Shown: positions 1-64,000 of the stretch, one piece after another | How positions within the stretch are numbered: position 1 is the stretch's first letter | How the letters are laid out: each line of letters opens with the position of its first letter | Assembly: GCA_946894095.1 (NCBI GenBank) | Contig: OX335643.1 | Span: 8,295,036 to 8,359,035 of the forward strand | Source: Incurvaria masculella | Taxonomy: Eukaryota > Arthropoda > Insecta > Lepidoptera > Incurvariidae | Reading direction: 5' to 3' | DNA: 64,000 nt | Position numbers and translations under genes: made by a program | Notes under the pieces: generated by a model | The model's input: only the letters and a program-made list of their open reading frames with translations | What the model was told of the DNA's origin: nothing | Databases searched by the model: none

Positions 1-1
1 G

Positions 2-529
2 TCGTGGTCAAAGGCCGGTCAAGCTTCACAGACTGTGGCGAAACCCGGGTTAACTCGCAACAAGGTGATGCTGTGTGTGTGGTGGGATTGGAAGGGCATT
101 ATTCATTATGAGCTGTTACCACCAGGCAGGACCATCGATTCTGAACTCTACTGCGAACAACTGATGAGATTAAAGCAAGAAGTTGAGAGAAAGCGGCCGG
201 AATTAATCAACAGAAGGGGTGTGGTTTTTCATCATGATAACGCTAGACCTCACACATCTTTAGCCACTCAGCAAAAACTAAGAGAGTTTGGCTGGGAGGT
301 GTTAATGCATCCGCCGTATAGTCCTGACCTTGCACCTTCAGATTTCCACCTGTTTAGGTCTCTTCAGAATTCTTTAGGCAGTGTCAGGTTAACATCACGA
401 GAGGACTGCCAAAACCACTTCTCGCGGTATATTGATCAGAAGTCCCAATATTTCTATAGCAATGGGATCATGTCCCTACCTACAAGATGGCAAAAAGTTA
501 TCGAACAAAATGGTACCTACATACTTTAG
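2..529 (+). pseudogene. mariner transposase, C-terminal part (5' end outside window)
   Basis: The frame is open from base 2 and ends at 529, giving about 175 residues of a mariner-type DDE transposase. Visible family marks are the block SKAGQASQTVAKPGLT, the block LCVWWDWKGI, the second catalytic Asp in HHDNARPH, and the third Asp in SPDLAPSDFHLF with exactly 34 residues between them (the D,D34D signature of mariner). The first catalytic Asp and the helix-turn-helix half would lie before the window. No internal stop is seen in this part, so the copy may be fairly young, but intactness cannot be judged without the 5' half. It lies in the intron upstream of the PUS10 exon at 733, in the same orientation as that gene. 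Confidence 0.93.
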
Positions 530-606
530 TTAAATGTAAATAAACCATATTAAAAAATGTTTTGAATTTTCTTAAAAAATGCGAAGAAACTTTTTCCCCA
601 ACCTAA
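530..606 (+). repeat. mariner 3' end with terminal inverted repeat
   Basis: After the transposase stop, about 77 bases run to a mariner-like terminal repeat whose outermost bases read CCCCAACCTAA, ending at 606 and followed by TATATA. On the opposite strand this begins TTAGGTTGGGG, the usual mariner end, and the adjoining TA fits the TA target duplication. The matching left end is outside the window. Confidence 0.7.
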
Positions 607-732
607 TATATAAAACATAATAAACTTCAAGTATTGTGAAAAGTTATAATATTAATAATAATCCTGAATTAGTAAGCAAACTGATCTACCTTTGCTGTAG
701 CGGTTCTCGTAATAGGTTCCCACCGTTTTCAG

Positions 733-826
733 AGATCAGCTCACGCAACTGAAGAAAGGCGAGGAGACAAAGGCGAAGACGTACCGCGCTCTCTGCATCA
801 AGCTGCCGCCAGATGTCACTGGGGAG
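733..826 (+). CDS. Pus10: PUS10 (tRNA pseudouridine synthase) exon, internal
   Basis: Internal coding exon framed by a TTTTCAG acceptor (AG at 731-732) and a GTAAGG donor at 827. One base completes the previous codon, then 31 codons follow, including the stretch QLKKGEETKAKTYRALC, and the exon ends in phase 0 after GAG. The Lys/Glu-rich stretch followed by a Tyr-x-Ala strand matches the segment before the C-terminal catalytic subdomain of PUS10. It joins in frame to the exon at 2187. PUS10 makes pseudouridine 54/55 in tRNA; the catalytic Asp and the N-terminal THUMP-like half are upstream of the window. The exon is small and lies on the + strand only; the overlapping - strand frames have no support. 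Confidence 0.82.
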
Positions 827-2186
827 GTAAGGCGTAGACAATGTTGAGATGCCAGAGGTATCGAAGTAAAAAAACCTATTTTGTAAGCAACTGAGGCTTT
901 GTTGATAATCGAGGTGAAGCAACTCTGGGTGCGGTCGGGTTCTGGATAGGTGACTGTTGCGGGCGGTAACTTAATCGGCCGATGAGGTGCGAGCCGATTG
1001 ATGCTGGGCCGTCGGAAGGAAACCCTACCCTAGCCTGAATCCAGATCCAAAGGATGCGTTTCCTACTAATCATAGTGCGAGCTGTTCGCAATCGCCGACA
1101 CTTCGTGTTTGGCACTGAGCACACTCTTAAGCGGCCGGCACTGCCGAAGTGAGATGCCAAATAAACCCTTTAAAAATATGTCTCCTGCTAGCACATGCCC
1201 ACCAGACATACAATTACATTTGTCACAGCAATGACAGATCCAGGCCAAAGACAATTACTTTGTTTTTTGACAACAGGAAAACATTTTTTCCATAAAGCCA
1301 TCATGTAAACTAACAGTGACTGTTTGACCGTTGGGCTGGCCACGGTTCAGACTCCGAGTACTACATAAGTCCCTTTCATTACTAGGTGGTAAGATTAGCC
1401 CTGCCATCGCATTAAATGAGGAATGGTCGAAAAGTATCCATTTTCCATCCAGTTCAGTGTAGCCGAGCAATATAAAGAAGGTCCTGGCATGGCACCTGGG
1501 TCCCATGTGATGTGTCAGGTTAATATAATGAGAGTATGTAGTTAGTATATAATTATTATTTTTTAATCTCCTTTTAACCTGGCAATCTGCTTATGCAGGC
1601 ATTTAGCTAGAGTTTGTGAGTTGTCTCTCGGTCTTGCATGGTATTAGCCCAGTGGCTAATCCATATGTTTATGTGGTCTCATATGTATGTTCAGATCTAT
1701 ATAAGGTCTTGGGGAGCATGAGGGCATGAGGAGCAAAGAATATTTTAATTCTGCAGAAGGTGGGGGTGAATTTATCCATCAATTTGCAGGCCAGTTGGTT
1801 GGGATGCTTCTGTACGCGTTTTCCATAGGATTTAAATTTATCCCTTATTTCCTCCTTGGTATCTTTAGGTCGCGATGAAGTTGAGAGTTGGTCAAATACA
1901 CGGCGCGTTTGTGATCATGCTGCATCTTGGATTGGAACCGTTGGAGTATTTCCAGATTTGAATTAGCTGCAGTTCCAAACAACTCTATCCCGTAGGACCA
2001 GGTTTAAGTTGTTGCTGTAGCAGAGTATATTATGTTATTTATATCACTAGCAGCTTGAAGCTGATGTGTGAATTTCATTTTTCCCGGAGTGCACTTGTAT
2101 ATTTTTATTTTTTTTAAATTATATTGTATGTAAGAGGTTAGTTCCTTTGGTTAGGGAGAAATGCAATGGGACGGCTCGTATTGCAG
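827..2186 (+). other. PUS10 intron
   Basis: No exon-like sequence is seen apart from the flanking PUS10 exons. About 1305-1545 is a + oriented copy of the SINE-like family (the block around GGTCCTGGCATGGCACCT at 1480-1500 recurs at 11055, 12415 and 13327). The remainder is AT-rich unique or degenerate repeat sequence. Confidence 0.7.
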
Positions 2187-2403
2187 GAGTCGGCGCCGCC
2201 GGAGCCGACGGTGGTGACGGACGAGGACCTGGCGCGCGTGCGCGCGTTCCGCACGCCGGATGTGGCCGAGGCGGAGAAGGGCGGCGAGCCGGCCGGCTGG
2301 GTGGTGACGCTGCAGCAGAAGACGCCGCTGCGCGTGCTGCACCGGCGGCCGCTGCACACGCGCCGGCGCCGGATACTCAGCATGGACGCGGAGAGGGTGC
2401 CCG
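2187..2403 (+). CDS. Pus10: PUS10 exon, pseudouridine synthase C-terminal domain
   Basis: GC-rich exon with acceptor TATTGCAG (AG at 2185-2186) and donor G|GTGGGT at 2404. It encodes 72 codons plus one base (phase 1). It contains TPLRVLHRRPLHTRRRRI, a near-diagnostic PUS10 motif in the pseudouridine synthase fold. I place the exon start at 2187, not at the ATG at 2166: the preceding exon ends in phase 0, which fits 2187 but not the other AG at 2153-2154, and the gene clearly has coding exons upstream. Insect-specific Ala/Glu-rich residues precede the conserved part. Other frames over this exon are shadows of its high GC content. Confidence 0.92.
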
Positions 2404-2512
2404 GTGGGTGTCTCCGCCTTTTTGTATACACAGCGTGTTCACGAGCGCCAGTCCTTTTTGGAGTTCCAATGGGTACTGCTGCTGCGGCTGTCTGTGAGCG
2501 GGCTGTATCTCA

Positions 2513-3035
2513 TTAAGGTGAGTCTTCCCGCTCAACTCCCCATACAAACGTGGAAAGAAGATTATTATTTCTTGTCAGAGATCCAAAAGTTTGCTCACAA
2601 TAGCTTTATTTGATCGATAGATGTCTTATAACCGTTGGCATTGTAAAATAGTGTTTGGTTTCTAAGTTATAAGGTCTGAAAGTTCAAATTTTTCGCGCGT
2701 TTTATGCAATAACTTTGGAGGTGGATTACTGAACTATTTTGTAAAAACATCTTAAGAGGATTAGTCATCAGACCTAGCTTGTTTCATCAAGATTTATAAT
2801 CAATTTGGTTTTTGTTAGATTTTTGACTACAGCGGTCATGGTTTACCTTTAGCTATAAGTCGTTTTGTAATTAAAATCATACACTATGCGCATTGTCTGC
2901 TTTGTTGACATATTGCATCCTCCTCATCACGGTGCCTGTCTTTTTCTTTGAAACAGAGTAGGTTCCAGAGCGCATTAGCACGGTTTTGTACCGTGCTCGC
3001 GAATGAGCTAGTACTGCCGGGAAGGGCCACCTTAA
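2513..3035 (+). mobile_element. TTAA-flanked MITE, copy 1
   Basis: The segment begins TTAAGGTGAGTCTTCCCG and ends with CGGGAAGGGCCACCTTAA, so the ends are inverted repeats of about 17 bp with TTAA at both outer edges. There is no coding capacity. Copies lie at 6027-6570 and 6803-7223, with a fragment near 41085. TTAA targets occur in piggyBac and some other superfamilies; which autonomous partner mobilised this one is not visible. Confidence 0.7.
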
Positions 3036-3389
3036 CTGCAAAAGGTAGACAGCTTAAATTTTCACAGATTGTGTATTTCTATTGCCGCTACAACAACGAA
3101 TACCTTCATACAAGAAATGTGTTTTTTGTTTGTGTTCAATCCTTTCGTGTGCGAGTCTAACTTACACTTGTCCAGTTTTTTTTAAACTACGTAGTCTATA
3201 CAGGGTGTAATCGACATCCTGTCCTATTTTGATAGCATGGACAGTGCTCCCTAATGGGCGTTATGATAGTTTATTTCTTCGAATATTGTAAACTTACGCC
3301 TCTAGTTTTTAGAGTGTTCTCTCTCTAAAAACTATATCTCCAATTGACAAACTAGTTTCACTGGTCTTGCACATGCACTAATGCATTCT

Positions 3390-4000
3390 TCTTCAGCCTT
3401 TTGCTGTCTACTGCTGGACGTAGGCCTCCCCCAGACTTCGCCAAGTTGTGCGGTCTCCTGTTTTTCTTTGCAAGTTGTCACCTGCTGTCTGATGTATATC
3501 GTCTGACCAACGTGCTGGCGGTTTGCTGACGCTTCTTTTCCCTGTGTAGGGTCTTCACACCAAAACTTCAGTGCTCCATCTGTGGTCATCTCTGCGACAT
3601 ACGTGACCTGCCCACTGCCACTTAATTTTAGCAACCCTATGCATAATGTCAGTGACCTTGGTGCTTTGGCGTATCAGCGAATTTGGCATTCGGTCGTGCA
3701 TTGAGATACCGAGCATGGATCTTTCCATTGCCCTTTGGGCTACTTTAAGTTTGTGTGCAGTACTAACTGTGAGCCATGTCTCGCAGGCATAGGTCAAAAC
3801 TGGCAGCACGCATTGGTAAAAAAGTCTGGTCTTGAGAGACTGGGGCATCTTGGAATGGAAGACATCTTTAAGTTTTCCGAAGGCGGCCCACGCCTGCTGA
3901 ATACGCCTGCCTATTTCTTTTGCGAGTGGGTCACGTCCGAGTTTAATCACTTGGCCCAAGTAGCAATACTCGTGGACTTGCTCTATTATCTATATCTTAC
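3390..4000 (-). pseudogene. RTE-like LINE, 3' end of reverse transcriptase ORF, frameshifted
   Basis: On the - strand the frame ending at 3555 reads QCVLPVLTYACETWLT, then KLKVAQRAMERSMLGIS and KIKWQWAGHVCRR, the C-terminal end of RTE-type endonuclease/reverse transcriptase proteins common in Lepidoptera. The tail of the protein continues in another frame across about 3400-3550 (a WSDDI-like block and LGEAYVQQ-like residues), so at least one frameshift is present. The element is 5'-truncated and lies antisense inside the last PUS10 intron. Confidence 0.8.
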
Positions 4001-4052
4001 ACTAATGCATTGTTGGCGCCAAAATTAGTTTTATAAACACGCCGTATCGCAG

Positions 4053-4243
4053 GTCACCCGAACCTGTTGACGCTGTCGGTGGTGACGGAGGCGGGCACTT
4101 ACGTCAAGGAGCTGGTGCACGGCGACCTCGGGCGCACGCGGCCGAGCCTGCGCGACGCGCTCGCCGGCGCACGCGTCGACATCGTCGCGCTCGACGTGAC
4201 GCGCGTGCACCTCGACTGGCCGCCGAGCCAGCCTGAACGCTGA
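4053..4243 (+). CDS. Pus10: PUS10 last exon with stop codon
   Basis: Two bases complete the Gly codon begun at 2403, then 62 codons lead to TGA at 4241-4243. The product carries AGTYVKELVHGDLGRT and ends in a DWPP motif shortly before the C-terminus, both characteristic of the PUS10 C-terminus. With the exons at 733 and 2187 this gives about 166 visible residues, the end of the pseudouridine synthase domain. Extreme GC content compared with the flanking intron. The antisense frame over the same bases is a shadow. Confidence 0.93.
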
Positions 4244-4261
4244 CGGCACTGCACTCAACTC

Positions 4262-4267
4262 AATAAA
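4262..4267 (+). terminator. PUS10 polyadenylation signal
   Basis: AATAAA lies 18 bases after the PUS10 stop codon, giving a very short 3' UTR if cleavage occurs near 4280-4290. A second gene signal does not follow; a minisatellite starts about 50 bases downstream. Confidence 0.75.
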
Positions 4268-4318
4268 CATTAACTATGAGAATAAGTGTATTATTGCGGC
4301 AGATTCTTTAATGCTATG

Positions 4319-5215
4319 GTGGCGCCATCTAGTAGACTTTGAGCTGTAACCGAAAGTAGACCGTTTCTGGTGCACTCTACCAGACTATCCTAACTGTATC
4401 CTAAAAAGGACGGTTGTTGGCGCCATCTACCAGACTATCCTAAAGTAGACCATTGGTGGCGCCCTCTTCCTAAAGAGGACGGTTGTTGGCGCCATCTACA
4501 AGACTATCCTAAAGTAGACCATTGGTGGCGCCCTCTTCCTAAAGAGGACGGTTGTTGGCGCCATCTACAAGACTATCCTAAAGAAGACCATTGGTGGCGC
4601 CCTCTTCCTAAAGAGGACGGTTGTTGGCGCCATCTACAAGACTATCCTAAAGTAGACCATTGGTGGCGCCCTCTTCCTAAAGAGGACGGTTGTTGGCGCC
4701 ATCTACAAGACTATCCTAAAGAAGACCATTGGTGGCGCCCTCTTCCTAAAGAGGACGGTTGTTGGCGCCATCTACAAGACTATCCTAAAGAAGACCATTG
4801 GTGGCGCCCTCTTCCTAAAGAGGACGGTTGTTGGCGCCATCTACAAGACTATCCTAAAGAAGACCATTGGTGGCGCCCTCTTCCTAAAGAGGACGGTTGT
4901 TGGCGCCATCTACAAGACTATCCTAAAGTAGACCATTGGTGGCGCCCTCTTCCTAAAGAGGACGGTTGTTGGCGCCATCTACAAGACTATCCTAAAGTAG
5001 ACCATTGGTGGCGCCCTCTTCCTAAAGAGGACGGTTGTTGGCGCCATCTACAAGACTATCCTAAAGAAGACCATTGGTGGCGCCCCCTTCCTAAAGAGGA
5101 CGGTTGTTGGCGCCATCTACAAGACTATCCTAAAGTAGACCATTGGTGGCGCCCTCTTCCAGACTATCCTAAAAGTATCCTAAAGTATACTGTTGTTGGC
5201 ACACTCAACCAGACT
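4319..5215. repeat. 69-bp minisatellite downstream of PUS10
   Basis: About 11 regular copies (GGTTGTTGGC occurs at 4412, 4481, 4550 and so on to 5102, each 69 bases apart), with degenerate edges. Each unit is itself two related halves of about 39 and 30 bp: one has GGTTGTTGGCGCCATCTA, the other CCATTGGTGGCGCCCTCTT. A T/A variant (AAAGTAGACC versus AAAGAAGACC) is interspersed between copies. No coding potential. Confidence 0.95.
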
Positions 5216-6026
5216 ACCCTAATATTTTTTCGTATCTTCGATCGCCAGGCAGTCAAAAATACCAAATTTGACAGATTTCCTACACTATTTAATTCAACAA
5301 ACATTCGTCATTGCCCGTCCCTAATTTGTAAGCAAACAAAGTATAGTTGGCACATTGACAGCGTTTTCGATACCATCTGTCAAACGCATACAATATTTTT
5401 GACAGGCGATATCGCCTTCTCGATAGCGCCTACTTGATAGGGTTCGTAGTAGGGGCCCAGGCCTGCATAGTCAGCGAGCATGGAAGGACGCGAGGAGCGA
5501 TCGAATTTTTTTTCTATGGCGGCAGCGTAGCCAATAGCTAAAGGGAAATGTTCCAACTATACTTTCGGTTCGTAGTAGGGGCCCAATTAGCACATTTATC
5601 AGTGTTCAGTGACCAGCTTTGTCCACTGTGGAGTAGATTAAAATAAACTAACTAAGTAAACTACTGTGCAAATAAAACTCAGTTTTTACACAAAATATTG
5701 CATCTATTTCGCTACAATAATGTCGACACATATAGATATACATTGCTCTAATATAATCCTCGATTAATATAACATCACACAACATATAAATACATTCCTA
5801 CTTAGCAAGGTATCTTTTAATCAGTGAAGATTCTTTTTTCATACAAATATATTTAAATACCTACATCCATATAGATGGATACCTATCCAATAGCATAACT
5901 TTTACTTAAAACTAAAAATACAATTGTATGGCCATGCATTCTTTCTTTTTTAAACCCGTAAGGAAATACTTAATAATAGTTTACGGTTTTCGTGACCATC
6001 GGTGCGGGGCAATACTGAATTTTACA
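5211..6026. other. intergenic, repeat fragments
   Basis: No gene seen. The 19-bp motif GGTTCGTAGTAGGGGCCCA occurs twice in direct orientation, near 5444 and 5568. Near 5475 lies a piece beginning GCGAGCATGGAAGGACG that recurs as a motif near 7785, 32515, 32695 and 40290, so it is a dispersed repeat. From 5600 onward the sequence is AT-rich without recognisable structure. Confidence 0.5.
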
Positions 6027-6570
6027 TTTAGGTTGCCCATCCCGCTCATCTCCCCATACAAAAGGGGAAAGAAGATCATGCCCATATTTCTTGCCAGAGA
6101 TCCAAAATCTTGCTCCAAATAGCTTTATTTGATCGAACTAGATGTCTGATGACCATTGGCAGTGTAAAATTGTGTTTGGTTTCTAAGTTATAAGGTCCGA
6201 AAGTTCAAATTTTTCGCGCGTTTTATACAATAACTTTGGAGGTGGATTACGCAATGATAAAGTAACAACATCGTAAAAAGATTAGTCATCAGACATAGCT
6301 TATTTAATCAAGATTTATGATCTATTTGGTTTTTGTTAGATTTTTGACTACAGCGGTCGTGGTTTACTTTTAGCTATGTCGTTTTGAAATTAAAATTTTC
6401 GTAAATCTTACCAAATCATTATGCACATTGTCTTTTTTGTGGACATGTTGCATCATCCTCATCATGGAGCCTGTCTTATTCTTTGAAACATAGAAGGTCC
6501 CAGAGCGCAACAGCACGGTTTTGTACCGTGCCCGCGAATGAGTTAGGCCCGCCGGGTTGGGCCACCTTAA
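6027..6570 (+). mobile_element. TTAA-type MITE, copy 2
   Basis: Same family and orientation as 2513-3035, sharing internal blocks such as GTTCAAATTTTTCGCGCG and TTTTGACTACAGCGGTC. The right end is intact (GGGCCACCTTAA). The left end is decayed, reading TTTAGGTTGCCCATCCCG instead of TTAAGGTGGGCCTTCCCG. Confidence 0.65.
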
Positions 6571-6802
6571 ATAACTTTATTAATTTTTTTATGCTAAATC
6601 AAAAGAAGACCTTACAGACTAAATATTTTTTTATGCATCGACAAACAACACTGCAAATCATAGGGCACTTTAGGTTGTTTATATTACTTTTTTTTTTAAT
6701 ATATTTTAATGTATCGGTCATATATTTGGGATAGTAATAAAAGCAAATGTATTACTCAGTCAATATTTTTTACAGTTTGATAACTTACTTTGAGATATGG
6801 AG

Positions 6803-7223
6803 TTAAGGTGGGCCTTCCCGCCCAACTTCCCATACAAACGTCTTGTCGGAGATCCAAAATTATACTCAAAACAGCGTTCGTTATTGCAAAACGTTTTATG
6901 CAATAACTTTAGGAGGTGGATTACTCAACGATAAATTAAAAAATCTTAAAAAGATTAGTCATCAGACCTAGCTTGTTTTATGAAGATTTATAATAGTTTC
7001 TGTTTGATTTTTTACTACAGTGGTCGTGATTTACTTTTAGCTATAAGTCATTTTGTAATTAAAATTTTCGTAAATCTTAACAAATTGTCTGCTCTGTGGA
7101 CATGTTGCATCCTCCTCATTATGGAGCCTGTCTTTTTCTTTGAAACGGAGAAGGTCCCAGAGCGCATAAGCACGGTTTTGAAGCCCGCGAACGAGTTAGT
7201 CAGGCCGGGAAGAGCCACATTAA
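6803..7223 (+). mobile_element. TTAA-type MITE, copy 3 (internally deleted)
   Basis: It begins TTAAGGTGGGCCTTCCCG and ends GGGAAGAGCCACATTAA. It is about 100 bp shorter than copy 1 because part of the left half is missing. Two copies within 800 bp suggest local clustering of this family. Confidence 0.65.
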
Positions 7224-8084
7224 AAACATTTTGCATATCACCAACATGATTTTTTTGTGAAATACTTCTACAAAATATTATATATCTTTGATTAATTATA
7301 TAATTAATAAATTCACCTTTAGAGCAAATTGTAAAAAAGTGTATTAGGTGATGAAATTAATCTTAACGGTTCGCTGAATCTTATTACTATATTTATAAAG
7401 GAATTAAAATTACTTTCAGCCTAAAATAAACTTATAAAATGCATACAATGACTTACAATTAGATTAGTTGCAATAATCCATCACATATTCATTTAAAAAT
7501 AAAATTGATCGAACCTAATTTCACCAGAGGGAATAAATTGCTTAAATGTTGCCAGGTAACACGCCCGCAGATAAATAAATAATCCACAGAGAGGTCAGAG
7601 TGCGGACGTCTGGTTCCAGAAGTCTGTGTTAAAATACGGCCATCCTGAACAATTTTTTGACTCGAACATAACACAACGCATTCCCGAAGATATTAGGTGC
7701 CATGCCAGCACCATCCTATAGCACGGTTGCATGTCATAGATCTGAATGGAAAACAGATACAATGGTCAATGCCGCTTACAGCAAGCATGGAAGAGCGGGA
7801 GTAGCAACCGAAACTCGTCTTTATGGGTGCGGCGTAGCCATTTATACATACAATGGCGGCATCGCCGGGGAGTGAGCTCGATTACGAATTCGCTCACTGC
7901 TGGATGTTCTCGAGTTCCAATGACACGTAAGAACTTTACAGGACGCTATTTAGTGCAACGAAAATTCGATGTTGCGCGTCCCAAAATCGTATTCATGACC
8001 GTGCATGTAAGCAAGGTCCTGGCATAGTACCTCGTTCCTATGTGGTGTACTAGGCTGATATGACAGTAGGAGTGTTATTCTGCG
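7224..8084. other. intergenic patchwork
   Basis: AT-rich to about 7690. About 7690-7780 is an antisense fragment of the SINE-like family. About 7858-8010 is a diverged copy of the MITE seen at 29699, with TTACGAATTCGCTCACTGC and CTCGAGTTCCAATGACACG. About 8010-8070 is another SINE-like piece (GGTCCTGGCATAGTACCT). No gene seen. Confidence 0.5.
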
Positions 8085-8151
8085 CTCCTTATTAAAAAGG
8101 CAGTAACTACATATGGGCCTCATATGTAGTTACCGCCATTTTAATAAGGAG
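8085..8151. repeat. near-perfect hairpin, 31-bp arms
   Basis: CTCCTTATTAAAA at 8085 through ACTACATATG at 8115, then a 5-base spacer (GGCCT), then the complementary CATATGTAGT through ATTTTAATAAGGAG at 8151. There are only one or two mismatches across 31 bp. It is probably a very short fold-back element. Confidence 0.8.
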
Positions 8152-8309
8152 AGCAGTATAAGCCATTTATGTCCAGTTAAATTAAAAAACGTCAAAATAT
8201 GTACAGTCGTAAATAGTAAAACTCTGAACTTGCAGCGAGTAAGAAAGGGCGAGAGTTGTGGACGAAATTCATTCGCATGGCCGCGACGAATTAGTGAAAA
8301 TAAATACAT

Positions 8310-8455
8310 TGACGGTAGGGCCAACCAGTCTGTTCGCTTACGAATGCGCTCACTCCTGATGCTCTCGAGTTCCAGCGACACGTAAGAACTTCACAGGACG
8401 CTTTTCAGTGCACCAAACATTCGATGTTGCGCGTCCCGAATTCGTAAGCAAACTA
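8310..8455. mobile_element. MITE related to the element at 29699
   Basis: It shares, in the same order, GTTCGCTTACGAAT, CTCGAGTTCCA, CACGTAAGAACTT and CCCGAATTCGTAAGC with the better preserved copy at 29699-29860. The outer ends are inverted repeats of one another (TTCGCTTACGAAT versus ATTCGTAAGC). Confidence 0.6.
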
Positions 8456-8789
8456 CCAAACTACAGTTAAACACTATCCACTAACTCGTGGCTACGCTGC
8501 TACCATACGATTGAGTTAAGTCAAATCCTCATACAAATGAGTTCAGTCAAATCCTGTCCTTTCTTATTTGCTGCCTCGTGGCATAGCCACCCTAAATATA
8601 CGCAGATGAGTCCACAGAACATCTTGACCACAGAACATATGTAATAATTATGACAGACACTTGACAACTAGAGATTCAAGGCCACACAGCAGCTATAGCT
8701 AAGGGCGTGGTCCATTCCGATCATGGATAAGTAATGCTATTACAACAGGAATGTGCACTCTTAAAAAAAAGGGGCCGGCAGAGATAGTT

Positions 8790-9050
8790 TTTTAGGGTTC
8801 CATATCCAAAGAGTGCCAACGGTACCCTATTACTAAGCTTCCGCTTCCTTTCCGCTGTCCATCCGTCCATCCGTCTACCGTCTGCCGCCACAATAACAAA
8901 TTGGTGAAATAAAAAAATAAAAAAAATGAAAGTACAAAAAACTTGACTGTTTTTGTATCAAAAAATCTATGTTTCAATTTTGTAAGGAACCCTTCATTTA
9001 TTTATTTATTTATACACATTTTTCATGTGCAAGTCTGACTCGCTTTACTG
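8790..9050 (+). repeat. dispersed lepidopteran-type repeat (GGGTTCC...GGAACCC)
   Basis: It starts AGGGTTCCATATCCAAAG, continues with CCCTATTACTAAGCTTCCGC and TCCGTCCATCC, and ends around GGAACCCTTC followed by CAAGTCTGACTCGC. It is the same family as the copy at 62690-62985 (+) and the reversed copy at 16500-16765. A TTTA run at 8997-9012 interrupts the end. Confidence 0.7.
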
Positions 9051-9074
9051 ACCTTTTTATTATTTTTTAGTAAT

Positions 9075-9165
9075 GTAACTGCACATGGATGGCTAATACC
9101 AATCTGACCGTCAGATATTAGCCTAAAACACCAAATGGGCACTAGGTGCCAGGCCAGGATTGTTG
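9075..9165 (-). repeat. SINE-like family fragment
   Basis: It carries ACATGGATGGCTAATACC and later GGTGCCAGGCCAGGA, the reversed 3' half of the family described at 33822. About 90 bases survive. Confidence 0.5.
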
Positions 9166-9472
9166 TTTATTTTTTATTCATCATCCATAGAGACAGTACA
9201 CTGTAATCGCATTTGTCGTATTGTATTATTAGCCAGTTCAACAGTCACAGCGAAGAAAAACTGGCAAGAAACTTCGATGGACATATTTCTTTAACGTCCA
9301 CTTAGTCTAAATTTGAACTAACAGTTTTTAATCAAAAGAGTTTCAACCTCTTTTAATGTAAAACTGCTTACATTATTTAGAAGAATACGCTGTATACATC
9401 ATTTCTATTCTGTAAAGTCAAATTCAATATTCTTTTAATTTTTCATCTGGATTTTTTTGGAAAACTAACTAT

Positions 9473-10313
9473 AGACCGGGATAGATACGGTTTGAGAAGC
9501 ACATGAAATCCGAAATGATTTTTTTTTTTTCTCAGAAATATATAATTTCATGTTCATATGCTAACATTAAGTTTGCAACATTTAGCGGGGCCCGGAAAAA
9601 AAATTACAATGTATTAAAAAATATATATCTCCTAAACAAATATTTAGAAACGGTATTAAAAAAAATTATATGTTAAGTCTTTCAAGGCGTAATGTAACTG
9701 AATTTGCAACAATTTTGTAATTACGGAAATGTATTTAAAGAAAAACTATGCCGCGAACCTAACTTGCTATTGCTATATTTCTTTCTATAATATGTAAAAG
9801 AAAATTTAATTCTTTAAAAACTATACAACGAACGATTTTATACGTATTTCGAATTTCTTGTTTAGGTTTTGTGTGAATGTAAAAATTATGAATGAAAAAA
9901 AATGTGCTTCTAATATTTGCAACATTTTACAAATTTCACAGAATAAAGAGTTTGCGGTCAGTTTCCAATTTCAGAAAATAAAATAGAATTTTCATTATTT
10001 GTTTTGCAGATATTATGAAAATAGTACAAAAAAAATAAATTTACACAGTTCCGTAAATACGAAATTGTTGCAAATTCACAGTAATATTACACCTAAAATT
10101 AGCTAACATATAACATTTTTAAACAACATTTCTAAATATTTGTTTAGGAGATATCATTTTTTAAACATATTTCATATTTTATTTCTATCTTCCGGACCCC
10201 TCAAAATGTTGCAAACTTAATGTACACACGTCCACATGAAATACTACGTTTATGAGAAAAAAAAATCGGATTTAATGTTTTTCTAAGTGCTGGTTTAAGG
10301 CTAAAGTTCGAGT
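9473..10313. repeat. long inverted repeat (fold-back element), arms about 260 bp
   Basis: Left arm about 9490-9735 and right arm about 10055-10305 are reverse complements with moderate divergence. Matching anchors are TTAAGTTTGCAACATTT on the left with AAATGTTGCAAACTTAA on the right, and CTCCTAAACAAATATTTAGAAA with its complement TTTCTAAATATTTGTTTAGGAG (first 20 bases of each compared). The centre of about 310 bases is AT-rich and non-coding. Transcripts through it would form a long duplex. Confidence 0.8.
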
Positions 10314-10734
10314 ACTAATATTTTGAATCAACTTAAGTAAGAACGTTCTAAATTTTCAGAAAGATCTTATAGTGGATATAATTTTAGACAAATCATTTAT
10401 TTCAACTTTATTTCGAGCTCTTAACCTAACATTTTATAATATTACAAGCGTTCTATACACAATTTTAGTTTTGCTAACATAATACAAGATCATTGCAGTC
10501 TCCAAACTAGGAGCAAAACTTAACGTAAACTTTAAACATACATTTAAGTGTGCAACTTAACGAAATGATAGAAACTTAGAAATAAAGAATGTATAAAACA
10601 TAAAAAGCTTTTTAAAAAATTATACATAATACTGCAATAAATTAACAATAGATGGTTTTCACTCATGTGATTCATTTCTTAACTTTTCAGGACAATGGGA
10701 CAATTCATGAAAATACTGAACAAATTACCTACCT

Positions 10735-10925
10735 TTAAGGGCGTGACACCTGATTGCATTCAGTTCCATAAGTGAAACTATATTTTATGATTTTAAAAAA
10801 GAACTACTACTTATTTTGGAATTTGAAAAAGATGAAAGATGCTATATTTGAAACCTATAACGGTAAATATCTGACGCTCGTATTCTGTGTTCAAACTTTA
10901 TTTATGAAAGTTAATGAATATTTGT
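10735..10925 (+). mobile_element. MITE fragment, GGGCGTGA-ended family
   Basis: It begins TTAAGGGCGTGACACC and TGATTGCATTCAGTTCC and then matches the reversed sequence of the full-length copy at 24597-25005, including GACGCTCGTATTCTGTG. The right end is missing. Confidence 0.6.
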
Positions 10926-10984
10926 CTAATTTGAGAACACAATGCACCAGAGGCACAGTTTTATCTTTTAGAATGAACGATGAT

Positions 10985-11125
10985 CGAAGCGGCTATGAAA
11001 ATTGTCCGTGTTTTCCATACAGTTCAATGTAGCCGAGCAATAAAAGAATGGTCCTGGCATGGCACCTAGTTCCAATATCTGACGTTTAGTTTGGTATTCG
11101 CCATCCATGTTCAGTTACATAAAAA
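10985..11125 (+). repeat. SINE-like family fragment
   Basis: It contains TTCCATACAGTTCAATGTAG, then GGTCCTGGCATGGCACCTAG, and ends in CATCCATGTTCAG followed by an A-rich tail, the 3' part of the family best seen at 13035-13425. Confidence 0.6.
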
Positions 11126-12284
11126 AATCTTTTAATTATTATTGGATCATCAATCTACACATTTACTTTTTTGAATATCGAAATTCGATGGGGTTGTTTT
11201 TAATACAATTAAATGTTGGATTACTTACATCCTTATGAATCTGAACGCAATCGGCTCATATCACGCTAGCCCCCCATGTTACGTGACCGATTTAGGGGGA
11301 GGTGGGGTTTGCAAAATACCACGGCCAGGCACAAGGAGGGGGGGGGGGGGTTGTGCTAAGTCACGTAGTAGTCACGCGGTCGATAATATTCGTCGTAAAT
11401 GCTCAAATAAAACCACGAATACCTACCTACCTGTGAGCTTAGGTTTCATTTTTTTTTTCATTTCCTGCCGATTCACTTCCTTGCACCGTTCACACCAAAC
11501 TAAGATATGTGTGATGCACAGTGGCCGATAAATGTTACATATTTATTTATGGTATTTCATGCATGCCATCTGTAAGTCACTCATGAAAACAAGTGTAATT
11601 TTTTTTCTACACTGTATTTATTTTATTAATTAGTATCCTGAAAAATCTGTAATTTCTTCATGCAAATAAATCATTCATTCATTCATATGAAATATTGATG
11701 GATTAGGCCAAAAAAGCCATTCCTTTATAAATAAATCGCTATTTTATAGTATTTAAAATACTACGTGAAATACCACAATAGATCACATGGGGGAGGGAGG
11801 GGGGGTCTAGGGGTCAAGGTGTGTAAAATTGGTCACGTAGTATGGGTACGAGCCCTAACTGTAACCTATCTAAGCCATTCGAGAAATATCGAATGTTTTC
11901 AGGAAGTAAATACTACATTAAGAGGCCACAGCACATTCGAAAGAGTGTTTTTTCTACATTTGGATTGTAGAGAAATAAATTTTGTTTTTCAAAACCCTTT
12001 TTGGAACATAAACAAATCGCTATCCTCATACTTTGCAAAACGTAAGGGACGGCCTCCACAGTCACCCCTTATTAGTGTATTACCATCAGTTAGATACTAC
12101 CTACAGAGTGACACAATTATCCGCTAATTCCACTATCAAGTGTGAGATTATTCCATTCCACTAATAAATATATAGATACAGAATGCTTAGTCAGACTACT
12201 GCAAAGGGTGAGTCTGGAGAGAAAAATAAGCATTTTTAAGTTTTCCTTTTTTTATAAAAAAATCGCCGTGAACACTCCCCTTCT
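11126..12284. other. gene-free region with two related G-rich patches
   Basis: No gene supported. At 11270-11380 and 11770-11850 two related patches carry GTTACGTGACC or GGTCACGTAGTA near runs of G (13 consecutive G at 11338-11350), which look like remnants of one dispersed element. Small frames here do not resemble known proteins. Confidence 0.5.
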
Positions 12285-12520
12285 CCTGCTAGGCTGTAGG
12301 GTTAAGCCAGCTCAGGTTGGTACCAGCGCATTGGATGAAACTATGGTTGAACCGGCAATAAAAAATTGGCCATATTTTCCACCCAGTTCAGCGTACCCGG
12401 CTCATAAAGGGAAGGTCCTGGCATGGCATCTAATTCCTTTAGGATGTGGTGTATTGGGCTAATATGATAACGATAGTCAGGTGGTTTTAGCTATCCATGT
12501 CAGGTTCCATAAAAAAAACA
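12285..12520 (+). repeat. SINE-like family copy
   Basis: It contains GGCTGTAGGGTTAAGCCAGC, TTGGTACCAGCGCATTGGAT and GGTCCTGGCATGGCATC, and ends TAGCCATCCATGTCAGGTTC with an A run. It lacks the 5' part present at 13035. Confidence 0.7.
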
Positions 12521-12764
12521 ACCCATAAATGCAAAACGCACAAAGGCAAATTACCACGAATAGTGAGTTCTTCCAGTCAACCATTGTGGGACAATCGCAT
12601 GACCGAAATGCATTTTAAGATGTTATGAGATTTTAAGATTAATTAAACAAGAAATATTTATTTGAGGTCATTCAATGACATCTACATTGCAGCATTGAAT
12701 ATTCAAAAATCAGATTTTGAAAAAAAAAAATTTGAAAGATTTTCGTCGGAAGCAAGATTCCATC

Positions 12765-12835
12765 CCGCGACCTTTGGCTTACATGTCCGCTGCTCTACCG
12801 CTGAGCTATCCCGACAATTCCGACAGCCAACAAAG
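12765..12835 (-). repeat. tRNA-like sequence (tRNA-derived repeat or pseudo-tRNA)
   Basis: On the - strand the block GGGATAGCTCAGCGGTAGAG is a clear D-arm/box A-like motif. It is followed by GCGGACATGTAAGCC in the place of an anticodon arm and GGTCGCGGGATGGAATC in the place of the T arm. The anticodon stem and T arm do not pair properly and the 3' acceptor half is absent, so I read it as a tRNA-derived repeat rather than a working tRNA. The anticodon position, if real, would read TGT (Thr). Confidence 0.45.
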
Positions 12836-13034
12836 TTATCGATCGAATCGAAACAATGCTTCCCCTGTCCACTACTAGATGACGCTAGCTTCGCATATTG
12901 ATCCTGCGCTAAGGCATTTTCGCTGCAACGATCGAGATATCAACTGAATTGGAATCAATAAGCTACAATGCATGTAGATATCGTTGGATAACCTCAAATT
13001 AATGAGATAAGATAGAGAAGAGATCATATTTGAG

Positions 13035-13425
13035 CGGCTCAAGGCTCAGAGGCGGGTGGACTTGCCTTCCATCCCCCAGGTCTGGGTACAAATGCCATCC
13101 CAATCATGCATAACTTTCTTCCTCTTTTTGAGTTGGCTAAGTGCATTTTGTTACGAATGCGAGCTGCTCCATGGTTCGGAATTCATGTACAACTGTAGGT
13201 CCCTTTGCCTACTAGGCTGTAGGGTTAAGCCAGCTCGGGTTGGTACCAACGCATTGGATGAAAAGATGATCCAAGCGACAATGAAACATTTTCCGTTTTT
13301 TCCATCCAGTTCTAAAAAAGGGAAGGTTCTGGCATGGCATCTAATTCCTTCAGGAATGGTTGAGCTAATGTCATGACGGTGGGAGAGGTATTGGCCTCCA
13401 TGTCCTGTTACATAAAAAAAACCCG
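13035..13425 (+). repeat. SINE-like family, longest + strand copy
   Basis: The 5' part carries GGACTTGCCTTCCATCCCCC and GAGTTGGCTAAGTGCATTTT. The middle carries GGGTTAAGCCAGCTCGGGTT, and the 3' part AAGGTTCTGGCATGGCATC. It ends with CTCCATGTCCTGTTACATAA and an A run. It lies just downstream of the last exon of the BTB-Psq gene (which is on the - strand). Confidence 0.7.
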
Positions 13426-13535
13426 TAACTGCATCTAATTTATACATCAAATTATCAAGAAACATTGCTTATTTTTGCCCCTAGGGTCGCCCTCTGGAGC
13501 GGTGACCATGAAGATCGCAGCGCGGCGCAAGGGAC

Positions 13536-13646
13536 CTAGAGAGGTTTGTCCGCGTCGTTGGAGTCGGAGGAGCGCATGGAGAGCATGTCGGGCAGCTTGT
13601 AGTGCTGGATGTGGTACGGGGGCTCCGTCGGGCTGGTCGGCATCGC
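13536..13646 (-). CDS. BTB-Psq gene, cassette C terminal exon
   Basis: Acceptor CTGTCCGCAG, then GCG ATG CCG in phase 0, 36 codons and TAG at 13538-13536. The product starts [17 protein letters not shown] and is Ser/Asp-rich towards the end ([14 protein letters not shown]). The frame is fixed by the phase-0 end of the 58-nt exon at 14391. The competing open frame here is Arg/Thr/Pro-rich with no sensible splice phase. I see no strong polyadenylation signal close by; a reversed AATAAA lies at 12657-12662. Confidence 0.75.
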   Translation of the reverse strand, partial: AMPTSPTEPPYHIQHYKLPDMLSMRSSDSNDADKPL

Positions 13647-16600
13647 CTGCGGACAGACAGACGGACATTAAAACTCAAAACACGGAATAAAGACTATAAC
13701 CATAGTTCAAGGACACAATGATGACATTCATTCCCAGACAACATTTGTAAGAAATGACGAAGTGCACGCTTATTTCACTCGGAGCTCGCGAAACTTACAC
13801 GTGTAGACCAGACCATTGTTAAAGTGAAAGACCATTACATTTTTTTGTGGTTATCACAAGAAACTTTGTCGCACGTTTGCAACCAACTGAACTTTATTCT
13901 AACCTTACTACTAGATGGTGCTTTCAAATAAATGTAGGCGGAGTTGCACGACCAAAATGCAAGATATTTAAAGATAAATCAAACAAGATCATCCCAATCT
14001 TCTATAGAAATTTATTATTTATCTAGGTAAAATGTTTTGATGCTAGGAAACTTTAACAGTTTCGATTAACCTATCGCAAGCGCCATCTCTAGGCGACATA
14101 TTTACACCACTGAGAATCATTGTAAGGTAGTGTTTATGAAATGGAGTGGAAAGATGGCGCCGCCATCTCAAATATGCCATATGTGATGATGTGATTGTTA
14201 TTATAGTTTTGGTACAGATCCTACATATATGTGATCCATGACATATGAATGGACTCAAAGGCAAAATTGTATGGTTTTACTGTTCACTGGATTTAAATTT
14301 GAAGTTAAGCCATCAGAGTTGTTTCTCATCAGGTACTCGAGTAGAGACCATAGAGTGTTTACTCTATGGTAGAGACTGATGCTGTGTTACCTGTATGCTG
14401 CGACCGCGTCTTCTTTGTGGCAAGATGCCTTTTCGCGCCATGAAGAACCTGCAAGAACGAGCACAAGCATACAACAGCTATTACTTGATAATAACAACAG
14501 GTCCGATTTAAAGTTACGTTACCGAACCGTTCACAACTAGTCTGATGAGCATTGACAGCCCTTAAAATGGCATACCGTGAATGACATGACGTCATGGTTA
14601 CGTAACACAACATTGTACACAGTGGTAACGCTTAAAAGGTAGGGCACTGTTAGTGTCACATTTTGATGTTTCTATAGTATTGTCTGTCGACTGTGTTTTT
14701 TCACAAACCGTTAAATGTCTCTTAGGTGAAAATTCCAGTTTAGCTTATAATAATTTATTAAAATCAACTCTGAGAAAGACTGTTCTGACGAAAGTTCCAT
14801 GTTTGTTTGTTTGTTTCCGCAAATCAGAGCGTGGTGTAATTCATACATACTCGTATCCTTGGTTGATCCTTTTCAACAATCCATTAAAAATCCGTGTGAT
14901 TTGCCATTCGTTTATAATATTGACAAGAAATGTCAAATCATAGGAGTATTTTTCAACAAACTATAGAATACATTAAGAAGTGTGTTTCATCCATGGTGGT
15001 CAGATGGTCGAGATTGTTAGGGATTGTCACGATATTCCATAGGATGTCCAGAGTCCTAACAAGATACAAAATGTCACAGAAAACAATAAACAGAAAACAG
15101 TAATTTTATATCACTATGCGGTTTCAAAAATTCTTTAAGCTAACTCGCCTCTGCACAATTCTGCAATTACTGTGTAAACAAGTGCCGTGAGTAAGATGCA
15201 CACAATTTGGAACGCTCACCTCTGTGTAAACAGGGGCTGTGAGTTTGAAACAGACAATTCGGAACGCGGGGTAGGTGCAGTAGAAAAAAGAGCATACCTG
15301 ATGGTAGAGATGGGTATGTTGAACTGGTCGGAGACCGTCTGGAAGGTGTGCCCGCGGCTCACGCAGTCGGCGGCTTGCCGCAGGAGCTCCTCACTGCGCC
15401 GCACGCGCCGGTTGCCATCCGACGAGTCTTGCCGCGGCTGCAACATGATACAGGTTACAGGTTATTACATAATAGATATGTACCATCACGCCGCAGTGCC
15501 AAACTCTTTTGTAAACTTAGACTAAGTGGACGTTGAAACAATTTTAAGCCAAGTTTCTTGCCAGTTCTTCTTCATTATGACTATTGAACTAACTATTGTA
15601 CTCGTTACAATAGTTAGTTCCGTTAGTTGAATAAACAATAAACAACACAGTTCCACCACAGTATACTTTTTCGCTTCCTCTACAGACATACATTTTTTCA
15701 GCTCTGCGACTACAGGTGCTGCAGTGGTGGTGATGTTTCAATTCTTTACAGCTGAAATGCAGTGAATTCGAGATCTCTTTCTGTCATATAGACGTCAACC
15801 TTATTGTAAAAAGGACTAAGGTTAGGTTATATGGTAGGTTAGTACGAAAGAGTAAATTTTACCAAGGTCATACCAGTTGGGTTGCCGTGGAATTGTGTTG
15901 TGTGCTCCTATTAGAAACGCCAAATTAACAAACTCCCTAAAGAAGTGTCAAATCACATCGGAAACCACGCTCACCTGGTGGATGCTGATGACCCTAGCGT
16001 TCGACATTGTGACGCTGGGCGCGAGGCTCACGCCGGGCGGGAGGATGCTGGCGCGGTTGTTGCAGTTCGACACGAGCGCGCTGCTGGGCACGTGCTGTCA
16101 AACATTGTCACTGTTTTCACGTCACTTTTTATGGACACTATGGAAGGGAACTTGTAACGGAGCTCCCTGCTGGCCAGTATTCTGTGTCAGCCGGATGGGT
16201 AGCTCTGTTATTTCCAATATCCAAAATCACTTAAGACTAGTCCTAACCCTCAGTTCCTTGCAGTTCCAACCCTAAGGACTATATCAGTTCAAAGTCATGC
16301 CATTTGGTCTCCATTCAGCACCAGCAGGGAGCTCTGTTACAAACTGAGTGAACTCTTTGCGGTTCACTAAAAGTGACTCGTTTGAACAATGATTTCCTCA
16401 GCAGTCTCTGCCAGCAATCGAGCCTTAGTCAATCGATGTTCAAATACATCTCTTTTAGTGAACCGCATGTAGTCGACTCAGCTCCCTTCCAACTGTATAA
16501 AAAAAAGCCGCACACGAAGGGTTCCGTACCATCCTACGAGATTTAACACAAATAATCACATTTTGCCCCCCCTTTAATTTTTATAATTTTTTAATTTTAA

Positions 16601-19600
16601 CTATCTGTTGTTGAAGCGGCAAAATAAATACCTTCACACTCTGTGAACATTTTAGCTGCTAACATATTACGGTTAATGAGATACAACCCTGTGACAGACG
16701 GACGGCCAGCGGAGGCTTAGTAATAGGGTTCCGTTTTCACCCTTTGGGTATGGAACCCTAAAAATTACTGAATGCAATCAGGTGTTATCACGCCCTTAAC
16801 ACATTGATTTTTTATTTTTTCTTAAGTCATCATCAATTATCAATCAAAAAATAGCATCTTGCAAGTATTATTTTTTAAAGTCCATGGTCGCCTGTCAATA
16901 ATTATAATAGGCTTGCATATCTCAAAAGTAAAAATGAATGGTAGTACACATAAAAACTCTTGGCCGCAATATTTAGAAGCCGTTCCTCACCGTCACCGTC
17001 GGCAGGCTGATAATGAACGCGGGCGGTTCGAGCGGCTCGCGCTCGTAGCTGTGGTCCGCGCGCGCCGCGCCGCCGCCGACCGCCGCCACCCCCGCCCCCA
17101 CCTCCACCGCGCCCTTCCCGCCTTCCCCCTCGCCCTCCGACGCGCTCTCGTACTGACACTGCACGTTGGCGATCGCGTAGTCTGCGGGACATTTCGATAC
17201 TCACATACCCTCGTATTTCTTAAGGGAATCTTCTTCACAGACAATGGCGCCACATAAAACTATACCACGGTCTCATTTCAAGGTTATAGGTTGTTGACAA
17301 TTAAACTGAGTTAAAATTAATAGTTACCTTGAAATGGATGTAAAACACGTACAATGTGATTGCCTGTGATTCACGAGTAAACATAACCTCTACGTGATAG
17401 CTTGGCATATTTTTATCTGGCGCCATCTGGGGGAAAGCTTTGCGCCGTGCACCCCATTGGGATGGGATGGTCAGCGATATAAATGGGAAGATTGGGAAAA
17501 GCACCTTAGAAAGTTACTTCGATATGTCAACAAGGCAAACAGCTGTGCAACAGTCGCCATTTTGTCAGCTTTCTAGGTTTTGAAAGTATATATTACATAT
17601 AGTATAGATTACTAAGTATTGTCTCTAGTAAAAAGTGGGAGTCGAGAAGGTTAAAAAGGAGTGGACAAGAGATGTTATAGTTTACTATCACTAAAAGCGT
17701 AGGGTTATCATCTGTTCGTTCGTTTTTATGATTCTCCACACCTAAAGTAATTTACCTACTCATAATGCAACATTTTGTTAGTGTTCATTATTACTTCCAT
17801 CTCAGGGCATTGTAAAATGCCAAAATTGTGTGGCAGCCCTGAACGACGAGAATGCGGCGCTGCAATGCTAATGTCAACTTTCTACGCAGATCGCTAAGCA
17901 TGATTTAGGGTGAACATTCTGGAGTTGCCTGGAGTTTTATTGCTGCTCGCGATAACAGTGACGTAGGAGCTGCAACTCGTATGGAGGAAACCATATGTGT
18001 ATTCCCAATTATTTTTGGTCATTGTTTCACTTAGTAATAAGGCCTAGGCTCCTTTTCTTTCTTTTTTTGCCCTTTTTTCTTAATACCGATAGTATCTATA
18101 ATTTAATTTAGGTAATTATCAAATGGATTTAAGAATGCTCTTCTTTATAACATATAATTTTGTAAAGCTTTCGGATCTTACTATCCAAGAGTTTTAGATG
18201 TGAGATGAAGGTTCCCCGACCTCATTTAGCATCGAGGTGTAAGTTAGCCGCTCTAAATTTTCTCTTGACATTCTAGGGAGGCTAAATCCCTTGGGGAAAT
18301 TATTCATCGCCGGAGTAATGGAAGAATGTCGCCAGATATTCCTGGCGATTAATAATTATTGTTAAAAAGTTCTTTTTCATATAAAGAGCTAATTTTAGTC
18401 TGTCACTGTGGTGTCACTCGCGACACCTTGAAACAAAAAGGACTCTTTTTCTTCACGAGTATTTTTTCTTTAATTTATTATTTTTAGCTTCTTTATTAAT
18501 TACATAAACATAAGTCAAGAGATCAAGGAGTTTCATTACAATCACCAGAGCTCCGCCCCCAAGTTTAAAGGTTATTTCACCACAATACTACAGTTTCGTG
18601 AAAATTTATAATGTATGTACCTACGTGCTTAGTTTCTTTTATACTTACTTTATTATTGAAGTTGTTCTCACAATTTTGTTTTGTGTGCAAACTATAGGCT
18701 GTCTTGATTAATCGCATACAAACACATAGAAATTTGGTCAGAATCGCATACAGGAATGTTTTCGTACTTTATTGTTGAGGCTACTCTTAAACCGATATAC
18801 TCTTATGAATAAAAAGGTTTTCGTATTTTGACTCCCCGTGAAGTTTCTTATAGGCCTCGTCCGTGGAATCGAACCCTCTATAAAAAAAAATACGAATCCA
18901 AGAAAGTGTGCACACCTAATTGCGGAAAATTAACGAATACGGAAAAGAACGGCATTCTGGGCCCTGGCGGATACTGCTTCACTTCTACATAACAAAGGAG
19001 TATAATCAAAGCTATATTGAATTTGGTTTCTGTGCAGCCGCTTGCGCTTGAGGGGAGAAGATATCGGTTCGCGTCCTTCCCCTTTCAAGCGCCAGCGGTG
19101 CGCAGTAACCAAATCAGATAGTTGTTTCTCTGCGCAGCTGTTGGTCGCGTGGTCTAATTACAAGGTGGCATAATGGCAGTACATTAAGTTTCGGAAACGA
19201 TTATTGGGATTGAAATAAACAATAAAAATTTCAAATTTTTTTCTAAATATTCTCCAAATATAAAGTTAGACTGGGATGAGTGGGTGGAGCGAGGCGACGA
19301 TGTTTTTGATGTAGTGGAGTGAATCGACTTCGACCGTCGCAGGCGGATATTGCAAAGCGACATCGCGACAAATGACACTACTTATTAACCTAAGACTAGA
19401 CGAAAATATATATTTAGTTAATACCTCGGTAACTAGATCGTGTAACTGTATAGCTCGTATTGTAGGGGCTAGAGGACTTGCCTTTTTTGCACCACCTTCT
19501 TTCTCTTTCGGAGTTGGATAAGAGCATTTCGTTATGAATGCGAGCTGTATGATGGTTCGGAAGCCACGTAAACTATAGGTCCGCTTGCGCTACTAAGCCC

Positions 19601-22600
19601 GCCCGGGTTGGTACCACTGTATCGGATGAAACTATGGTTAGCGGCAATGAAAAATTGTCGGGAAATGGGAATATGGTGTATTGGGCTAATATCATAACGG
19701 TAGTTGTGATGGTGTTAGCCATCCATGTCAGATTTCATAAAAAAAAACTAGACAGCTAAGAGCAAAAATAATATATTGACTTTCTCGGAAAAACGTGAAG
19801 ATTATGCTGGCGAAAATGATTATAATAGTTTATTCTTAAAACCCATTTAGTGATGTTGGAAAATGATTATAATAGTTTATTCTTAAAACCCATTTAGTGA
19901 TGTTGGTTCGATTTGGACTTAGTTGCAACATCTTACGAACCGACTTGTAATTTGGATTTCACGTAAAACTTTAGATTACTTGCTCACTGGTTGCTCGGGT
20001 TCATCCCGGCCGGGTTGGTACCATTGCATTAATTGAAAGGATTATTTTAAAATCCAGTCCATTGCGTCGTGGAATATAAGCGATTAAAAATCAGTGATTG
20101 TTTTTTGTTACGACAAAAATCTTTAATAAAATTACTCAGCACAGGACAGAATAAATACTTGAACATTACAGTAACCGCTAGACCATATTGTAATTAAATA
20201 ATATGTAAGTACTTTACCTACAAGTTAAATTTATAGCCAATCATTTTTAATACTATCAGACAAATGCAATATGTATGTTTTTTATTTAGAATAATTTAAT
20301 TAATTTTTACTAAAACTACTTTTGAAATTACCTAAACATAAATTCAATAATTACCCAAGTAATTCAAATACTCGTAAGTGGTTGCATTTAAATGGCTTTG
20401 GTATGTCCGGTAAAAAATATTCTAAAATAGTATTTTGGTATTAGCTGCCTATTCTTAGGAACAGAAATGCTAAAAGTTCATCTATGCACGCATACATGAC
20501 TATCTTTAGACTAGAAATACACTATATCTTAAACACCATATTATTTCAAATACATAATATGACCGCTATGAAAAAAAATATATCTATTTAAAATTATTAC
20601 TTTGGCAGTTCTGAAAATATTATGAAATATTTGTAGCAGTACAAAAGTTTAATATATTCTATTGAGTTTGCGACAGTTTAATAATATTTTGTGTTTTGTA
20701 TGATAAATTTGTATCTACCCTTTCTTTAATTAAAAAATAATAGTCATAAATTAATAGGTACCTATACTAGTGTCTCCTTAAAAATTGGCACAAAAATATA
20801 TCTTATAGCATACATAGTACTAGTTATATATGTCTATTTATTATTACATTGTGTTATATTGAATTAAATATTAGAATAAAGGGCTGCGCATATCAAGAAT
20901 TCTTTTCGAATATAAAATTATAAACTAAATAAAAACACAACATATCCAAACGAAACACAACTCTATGCACAACCAAAACAGAAAAACTAAAAAAACCCTT
21001 ATCCAATAAGAGGAACAAATAAAAAATACTGAAGTATTACATTTTAAGTACCGTCACACATATCTCTTCATAACCTCAAAATGACAAATCTATATCGGGT
21101 CGGAGTACAACTCGGAGCCCCTCTGCGTCATCAGCCCCAGCGGGTCCAAGATCTGAGGGTTCCTGATACCCCGGCGTCCCTTGGAGAACTGACTCTTAAT
21201 ATCGTATTTCTCCATCCAGTTCCTCAGAGTTTTCCTCGGCACGCCGTACTTATTGGAAGCAGCATACACACTGAACCCCTTCTTCACGGCGATCAACGCC
21301 TCCCTCAAGTGCTGGGAAGAGTACTGCTTGTAGGACTTCTCCTGGAACACGTCCGTCTCGATGTTCACGATGGCGTTGGGTCGCCGGCCCATTATCCTAG
21401 GTCGCGCGTGAATGTTCATGGGTATCCCGTCGTCGTCGAAGTCCGGTATATCGATGAAGTGCCGACGGAATATCTCGGTGGAGGTCGTCCGCACCACGTC
21501 CTCGCTTTTAACGTTCCCCGGATAGAACACGGCGTCACCTGCAAGCCAGGAAGAGAGACAGCCCTTTAGTCTGTGGCGACACAACTTTTGACAGGTGTGA
21601 GAAGTGAGGTTATGTTGTCTATGGCCAACGGGCGTATCTTTTCCTGGCTTGCTCGGTCCCGGGCTGCAATAAAGTGTTACAATGCGGTGATTTTATTCGG
21701 AAGCCTTCATACTAAGCAAGGAAAAGAGACACATGTCTGAATACGAGGTGATTTTAAAGATACTTGCAGCAGCGAATCTATTAGTAGATAACATAAAATT
21801 AAGTAACATTAAACAGAAAAGTGATGACCAAATCTTTCCTGTTTCGGAGAAAAAAATTAAGATTCCACCAAAAATATATAAATTTGAGAAAGAGTCTGTA
21901 AAGTCCACCGTAAGAACATGTGACAGCTAAGGCTTGGTAAACAAACATCTCTGCGGTGCACAGAGGTTTGTTCTCAAACTGTTTATTAAATTTTATTATG
22001 AACTCTTATTCTTATTCTTATGAAAAAATAGTTTTGTATTTTTTTTTATTTGTTCACCCCCTAAAGCAGTGCATGTGATTATAAAATCATCCTAAACAGT
22101 TTTTTTGCCTGAGGAATCATAGATTTGGTTTTGGGGTTGTGGCACGTATTTTGTACAATTTGTGAGTTTGTACAAGTTTGTACAAGTGTGAACATTATAT
22201 TGACAGCAAAATGTATGGGTAAACTTTAAAAATGCTCTATGGCAGCACTATCTGTGCTAAGAAAACTCCCGCCACACATAGTTTTATATAGTGACGGAGC
22301 TCAAAAAGGCTGTGTTGAGATGGTTTGGTCGTATAGAGCCATCAAATAAGGAATTACGGGAGTGATTGCTCTCTAGAGACCTCATCATCTGAGCGTTAAT
22401 GACGCACTCATTTTGCAGAGAAAAGAGGTAATGGCTATGGGTGGGTAGTTGGACGGCCTGAACGATGGTCGATTTCTAAGCTGCAGGCACACTTCCAGTA
22501 GAATATGATAGGTGGTAAAGGCTAGGTAGGACAAGAACTAATTTTGGAGCATATTTCTTCAACACAGCTCAAGAATATAATCAGGGCCATTCGCATTTCT

Positions 22601-25600
22601 GGAATCTAGTGCAAGAGCTCATGCTAAACAGTTCCCTGGCGGAACTGCATGTTCGGCATAGGAAATTCGCACTCAGTAATGAACGGAGGAATGGAGCCGC
22701 CATCGTCGAGGCGTGAGTTTGCCAAAAAGAGAAGGTTGGCCTTCAATTTGGTGGAAAAAGCAAGTGAGGACCAGATTTGACGGCTCCCAGTTGGTTGGCT
22801 GATCAACTTTTCGCCAATACTGCCGATATGCTCAAAATTCACTCTTGAAATTAGGGTTACGGTCTTTAACGCTCAATTTTGAATAACGAAGTAAATTTAC
22901 GAGTAATATCTTTGCCCTTTCAAAGTGGCTGAAAAAAATTCTTTCAAGCTGACGCCAGGCAACCATGGTTATTCGTAACTGGGACATTCAGAGCTAACTA
23001 TCAGCGATGATTTTTCATTGAGTGGAAAAAAATTAACCAAACCAAAAACCTTCTTGCCCCAAATAGAAGTCAATTTTCATTTTAAAAATAGAGTTAAAAA
23101 AGGACCACAACAAGGTAATAAAACAAGTTGTTTAATTTCATTGGTTTATTTCAACTCCCGTAACATCTCCAAAGTATAGGCATAGTAGGTTATAATATAC
23201 TTAGCATAATGCATGTATATCCTATAGTCTAGTTATCTATGTATAAAATTTAAGTCACGTTCGAAATGGGATAAGTCATACTCACTAAAAATTTAGCATT
23301 AACCATTGGACATTTTCGATTGCACATTTTTGGGTTGGGAATACAATAAACTAATTGCTGTATTTTTTTTATTATTCTTTGGCTATGATTTTTTGGTCAA
23401 AGCAAAATTCCCTAAGTACACATATTGCGGCATATTGAAACAAAAACAATAAATTAAAAATAATACTGTCGAAGAGAAAAATAAATGGGTTCAATAATTC
23501 TATGACAATAATCGCATTTTACTAGGCACTTAAAAAGAGCGTATATCCTTATAGTAACACATTACTTGTAAACAGTAACATAATACTTTTACCTGTACCT
23601 TGTCATGACATTACAGGTCGCAGTTGTCAATATTAGCCATGATTTTGTCTGCAATAGACAATAGGGAAAACTATTTTTGTTTTCACGTCTTAAACCTCTA
23701 CAGATATTCTACAAAACAGTCAGCTGATGCTGACGCTAATACGGCCGCAGTAAACAAAATTAAGAAATATGCTTCCACTTTGATTTCCTTGCGTTCACTG
23801 TGGAAACGCTTGGCTCACTGTAATCAGATGCGAAAAGTTTTCGGACTGCATTGGAAAATCACTCACTGAGAAATCCGGTGACCGTAGCGCTAAAGCATTT
23901 TTCATACGGCGAATTAGCATGGAAATTCAGAGTGGATACGCACAGAACATTTTAGATACTATGGGCAACTCGGCGGGCATGGAAGAAAAAAATTATATTT
24001 TGTTTAGTATAGTTTTAGTTGGCGGTAAGTTGTTGGTTTCATTTTGTTTGATTAATAGTGTATGTATTTTAATGAAATATGTAATAAACATTTAAACTCA
24101 TCTACAGAAATAAATAATAACTAGCTAACGTCTCCGGCTCTGCTCGGTTAATTTCGTTTTGGACATTCACCCGAGTGGAGCCCAGTAAAATGTGATTAGA
24201 AACCTTGGCGGACATGTTGTTCAAACAGCTATAAAATCTGGATCTCAGCAACAGTGCCACCTAACGGATCTAACTATTGCCAAGAACCTCCCAGATGACT
24301 CCATAAGTATATTTTTTTATCATAATTGGTCAAACCGTTTATGAGAATAATATACAAACACATAAATATTATAAAAGCTAGGATATAAAAGAAAGTAACT
24401 CTTGAATGGATAGGTTCCTACCTACGCAAAAATAATGCTTTATTTCCATTCTCGCTGGTTTTTCTCGTCTGAGTCAAAAGAGTGCGTAAAAGATTTCAGT
24501 TCTCGTGGCGAGTCGGTGAGCGCTGTAAAGTCTCAGTTTTAGTACATTATGTACTATGATGCATTTAATACAATGATTTGGCTCCCTAATAATTGTTTAA
24601 GGGTGTGATAAGAGCCGATTGCATTCAGTTAGATAGTAACTAAAACAACATTTAAATATATTTAAAAAAAACAATGAATTTATAATTTAATTTATTTAAA
24701 AATAATTTGATAAATTTCAATAATCCAAAAGTAAATTTGTAGATAGATGGTCTAGCTATAATTTGAGGATAAAACTGGAAGTCGCTGCTGTTTTTTGTTC
24801 TATTCATTAATGTTCATAAAAAAAGTTTGAACACGGAATATGAGCGTCCAATATTTATCATTATAGGTTCCAAATATAGCTAACCATCAACGCATCTTTT
24901 AACTTTATTAAATTTAAAAATTAGTAGTAATAAATAAATAATAAAATATGGTTTCATTTACGCCCTTATGGAACAGAATGCAATCAGGTGTTCTCACGCC
25001 CTCAACCTACAAAATGTTGACAGCATCATGTATTGTAAACGATCGGCAAAATTTATAAATTGATCAGTGTTGTTGTCTACAATCTCAAACATTTGTACCT
25101 AGAAAAGAAATTTTATCTTGACTATATTTAAAAAAAAATACAAATCGTCTGCAATCGGACTGCAATAATGATATTGAGTATTTTGTTATTTTTTTACAGT
25201 AAATTAGAAAACCATGCCCTTCGGATAGTTAGAGATAACATAGCCTTCAGCGTCCGTACCCTTGAGATTCTAAGAAGGAACGTCTACCAGAATGGAAATG
25301 CAAGCTCGCCTCGGCACTCGGGTCACGAGAATTAAAACTGTTATTAACTGCGGAATAGATGTTAAATTGATTTTGTAATTAAAATATTTTTTTAAAATGT
25401 TTTATATAGTCACCTATTTTCGTATCGCTACACGAGAAAGAATAGTATTCCTATACCCTCGGTAAGTTGTCAAATTAAATATAATAGCCTATGTCCAACA
25501 TATATTATAAAACAATTTCTATCATTCCTAATTTGACATCATTATGATAGAAAGGAACCTAGAATTATTTTCCCATGTAACGATATCAAATACAATATCA

Positions 25601-28600
25601 AAACAAAGGTCCTATCGTTATGCCCCACATCCTATTAATTTAAAGAGGTATTCATACAAATTAAACCTTTCTTTTTCGATCAGGTTTTTCAATTTTGAAA
25701 AAATTGTTCAATAGACCATAAGGTTATTTTTTATATAATATTCAACAGTAATGCTGCGATTCATAGACCTTACTCGTGCTTGGCTTAGCATACTGTGGCT
25801 AAGCTAAGCACGAGTAAGGCCTATGAATCTCAGCATAAAGGTCTAATAAATGAAGCATAGATTCAAACCATCCTAACTGAGATAGTTTTAAGATATTGGT
25901 TATTGTGAGGAGAAAAATAGCTTAAATGTTCAATTACTTTTACTTTGTGACCCCAGTCACGGTATCCTAATGACACAACAAGGCACAAGAAACGTCAGTT
26001 AGAAACTACGAGTGAATACTCACTTTCACGCAAAGCTTCACCCCAAAACACCAACGACTCTCCGTATAAAACCGCTCAACACTCACCTCACATAAATACA
26101 TATACATATGTATATATGTCCCAATAAACTTATCTAAATTTTAGTCTTTTGTTTACATACCTCACGTCTGGCACAAAGCCTCGTTTCCATACATTCTACA
26201 AGACATACACATTGCCAAGCTAGGCAAAATCAAAATAACTAAATATGTTTTTCTTATAATGTAATTGTTGCAAAGTAATAAAGTGAAATACCAGTGTGGT
26301 ATTACCAAATAGTGGGCAGGATGCCAAAAGGATAACCCTGACCACCCAAGTACCAAAGACAGCTTAACCAATAAAACAGTTTTCAAACAGTTTTTGAAAG
26401 CATACAACTTCTTAAACACTCAAACTCAGAATTGTTGCTAGTAAACACTGCTTATACCCAGTTTATCACAGAGAATTAGAATTTTTCAACAATATCGCAA
26501 AAATAGTTTAAAAACAAAAAAAAATACATTCAAAAGAAAATCTGTCAATTGCAACTGAACGGTAAATAAGGCATTTGGAGACTGATTTGAAAACAGCTGA
26601 CGATTTGATCTTGTTGCATAAATTTGCTGAAAATGGGTCATATAAAATATAAACAAAATCTAAACATAATTTATAAGAAACATATACAAAGATAAACTAT
26701 TTTTATTAGTAAGGCTGTCATTGTACGTATTCCAAAATCCTATACAGTAACTGTTAATTTTCATCAATAATTTTCTGTGCACAATTACCATTTTCAAAAC
26801 TTATTTTAGTGTTACAAATAAATTAATATATTTTCTATAAATTTGCAAGTTATATTTTGCTTCTTCAGATATCAATGAAACATTGATGAAGGATCTTGTA
26901 AATAAAAATTATAAATAACTGACTAAATATCTTATTAAATAAATGTGAACATTTTCGACTACAATCATTTTTTATCAATAAAATAAAAAATTAAGTAACT
27001 CAATAACTAGAAAGTAACACACACTTCTTAAGTATTTTATAAGTGTCTTAGTATCAGATACAATATGGTCTTTGTATAATCTTTGGCAGCACCTATATTT
27101 TTCCGTCGTTAACGGTCCTATACGAACAGGAAAAAAACGTCTGGTCGGGCGTCGACACCAAAAGCAGCAATAAAAAAAATCGGACTTAGCTACTTTAGAC
27201 AAAAAACCTTACGCACGTAACTCCACAAAAAGTGAAAAGTATCAAGGCCTCCAACTAATCCCTCATGGACATATTCAAAATGGCGTCACCCAGGCCAGGC
27301 TGCGCGTCATTGAAATCGGCACGCGTCTCGATGAGACCGACCTTTGTATCCTTCGACATCTCCCCCTCTTCGACGACCAGACCTACTTCATCGTCGCTGG
27401 AGACGTTCGAGTTGAAGGTCAAGAAGTGCTTTCCGAATCCGGTCTCCAGATGGGAGTACACGTCCGGGTTCACTCCCTTGCCGTCCTGGAAGACAAGGTC
27501 TGCCGAAGGTCCCTGGAGTTCGGGGCAGCCCGGCGACTTCTGCTTCTTGTTGTTCTCGACGAATTGCTTGAGCTGCTGCGGCATGGGGAAGGAGGACTTG
27601 ATGTGGCAGCGCTTCATCCAGTTGCGGAGGGACTTACGCGGCACCTTATGCGTTTGCGCCGCCCTGGAAGGATTCATTAAATTAAATTAATGTCTTTTTT
27701 ATATGTAAGAAAGAAAGAAAGAAAAAGTTTATTTACCTGCGTTGAAAGAGAAATTTACTTAACAAGGTATTTGGCTTAATCTATGAAAATAACTTAATAT
27801 AAAATTAACAGAACAACTAGATATTTAAAAAGCTTAGAAGTAAAAGTCAATACACATACACACATACATATAATAAAATAACAGGTAAATCGGTTCTAGG
27901 CGCAGTATATGTCACTGTATTATGGAATTCATAATGCAGTAGCGCTGATTTGAAGCCTAGCCGTTCATTGAACAGGAATGTTTGATTTATTGTTTAACAT
28001 ACAGCACGATTCGATTTCATACATACCATTGCCCTTGAGATTGCCTGAAGGAGTAAGCATAGGTCTTTTTTAATATGGAACTTGTCACATTGATTTATAT
28101 CATAAACTATGGATTTTAATTTAAGCTTATTAAATGTCTCATTATGATTGAATAATTTAAGACCATAACATAGCGGCTCATAGCTCAGGTGCCTGGCGAC
28201 TTGCCTGTACGCCAGTTCCATTACTTCTGGCAAAGAACTGGCAGGAAACTTCGCCAGGTTTGTCTTTTTTTTCTTGGATTTTTTCCATTCATACTAAAAA
28301 CAAGTTTACAGTCGTTGATAGATTACTTATTGCTCACAAAGAATATGACGAATGAATTTAGATCTCTACTCCCGTCCTTCCGTGCTCGCTGACACGCAAT
28401 CATCTCAAAATTCCCTTCTCATTTCTCGTCAGTACATCTTCTCTCAGCTCAAGACATCGAACGATCAGTCTCACCTATAAATACTGCCACCTTTCTTGAC
28501 GTCCATGAGCGCCGCCCACATGGCCTCGTTGGAGTAGCGCCTGTTCGGGTTGAACTTGCCCATCATCACGCGCTCGAGGTCCTTCCTCGAGAGTCCCGAC

Positions 28601-31600
28601 GAGCTCACCTCCTTCCCCTCCAGGAACTGGTCGAGGTCCGCCTTCAGCGACGTCCCGCCGATGTCGAAGTACTTGTCTTTGAACAGCGGTGGCCGGCCGC
28701 GTCTAGCGAATTTCTTCATCTGCGGCAGCGCCGTCTTTATCGCTTCTGCGGGGATCCTCGTTTCGTTCGTGAGGGTCTTCTCCAGCAACGACTTCGTCTT
28801 TGTCTTCGGGATCAGCTCGATCTCTGATAGGAACTTATGGGCCTCCGCCTTCTTCTTCAGTTTATCGGTGACCCTCAGCAAGGAAACCTCGAGTTCTCCA
28901 TTCTGCTCCAGCCACGACTTGTAATAGTCGTTCTCGTCCAATTTCGCCCTCGACTCAACCGTTTTTCCCTCGGGGCTCACGCCAGTCGTGAAGCCGTACT
29001 TGGCGAACTCCGATTGGATCTCGTGGGCGTTCATCTGGGAGAGGCGCGCGAGGTAGTCCGAGTCGTTCCGAGGCTTCTCGGAGAGGAAAAGTTTGCTCTC
29101 GGGCTTGACGCGGATTGTTGGGTGGACGGACGCTGAAAAACAATCATGGCACATGTTATGATTTATAAAAAAATATTCTTATAGTAAGAACATGCACATG
29201 TAGAGAGAGAACTATGAAATAGTTTATTCCACACAGGATGCTCGTAATTTTTATAAAAAATAATAATGCCAATACGGATTCAAGTACAATGGACTGAGAG
29301 AAATACTGAAAACAAAATAGAACAATCAGTTCGCCTTGACTATAATAAGCTAACATCAAACTAATGCCTTTCCATTGCCAAACAAACAAAGGCATTTGTG
29401 GGTTGCATTTGGAGGTTGAAACCAATTGGCACAATACGACCCACCTAAATTTACACATTCAAAATTTCAATACCAATGCATACAATATTTTTTGCAGTCC
29501 ATCGCATCCCCGTGAAGAGGTAAGTCTACGAAAAGAACGTTAAAAAAATATTGGACTAGAGGCATGCCCTGCAGCCACGCAAACGCGAAGCGAAAGTCTT
29601 GGCAATTACGCGCGTGACTCTCTATGATCTAAAATCCCAGTTGGTTGTGGACGGGAGTGGGGGCAGTGCAGCCACGTTTTAGTGATACTACGCTGACGGT
29701 AGCACCGGCCAGTCAGTTCGCTTACGAATTCGCTCCCTCCTGACGTTCTCGAGTTCCAATGGCGCGTAAGAATTGTCCAGTTTGCTATTGAGTGCAATGA
29801 ACAGTCAATGTTACATGTCGTGAATTCGTAAGCGAACTCACTGGCCGGCGCTAATGTCAGTGTATTATCACCGAAACGTGCCTAATCTTTCCTTACTCCT
29901 TAATGCATAAACAATTAAACTATATAAAAAGTGAAACAATCCTAAATTTTTAATCATCCGTAAATTATTTAATCAATTATTTTCGGTATTTATTCGTAAA
30001 ACCCATATGAATAATTACAACGATGCTGCCATATAAAAATCTCGCGTCCATTATTTTTTTAACGTTCTTGGTCTACGATAAATGTCAATAATCGGTAAAA
30101 GGCCTACCTTCTTTAAAAATATTTCCGATAGTAAATCAATGTCCATTCACAATGAGCTTCACTCGGTCGATTTGTTCACTTCACTTCACACGCGGCTCCA
30201 ATGATATAAAAACAAAAAGAAATTACATCGAAAATCGGCGAAGCAACGTTGGCAACACTGCGAGTCCTGGCAAATTTTCACCCGTTGCGTCTCACGCGCA
30301 CGCGCAAGTGACGAGAGGGAAGTCACATTGCAAATAAACATTGTTTTTGTGACACTTAAAGATAAAGCAAAAAAAGAAAATTAAACTTCGGAAAAAACAT
30401 TTAAAAAAGGTGTTTTAAGTTGAGAAATTAATTTTGCTCCACCTCACATGGGGTTACCAGTTATTCAATAATGTCCATACCTATGTTGAAAAAAAGTGAC
30501 GCTGAGAAAAGTATGTCATTAATTTTTATTGTACTTTCAACATAACTAAAAATCTTTACTTTGAAAATAAACTCTCACGTCTAGTAATGAGACTTGAAAA
30601 ATGACCATAGACAAAAGGTCGTAGACTAAAAACGTAACATAGATGCACAAGGTTTGTGCGATTAAAGAATAAAAAAAAGATCTTATTTTCGTATTTAATT
30701 GTATCATATTCTATAACGAGCTCCGTAAAAACATTGCGCGATTGGCGACTTGGGATTTGCAAGAATGGCAATAAGGGTACCAATCATATCCTTCAAAAAA
30801 TTTACGCTGTCGCTGTGTGGCCACCCCTTTGGGAACTAAAGTTGCCAAAATCGAGTTTTCATTATGCAATTAAGAGTGGTGGTGTTTGTAACCCTGCTAT
30901 ATGACCATTCAATGGTACATAGAATGGAACTTTGATTTAGAATAAATAAAGTACTTTACACACAAAACATTGAATTAATTTTACAGATTCTAAAATTAAA
31001 CATCCGAAACAAAATGATAATTGTGGGGACCGGGGATCACAGGACAGTTCAAGTTGCAAGAAATACTCACCAGAGGGCTGGGCGAGGCTGCCGCTGGGTT
31101 TGTCGGTATCTTCATCCTGAAACGGAAAACGATCATCGGTTAATTCTTGTCTTTTTGGACGTTTGGTTGCTATTAACATTAGTGTTGACTTGTCAAATGT
31201 GGATGTTTTTGTTTAATTTTGTATGTTTACTCCCACTTTAGAGGTGCCCTACGATGCTCATGGACTTTAGAATTCACCTGTGAAAAACATGCCGGCCACT
31301 CAGATGCTTCTTCACACCAAGTTTTATAGGACTCCAAGGTGACATTTTGGGGGAAATACATCGGCAGGGAGTCCATTCCATTACATGGTGACCCTGTAGA
31401 TAAATGATATGTAAGATTGGTTGGTTCCCAATTTGGGAATGCTGGCAGTGAATGGGTGGATTCCATGCTTGTCCCGCGTTGAGCAGTGGTAGAACCAGGC
31501 GACGACAGCCACATTGAAATACATACATACCATCACACCGCTTTTTCTGGATGGGTAGGCAGAGATGAGAGTGCAATATGTTACGATCGCAGCATACTTC

Positions 31601-34600
31601 TTTCGCTTCTTCTACATACATACATCTCTTCATACATGCTATACGATTACGGGATTTTTTATGGAACCTGACATGGATAGCTAATATCACACAACTACCG
31701 TGATGATATTAGCACAATACACCAAATTCCCGAATGAATAAGGTGCCATGCCATGACCTTCCTTTCATGAGCACGGCTACATTGAACTGGATGGAAAAAA
31801 ACACATTTTCATTGCCGCTTCGACGTTGTTGTTACATGGGTTTCGAACCCTGGAACAAACAGCTCGCATCTGCAAAGAAATGCACTTATCCAACTCAGAA
31901 AGAGAAAGAAAGTGGTGCATGATCGAGTGAGGATTTTAATAGAAACCTCTCGCATGAAATTCAAGTCCTCTAGCCCCTACACCACGATGTATAAAATTAC
32001 GGGTGCCAAAATTACCTGAGCCTAAGAGTTATTAAGCGGCTCGGCAAATTGTGTTACAAATTAAAATAAAGGCCAGTGCTTAAGAATTTAATCAAATAGC
32101 AACCACCATAAAAACGATTAAAAATTCCTCTAATTATAATTTTTAAATATACTTGTAGACTTGGGTTTATATTATTTTCCCAATGCAAGGTTTATAGATT
32201 TTGGTTGTACTTAACTAGTCATCTGTTTGCCTTTACCGAACGCAGCGGGGGACGCATCATAAAGTCCAAAAAGCACAAAGTCCAAAACCTATACCGTCCA
32301 AAAACACTAATGATTACGGAACTTTTTCAATTAGGTTAGGTTAGGTTAGGTTAGATTATAATATTTGCATTTATAAATATATGCAAAAATACATACTTTT
32401 GGATGTTCTGGGTTTTGGACCTTATGCTTTTTGGACTTTATGAAGGCGACCCACGCAGCGTACACAACATTTTGGGCCTTTAACTGTGTTAGAAAGGATG
32501 GAGTAAACCAGTGAGCATGGAAGGACAGGAATAGCCACTTTTATATTTATTTTTTATTTGCAACCAGACATGGAACGCCACACAACTACCGTTATGATAT
32601 TAGCCAAACACACCACATTTCTGAAGGAATTAGGTGCCATGCCATGACTCCTGGCTATGCTGCCGACAAACGAATGCATTTCGATCGCTATATCCGTCCT
32701 TCCTTGCTCGCTGCGTAGCACAGTTGTAGTTCCATCTCTCTCTAATTCGCAATAGTGGTGCTTGAGTTGACTACTCTCTTCCACACTGTGTCACAAAAAA
32801 TTACTGTAAAATACAGATATTTACAAAACAAAATAAAAACATATGGGCATGGAATGAAGTTTTCTCAAGTGATTAAAAATGTTTGATTAAAATCTGACAA
32901 CTTAGGGGTAGGGCACCGTTAGGCCTGGCAGAAGAATTTCGCTAGTTTAATGGTAGTTGGCGTGCAAAATTGTGGCTGGCTAATGGCGAAAATGCACTTC
33001 TTAAAATTTTCAAATAATAATTTTCGATTTCTGCTGCCTTCACGACAGCCTTAAAGCAAGGATCGCGAAGCTATACAGGACAGAGCTCGCCTAACCTCAT
33101 TGAACTCGATGTCATCGTTGTCGAGCTCGCCGTAAAACAGGCCGTCCTCCTCGACGGTCTCCTCCTTGACGGTGGGCGCGGGCGCCGGCGCACCCTCCGC
33201 GCGCCGCTTCTTGCCGCACGGCCCGCCCGCGCGCTCCGGCTGCCGCGCCGCCCCGCCGCCGCCGCCGCCGCCGCCTGCCCACACGCGCACGATAGAAGAC
33301 ACAGAATTGAAACTACGCAGGGAATATTTTAAAAGATCAATTGCCAACAGGGAACTGTCAATTTGACGTGTTCCGCCGTTGACGAAGATTGTAGTTGTGG
33401 GAAGTCGGCCGCCGCTGGACACGGGAGCTTACCTGAAGATGAGCTAAATGTTTTGCACGAAACGTCGTGCTTCAAACAAATTATGCAGTGAGTAGAAAGC
33501 TGATAAACTTTTAAAATGAACAGTGACCACGGTAATCTAAAAACTTACATATGTAGGGAATAGCTATTTATTTTAAACAGGCAGCCTTGGTTGATACATC
33601 TGAGTCTACGGCCCGTTTACAGGAATAGACGGCTGAGTTAATCAATGTTCAAACACATTAGATTAGGTCTTTTAGAGAACCGCATGGTGTTGATTATGAT
33701 TATGTGTCCTTTCGTGCACTCGGCCGTAAATCTTATTAATTTCTCGCTAATAATATCTACCTCTTGCTACACTGCTGCACATTTCATATTGAACTTCTCA
33801 CAAATTGAGTTTTTGTTAAGTAACTGGACATGGACGGCTAATTTGATACAACTACCGTTATAATATCCTAGTACACCACATTCTCGAAATAATTATAAGC
33901 CGTTTCAGGACCTTCCCTTTATGAGCACGGCTACACTGAACTGGACGGAAGACACTGAAATTATTCATTGCCACTTCGACCATACTTCCATCCAATGCGG
34001 TGGTACCAACCCGGGCGGGGTTAACGCTACCACCTATTGGTGCACTTATCCAACTCAGAAAAAGAACGAAAGTGGTGCATGACCGGGGCGAAGATTTGAA
34101 CCCATAACCTCTCGCATGAAAGGCAAGTCCTCTAGTACCTACACTAGGAGCTGTACAGATTTCCAATAGGCCGTGTAAATCACAGCCTAGGGGCAGCATA
34201 TTTTCACTTTGCTTTCGTAAAGTGAACTGGCTTATACTTGTAATTAAAGGAAATTAAAAATCTTTATTTGCAAGTCAATATGGTTTACAAAAAGGCGAAA
34301 TTAATGCCATGAGGCCTTCTCTAACATTCAACCTTAGAGACGTACACTTTTATATACTCGAGACGTAGCTGGTTGCATGCGGACCACCCCATCAACAGCA
34401 CTAGAAGTCCTGCTGGGACTGCCCCCTCTTGATTTAATAATACAACGAGAGGCGGCAGCCGCAGCTTTTAGGCTTAGAACGACAGGTTTCTGGTCAGGAG
34501 AGACTAGGGCACAGGACACAACAATTCTCAGTATAGCTCTGGAGGAGAACCCTTTGCTAGGGGTAAGATGCGATAGGATACCTAAGACATATAACTTTGA

Positions 34601-37600
34601 CAGACTGTACACTATTGAACTCTCCGAGGGTCCAAAGGACTACTCGGGACTAAGAGAAGTTAGGGTATACACGGATGGCTCTAAAACCGAGTATGGTACG
34701 GGAGTTGGCTGTTTCTCAGCAGACCTCAATATCAAAAGAACAGTTATGCTGGGCTCCGGAAACTCTATCTTTCAGGCGGAGAGTGTAGGTCTAATTGAGG
34801 CAGCCGCAGCAATAAAACAGCGTGAAATGGTAGACTATACAATCAGAATACTAACCGACAGTGCATCTGTTTTGAAGGCTCTTGCCAATCAAACATTCAC
34901 TTCTGGACTAATTACACAATGTCATGAGGCTTTACAGGACATCTCAATCGACAACAGGATCACACTCCAGTGGATAAAAGGACATAGCGGAAGCCATGGC
35001 AACGATGCGGCCGACGATCTCGCCAAGGCGGGTTCGAGTTTAAAGCCCGTCGGACCAGAGCCACTCATGCCAACCCCGTTTAGTGAAGTCAAGACCTGGC
35101 TGAGGAAACGAATGACACGGGCTCACACTGCAAGGTGGTCATCTACAGCGGACTGTAGACAATCAAGGGAAGTAGTGCCAGCACCGGATCCACACCTAAC
35201 AAGGAAACTTCTACAGCTGCACAGACCACAGTTGAGAACGGTGGTAAGCCTACTCACGGGCCACTGCCAGCTCAACAAACACCTTCACACCATCGGAGTC
35301 ACGGACAGTCCGCCTCCAAGCAGGGCCTGCTTGGAGGCGGAGGAGACACCGGCACATATAGTCATGGAATGTAGACAACTGCAGACATTTTGTACGGGGG
35401 TCTTTAGCTTCGAAAGGAGCGACCCGACAGTGTGGAAAGACCCTAAAGGGCTGCTACGCTTTGTGGAAGAGCTCGGCTGGCTGAAGTGAGCCAAAAGTCG
35501 GGTTAATGACCACAACGGCCTCGTGTCAAGTGCGTTCAAGCGTCGGCAGCCACTCGCCGACAACAACAACAACTCGAGACGTAGGGGAGGTGCGTTGGGG
35601 TGGGCAAAAAAAAATAAAACAAGGAAGAGATTAGAGGATCATATTGACAAGCAAATAACTACTGATGAAATTATGCAAGTCAGGAAGAAGGGAACAGAAG
35701 AATATGAATAGAAAGGGATGTGCGTAAATCAAGTGGAACAGCTTCCACATTTGTGTAGCGTCAGCAGTAAAAGAATATGTGCATAAAGAAGAATTGTGTC
35801 CCGGAATAGCAAGAAGCACGGCTCAGCGCTGGTGTGGCATTAGCCATCCATAACCAGTGATATAAAAGGTGTGTGGAGAGTTCGCTCACCGTCAGCGCAA
35901 TCAAGCTGCGCGCGCAGTAGTGGTGTGGCATTAGCCATCCATAACCAGTGACATAAAGAGTATGTGGAGAGGTGGCTCACCGACAGCGCAGTCGAGCTGC
36001 GTGTGCAGTAGTAGTGTGGCATTAGCCATCCATAACCAGTGACATAAAGGGTGTGTGGAGAGGTGGCTCACCGTCAGCGCAGTCAAGCTGCGCGCGCAGT
36101 AGTGGTGTGGCATTAGCCATCCATAACCAGTGACATAAAGGGTGTGTGGAGAGGTGGCTCACCGTCAGCGCAGTCAAGCTGCGCGCGCAGTAGTGGTGTG
36201 GCATTAGCCATCCATAACCAGTGACATAAAGGGTGTGCGGAGAGGTGGCTCACCGTCAGCGCAGTCGAGCTGCGCGCGCAGTAGTGGTGTGGCATTAGCC
36301 ATCCATAACCAGTGACATAAAGGATGTGTGGAGAGGTGGCTCACCGTCAGCGCAGTCGAGCTGCGCGCGCAGTAGTGGTGTGGCATTAGCCATCCATAAC
36401 CAGTGACATAAAGAGTGTGTGGAGAGGTGGCTCACCGTCAGCGCAGTCGAGCTGCGCGCGCAGTAGTGGTGTGGCATTAGCCATCCATAACCAGTGACAT
36501 AAAGGGTGTGTGGAGAGGTGGCTCACCGTCAGCGCAGTCGAGCTGCGCGCGCAGTAGTGGTGTGGCATTAGCCATCCATAACCAGTGACATAAAGAGTGT
36601 GTGGAGAGGTGGCTCACCGTCAGCGCAGTCGAGCTGCGCGCGCAGTAGTGGTGTGGCATTAGCCATCCATAACCAGTGACATAAAGGGTGTGTGGAGAGG
36701 TGGCTCACCGTCAGCGCAGTCGAGCTGCGCGCGCAGTAGTGGTGTGGCATTAGCCATCCATAACCAGTGACATAAAGGGTGTGTGGAGAGGTGGCTCACC
36801 GTCAGCGCAGTCGAGCTGCGCGCGCAGTAGTGGTGTGGCATTAGCCATCCATAACCAGTGACATAAAGAGTGTGTGGAGAGGTGGCTCACCGTCAGCGCA
36901 GTCGAGCTGCGCGCGCAGTAGTGGTGTGGCATTAGCCATCCATAACCAGTGACATAAAGAGTGTGTGGAGAGGTGGCTCACCGTCAGCGCAGTCGAGCTG
37001 CGCGCGCAGTAGTGGTGTGGCATTAGCCATCCATAACCAGTGACATAAAGAGTGTGTGGAGAGGTGGCTCACCGTCAGCGCAGTCGAGCTGCGCGCGCAG
37101 TAGTGGTGTGGCATTAGCCATCCATAACCAGTGACATAAAGGGTGTGTGGAGAGGTGGCTCACCGTCAGCGCAGTCGAGCTGCGCGCGCAGTAGTGGTGT
37201 GGCATTAGCCATCCATAACCAGTGACATAAAGAGTGTGTGGAGAGGTGGCTCACCGTCAGCGCAGTCGAGCTGCGCGCGCAGTAGTGGTGTGGCATTAGC
37301 CATCCATAACCAGTGACATAAAGAGTGTGTGGAGAGGTGGCTCACCGTCAGCGCAGTCGAGCTGCGCGCGCAGTAGTGGTGTGGCATTAGCCATCCATAA
37401 CCAGTGACATAAAGGGTGTGTGGAGAGGTGGCTCACCGTCAGCGCAGTCGAGCTGCGCGCGCAGTAGTGGTGTGGCATTAGCCATCCATAACCAGTGACA
37501 TAAAGAGTGTGTGGAGAGGTGGCTCACCGTCAGCGCAGTCGAGCTGCGCGCGCAGTAGTGGTGTGGCATTAGCCATCCATAACCAGTGACATAAAGAGTG

Positions 37601-40600
37601 TGTGGAGAGGTGGCTCACCGTCAGCGCAGTCGAGCTGCGCGCGCAGTAGTGGTGTGGCATTAGCCATCCATAACCAGTAACATAAAGGGTGTGTGGAGAG
37701 GTGGCTCACCGTCAGCGCAGTCCAGCTGCGCGCGCAGTAGTGGTGTGGCATTAGCCATCCATAACCAGTGACATAAAGGATGTGTGGAGAGATGGCTCAC
37801 CGTCAGCGCAGTCGAGCTGCGCGCGCAGTAGTGGTGTGGTATTAGCCATCCATAACCAGTGACATAAAGAGTGTGTGGAGAGGTGGCTCACCGTCAGCGC
37901 AGTCGAGCTGCGCGCGCAGTAGTGGTGTGGCATTAGCCATCCATAACCAGTGACATAAAGAGTGTGTGGAGAGGTGGCTCACCGTCAGCGCAGTCGAGCT
38001 GCGCGCGCAGTAGTGGTGTGGCATTAGCCATCCATAACCAGTGACATAAAGAGTGTGTGGAGAGGTGGCTCACCGTCAGCGCAGTCGAGCTGCGCGCGCA
38101 GTAGTGGTGTGGCATTAGCCATCCATAACCAGTGACATAAAGGGTGTGTGGAGAGGTGGCTCACCGTCAGCGCAGTCGAGCTGCGCGCGCAGTCGAGCTG
38201 CGCGCGCAGTAGTGGTGTGGCATTAGCCATCCATAACCAGTGACATAAAGAGTGTGTGGAGAGGTGGCTCACCGTCAGCGCAGTCGAGCTGCGCGCGCAG
38301 TAGTGGTGTGGCATTAGCCATCCATAACCAGTGACATAAAGAGTGTGTGGAGAGGTGGCTCACCGTCAGCGCAGTCGAGCTGCGCGCGCAATAGTGGTGT
38401 GGCATTAGCCATCCATAACCAGTGACATAAAGGGTGTGTGGAGAGGTGGCTCACCGTCAGCGCAGTCGAGCTGCGCGCGCAGTAGTGGTGTGGCATTAGC
38501 CATCCATAACCAGTGACATAAAGGGTGTGTGGAGAGGTGGCTCACCGTCAGCGCAGTCGAGCTGCGCGCGCAGTAGTGGTGTGGCATTAGCCATCCATAA
38601 CCAGTGACATAAAGGGTGTGTGGAGAGGTGGCTCACCGTCAGCGCAGTCGAGCTGCGCGCGCAGCAGCGCCTCCGACGCTAGCGTGAAGTCGCGCCCGTC
38701 GCTCGTCTGCGTGCCCTTCGCCGCCGGCGCAGCCTCCGCGCCGCCCGCCTCGCTCGAGCACAGACCTGCATAATGTTACACCATTCATTTTTGTTTAGTT
38801 TTTCTTTTTTCATATTTGTGTTAACCAGTTAAAAATGCCTTCCTTGCTCACTAGATGGCAGGATTTCACGGCCGATTATACAAACATATAAAATTCCTTA
38901 GAAAAAGCGACGTACTTGCTTATAGTTCTAACACCATTTTTAATAATGCTAATGTCTAAAGAATTTTGAAGTCCCTTTTTTTTTGAGAAGAATCATACTT
39001 TATAGACATCGTAATAATTGTATTACAGATCCATCTATTGTATTGTATAATATTCATCCTTTTGGGACACATATATGGAACACTCGGAATCGACAAAATA
39101 TGTTCCATGGCAACAGGCTAAAATTATAGTTAAAAACTCACTATTACTACACACTGCTATATTTTAACACTTAAGGCTGTTCCGACCCATATAAAGTTGT
39201 TTGCACACATAACGCAAAAAGTATTGCACTTTAAGCCACGAATTAATAATAAAAGTTTAATATAGTCATATTACTTGCAGCGAAAACAATTTCACAATTT
39301 CAGGATTATTGGTTTTGTTACAATTTATTTAAATACGATTTGTATTTAACAGCGCCATCTAACGGTGTAAAACTTCTAATCAGCAATTACAACGAAACCA
39401 TTAAACCTGAAATTGTGAATATGTTTTCGCTGCAACTGCTATGATTATATTTAATATTCTTGACGAATTCATGCCTTAAAGTGCAATAATTTTTGGGTTC
39501 TGTGTAAAAAAAACATTGTATGGGTCGGAACATGCTTAATATTATTAAATTATGCCATATTATACATTATGCTAGGAATGCACAAGGAAAATTTTTTCAA
39601 TGAAGAAAAAAAAAGATTGATGCTGAAATATTTTTTTATCTGTTTGATTTTAAATTACTACTATGGAAGTTGGTTTTTTTTTACTGCTATGGCACTGACA
39701 TTTGTTGGTTCATGTAGTAGGTGGTAACCTCATTGGTTTTTCTCCCATAGTTATCCCCAGACTGTCATTCTGTTAACTAACATGCCAATTCTTGTTTTCA
39801 GTTTAGTACAGTCAGCACAGTCAGCTAGGGCAGAGCCAACTAGAGCAGGGCCAATGGGAAACATAAAAACCGTTTCGTCAAGAGATGGCGCCACTTGTTT
39901 GACTTCATTGCGGTGGCAGGAATGTGTATGGTTGAAGATAAATACATAATGCGATGCATAAAAAGGTTGCATGTATGAAGTCATGAAAAATGACTGTAGA
40001 AGCGAAAGAAGTATTTTTTAGCAATTGCCTCTTGAGCTAATGCTCAAAGCGATTCATATCAATCCAAATATGGCCATATAGTAATGTTCTCTCATGGCAT
40101 GGACCGGCGAGTGAGGTCGCTCGCTCCTGACGTTCTCCAGATCCAACGACATATAAAAACACGCAAATCTTCACACAACACTATCGCAACGGTCATTAAG
40201 TGTTGTAACCACAATTAGCAGTTTTTGATGAACTTGTTGAGCTTGCTACGCCGCTCCCATACGAGCGGGTTTCGGTAGCGACTTCTTTCCTTCCGTGCTC
40301 GCTGGTGAAAGGGCTCCCTGGCATTCGTGACATGCTCAGAACTCTTTGACAACTCACCCCTGATCTGCAGCGCCTCCGCCGACTTGAGGAGGCTGGGCAG
40401 GTCGTCCTGGGTCACGTTCACCTCGCCCTTGTACATGAAGTCCACCAGCGACTGCATCTCGCTGAACCTGACGGCGTCCAGTGAGAGGGAGAAAACATTA
40501 GGGGAGTCCGTGACAAATGGTCCTGATGGAATGAAATAACCATTCTGTATGGTCAAGCCGAGTTCTCACCTAAATTGGTGTTTATGGAACTTAGAAGTTA

Positions 40601-41921
40601 CGTACAAACTTCATACCCATACAAACTTTTACGTGGTTTACTTCTTCAAGCTGTTAAATAAAAAATGTCAGTTTGCTTAATGCCCATTGTGCGTGCTTTT
40701 AAATTTCTCCATACATTTGAAAACTCTAGTCGATCAGTTTGGTGTAAACACCAATTTTAGTGATGAGTCGGACTAGAGGCTCTAACACACATGCTCTTGA
40801 TACAATGGCGACTTCAGAGAGACAGGTTTAAGACTCAATTCGGTTTGTGTGGACTGCAGCGGTTAGATGGGGGACATATTTGCAAAAATATTGATATTTG
40901 TCATGAAAGGTTGCATATTTGCTTCTTTTTGCATATTTGGTTCCTTCTATACTGGTTTGATAGAATCCGCGGATCTTTAGTAGTTTGACTACCAAAAAGT
41001 TAAAATAAATGAAATGAAAATTAAATATGGCATGAAATGTTGATTTTCGTGAACTCTTATACCGCTTAACTCATGCGCATATTTCTTGTCGGAGATCCAA
41101 AAGTATACTCAAAACAGCTTCATTCATTCATTCAAGAACACCGAAGAAACAACAATATGAATGATCTTATGCTGAGATTCAAAGACATTTCTTCTGTCTT
41201 GAGACAATGCTCGAGATTCAAAGACATTTCTTCTGTCTTGAGATAATGCTCAAGTCTTCAGACTGCCAAATTTGACATTACTGCCATACATTTTATGTCA
41301 ATATTTACAGTCTGAAGTACGCCTTGTGGACACGTAAGTATCAGAAAGATACGCTTCTAATTTAATTGATATTTGGGATTTAATATCAGGCAACAATTAT
41401 CTATGTCTGCACGTATTTGTCCTTTCGAAATATATGTATCCTGTGTCACAGAACAGAAAAATAAATATAAAGATCTTCTTTTACCTGTTATTTGACTTGC
41501 TTTAGATTTTTCAGCAAAACAAAAACGTGCAGACACAGATATTTATTGTCAAAGATACCAAATACCAAGCAAATTGAAACAGTCTTTTTCTGATAAGTAA
41601 ACTACGTTTGAATGGGGAACATAGCTTGTATGTATATTTGAATGAGTGAGAAAGGTTTTAAAATTGTATTAATGCAACAAACACAAACCTCATGTCTTTC
41701 ATGAAGATGATCGGGTGCTTGCACGGATTCTGAACGAGCAGACGCTCAAAGTAAGCGGAGCATGCACTCAGCACCACCTTGTGGCAGCGCAGCTGCCGGT
41801 TCTCACAGGCGAGGGTGACATCCGCGAAATTTTCTGTCGACAGCAGCTTGGGGAACACCGTCTGCAGGTTGCTGTGGTAGGAGTTCCACCGGACGCAGAA
41901 CTGCTGCGGCGCCAGCGCCAT
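13536..41921 (-). CDS. BTB/POZ-Psq transcription factor gene with three alternative 3' ends (gene-level entry)
   Basis: The common part is five exons encoding 232 codons plus one base: a BTB/POZ domain (about residues 8-115, with [34 protein letters not shown] and [13 protein letters not shown]), then Ala/Gly-rich and acidic linkers with a KKRR basic patch. The last common exon ends in phase 1. Three downstream cassettes each begin with two bases that complete this codon and each encodes a Psq helix-turn-helix: A 587 aa, B 381 aa, C 438 aa in total. BTB domains dimerise and Psq domains bind DNA, so the isoforms are probably nuclear regulators sharing partners but differing in target sites, as in lola, mod(mdg4) and pipsqueak-class genes. 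I cannot assign an orthologue name. Exon boundaries come from splice-site sequence and phase only. Confidence 0.85.
13655..14390 (-). other. intron between the last two cassette C exons
   Basis: AT-rich intron. A small hairpin (ACCATAGAGT, GTTT, ACTCTATGGT) lies at 14348-14371, about 20 bases from the donor of the 58-nt exon. No transposon was recognised. Confidence 0.6.
14391..14448 (-). CDS. BTB-Psq gene, cassette C 58-nt exon completing the Psq domain
   Basis: Acceptor TCGTTCTTGCAG and donor CAG|GTAACAC. The first base completes the Arg codon begun in the previous exon, and 19 codons follow: [19 protein letters not shown], ending in phase 0. The sequence supplies the end of the Psq recognition helix ([11 protein letters not shown]) and an RRRGR basic run reminiscent of an AT-hook. 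It is too short to appear in any ORF list. It is the only sequence between 15298 and 13646 that converts the phase-2 end of the preceding exon to the phase-0 start of the last exon while continuing the domain. Confidence 0.82.
15298..15437 (-). CDS. BTB-Psq gene, cassette C Psq helix-turn-helix exon
   Basis: Acceptor CATGTTGCAG, 46 codons in phase 0, and donor ATCAG|GTATGC leaving phase 2. It encodes [17 protein letters not shown], then [17 protein letters not shown], the first two helices and the start of the recognition helix of a Psq-type domain (about residues 346-393 of isoform C). The domain is split at the same place and phase as in cassette A, just after the Arg that starts the recognition-helix end. 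A 51-bp imperfect tandem duplication (GTGTAAACA...GGAACGC) lies immediately downstream in the intron (15172-15270). Confidence 0.85.
15586..15620. repeat. perfect 15-bp hairpin
   Basis: GAACTAACTATTGTA, five bases CTCGT, then TACAATAGTTAGTTC. It lies in the intron between cassette C exons at 15437 and 15975. Confidence 0.8.
15975..16094 (-). CDS. BTB-Psq gene, cassette C second exon
   Basis: Acceptor TGTTTGACAG, donor CAG|GTGAGC, exactly 40 codons in phase 0. The product, [17 protein letters not shown] then [17 protein letters not shown] and VISIHQ, is a Ser/Asn/Val-rich linker with no recognised domain. The GC content stands out from the AT-rich flanks, and both phases match the neighbouring exons. 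Confidence 0.78.
16155..16490. repeat. dispersed repeat with copies at 57545, 58620 and 60490
   Basis: About 16160-16230 is the reverse complement of 58620-58715 (GCTCCCTGCTGGCCAGTATT, CCGGATGGGTAGCTCTGTTA). About 16350-16480 contains GCGGTTCACTAAAAGTGAC and, reversed, CTTTTAGTGAACCGCATG, an internal inverted repeat related to 60530-60600 and 57585-57655. Confidence 0.6.
16500..16765 (-). repeat. dispersed lepidopteran-type repeat, reversed copy
   Basis: It runs from AAGCCGCACACGAAGGGTTC through GACAGACGGACGGCCAGCGG to GGGTTCCGTTTTCACCCTTT and GGAACCCTAAAAA, matching 62690-62985 in reverse. A fragment of the GGGCGTGA-ended MITE (16766-16799) abuts it. Confidence 0.7.
16991..17181 (-). CDS. 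BTB-Psq gene, cassette C first exon
   Basis: Acceptor TGTCCCGCAG; the first two bases complete an Asp codon with the phase-1 end of common exon 5. Then 63 codons lead to donor ACG|GTGAGG in phase 0. The product starts [19 protein letters not shown], continues with an Ala/Gly/Val-rich low-complexity stretch and ends in [13 protein letters not shown]. Several overlapping frames are open because of the GC-rich repeats. This one alone has splice phases that fit both sides. Confidence 0.8.
19450..19748 (+). repeat. SINE-like family copy
   Basis: It starts GTAGGGGCTAGAGGACTTGC, passes GAGTTGGATAAGAGCATTTC and GCCCGGGTTGGTACCACTG, and ends GTGTTAGCCATCCATGTCAG with an A run. It lacks the GGTCCTGGCATGGCACC segment. 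Confidence 0.65.
19812..19906. repeat. two-copy perfect tandem duplication, 47 bp
   Basis: GAAAATGATTATAATAGTTT and the following 27 bases, ending AGTGATGTTG, occur twice head to tail without a visible mismatch. Confidence 0.85.
20837..20842 (-). terminator. candidate polyadenylation signal of isoform B
   Basis: TTTATT on the + strand (AATAAA on the - strand) lies about 250 bases after the cassette B stop. Such a signal is expected for an isoform that ends before cassette C, but AT-rich sequence makes chance occurrence likely. Confidence 0.4.
21090..21538 (-). CDS. BTB-Psq gene, cassette B (single terminal exon)
   Basis: Acceptor CTGGCTTGCAG; two bases complete a Gly codon from common exon 5. 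Then 148 codons and TAG at 21092-21090 make a 381-aa isoform. The Psq domain lies at about residues 305-346: [20 protein letters not shown] then [19 protein letters not shown]. Before it is an acidic/aromatic region with [12 protein letters not shown] and a GRRPN basic spot; after it comes [16 protein letters not shown]. Unlike cassettes A and C, the Psq coding sequence has no intron. Confidence 0.9.
22290..22400 (+). pseudogene. LINE C-terminal fragment
   Basis: The + strand frame reads [20 protein letters not shown], resembling the (L)RWFGH(V/I)ER motif near the C-terminus of many insect LINE reverse transcriptases. It is very short and degraded. Confidence 0.4.
22490..22860 (-). pseudogene. 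LINE reverse transcriptase N-terminal fragment
   Basis: The - strand frame ending at 22624 contains [20 protein letters not shown] and MQFRQGTV, the segment just before the reverse transcriptase domain in jockey/R1-type elements. Stops and frame changes follow directly. It is related to the element at 48020-49050 (AKEKADLLVDLFAAKFRRDD there). Confidence 0.65.
24118..24390. repeat. dispersed repeat tail
   Basis: It starts AACTAGCTAACGTCTCCGGC and ends near AAACACATAAATATTATAAA then AGCTAGGATA. This block style (a CTAGCT start with an AT-rich 3' end) is common for LINE or Helitron remnants in Lepidoptera. I cannot place it in a family with confidence. Confidence 0.4.
24597..25005. mobile_element. 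GGGCGTGA-ended MITE, full-length copy
   Basis: The left end TTAAGGGTGTGATAAGAGCC with GATTGCATTCAGTT and the right end GAATGCAATCAGGTG with TCACGCCCTCAA are inverted repeats of about 35 bp with some divergence. The interior of about 340 bases is AT-rich and non-coding. Related fragments lie at 10735-10925 and 16766-16799. Confidence 0.75.
25751..25836. repeat. hairpin element, 39-bp arms
   Basis: ATGCTGCGATTCATAGACC and TTACTCGTGCTTGGCTTAGC, about 7 loop bases, then GCTAAGCTAAGCACGAGTAA and GGCCTATGAATCTCAGCAT. Only about three mismatches occur across 39 bp, a pre-miRNA-sized fold. A related TGCTGAGATTCA block occurs near 41170. Confidence 0.8.
27255..27663 (-). CDS. BTB-Psq gene, cassette A terminal exon
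   Basis: Acceptor AATCCTTCCAG; one base completes the Arg codon begun at 28475, and the exon runs to TAG at 27257-27255. It starts [20 protein letters not shown], the recognition-helix half of the Psq domain ([10 protein letters not shown] is the family core). It continues into a Gln/Lys-rich stretch and an acidic C-terminal tail ([17 protein letters not shown]). It provides residues 452-587 of isoform A. The antisense open frames over this exon have no family resemblance. Confidence 0.92.
27664..28474 (-). other. intron inside the cassette A Psq domain
   Basis: Phase-2 intron (donor AG|GTGAGA, acceptor TTCCAG|G). It holds a GAAA/AAGA-rich microsatellite near 27705-27725 and a dispersed-repeat fragment with CCGTCCTTCCGTGCTCGCTG near 28375. 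No gene seen. Confidence 0.65.
28475..29132 (-). CDS. BTB-Psq gene, cassette A first exon (linker, AT-hook, Psq start)
   Basis: Acceptor GATTGTTTTTCAG; two bases complete an Ala codon with common exon 5, then 218 codons and two bases remain (phase 2). The N-terminal 140 residues are charged and helical-looking ([20 protein letters not shown], then [14 protein letters not shown]), with no family I recognise. At about residues 375-381 of the isoform is ARRGRPP, an AT-hook core. After it [20 protein letters not shown] begins the Psq domain, which finishes in the exon at 27663. The combination of minor-groove (AT-hook) and Psq motifs supports a DNA-binding nuclear protein. Confidence 0.92.
29133..31070 (-). 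other. intron before cassette A
   Basis: Contains the MITE at 29699-29860. Around 30140-30350 the sequence is less AT-rich (GCGTCTCACGCGCACGCGC) and could be regulatory, but no coding exon with the right phase was found. Otherwise AT-rich. Confidence 0.5.
29699..29860. mobile_element. MITE with about 30-bp inverted ends
   Basis: The left end ACCGGCCAGTCAGTTCGC with TTACGAATTCGC is mirrored by the right end GTGAATTCGTAAGCGAAC with TCACTGGCCGGC. The interior of about 100 bases carries CTCGAGTTCCAATGGCGCG. Other copies lie at 8310-8455, about 7858-8010 and, partial, near 40096-40180. Confidence 0.75.
31071..31116 (-). CDS. BTB-Psq gene, common exon 5 (alternative splicing hub)
   Basis: A 46-nt exon: acceptor CCGTTTCAG, then [15 protein letters not shown] and one base (phase 1), donor G|GTGAGTATT, a strong consensus. 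It is the last exon shared by all three isoforms; its phase-1 end fits the two-base starts at 29132, 21538 and 17181. Short and acidic, it extends the acidic end of exon 4. The only open frame containing it runs on both sides into intron and is not itself a gene. Confidence 0.85.
31658..31980 (-). repeat. SINE-like family copy
   Basis: From GGAACCTGACATGGATAGCT (reversed 3' end) through AGGTGCCATGCCATGACCTT and AACTGGATGGAAAAAAACAC to GCACTTATCCAACTCAGAAA and TCAAGTCCTCTAGCCCCTAC (reversed 5' end). Almost full length in the - orientation, the same strand as the host gene. Confidence 0.7.
32248..32452. mobile_element. MITE with 8-bp target duplication and a TTAGG core
   Basis: The direct repeat ACGCAGCG flanks the element (32240-32247 and 32453-32460). 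The ends are inverted repeats of about 40 bp: TCATAAAGTCCAAAAAGCAC near 32257 versus GCTTTTTGGACTTTATGA near 32426-32443. The centre holds four TTAGG repeats and a partial one (32331-32354), the insect telomere motif. There is no coding capacity. An 8-bp duplication is usual for hAT-type elements. Confidence 0.75.
32560..32720 (-). repeat. SINE-like family fragment joined to another dispersed repeat
   Basis: CAGACATGGAACGCCACACA and ATTAGGTGCCATGCCATGAC are the reversed 3' part of the family. At 32690-32715 follows TCCGTCCTTCCTTGCTCGCT, a separate dispersed motif. Confidence 0.55.
33096..33274 (-). CDS. BTB-Psq gene, common exon 4 (Gly-rich and acidic linker)
   Basis: Acceptor CGTGTGGGCAG; two bases complete the Gly codon from exon 3, and 59 codons follow to donor GAG|GTTAGG (phase 0). 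It encodes a run of Gly from GGC repeats, then [19 protein letters not shown] with a KKRR basic patch that could serve nuclear import. It ends in an acidic segment, [18 protein letters not shown] and IEFNE. The GGC run is a place where length differences between alleles are likely. The antisense frame over this exon is a shadow. Confidence 0.87.
33822..34150 (-). repeat. SINE-like family, best full-length copy, with tRNA-like head
   Basis: Read on the - strand it starts GTAGGTACTAGAGGACTTGC. It then carries GAGAGGTTATGGGTTCAAAT, where GGGTTCAAATC resembles an RNA polymerase III box B, then GAGTTGGATAAGTGCACC, a middle with CCCGGGTTGGTACCACCGC, and a 3' end TAGCCGTCCATGTCCAGTTA. Length is about 330 bp. 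The box B-like motif and A-rich 3' ends of sister copies suggest a tRNA-derived SINE; box A is not convincing. Confidence 0.6.
34356..35584 (+). mobile_element. 5'-truncated non-LTR retrotransposon with 13-bp target duplication
   Basis: ACTCGAGACGTAG stands at 34356-34368 and again at 35572-35584, an exact target-site duplication. Between them lies a 5'-truncated LINE ending in an ACA/CAA repeat tail (CCGACAACAACAACA). The insertion is antisense to the BTB-Psq gene, within intron 3. The perfect duplication and open frame point to a recent event. Confidence 0.9.
34377..35489 (+). CDS. LINE ORF2 C-terminal part with RNase H domain
   Basis: 370 codons without a stop, belonging to the truncated LINE. 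It begins in the segment after the reverse transcriptase ([20 protein letters not shown]). It then has an RNase H domain with the acidic residues in YTDGSK (Asp100), FQAES (Glu135), LTDSAS (Asp161) and HGND (Asp210), and a His in IKGHSG. Towards the end [13 protein letters not shown] is followed by a [15 protein letters not shown] cysteine/histidine block. RNase H at the C-terminus places it among the I/R1/LOA-type LINEs rather than RTE. The start used is simply the first ATG after truncation; no native product is implied. Confidence 0.88.
   Translation: MRTTPSTALEVLLGLPPLDLIIQREAAAAAFRLRTTGFWSGETRAQDTTILSIALEENPLLGVRCDRIPKTYNFDRLYTIELSEGPKDYSGLREVRVYTDGSKTEYGTGVGCFSADLNIKRTVMLGSGNSIFQAESVGLIEAAAAIKQREMVDYTIRILTDSASVLKALANQTFTSGLITQCHEALQDISIDNRITLQWIKGHSGSHGNDAADDLAKAGSSLKPVGPEPLMPTPFSEVKTWLRKRMTRAHTARWSSTADCRQSREVVPAPDPHLTRKLLQLHRPQLRTVVSLLTGHCQLNKHLHTIGVTDSPPPSRACLEAEETPAHIVMECRQLQTFCTGVFSFERSDPTVWKDPKGLLRFVEELGWLK
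35830..38664. repeat. 91-bp minisatellite derived from exon 3 and its splice donor
   Basis: The site GGCATTAGCCATCC occurs 31 times from 35837 to 38584, at 91-base steps except one of 108. Each unit (+ strand) reads GTGGCATTAGCCATCCATAA, then CCAGTGACATAAAG, then GTGTGTGGAGAGGTGGCTCA, then CCGTCAGCGCAGTCGAGCTG and CGCGCGCAG. The last 28 bases are identical to the end of exon 3 at 38637-38664, and the preceding CTCAC is the exon's donor GTGAG reversed. The TTAGCCATCCATAA...ACATAAA part resembles the 3' end of the SINE-like family (TTAGCCATCCATGT...CATAAA). The 60-codon frames repeating through it are artefacts. The leftmost units are the most diverged. Confidence 0.97.
38637..38765 (-). CDS. 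BTB-Psq gene, common exon 3
   Basis: Acceptor CATTATGCAG (AG at 38767-38766); two bases complete the Gly codon from exon 2. Then come 42 codons and one base, with donor ACG|GTGAGC. The product starts [18 protein letters not shown], continues [18 protein letters not shown] and ends QLDCADG. It is Ala/Ser-rich linker with no recognised domain. The final 28 bases and the donor are reiterated about 30 times downstream in the adjacent minisatellite. If a downstream donor were used, the frame would continue [15 protein letters not shown] to a stop. Confidence 0.85.
38766..40357 (-). other. intron between common exons 2 and 3
   Basis: Donor AGG|GTGAGT, acceptor TGCAG at 38766. It contains the fold-back element at 39171-39539 and a fragment of the 29699-type MITE at about 40096-40180. 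No exon recognised otherwise. Confidence 0.65.
39171..39539. mobile_element. TTAA-flanked fold-back MITE, arms about 170 bp
   Basis: The left arm starts TTAAGGCTGTTCCGACCCAT and the right arm ends ATGGGTCGGAACATGCTTAA. Further pairs are GCACTTTAAG with CTTAAAGTGC and GCAGCGAAAACA with TGTTTTCGCTGC. The arms are continuous almost to the centre (GCGCCATCTAACGG near 39353). Non-coding, 369 bp, in an intron of the BTB-Psq gene. Confidence 0.8.
40358..40467 (-). CDS. BTB-Psq gene, common exon 2 (second half of the BTB domain)
   Basis: Acceptor GACGCCGTCAG; one base completes the Arg codon of exon 1, then 36 codons and one base remain, with donor G|GTGAGTTG. It encodes [18 protein letters not shown] then [18 protein letters not shown], the second half of a BTB/POZ domain of the insect Broad/Tramtrack/Bric-a-brac type (YKGEVNV and SAEALQIRG are hallmark blocks). 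The longer open frame around it includes intron sequence on both sides; the boundaries here follow splice sites and the known BTB alignment. Confidence 0.95.
40468..41688 (-). other. intron between the two BTB exons
   Basis: An intron at this position in BTB domains is common in insects. Contents: a fragment of the TTAA-type MITE near 41085 (TTCTTGTCGGAGATCC), a two-copy 39-bp tandem repeat at 41174-41251 (GAGATTCAAAGACATTTCTT), and an inverted repeat pairing ACAATTATCTATGTCTGCAC near 41391 with GTGCAGACACAGATATTTAT near 41528. Confidence 0.6.
41689..41921 (-). CDS. BTB-Psq gene, exon 1 with start codon (first half of the BTB domain)
   Basis: ATG at 41921-41919 in the context GTCAAGATGGC, then 77 codons and two bases, with donor AG|GTTTGTG. 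It encodes [18 protein letters not shown], then [33 protein letters not shown] and [10 protein letters not shown], the first half of a BTB/POZ domain. In this family the domain starts within about ten residues of the initiator Met, which supports this start. Upstream 5' UTR exon(s) are expected but were not located with certainty. Confidence 0.95.
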
Positions 41922-42329
41922 CTTGACGGCGGTATAACCTCAAAATAACATCAAGATAGCCGCCGATTCGTGGTGGGTAGATTGGATCTTTGGTTGAAAG
42001 TTCTATAGGTACTCAAGTTTATATTTTTAGTTCACTGGTTTAGTTAGAATTTCACACAAATGTTACTTGAATATTGTGATTTTGTGACGAAAATAATGTT
42101 TTTTTAAGTTTAATTCTATCACAGTTCTTTCTAAAAGGTCACACGCACAAATTGTAACAAAAATAAGTAAAAATTCAAAATACTACTAGTTTTTTTAAGT
42201 GTTTTTGGTATTTCATAGAAACAATTTATGACTAGATTGTATAGCTGCCAATTGTAGATTTAGAATTCGAGGAGATCTGAAACAAATGACATTAAAAACG
42301 TTAAAAGATTTTCGAAGTCTTTGGAACTA

Positions 42330-43045
42330 AGCGATGGGTGTTTACGAATAAAAACAATCGAATTATTCGATTGTTCTCATTAATCGATTCATTTGAATAT
42401 AAATCTACATTATTCGATTGTTGCACAGCGCTACGTAGCGCTACGGAGCGGAGGAGCGTCCAAATATTATCAAACACTCCAGCACGTCGCGACTGCGCAA
42501 CTGATGCGAGTGAACGAGATAGAATCGACACGCGACCTCAATGCAATTGTACGCGCCGCGCGCAATCGACGAGTAGCGCATACGCACCGCACCGAATACA
42601 ATTGTACGTGTGCGCCGTCTCATTTGCTCAGCTCAGTGCGATGTAGCAATGGGTCACGGGTAATTTGGTCGCGCGATCTTTTTTTTGCTCATTCCATAAC
42701 ATTTAGGAATGATAGTAGACTTAGGACTTCTGAGGACCGCAGAACATTTTTTGTTTTGCTCATCCGATAAAATTTTTAGGAACGATTGCGAATTTGGGAC
42801 TCCTGCGGAGGCATGACCTTTTTTTTGGTCATTTTACATTTTTGCGGAAGATTTTCAGGTTGTTCGGTTAGACCCGGGTCGCGAAAAACTGGCGGAGACG
42901 CTCCGCCTGTCGCTAGTCCGCCCGCATCGATTGTAACGCGATTTGATTTTTTATTCGACTGTTTATTCGCGGCGACGAATAAATCGACATTCGAATATAT
43001 GACTGAACAATTGCAATTGTTTTTCTATTACGATCGCCCATCGCT
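42330..43045. mobile_element. MITE-like element with GCGATGGG ends
   Basis: It starts AGCGATGGGTGTTTACGAAT with ATTCGATTGTTC and ends CGATCGCCCATCGCT. Inside are paired AT-rich blocks (GAATAAAAACAATCG and CGACGAATAAATCG) and a central GC-rich part. The same AGCGATGGG end occurs at 51829 and 57386. The ends and size suggest a hAT-like non-autonomous element, but no clean target duplication is visible. Small frames across it are not genes. Confidence 0.55.
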
Positions 43046-43317
43046 AGTGGAGCTGACAATAATCAGATCCGAGAGACACATTGTAAGTTTTAATGAGAGC
43101 CTCGGTAGCCTACTGGCAGGACACCTTGGATTTTGATCTGGTGGTAAAGCGCCTCTAGGCAAGATCCTGGATGACAGTGTGTCCTAATGTCTTTTGCACG
43201 TAATCAATTCCTCCTAATACAAACGCTTTAGGTACATGCGTTGCGGATATTAACTGCAAAGATTAAACATTCAAACCTACTCACAGTACCCTGCAGAAAT
43301 TAATGTATATCAGACGT

Positions 43318-43450
43318 TGGAAAGAGATATCGGCTAGTTTTGGCTTCGTATAGTGTCATCTCTGTCGCCTGTAGTACACAGGTACCGAGTGACAGCATGT
43401 GACTGCGACGAGGCTCTACAATGCCGAAACTAGCTGATTATCTCTTTCCA
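43318..43450. mobile_element. 133-bp MITE with 27-bp inverted ends
   Basis: The left end TGGAAAGAGATATCGGCTAG with TTTTGGC pairs with GCCGAAA and CTAGCTGATTATCTCTTTCC with A at the right end. A central GTAGTACACAGGTAC lies between. Confidence 0.75.
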
Positions 43451-45899
43451 GTGCACAATATCCAGTGTCCACAGTCGAATAAAGAGTTTATGATACACAT
43501 CCGGTTGAATGAAAAGATGAACAGTCGAAATACTTTGACTTTTGGAAACAATTATAATGTTGAGTATAGATTAAAACATAGTCGAGGATGTCTACTAGCT
43601 ACTGAGTACACAAAACCCTAACAAAATTGAATCAGAGGTTGTATTTAAACACCATTCATTTTTACGTTTAACCGGAAGTGTATCCTTTAACCTTTGGTTG
43701 ACTGTACCTATTCCCATTATCACAAAAATCGTATTTCGTACATACCTATGAAATTCGTTGAAAGATGCGACGTACCTACTTGCTTAGTTCGAAAAAGCAT
43801 AGTTAATATGTTTCCAGTACATTTTGTATGAAAACGAATGCATTCTTACAAATAGGCACACAAAACTACGACACAAAGTTCACACTTAAAATAATCAGAC
43901 GGGCAAACGTATAAGAAATTTAAACAACACAACATTTCTTATTTTACATTTACAAACGAAAGAATAGGTATTTCCATGAAAAACATTTTTTTGTTCAAAA
44001 TCACCATTTTTTTACATGACAGCTGTCACTTAGCTGTCATCAAAGAAAAAGGGTTGCTGCTAATTAGAAAACGGCTAATTAGCAATACGTCTGGAAAAGT
44101 CTGACTAGAGTAAAGACTTTTCTGTGACAAAAGTACTCAGTTACAAAAAGTGCAATCTTAAGTACAAATCGTTTGGTTAGTAGGCACATATTTAATACGT
44201 TTCTTGTCCACGTTTTAATACTTAATAGATATTTTAACCTTTAAATCCGTCGGTCACAAGATGTTTGAAAATTCTGAAAAACACTAGAATAGGTATACAC
44301 TTAAGTAGTTGTGGAGCAAACAGTCATACTTTTTAAGGAAAAGCTAGAATTCTGAAGAGCAAATTATGTATGAAATTGCTAAATAATCGTTGTACGTCTT
44401 GAGACCCCACGTCCATGTCCAGCAGTGACGGGACCCTCGGCACGTGAACATGTTCAAGCTTGACCGGTTTTTTCTAGGGGTTAGCTACACTCATCATAGA
44501 TTAGTACAAATATCCTATGCACCACACATGTTCTTTGTGTTATACGGCGAATAATTTGTATTTTGTTACACGCAAGTGTAAAATAGCAGTTAGATAGCAG
44601 CAAATTAAGTTTATAGTTTATTTAAGGTCGAAAAAAAATTTTGAGTACCAACGATTTATCAAAAGTTTGTTTCTCTGCCGAACCGCCACGCTAGGGTATA
44701 GAATTGCCTGCAGCCTGTGCTGCAGGCGAGAGCTTTTAATTGTTCTGCAATAATTCTAAAATTGGCTGGCAAGGTACCTCACTTAGCGTGGTTTACTGAT
44801 TTCACTAAATACTTACGTGTTTTTTTCAGCCGTGTGACATTATTTTAGAATACAAAAAAAAATTCTTCAAAATATGTGCGCCTAAACTGCAAAAGAACTT
44901 TCCATTACACACAGATTTCAGCAGGTAAATCGCGAATGGTGTTGGAACCCTTTTTTACATACTAAGACGGGCTACTAGCTTAAAAAAAGTAAAATAATGT
45001 AGTAGTTTGTATAAAGGTTAGTATATCTCGGATGTTAAAACACTATAGATATCAAATTTTAAATTAATTCTGAACCATGATTTAACCCGGATTGAAATGC
45101 GCATTTGAATATTACACAATAAAAAGAAACCTTTGCTTTTAAACCCTTGTCTTCAATAGAGACCGGGCGTTACCGTCAGGCCGCGGCTTTAAATAATTAA
45201 ATAAATGATAAGCCGAAAGACTAGTGCTATAAACATAACAAGTGAGGCGTATCGCAATGCAACGAAATCCCAAGATCCTTTAGCGAATACTATTTTAGTG
45301 CAGTTCAGACGAGGCACATGTATTTACATACATACTAGCAAGTATTCGTAGGCCATGGGCCTAAAACATTATTATTAATTGAGCAACCTGTCATTAGGGA
45401 ATTCGCCATAAAACGCATATGTACTTACGACATAAGTTAGTTTAGTTTGACTACCAAACATTTAAATTAATAAAAAAATAAAAGTTAGTTGCAAACTTTT
45501 TAGTAATTAGTAATAGGTGCTAATTATTGTCATGTTGCGAAAGCAATTATTATGATTCTTTTGACTACGTTTACTTTGGTGTTTTTTTTAATCTTTGGAT
45601 AGTTTTTAACAATACCATAATATCAAACCTAAAAAACCAGACCTTCTGTAGGCCACTCGGAAAGAAAAACGTGTAAGTGAATTAAGAAATGTTTTTAAAT
45701 ATTCTTACAGGTGTATGTGAAGACTTAATATCAGCTAAGAAAATAAAATGCGCGTTGCTCCTAGCGATAGAAGTAAGTAATTATTCAGTGGTATTCAGAG
45801 TGAACCTGTCAAAACTTAGTACGGGATTAGCCTGGACACAAACGAACGGACAAAGAGCTATTTAGTCCGACCATAATACGCGCAATAAAGTTAGTCCAC

Positions 45900-46370
45900 C
45901 CACTCTGAATACTGCTGTATAGTAACCTCTCTTCCCCCGCTTCCAATCCGCCGCCACCGCGCGCCGCCGCCGGCGTCCCGCGGGCCGTCTTCCCTTTCAT
46001 TACTAGAGACGCTGCTGAGGCACTCGCACCCAAATATTCCCCAAAAGGCATACATTCTTTTTCGTAACTTTAGACCCGCCAGTAAAGAAATTTCACTTCA
46101 AAGTCCTGCCTGTTCTTTATTTATGATGTAGTAAATTTTTACGCCCGCTCCTGGCCCAAGCGTTAGGTTCAGGCGTGGCGTTTGGCCCCAAAATGCGTCG
46201 CGTCCAAATATAGCGTGCGCCTAGCGCGCCGCGCCCGAGCCAGGTGGAGGGACCCCCGCGCGCGCTATTTTGGTCCCGCGCCCCCCGGAGGTCAACAACC
46301 GGCGGCTCCGCGTCTCCCTGCCGCTCCTGCTTCCCTGGGGGGCTTCGCTTGCGTTGGACTAGGTTTTATG
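45900..46370 (-). promoter_or_regulatory. GC-rich island, candidate promoter/5' UTR of the BTB-Psq gene
   Basis: Two GC-rich blocks (45940-46000 and 46140-46345) with many CpGs stand out from AT-rich surroundings, 4 kb upstream of the start codon. On the - strand a possible 5' UTR exon could end at a GAAGAGAG|GTTACT site near 45925. There is no long conserved frame. I infer a promoter only from composition and position; it could also be part of an unrelated gene. Confidence 0.35.
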
Positions 46371-47373
46371 AACATTTGATTTTAGGGGCCGTCTCCTTGT
46401 AGCTTGTGGTCTTTTCATATATTTTAAATAACTTAATAACTAATAACTAGGTAAACGAAGCTAAATCTGGAAAGCACATAATCAGGATAAAAATATTTAT
46501 TTCATAAAAATCCCGATATAGGTAGGTCAGTTCAACAATTCACTTTAGGACCAGTCTCATATCTTATGAGCATTTTACTTGATTAGGGCTGTCAAATTAT
46601 CAAAGCCAAATCTTGTCTAATAGAAGATAGGGCCAAATAAAACTATAAGTACATTTAAAACATTGCATAACCTTAAAATTGTTTTTATAGACATAAAAAT
46701 GAAAGGGACACATATTTTTTTGACAACTGATAAATGCTATATGTGTTTCATGTGACATCAAGAGACATTTTCACGAAAGGCGACGAAAATGTCGATAAAC
46801 TCAAAAAAAACAATTTAAAATGTACCTTAGCCACCGTAAACATTCATCTGACAATCAAAATACAAAACCAGTAACAACCATATCCAGCTTTTATCCTGTT
46901 TTAGACAAATTCTTAAGCTCTTTATTATTTCTCCAGTCAGAAGGGGTCATTGCCACACATTATACACGCCGATGAAGACAGAAAAATCATCGTCCTGTTC
47001 TCTGTTATTCGACACTTGAGAGACTCACTATTTTTTCTTGCGTTGTGTTGAGATGAATATAACTATATTAAAATGTAACAGATACTAGTTAGGTTATTAG
47101 TTAATCAGTTTAATTTTATTTATTATGAACCAATTTTAATAGATTTGAAATACGTTCTCTAAAGCACTTAGTAAAGAGGTATTATTTAAATCTATATTGG
47201 CAAAAATATACTAATTGGGTTCCCGACTAATTCAATCATATTCAGGGTGGTCCACGTCTTAAATTCTTACAGCCAACCCTAAATAAGACTGTTGTAGCAA
47301 TTTCACCCAAAACAAACATTAAAATTTAAGTAGGTTTTCCAATTTATGAGGACCCGATCACTAATTTTATCAC

Positions 47374-47679
47374 GTGGCAGTGAATCACGGATCGAAAATT
47401 ATCACAAGCATGGAATATTTCACGCGCAACCCAACTAAGCGAGCACATGCCTATGTATTCAAGAACGAAAACAAAGGTGCCTTACCGAGTTACATGAACG
47501 CTAAAGACCCAGCGTTTCAGATAAGGCTTCTCAACGAGCTGACTCAGGTTACATGGTCATGCGTTTTATTACGGCGAACGAACATACGGTTGCGTCACGG
47601 AGAAAACAATTTGGACCAGTGTCTCGAAGCGCAAAAAATGCAAGTCAGCCGCTATTATATATCAAAAGTTGTATTGTAA
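47374..47679 (+). CDS. unidentified 101-codon open frame
   Basis: The frame MAVNHGSKIITSMEYFTRNP through HAYVFKNENKGALPSYMNAK to a C-terminus with KVVL is open for 101 codons. I see no domain, signal peptide or membrane segment and no splice context that links it to a neighbour. Composition is more protein-like than nearby random frames, but in AT-rich DNA this length occurs by chance or within old transposons. Confidence 0.2.
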   Translation: MAVNHGSKIITSMEYFTRNPTKRAHAYVFKNENKGALPSYMNAKDPAFQIRLLNELTQVTWSCVLLRRTNIRLRHGENNLDQCLEAQKMQVSRYYISKVVL

Positions 47680-48019
47680 GAATAGAAGCTTCCTCTGAAC
47701 CACAGAATCATTGACTTATTATATTACTGCCTTTACATAATAGAATCGATTATCATTTTGAAAATATGAGTCTTTCTTAGAGTAACAACTACGATATGTA
47801 CGTATTAGGCATTTCTTCTCTGGACATAAAATAAGGTTTGAAATTAATTTAGATAACTGAAATATGAGAATTGATTTCTATTGATATCGTTTAAACTATC
47901 ACTATGAAGTACGATACATAGATTTGAATCTACAATTTCTTTAACAAGCGAAACAAAATTACTATTGCACTGTCCTAATTAAAATATCACCAAACAGGAT
48001 ATAATAGCTGAAGTTAAAA

Positions 48020-49050
48020 TTTAGCACCCTTGGTCCTCAGCACAGCCGGTTTTTTTATTAAAAAAAGAAATATTACCAGGGCCACTCGCCTTTCTGGAAT
48101 CTAGGGCCAAGAGCTCACCTAACATAGTGCCTGGCAGAATTGTACCTTCAGGAATGGATGGTGGAATGGAATCGCAATCATCACGGCGGAACTTCGCCGC
48201 AAATAAATCCACGAGAAGGTCGGCCTTCTCTTTGGCGGAAAAGGCTAATGAAAAGTCTGGCTGTTGCAAGGGAGAAAGTGAGGACGAGCAGAAATTTGTT
48301 TAAAATGATTTGGCGAGGGGCCAGAATTGAAGGCTCTTTGGGTGACTGATCAATTTCTCGGAAATTCTTCCGATATGCTCGAAATTCGCTATTGTATTTA
48401 CTCTATTACTAGATCTGGAGGCTACAAAGAGGGCCTTTTAGCTATTTTAAGTCTGGTTTACATCGTTTTTACCCACGTAACAAAGCAAACTGGGCCAGTT
48501 CCCAGTAGAACAAGCGACCGATCTTTTCGCGTTGAACCATATTTGGCATTTACTACCTAGCTAGGAATAAATTATTATGTAGCTCCTAGATCGCCGTTAG
48601 AAACTGCATTAGCACAGCTCGACGGATCCATAGCGCTCAATCAGAGTTGTCTCCAAGGGAAGGAGGCGAAACGTTCTCGCATTCAGTCCCAATCTGCCAA
48701 CTTGTAGTGCCACACCAGACGCGTGCCAGGCGCAACTTTCTCGGTCCGGGTGTGTGTTACCGTTGAGCTCATCAGGCAGTGGTTATATGACCCCAAGGGG
48801 GCAAGCTCCGAAAAAATTGTACCCGGTGGATTTAGAGTCAGCTGAAGATCCAGTAAGGAAGACGCATCACCTGCTCGATCTGGGATGCGCGTATGTTGCC
48901 TCTTCAATTGAGTCAGGACTTGCGGCAAAGGGAAGTTGTACATAGTGTTCCTAGCAAAATCGTTCTTCTCTGAGACTAACCACGACGCATCATGCGCGTT
49001 TAAGTCTCCCAGAAATACTAACACCGCGAAGAGGAATCTTGCCTAAGTAT
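48020..49050 (-). pseudogene. degraded LINE: endonuclease and start of reverse transcriptase
   Basis: At 48683-49024 the - strand frame has LVFLGDLNAHDASWLVSEKN, then SLLDLQLTLNP, the catalytic Asp/Asn/His and SxLDL motifs of an apurinic-type LINE endonuclease. At 48021-48269 follows SAKEKADLLVDLFAAKFRRD with LLALDSRKASGPGNI, the linker and first reverse transcriptase motif. The two parts are in different frames with stops between. Weak matches extend toward 49240. It is related to the fragment at 22490-22860. Confidence 0.78.
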
Positions 49051-49844
49051 CGTAATCAGAAAATAAATATCAAACCTGACAGGGACACATCTTCCAGAGT
49101 GAAGCCGGGATACTACAGGTACATTGTGCTGGCAGTTCGTTATATTTGTGTCTCCGTAAGTTAAAGCATGGCCGGCATGCTCTGCTTCAGGTGCAGGGGC
49201 ACGGCATTCATGTTAGTGTGTAGCCCCAGTATGTTCGCTAGTTCAGCGTGAAAGGTGCCGGGGTTGTGCACCATTGGGTTAAATTTTTTCTTGTATTCAC
49301 TGGTGGAAGAAGTTCAAGCAGCAAATATTGGAAGCTCAAAGTGCAAGTGTATGGCTTCGTCTTTGGGATGGTGATTTGCCGAAACAATAGACGGAAAGAG
49401 CCCCGGTCCTCCACGAAGTGGCCGCCGTGACCCCCGACAGTCTCACAAGATATCCCTGGCTATAGTGCTGTTACTTTACTCACGAGCAGAGATTCAGCTT
49501 TAAAGTCACTGGACCCCTTCTCTTCGCGTTGTTGCGTTTGAGCAACTGGCTCCTCGGGATACAAGTAGAGAGAAAGTTTTGGTGGCGCGACTTATCACCG
49601 AGTGCGGTAATGTACCCAGTTGACCTTGCACGGGTAAAATATTGCGTTCCCACTTACATTATTTTTATATGCCGGAACCCACCCAGCTCTTACAACTCTG
49701 ATTCTTCCAAGTAACTTCTTGTCTATAATAAGTTCTAATATTTTAATCCTTATGATATTTTAAGTCTACTTCCATTTGCGCGACGCCAAAGCCTCGCAAC
49801 CCAGGGCGAGGTGGCGTTCTGCAAGTGTGACCATTCAACCGTTG
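49051..49844. other. no gene recognised
   Basis: Moderate GC content with degenerate LINE-like pieces on the - strand near 49080-49240. Small + strand frames at 49248 and 49529 show no family features. Confidence 0.4.
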
Positions 49845-50095
49845 AGACTGGCCGTGGCTCGGATTCCTACTTCCTTTCTACTTTCTAGGGGGTAGGGTTA
49901 ATCCCGCCTAGGTTTTTACCATCGCATTGAATGAATGATCGATGTGGCAATAAACATTGTCCGTGTTTTCCATCAAGTTCGGCTTAGCAGTGCAATATAA
50001 TGAAGATTCTTGCATGACGTCTAGTTACCGTGTGATATATTGGGTTAACGTCATGACAGTAATTACCCATTCATGTGCAGTTGCATAAAAGAGTG
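49845..50095 (+). repeat. SINE-like family copy
   Basis: It contains GGGGGTAGGGTTAATCCCGC, CCATCGCATTGAATGAATGA and TTCCATCAAGTTCGGC, and ends TTACCCATTCATGTGCAGTT with a short A-rich tail. Confidence 0.6.
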
Positions 50096-51828
50096 CCTCA
50101 AGGGGACGTTTTGGGGTGGCATACAACTTAAGGCAAAAACTAAACTCAGGAAAATGTCATAGTAAAGTCAGAGTCGCGTGGAAAAAGTAGTTTTATGCAT
50201 AGACCATTGCAATGTTTAACACTTTCCGCGCTGTAGAAACAAAAATAAAACAAAAACTACGATTGTAAAGAACATAAAATTATTTACTTTTACATTACTT
50301 TCATGTCAAAACAATAAACGGTTTTTCAGCATAATTTTATTTTACGCATTCGGTTTTACATTTTTACACCTTTTTGGAATAATTACAAAACATGTGATCA
50401 GAGTATGCCATTTATTTGAAATAGATTGTTAGTCTTTATGAATTACTCAACTACATTTTTAAAATCAATTGTTTTGACATTTTAATTCTTATTTGCACCT
50501 TAAGCGGTTTCGATTTAGTTTAGCACCGTAAAATATAAACAGAAACCAGTCGTTTTAGAAAAACTCGTTTTTAGAAACAGTTTCGAGTTACAACGCAAGA
50601 TTTTGATAAAATTGCGAGCTTTACCTCGTTTAGTATTACCCAAATGGGAATGCTTTATTTAATTTTAAAAAACTTCATTTAATTAAAGACTAGTCAATTA
50701 TAAGACTTTTGTCTGTTATATTATAGTTTGTTTGTTATATTATAGTTTAAACCCAAAAATACCATGTGTTCTAATCGAACCTTGAATTCAAGTGCTGGTT
50801 TGAATTAATGTAGATATCTCTCATAGACAAGAAACTTATTAGGAGCTTTCAACACGTTCCCTAAAACGACTGATTGTGTATTTAAAGCCACTGGTAACAA
50901 AAATACATAGGGTTCAAAATAGACATCTCTACGTCGCATCAGATAAACCCAAGTTTAATTACAAAAATAAAAAGAACTCCCCCATCGTAGAGCTCCCTCG
51001 GCGGAGTAAAAAAAGCCACTCGACACTAAAAATCAATAGCAGACGCCAAAAAGAGCGCAAAGTTTGGACCCCAACTAAACTTCCCTCGGGTCAGCGAACG
51101 GAGGGGGCTGGCTCCTGAGTGCGTCTCTATGTGTCTCTATCTATGGTCTCTGTATTGTTACGTGTTTATAGAATGTATCTTCTTGTATGTGCATTTTATA
51201 TGTCCTTGAATAATCTTATATTAGTTTTGCGTTTGTTAAAAATACTTGATGACTTATATGCTTCAAGAGAGTGCTTTCTTGCTGAGTTTACGGCTTTTAT
51301 AGGACTAAGGCAATATGGTAAAGTATCTGGTTGCACCAGGATTACCGAAGAATGTGATGGTAGTTATCACAAATATATTTTTATCAAAATATTTTAGATC
51401 TACAAAATTCGGGATCGATTAAATACACATACAAAATAGAAAAATAGATACAAAGTATTTAATATAATTGTATGTATTTAATGGATACGACATTAAGCGA
51501 CATCTATATTTTAAGCATTGTAATCAGATTTTGAAAATAATCTGTAAAAGTATTGGTCGTGACATTCGTCGGAAGCAGGATGCTTCAAATGTAGATGTCT
51601 GTGAAACTCAAATTAATAATGTAACCTACCCATTTTGGTTTTTTTTTATAAAATAATTATTAATAAAAGCCACAGTCCAAATTCATGATGTACCTAGTTA
51701 CATAAAAGTGAACAATATTAACAAATTAGGAAGATGGTCGTTTTTTATTTTTAAGCTGCAATGATTTTTTTAGGTACAACTTTTGTTAAATCTTTTTCAC
51801 TGGATTTGTTTGCTGTTTCGATCTGCAC
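50096..51828. other. AT-rich, no gene recognised
   Basis: Two small frames (50876-51118, basic Lys/Arg-rich; 51119-51397) have no recognisable features. No repeat family member was identified here. Confidence 0.4.
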
Positions 51829-52330
51829 TAGCGATGGGTCGTTCCGGTTCCAAAAATGAATATACTCCCATTCCTACTCCACACGTCCGGACTGACCTCC
51901 GGAATGAAGGTCCAATGTTATTCCGAGAACCGGTTAAAAAATCTGCTTCGGAATGATTATATTTCCACCCCGAAGTGGCTATAATTTCTTTCCGAAATAG
52001 CTTTACCGATACCGGAATGGTGGGTCCGCAAGTCTTACATCGGATCCAAGTTCATGGAATATTTCGAATGAGCAAAAAAAAAGGTCATCACTCCAAAAGA
52101 CCTTCTTCATTCTGATTCCCATTCCATTATCAATGTTGAATGTAACGTTCTTTTCTGGAATGACTATTCAGCCGCCTGGAATGACTATAATACGACGGAA
52201 TGCATATAACTTAATGAGGAGAAGGAATGGGAATAGGAGTCAGTAAGGCTAATGAGGAGTGTCAAAAGGAGTAACTAAAGCAGAGGAAGCGGGTTCTCGG
52301 AATTGGGTGCACCCGGAATGACCCATCGCT
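51829..52330. mobile_element. MITE-like element with AGCGATGGGTC ends
   Basis: The left end AGCGATGGGTCGTTCCGG and the right end GGAATGACCCATCGCT are inverted repeats of about 16 bp. The interior of about 470 bases is rich in GGAATG/CATTCC pieces in both orientations. It shares end sequence with 42330-43045 and 57386. Confidence 0.65.
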
Positions 52331-54364
52331 ATTCCGTGCTTCAGCTCATGAAGCAACATTAGGTATTTTTAAATATTAGATTCATTGTGTATTTCATATG
52401 TTACATATTATGTTGAGAGATAATGAAAGTAATTTATAAACGTAGAATTTTAGTCAGACTTTTTACAACTGTATTTGTCATTATTAATAGGTATGTAATA
52501 TTATGTGCTTTAATAATCTGGCATTTTCAAAGGATACAAAACCATAGATTTCAAAATGGTTACATGAATACTTAATTCTTTTATCCCCTAACATTTGTCT
52601 CATTCCCAAATGAATAAAACTACTAATATAAAAATATATATCCTGAGATATTAATAATAATTTTCCGAAAAACTAGGTGTCATTGATTGAGTGACAAAAA
52701 AATGTAATAATATGACTAAGCTAGCATTTTTCTAAAATTACAAATGTTATCTATGTATTTCAAAATAGCTGAGGTAGGTAGGTATCTTCTTATGGCGTAA
52801 GAACTACGAAAACAGGTGAAGTTAGTAAGGTATATCTTATCAAAATACTGGCATGTTCAATCTAGCCTACATGAGGTGTATATTTGACTGATAAACATCA
52901 CACCTACTTGTCAAATATTTCCCAATAAATATGACCATACCTATGAGTTTTTTTACCTCAGGTGTGGTGCGTCGTCATCTGCATGGTCGCGCGACAACTC
53001 GGCGAATGTGCCGGATACTTAGATATTTTGGCCTTACGCCTTAAAAAAACGCTTATGCATCATTAACGGAATCCCTAGCATGTGTAAATAATGAAGTCGA
53101 TGATCAGCTTCAACGGCTATGGAATAAACAAGCAATTCATAATGGGATGTTTTCGCATAACACATCTGCATTAGGTAAACGCATAATATACGGGTATTCT
53201 TTTCATTTATATGTAGGTACTAGATAGGTCTGAAATGTATGCGGACCGATCAAACCCAACAGGTAAGTTCATTAAAATCATAAAATTGTATCTTCATTAA
53301 TATTTTCGAGAATTGTAAATGGTAAATTGATTAACTTTAAAACATATTAAAACATATTGATGGATTAATACAAAGTTTAATATATATTTAACAAAAAAAA
53401 TATTCCGTTTTAGATATCCATAAGCAACCCAAAAAATGGTGATAGGTACAATACAATTTAACTTTCAAAAGGTATGAAAATATTTCTAGTAGTAAATATA
53501 CCTACTTGATAATGGAAACAAATACGATTCCAATTAGAACAAAAATATCACATAAATACCTTCAATCGTAGCAGTATCCATGGTTTATAAATTATGAGAA
53601 CTATACAATTACAGTCCATTACACAGTATCCGAGCAACGAAGAGACAACACAGATTTTAATAATCAAATATTGGCCAAAGCACTGCTCGTCTCTCCGTAG
53701 CGACGGACTCACACAATGACGCTCACATGAGCTGTGCGCCAGCCAGACCAACAAAGCTAACATTTGCCCTGATCCCAAAATAGTCTAAGGCCCCCAAATG
53801 TTATAAACATGCGCCGAATGACTCAGCGCGCGCCCGAGCACGATGCACAAAAAATCAATATTTAAACAATTACAGCGACCCTTTTTTCTAAAAAAGGAAG
53901 CCGGTTGAGGGGATAAAAAGTTATTGACTCCAAGAACATAAAGACCACGACCATAGCTCAATGTATGTATGTCTGGCCACTCCTGAAATTAAATCTATTT
54001 TCGGACTACGGTACCACTGAAAAACCTTAGCATTGCAAGGAAACGAAAAAAATACTGAGATACTTACGCGAGTACGCAGCTGAAAACTCCTAAACGTATG
54101 CAATTAGTCTAGTCTGCACTTTTTTACGATGGAAAATCAATAAATATAAGAGCGCACGGAATTGTTCATATTCCCCCCCGCAACCCGCGAGCCGACGACC
54201 GTCTCGCGTGGTTAAAAACGAAAAACCTATCAAGAATACGACGCAAGGAAAAGAGACAAATATATCATCCAATTGTAAATAGTGACAGAATCATAACAAA
54301 CGTCTTGGTGTGGCCAGCGCGTCCCAAATGCCTTAAAAAATTGTAATTATGGTGAAATTTAAAG
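52331..54364. other. no gene recognised; possible unassigned transcribed segment near 53.6-53.8 kb
   Basis: The sequence is AT-rich to 53600. At 53680-53830 and 54150-54250 GC content rises (CGTCTCTCCGTAGCGACGGA; CCGCAACCCGCGAGCCGACG). These could be 5' UTR exons or promoters, but no conserved frame supports it. Confidence 0.3.
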
Positions 54365-54512
54365 TACAGTCGTTACTTATCAAATGTATGTATACTGGAA
54401 AGAGAAGGATCTTCTAAGTCCCTTTTACTCTATGGTTGACGTCAGCATGTCAGAAAGAGATCTCAAATTTGTCTCTATTTCCGGTGTATAGATTTCAGAC
54501 GAAACGACTGTA
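54365..54512. mobile_element. 148-bp MITE with 10-bp inverted ends
   Basis: TACAGTCGTT at the left and AACGACTGTA at the right are exact inverted repeats. The interior contains GGTTGACGTCAGCATGTCAG. No coding capacity. Confidence 0.65.
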
Positions 54513-57385
54513 CACGGAATTAATATTGTCATATCAGCATTGATTTCATGTCAGGAATACAACGTTTTTATTTAGGTTCCAGAAGGAACTCTAATTTCCA
54601 CTCCCACTTACCAGTTCTTAAAAAGAACCGTTTATATGTATAAACGGTTCTTCCACCGTTTTACGGCAATTTTGAGATTTTTTGTTAATGTTAAGCGCGG
54701 CATACGGCGTAATCCAGGACCTTTTAAGGTGTACGATGCCGCCCATAGGCTTTCGAACTTTCAAGGGGGCTGCGAAAACCTTGGAGATACGATTGTATTG
54801 TGGCTTAAATATCGGTTTCAACTTGCGACGGACAAGCAATACGTTGTAAATGTCCTTTATTTTAACAATTTTGCAGTAATCATACAAATACGCGTAGTAA
54901 TATCGGGGAAACAAACACTGTACGGTACGAGCCTGTAGTTTTGAACATTTAGAATGTTTGAAAATTTTCAAAATTAAAAAATAAAAACAAAAACTAGCTT
55001 GATTTGTGCGTTTATATTATACGATGCCACCTCTAGAGGAGAACAGCCGGCCATACGAAATTATTTTTTGCCCAATCTGAAATGGAGATGCCACGCTTGC
55101 GCTTTTCTCATCGCATATTGACCAGTAAACACCTAAGCTGTTTAGAAATAGACAATTTGGCGTATTTATTTGATGCTAGAGTATGCCCGCGGATCCGCTT
55201 GCGTTACAGTCTCACTAAAATAGTCGTTTATTTCCCGGTTTCTTACATTTACTCCACCGCTCATCGATTAGGTAATTCAAAACGATAGTAAGCGGTCGTA
55301 AAGTTATAAAAACAGCATCAAATTCGGATAAGTGTTCTTAAATGCAACGGTATCAACGGACAAATGGACCGAAATAGAGACATTAGCCGTACATTGGTTT
55401 TATCACAGTTATTGATCGATCTAGTTGGTGTTCGACTATTTAGGTATATTGTAAATTGATTTATTGTCTTCAGGCTTAATTCATGTTCTGTAACTTTATG
55501 TAATCTTGTATAATTTTTAATTTGAAAATATTAATCAAACATTTTATTGAAATCTTTGACGAAGGCTATTTTTTGCTCAAACTTTTGTAACTAACTGGAG
55601 TAAAATCTAAAGATATCATGTATGATCATTCTGACGTATCCAAGTATGCAAACTAAGGAAAAAATATTAAATAAATAAATAGATGACGATATAAAGAAGG
55701 TTATATTATGATGATTCTAACTACTTTCTACATTTGAACAAAACTATAAAGGGTTAAATCAGTTTCAATAAGCGACCAATCGCATTTATTAAAAGATCAT
55801 TTTTTCCTACATGATAAGATGATAATTACGGGGATAACATATCGGTGTACCTAACAGTTGACTACCTAGTTTTACCCATATTTGTTTTAGACATAAATAA
55901 GAGTGGTAAACACATTGTAGGATTATCTAACTATTGCTAAATAGCTCATCACCACAAAAGTAGTATTTTTTTTCACAAGTTTTCCTTTCATGGCAAGCAT
56001 TCGTTTTAAATACAAATTGTAGGTAGTCAGATTCGAAAGGGGACGGAATCACCCACTTGCTAGATTGCTGAAATCTGTAATACGCGTAGGAAATTATAAA
56101 TGCACTTTTCAAACCAGAAACATGATATAAACTGGTACATCCAACGGAAATGGAAGCATAGCTTCCTGAGTAATGAAACTCAAAACCGCTAGGCTTCTAT
56201 TTAGTGTTTAAAAATATAAAAAGAGACATTCATTACAAATTGTCTGAAAAAAAATGAAAGGAAAAAGTTGTAGGAAAAATGACCATCGCACTGGCAACCC
56301 AGTGAGTGAGACAGCAGATCTATTTTCCGAAAACAAAAACATTGCATTACGTAACATTATTTTTTAAATTTCACTCACCTTAAATGGTAGACTATGCTTG
56401 CAGCCCAGCCAACTTGTGTCAGTTTCAGATGTGGGTTTTCAAAATTGTTTGATAGCACAACCTCAACTTGCGAAACAACGCCATTTTTCTAAGACCTCAT
56501 TGAGATGCCATGCGAAATTACTTATTTTACTTATAATTAGAAAACTTAACGTATTTCTAGATCTATTTTGTACGAATTCTGTTGCTTTAGTTTAGTACAT
56601 AATAGTTATTCATGGCCATTTTGCCAAACCAATTTTCAAAGAACTTCGTCAAGAAGAATTCTTAATTTTTGTATTGACTACAACATGAATCAGCCGCTTG
56701 ACTTTCTGTGTCTAGTAACACTTATATCCCCCTCCGCCTACAAACGATGAAAGCTATATTTACAACGACTACTTTTCTGGCCTCGGTTTTTTGACTCGGC
56801 AGTATTTCTGTCGACCACCTCACCTGGGGCTTACTATATTACTATTATTCTGATAAACTTTTAATTTAAATATCACATTGAACCATCCCTGTGCATCCTG
56901 TTTGAAATTTACCTTTTACTTTATTTTTTTATTTTTGTAGCTGGAGGTGGTGGAACCGGGCGTTACTACAGCTGAAATAAATAAGAGACGCAACTATGGT
57001 GTTATTAACTAGTGCTAACCTTTCAGTATTGCCATAATTGGGTAATACATTACTGCCACAAGCTATCATTGAAACAGCTGTCATTTGAAATTCGGTCGCA
57101 GAGGAGTCAAGCAGACCCACAGAACATATAAAATCATAAAGAGACCAGAATTTCCATGTATGTATGTTTACGTAAAAGCGTTCAATGTGGTAAGTATTGC
57201 ATTTATTCGATCACGGTCGATTCGGGCGGTCTCAGGTCAATTAAAATCAATACAGTTTCGTAAGCATTCAACAATTTTTCATTGCAATGATGATATAAAC
57301 ACGTTCATTCATCGATTTTAAAAAAACATTGGTTCAATCAATACGATTAGTCAATCAATGACACTGTCAATTACCCTTAGTAGCG
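54513..57385. other. no gene recognised
   Basis: Opposed frames of about 100 codons occur at 54618-54971. In the + frame the short motif AAHRLSNF resembles TAHRLGNS in the frame ending at 55288, which hints at two pieces of one old repeat. From 55300 to 57380 the sequence is AT-rich with small frames of no recognisable kind. At 57386 an AGCGATGGGTC end of the MITE family above appears without a visible partner end. Confidence 0.4.
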
Positions 57386-57544
57386 ATGGGTCGTTCGCGA
57401 GATTCGCGACTCGGGTCTGACCGAACGACCCGGAAATTGACCAACTATTGACCGAACGGGTCGAAATGACCCGTTCGGTCATTCATTGGCGTAGTCTATG
57501 CGACCCGGGGACTAGTCATGAAATTCAAACGTCAAAGTATGATC

Positions 57545-57660
57545 AAACACGTCACTTTGTGTGGACAGTATGGAAGAAGCTCTATGCGTATCACTAAAAG
57601 TAACATGTTTGAACAATGATTAACTCAGTCGTCTCTTCGTGCAACCGGGGCTTAGTAAAT
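57545..57660 (+). repeat. dispersed repeat copy
   Basis: CACGTCACTTTGTGTGGACA, GTATGGAAGAAGCTCTATGC and TTGAACAATGATTAACTCAG match 60495-60600 in order and orientation; reversed pieces lie near 33628 and 16430. Confidence 0.65.
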
Positions 57661-57700
57661 TGAGCTAGATGAGTTAAAGCGCACGGGATCGTGGCAGCGC

Positions 57701-57708
57701 TATAAAAG
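57701..57708 (+). promoter_or_regulatory. TATA box candidate
   Basis: TATAAAAG in GC-rich surroundings (GGCAGCGC before it), with possible initiator sequence about 30 bases downstream (AGCCAGACG near 57727-57735). It lies 82 bases before the ATG at 57790. Confidence 0.4.
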
Positions 57709-57789
57709 CAACTTTGCGCTTATAGCGAGCCAGACGTTTAGAGCTATTGTACATGCGGCGCGAGCGCATCGTTCTTGCTTTTTGTCGAA

Positions 57790-57837
57790 ATGCCGGTCTG
57801 CACTGTGCAAATATGTAAAAAAATTGTGCACAAGTAA
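57790..57837 (+). pseudogene. THAP-like N-terminus, broken after 15 codons
   Basis: The frame MPVCTVQICKKIVHK ends at TAA (57835-57837). Met-Pro-x-Cys-x-Val-x-x-Cys at the very start is how THAP zinc-finger proteins begin. The same frame continues after the stop with TSKYMEHHIT before a GTAAGTG donor-like site at 57870. This could be a decayed THAP gene or P-type transposase first exon, or chance. I would not call it functional. Confidence 0.25.
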
Positions 57838-58094
57838 ACATCCAAGTACATGGAACATCACATCACATGTAAGTGCACTGTAAGTGTTATTATTCTAATT
57901 TTAAACATTTATTGAAAGTCATCACGAGTAGTCCGCGTTAGAAGTAAGTATTGATGTGACCATGTCGCAGTATGTATCGACACATTGGAAGCGAATAGCT
58001 TATGAAGCCCACAATAGTGGAACTGGACATCGATGACTAATAGCAAAATCACACCTACTGTCCTGATTTAGGCCCTCAACACACCATAACCAAA

Positions 58095-58720
58095 ATACAG
58101 ACCGTATACCGTTCCCTCCTGTCCAGCTCGATTGGTGGCTCTCGTGGTCCCGCATGGAATCCGCATACTGTTCCCTCCTGTCCAGGTGGATTGTTGGCTC
58201 TCGTGGTCCCCGCCTGGAATCCTTACTTTGAACCAAACACAGTCCTGCCAAGGTCGATTGGTGGCTCTCAGTAGTCCCCGCCAAGGCTTCATACCATTTC
58301 ACCGTCCAACCCTATTTCACATCCTGGACAACCTTTCCCTAGATCCCACCTATACCGCAGCGAGTAGGTAGGTAGGGTTAGGACTAGTCTTAATTGATTT
58401 CCCGTTGGAAATAACACAGCTAACGGAGCTAACTTGAATATAACGGAGAGTTCCGTCCTGTCCAGGTCGATAGGTGGCTCTTGTGGTCCCAGCCTGGAAT
58501 CCTTATTTGAACCCGACTCCATCCTGCCAAGGTTGACTGGTGGCTCTCAGTGGTCCCTGCCAAGGCTTCTTACCATTTCACCGTCCAACCCTATTTCACA
58601 TCCTGAACAACCTTTCCCTAGATCCCACCTATAGCGCTATCCCGTTGGAAATAACAGAGCTACCCATTCGGCTGGCACAGAATACTGGCCACCAGGGAGC
58701 TCCGCTACAACTCTCTCTTT
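58095..58720. repeat. nested direct duplication of a dispersed repeat
   Basis: About 58165-58368 and 58450-58640 are about 90 percent alike (shared blocks CACCGTCCAACCCTATTTCA and CCTTTCCCTAGATCCCACCT). Inside, a shorter motif around TGTCCAGGTCGATTGGTGGC recurs five times. 58620-58715 matches 16160-16230 in reverse. Open frames on both strands result from the repetition. Confidence 0.7.
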
Positions 58721-60489
58721 AAATTTTGAGGAAATTAAAGGCATATTAAAAATTGTGGGATGGTTTACCTATCCGATAGAATGTGAGACCGATGCCTGTG
58801 ACATTGCTGTAGAAGCACTTTAGCCTAACATTGTTTGATTACTCCCAGAAGCATACAATTATAATGATGTGAGTACATACATAAACTAACATTTATTAAT
58901 ATCTAATCCGTTTATTTTGTTATTTTTGACATTGAGCATGCATTCAGTTAATAAGTAAGGTTTCAAGATAATATTTTGCACGAGGCAGGTTGAGACAAAC
59001 CAAACACGCAGCTCACACAAAAAAAAATCTCACTGCAGGCGGGGCGAGCCCCTATTGTAGTGCGTACGTAGTTACCAAATCTGATCCAATTTTGTTTCTG
59101 CGCAGCCGCTGGCGCCGCTTATAAATTCAAATTCAAATTAAAATTCTTTATTGGCAACAAAAACAACAATTAGGTACAATTTAGAAATGTTTAAAAATAA
59201 CCTATCATACATTTAATGCATCCTAATGAGGTAATTGTATACCAAAAGGTGCTAGCTCAGCATAATTCCTAAGCAAACAGTACTACCTGAGTTGAGCTGA
59301 CTGCAAGGTGCTGATTTTCAGCAAGTACCTGCCAATAAATTTATTATATGTGAAATTGTGAGTATAAAGGGCATTACTTAATTTGAAGTGAGGATTAGAA
59401 TTTTTAGAAGGTTTTGAATTTGAATAAATTAAAGGTGAGGTTATGTTGTATGCAAAGACATATACTTAGAGAAATATTGTTTTTGTTGAATTCAAAGTCA
59501 TAAAATATTTTCCATAGGTGTTGTAAAATATCGCACATTGATTGCATACAATAATCCAACCGGTCTCAAGAAGTAAACTTGCTAAGGATAGAGTAAGTTC
59601 AATCGAGTGTCGGGAATCGTCCTCTATGCCAACAGCTTGGTGGTAAATGTATTTAAGCTTTTTGGTTTCCTTGTTGTTTGGACCTGGTTTGAGGTTCACA
59701 AAAAACGCAAAAAAATTTAACACTTACAGAGTTGACTCTGTATGTATTTACATTTTAAGCCTATGGTCATGACATACTTTGATAATATGAGCAATTCGTA
59801 ACAATCATGGACACGTTTATGGTTTCCGAGTGTCCGATAGATGCAATTTGGAGCGAATTTGCGATATACCCAATTTGGAATGCAAGTTATTGCACTTGTG
59901 AAGAGGTGTGAAATAAAACAACATTTGAAATATTAATGTACTCTTTGAAATATATATTTTTTAAAATCTGTTACGTATCTATACATAATGTAGGACTAGC
60001 TGTGCAGTGCATACGTCCCTCCATACAATAATATGTACTCTCGTATATTAATAATTTTACTTATTAAACAGTAACAAATTATTTCATTCAATGATTAGTG
60101 TATGTATAGCAGAATCTTTGGTTAGGTTTTCTGTTGAAAAAAACATGAGTCAACAGTATTAAAATAAAATATATATGTACAAAATATAATACAAAATTGG
60201 GCTATAACTAAACTTAACCAACACTTGTCATAACTCAAAATTGCCTTAAAATATGTTCAACAGTTCTCGATATAAAATTTAGGTAATTTGGTATAAAGTA
60301 TTCCACATCTCTATATCTGCATCTTTTGAATCCTTTGTAACAGTCATTGAAAACGGAGACCTCATCTACTCTTCCACAGTAAATTTTTTGTCTTGTACAC
60401 TTTTTAAGTTTTCGATGAACTAAAAATGTTGAAGACTGAGGGCCGAGTGCACGAAAGGACAATAAATCAAAATCAACGTCAACGTACGA
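58721..60489. other. no gene recognised
   Basis: Near 59085-59120 is a block (TCTGCGCAGCCGCTGGCGCC) resembling 19025-19050. A segment with ATAAATTCAAATTCAAATTA and TTCTTTATTGG near 59120-59150 looks like a LINE or SINE tail. The remainder is AT-rich. Confidence 0.4.
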
Positions 60490-60605
60490 TTAGACACGTC
60501 ACTTTGGATGGACAGTATGGAAGGAACTCCATGCGGTTCACTAAAAGTGACGTGTTTGAACATTGATTAACTCGGCCGTCTCTTCGTCCAATCAGGGCTA
60601 AATCG
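60490..60605 (+). repeat. dispersed repeat copy
   Basis: CACGTCACTTTGGATGGACA, GTATGGAAGGAACTCCATGC and GGTTCACTAAAAGTGACGTG match 57545-57660 closely. Confidence 0.65.
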
Positions 60606-62689
60606 TACATCTAAAGTGTCCGCATAGAGCAGTGGGTGGGAAAAAGCTCTTCTCTCAGCAACAGAAGTACGGGAGACTAAAATATGTCAGGTACAGAAAA
60701 TGTTGATTGGGTTGAATTTTAGTGGGTGATCGGCTACAAAACAAGAGTTGAAGTTATGTCAAACAGTTTTGAGGTTATGCCAAGCGAAAAATTGCCCATT
60801 ACCATACATTTCAATCGACACCATATCGAAACGCACCCAAAACTTCGAACACATTTTGATGCCTTAAATACAAGCTAACCAACCAACCTTGGCCGTTAAA
60901 TACATATCATATCATTAATCACAAATTTACAACAAAGAAAAACCTTCACAATTCCATTCATCATATAAATCTAAAATTAGGTTAACAAAATGTTGCAACT
61001 CTATATTAAGTTTCATGAGTTACCCAAGGCCGTTATCGTTCAATCCTCATCACATGATGTAATTTTTTTAAAAACTACTCACTGCTGGCAAATAGTAGTG
61101 TCTATTTGATGTATTTTTTTTATAAACTATCCACAGCTGGCAAATAGTAGTATATTATTTATCGAAATCACATCAGCAATTATCTTTAAATAAAAAATGT
61201 TTGCCCACCCATTCACTAATGAATTATCGCCATGAATATTAAGAAAAGAATATTACCTTTCCCTAATGGAAAAATAAACTCTTGGTGTTGTCCGTATTGA
61301 AATATTGAATAAGGTTTAGGTGAGTTCTAATAAAAAAAACATTTAGGTATGAATATAGATTTCTTCAACTAATGATGTAGATAGGTAAGTATTTTTCAGG
61401 TTGCAGTAAGATTGAGAGAAATGAAAATAAATGTTTTACTATTATAATATTTCTGCAGTAACATACTTACATTTCAAATATTTGTCGTTTGAATAAAATT
61501 TGCTATTAATAATTCAACAGTTTGAAAATTATGGAATTTGTTTTTGCTAAAAATATATATATTTTTATATACATATATACGATGGACAAGTATATTGACC
61601 TACAAAAATAGTGTTAAATATTGTTTTACCTCACAGGACTAGGATCAATATTATTGTTTGGTTTTAATGAGCAAAGCGGTATCCCTTTTGAGACTGAAGG
61701 TTCAATATTTATTCTTGGAAAAGAAGTATGGATACGCACTAGAGAGAAGCACATCCTCTTCATTTTCACCTCTTTACATTTTTATCTGACTTAAAAGAGA
61801 TCTCGCTTCGCTCCCCTAACAAGCATTCACTCAAATCAGCTCGACACAACCCAGCAAATTCAACAGAAATAAAGTTATGAAGGCTTATAACAAATTTTGA
61901 TACTCATAGAAATTCAATATCATTTTTTCACTTTCACATCTCGCTTGATAAATAGCTTACATAATTTGTAAATACGAAGGCAGAGATAAAACTCCTCCAT
62001 TTATTTAAAAAAAACTTAAAAAACATATTGCATGCTTGTTATGTATCACTATCATGAATACTGTGAAAATCTATGCGCTAACTCGATGCACACGATAAGC
62101 GCTGAAAACTGAAACCCCAGAATTTCTTAGCCCAATCACACCACAATTTAACAAATTCGAGACGGTTGATCCGGTAAACCATGTACAGACATGCAATATG
62201 CATCTAATATTGTGTACCAAATAAATACTTAAAACAACAAAGCTGAACCTGACTAAACCGTAACATTAAATTGATTAAAAAAAACTCAACAGAATATATT
62301 ACTTTGATTTATAACTAACAAGCCCTAGATCTTAGTATGCACAAATAATTTTGATTACTCCCAAAACATTTTTATACACTAAATTTTCCAACACTTCACA
62401 GGAACACAATGTATCCGGCACTGAGCCAGGATGTCAATTCCATCATTACATCTTACATTAAATATTACAATGTCCCAAAATTAGTGGTGGGACACAGGAG
62501 GGATTATTCGATGCAAAAACTATTTTAAGGATCAAAAATGCCTTCCCACTGTTTTGGGGTCGTCCTTAAATCACGTGAGGTTTGAACTAGGGGAAGAAAA
62601 ACACCACGATTCATTACGTTGTGGGGTGGGGTGAGATAATGTTTCAGTTTCTTTATTTCGTCCATTAGATGTAAATGACACACTCGGAT
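60606..62689. other. AT-rich, no gene recognised
   Basis: A near-duplicate pair (AACTACTCACTGCTGGCAAA at 61073 and AACTATCCACAGCTGGCAAA at 61125) is present. Near 62565-62640 is a G-rich patch with AAATCACGTGAGG and TGGGGTGGGGTGAGA related in style to 11270-11380. Confidence 0.4.
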
Positions 62690-62985
62690 TAATCTTTTGA
62701 GGGTTCCGTAACCAAAGGGTGAAAACGGAACCCTATTACTAAGCTTCCGCTGGCTGTCCGTCCGTCAGTCTGTCACAGGGCTGTATCTCGTGAACCGTAA
62801 TAGGTAGGCAGCTGATATTTTCACGGAGTGTGTATTAATTTTGCCGCTTTAACAAAAAATGGGTAAAATAAAAAAATTAAAGGGGGGGGGCACACAAAAA
62901 ATGAGATTTTTTTGTGTTAAACCTTTTACGATGGTACGGAACCCTTCGTGTGCGAGTCCGACTCGCACTTGGCCGGTTTTTTTTC
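62690..62985 (+). repeat. dispersed lepidopteran-type repeat, best copy
   Basis: It starts GAGGGTTCCGTAACCAAAGG, then GGAACCCTATTACTAAGCTT, CTGTCCGTCCGTCAGTCTGT, a run of nine G at 62882, and the end TACGGAACCCTTCGTGTGCG with AGTCCGACTCGCACTTGGCC and GGTTTTTTTT. The ends GGGTTCCGTA and TACGGAACCC are inverted repeats. Other copies lie at 8790-9050 and 16500-16765, with a piece at 3040-3185. Confidence 0.8.
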
Positions 62986-64000
62986 TATCTCTTTTGACAA
63001 TCACATGTGTTTTTTCGTGTGTCAATGCTTGTCTACTTATAAGTGAAAAAATAAGTCAATGGTCCAAAGAATCTGCCTTTCAAATGTACAAGTTCTAATT
63101 ATTCATTATTATGTCATGGAAATGTTTATATAGTAGTGCTTAAGCTTCAAGTGCATTAAACATCAATTAAATTATCAATTTTATTAGTATTTAAACTTTT
63201 TATAATTTAATATTTTTATGTTTTTTATTTAAAACACACATCATAATGGGAGGGAATGATAGCCTAAAACCTCAGGCGATGGGACCCCCCATAAGAAGGC
63301 CTCACGTTATTAAAGGATGGCTCCCTTTTGTATTTCAAAATAATAAATACAATAAATAAATACAATGGGATGCTGCATCTTAAACGAAACATTTTCACAT
63401 TTCGATTGGAATATAACCCCTATCAACGTCCCACCAGAGCATTTACGGTACAATGATAAATAAAATTAAAAGTGCTAGTGAATAGGTTTTCTGTGCAACT
63501 ATGGCCCATGATGACTAAGTCTGAAAATAAAAACAAGCGATTATGTAACTAGGCATAAGTCTATCAATACAGATCGAACTAAAATCTCAGACGCATCAGC
63601 TGCATTCAACAACCCTTACAAGTGGTCGTTTTGTATAGTAACAACTTTTGCACGGCACCATAGCCATGACAAAAAGTGTCTGGGTGATTCTTTATTTGAA
63701 ACTGAACTTTTATCTAACTTTTATCTTAGTAAATAAGTACTATTTTTGTTTCTTAGGTCACAAGGAAGAATCGAATATGTCCCTTATTGGCATTTTCAGC
63801 AAATTTTTTAAAGATTTACAACTTTACATGTTTGAAATACAATAAAAAAATATTGTGAACCAAAAAGTTCCAAAACTGTAATTGAAAACCTAAAAGAAAA
63901 AATTACTAGTCAATAAAACAAATTTTTGTACACAAATTACCAAAAAGTCAGCATACCGTTTTTTGTGAGAAATCTAATAAGATAGCGAGACATGTTCGTT
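62986..64000. other. AT-rich, no gene recognised
   Basis: No exon, repeat family member or RNA gene was recognised in the last kilobase. Small frames here are short and featureless. Confidence 0.5.

Follow-up and report, generated by a model that had tools for sequence, protein, structure and literature searches.

A predicted coding exon of a BTB/psq gene in Incurvaria masculella runs directly into a minisatellite of 31 units, each of which repeats the end of the exon together with its 5' splice site. The array is a real example of a repeat kind that already has a name, the 'mirage', and is rarely noticed; it is not a new kind. In our judgement it is quite probably a young, nearly neutral minisatellite of the mirage type that arose from the insertion of a SINE-like element followed by tandem duplication, with the first donor mostly used. 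Unless a contig is named, positions below are those of the window, the whole 64,000-nt stretch of DNA that was analysed.

TRF places the repeat at 35830-38664, with a period of 91, 31.0 copies and 95% matches, and the minus strand holds 31 GTGAGC sites running from 38636 down to 35889, with 29 of 30 spacings equal to 91 bp and one of 108. The following features (a slash marks the exon-intron boundary) define the array:

35830..38664, minus strand: array of 31 head-to-tail units (91 bp; one of 108 bp), from TRF and donor spacing
38631..38639, minus strand: first 5' splice site ACG/GTGAGC, with the G of GT at 38636; predicted exon 3 donor
35884..38548, minus strand: 30 decoy 5' splice sites, with the G of GT from 38545 to 35889, from the GTGAGC sites
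38170..38210, minus strand: nested 17-bp tandem duplication in the 108-bp unit, from TRF

Read on the minus strand, a unit consists of the last 28 nt of exon 3, the ACG/GTGAGC boundary, about 16–17 intron bases and an antisense SINE-like 3' end. ACG precedes GTGAGC at 30 of the 31 sites, and 29 of 30 units retain an intact acceptor-like CGCGCGCAG 16 nt ahead of the donor. The 108-bp unit owes its length to the 17-bp duplication listed above. Among the 30 complete units, with the 108-bp unit shortened to 91 bp for the comparison, mean pairwise identity is 98.2% and the lowest pair reaches 91.2%; a C/T change at unit position 22 follows an irregular pattern along the array. Identity is almost the same between neighbours (0.9833) as between other units (0.9821), so the comparison gives no higher-order pattern. 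Thus the anatomy drawn by the first-pass annotation, namely about 31 units of 91 bp adjoining exon 3 and continuous with its coding sequence, each with exon end, donor, intron piece and an acceptor-like site 16 nt upstream of the donor, is real and correct. When the DNA of exon 3 was searched against its own assembly, 29 of 29 matches fell at this locus and none elsewhere, and among the matches listed from this 552-Mb, 31-contig assembly there was no second array of the 91-bp unit. A 29-nt word of the unit had no match in viral_contigs, a collection that may lack this organism.

By sequence, the host appears to be a BTB/psq gene; among named proteins, its best relatives are lepidopteran 'bric-a-brac 2(-like)' ones. 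The parts of the gene are:

41689..41921, minus strand: predicted exon 1 from ATG, first part of the BTB domain (domain match)
40358..40467, minus strand: predicted exon 2, second part of the BTB domain (domain match)
38637..38765, minus strand: predicted common exon 3, 129 nt, from the relatives' aligned protein stretch; last 28 nt within the repeat unit
33096..33274, minus strand: predicted exon 4 with a conserved VKEETVEEDG stretch (relatives)
21093..21521, minus strand: alternative C-terminal region with psq domain (domain match)
15264..15428, minus strand: second psq-like C-terminal region, matching Danaus isoform P0013 and beetle P0017

Exons 1–4, as predicted from sequence, join without a frame break into an open frame of 217 aa, and the BTB domain was found in the ORFs of exons 1 and 2, while Pfam gave no match for the ORF of the 15264..15428 region. 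An N-terminal BTB domain, the VKEETVEEDG exon and an alternative psq C-terminus, which mark a bric-a-brac 2-like gene, are all present. The protein search scored 7997 candidates (829 at E ≤ 0.001), and the best named matches among the 120 best, which were listed, are lepidopteran 'bric-a-brac 2' or 'bric-a-brac 2-like' isoforms. In a protein-only alignment of the window protein with 19 of the listed matches, all 16 of P0001–P0016 continue unbroken from the part that matches exon 3 to the VEEDG motif of exon 4; in the beetle rows P0017 and P0036 the counterpart of this motif is more distant, and P0018, at 145 aa, stops short of it. In a tree built without P0018 from the other 19 of 20 rows, trimmed to 230 residues, the window branches beside a group of 15 rows (13 named lepidopterans and two unnamed) and is not nested in it; support is 95/89 for the window and the 15 rows together and 100/99 for the 15. 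This placement suggests an early-branching or divergent lepidopteran; the tree tool warns of long branches, among them P0014 from the caddisfly Arctopsyche. Against the own assembly, the common-exon protein gave at least 49 matches, of which only the four pieces in the window exceed 56% identity.

The remaining component of the unit, a SINE-like 3' end with a short A-tail, accounts for about 38 bp of each 91 bp and is exemplified by the outermost copy:

35830..35867, plus strand: SINE-like 3' end of the outermost unit, with a short A-tail; it runs antisense to the gene and recurs in the other 30 units

A profile built from nine local 3' ends, array copies left out, finds the piece in 31 of 31 units (E being 2e-6 to 3e-5 for 30 of them and 0.0039 for the outermost), and a search of the own assembly returned at least 40 matches, 30 in the array and 10 elsewhere. 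The first-pass suspicion of a SINE-like segment in each unit is therefore upheld, with at least ten relatives in other parts of the assembly. These ten places match 35–45 bp of the SINE-like part at 87–94% identity and end in GGTGTGGCATTAGCCATCCAT plus an A-run, so the far edge of the array is the point at which the element is truncated; the outermost unit keeps a longer A-run. We had considered GGTGTG, which flanks the piece, as a target-site duplication, a 6-nt word in a 12-nt flank being met by chance in 0.25% of draws with edges picked by eye. This idea is withdrawn: GGTGTGG stands at the same place in 8 of the 10 genome copies and is thus part of the element.

Each unit offers a plausible 5' splice site. 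Predicted U1 pairing at the 31 GTGAGC sites is the same for the first donor and the decoys (–8.3 kcal/mol, as good in 1.0% of 3535 background GT sites), compared with –8.0 for exon 1, –10.4 for exon 2 and –6.2 kcal/mol for exon 4; a count of consensus matches ranks the array donor lower, 9.5% of the same 3535 sites being as good. The acceptor-like site has a pyrimidine share of 0.62, equal to that of the exon 2 acceptor and above those of exon 3 (0.44) and exon 4 (0.50). RNA folding leaves unpaired shares of 0.37 at the first donor and 0.36, 0.21 and 0.05 at the next three decoys, the third of which lies near the end of the folded piece; RNA structure as the selector of the first donor was dropped, as 0.37 versus 0.36 for the first decoy is not decisive. 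Given equal U1 pairing, this folding and the exon-2-like acceptor share, sequence alone does not favour the first donor. The consequences of a wrong choice are uniform. If sequence is retained up to any one of the 30 decoy donors, the frame runs through EPPLHTPFMSLVMDG (...CADGEPPLHTPFMSLVMDG) into a stop, as the earlier reading of EPPLHTP... to a stop had anticipated, and 16-nt micro-exons entered via CGCGCGCAG, modelled in 1 to 6 copies, read ARLR and then a stop. No modelled route through the array yields a productive mRNA, and no in-frame protein variants come from the downstream units, all 30 decoys meeting a stop before the join. Micro-exons may form and decoys may be used. In human minigenes with equal donors, the donor nearest the upstream acceptor is favoured under exon definition and the downstream donor under intron definition (PMC9225289). 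We would expect exon definition here, because intron 3 is about 5.4 kb long.

Taken together, the sequence suggests the following course. A 5'-truncated SINE-like element would have landed in antisense orientation close behind the donor of exon 3; tandem duplication would then have copied everything between a point inside that exon and the element's edge, and the array would have grown by unequal exchange or slippage to 31 units. The first donor closes an exon of ordinary size (129 nt) that has a true acceptor upstream; it would for that reason be used in most pre-mRNAs and the array removed with intron 3. Splicing at a decoy donor, or at the acceptor-like site of a unit, would bring in an in-frame stop and be lost as noise. 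An origin after a SINE-like insertion beside the exon, as first proposed, is supported, while we infer the order of events, the growth mechanism, the donor choice and near neutrality. The distribution of differences is what growth or homogenisation close to the exon would give, the units at the far edge being older: the six units most distant from the exon hold 15 of the 21 differences from the consensus (permutation p 0.0003), and differences correlate with unit position (rank correlation 0.40, p 0.025), in a count that omits position 22 and scores the outermost unit over 60 nt. It is possible for edge units to diverge without being older. The donor nonamer, 9 of the 90 positions, holds one of 17 changes (P 0.48 for at most one); changes are not depleted there and hence there is no sign of selection keeping the decoys. 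The starting duplication has no convincing microhomology, since the 6-bp CAGCGC at both array edges is equalled by 36% of shuffles. Hairpin-driven expansion in ssDNA was likewise rejected as too weak (z of –2.2 for the unit, –0.8 for the exon part and –1.2 for the exon-donor part).

Two other BTB genes of the same assembly carry shorter tandem arrays with repeated exon ends and donors:

C5:4109173-4110196: array of 189 bp x 5.4 with five donors
C4:16323224-16324512: array of 244 bp x 5.3 that repeats a BTB exon with its AAG/GT donor, the five donors lying 244 bp apart

In the C5 array, where each unit combines about 140 nt of exonic with about 47 nt of intronic sequence, four donors read ...TTACAG/GTACGG and one ...GTACAG/GTACGG, at spacings of 189, 187, 189 and 189; the frame is open through the first two units, so that splicing at the second donor would extend the reading frame by 63 codons. 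Seven distinct arrays (period of at least 40, at least three copies) were found in 25 loci plus the window, three with repeated exon ends and four without. The survey covered 287,888 bases, with several loci overlapping, and its loci were chosen for BTB exons, leaving out eight places with a common-exon protein match. Exon-spanning arrays in BTB genes are therefore a recurrence, not a proven excess.

The uniform stops invite a functional reading, in which decoys and 16-nt micro-exons form a working brake that diverts a set share of transcripts to stops, with unit number tuning the output of this transcription factor. All 30 decoys and every modelled micro-exon route do stop early, decoy and genuine donors are equal in predicted U1 pairing, and IFI6 units do serve as donors (PMC4526556). 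However, a random intron stretch would also give a stop by default, the donor changes are not depleted, and the protein search gave no candidate with the array's reading frame and thus no sign of long conservation, although the collection may lack this organism; mirages elsewhere are reported as silent (PMC3087553, PMC3902484). We regard such a brake as unlikely, and think it equally doubtful that this genome makes mirages readily and that the 31-unit array is a copy-number-dependent poison-splicing device setting the productive share of mRNA.

The same unit can be read as a near-complete 75-nt intron (GTGAGC, CTAAT, AG) with a 16-nt exon, that is, as introns in the making, array parts being removed stepwise or already spliced as new small introns. 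The distance from a donor to the next CGCGCGCAG is indeed 75 nt, with CTAAT 25 nt before the AG, and the literature reports intron gain from duplicated boundaries carrying splice signals in potato, Drosophila and human repeats and proposes it for amphioxus. Yet there is nothing special about the acceptor-like site, since 27% of 1580 background YAG sites have at least as high a pyrimidine share, and a retained 16-nt micro-exon breaks the frame, which leaves this reading very improbable. It might finally be asked whether assembly inflated or collapsed the unit number, long near-identical arrays being error-prone and one amphioxus mirage having been misassembled in a draft genome (PMC3087553). 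Such a fault is less likely, indeed rather improbable, with 31 contigs for 552 Mb, private variants in units, one unit of 108 bp and shorter arrays of this type in two other genes. We thus retain the young, nearly neutral mirage as the preferred reading.

What the locus offers is a natural contest among 31 5' splice sites that hardly differ: one sits at a normal exon, the other 30 follow it, and a built-in stop would label every splicing mistake, so that RNA reads alone could test exon- versus intron-centred splice choice. It also suggests a birth route for mirages, by SINE-like insertion beside an exon and then tandem duplication, and the two further arrays suggest that mirages are not confined to cephalochordates. 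The interest lies in the array's size, its SINE-like part, the self-marking stops and the two companion arrays.

The initial claim of novelty, however, fails, as both the mirages of amphioxus and a splice-donor minisatellite in human IFI6 have already been described. The IFI6 minisatellite has a unit of 12 bp. It was reportedly described by Turri et al. 1995 as the splice-donor minisatellite of human IFI6 (G1P3, 6-16). Two of its downstream units are used as donors, giving three mRNAs (PMC4526556). Like that minisatellite, our array sits at the end of an exon and presents a series of splice donors in its units, but in IFI6 downstream units are used, whereas here every decoy reading stops. With the intron-gain cases it shares a duplicated stretch with splice signals that would make candidate introns. 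The squamate SINE-derived satellites (PMC10702118) are tandem repeats built from part of a SINE; our repeats also include a SINE part, but here only about 38 of 91 bp are SINE-like and at one intragenic locus. The closest counterparts are the tandem repeats over exon-intron boundaries termed 'mirages' in amphioxus Adh3 and the globins BflGb6 and BflGb9 (PMC3087553) and in PGBD5 and troponin C (PMC3902484). They are reported not to disturb normal splicing; PMC3087553 calls their origin mechanism unclear and gives 6 and 3 units for the BflGb6 mirage in two haplotypes. Among the papers listed by searches of one library, no insect mirage appeared. Our array has two marks of a mirage, a unit spanning the exon-intron boundary of a coding gene and near-identical units that are homogenised in the interior and diverge at an edge, and differs from those of amphioxus in its insect host, its 31 units of 91 bp and the SINE-like 3' end carried by each.

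A 189-bp tandem array of 5.4 copies lies within a BTB gene different from the host gene, at positions 1674-2697 of L024, a locus fetched from elsewhere in the assembly for its BTB exons (G000:C5:4109173-4110196). The unit of this array repeats an exon end together with its donor, and the reading frame is open across units 1-2. At L023, fetched in the same way, an array of 244 bp x 5.3 occupies locus positions 2225-3513 (G000:C4:16323224-16324512), also within a different BTB gene; here the repeated unit is a complete BTB exon with its donor. Close to another BTB gene, at L034, a 122-bp x 19 tandem array (7645-10000) continues as far as the fetched sequence reaches.

Within intron 3 of the host gene, just past the main array, an open frame on the plus strand (34338-35489) matches the RNase H domain PF00075 at E 1.5e-12 and is probably a retrotransposon remnant. 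At 12744-12815 on the minus strand there is a tRNA-like match (RF00005, 34.4 bits); ARAGORN made no tRNA call at this position. A further minisatellite of the window, 69 bp x 11 with 98% matches (4399-5160), is enclosed by a long plus-strand open frame (4394-5437; 347 aa, stop to stop).
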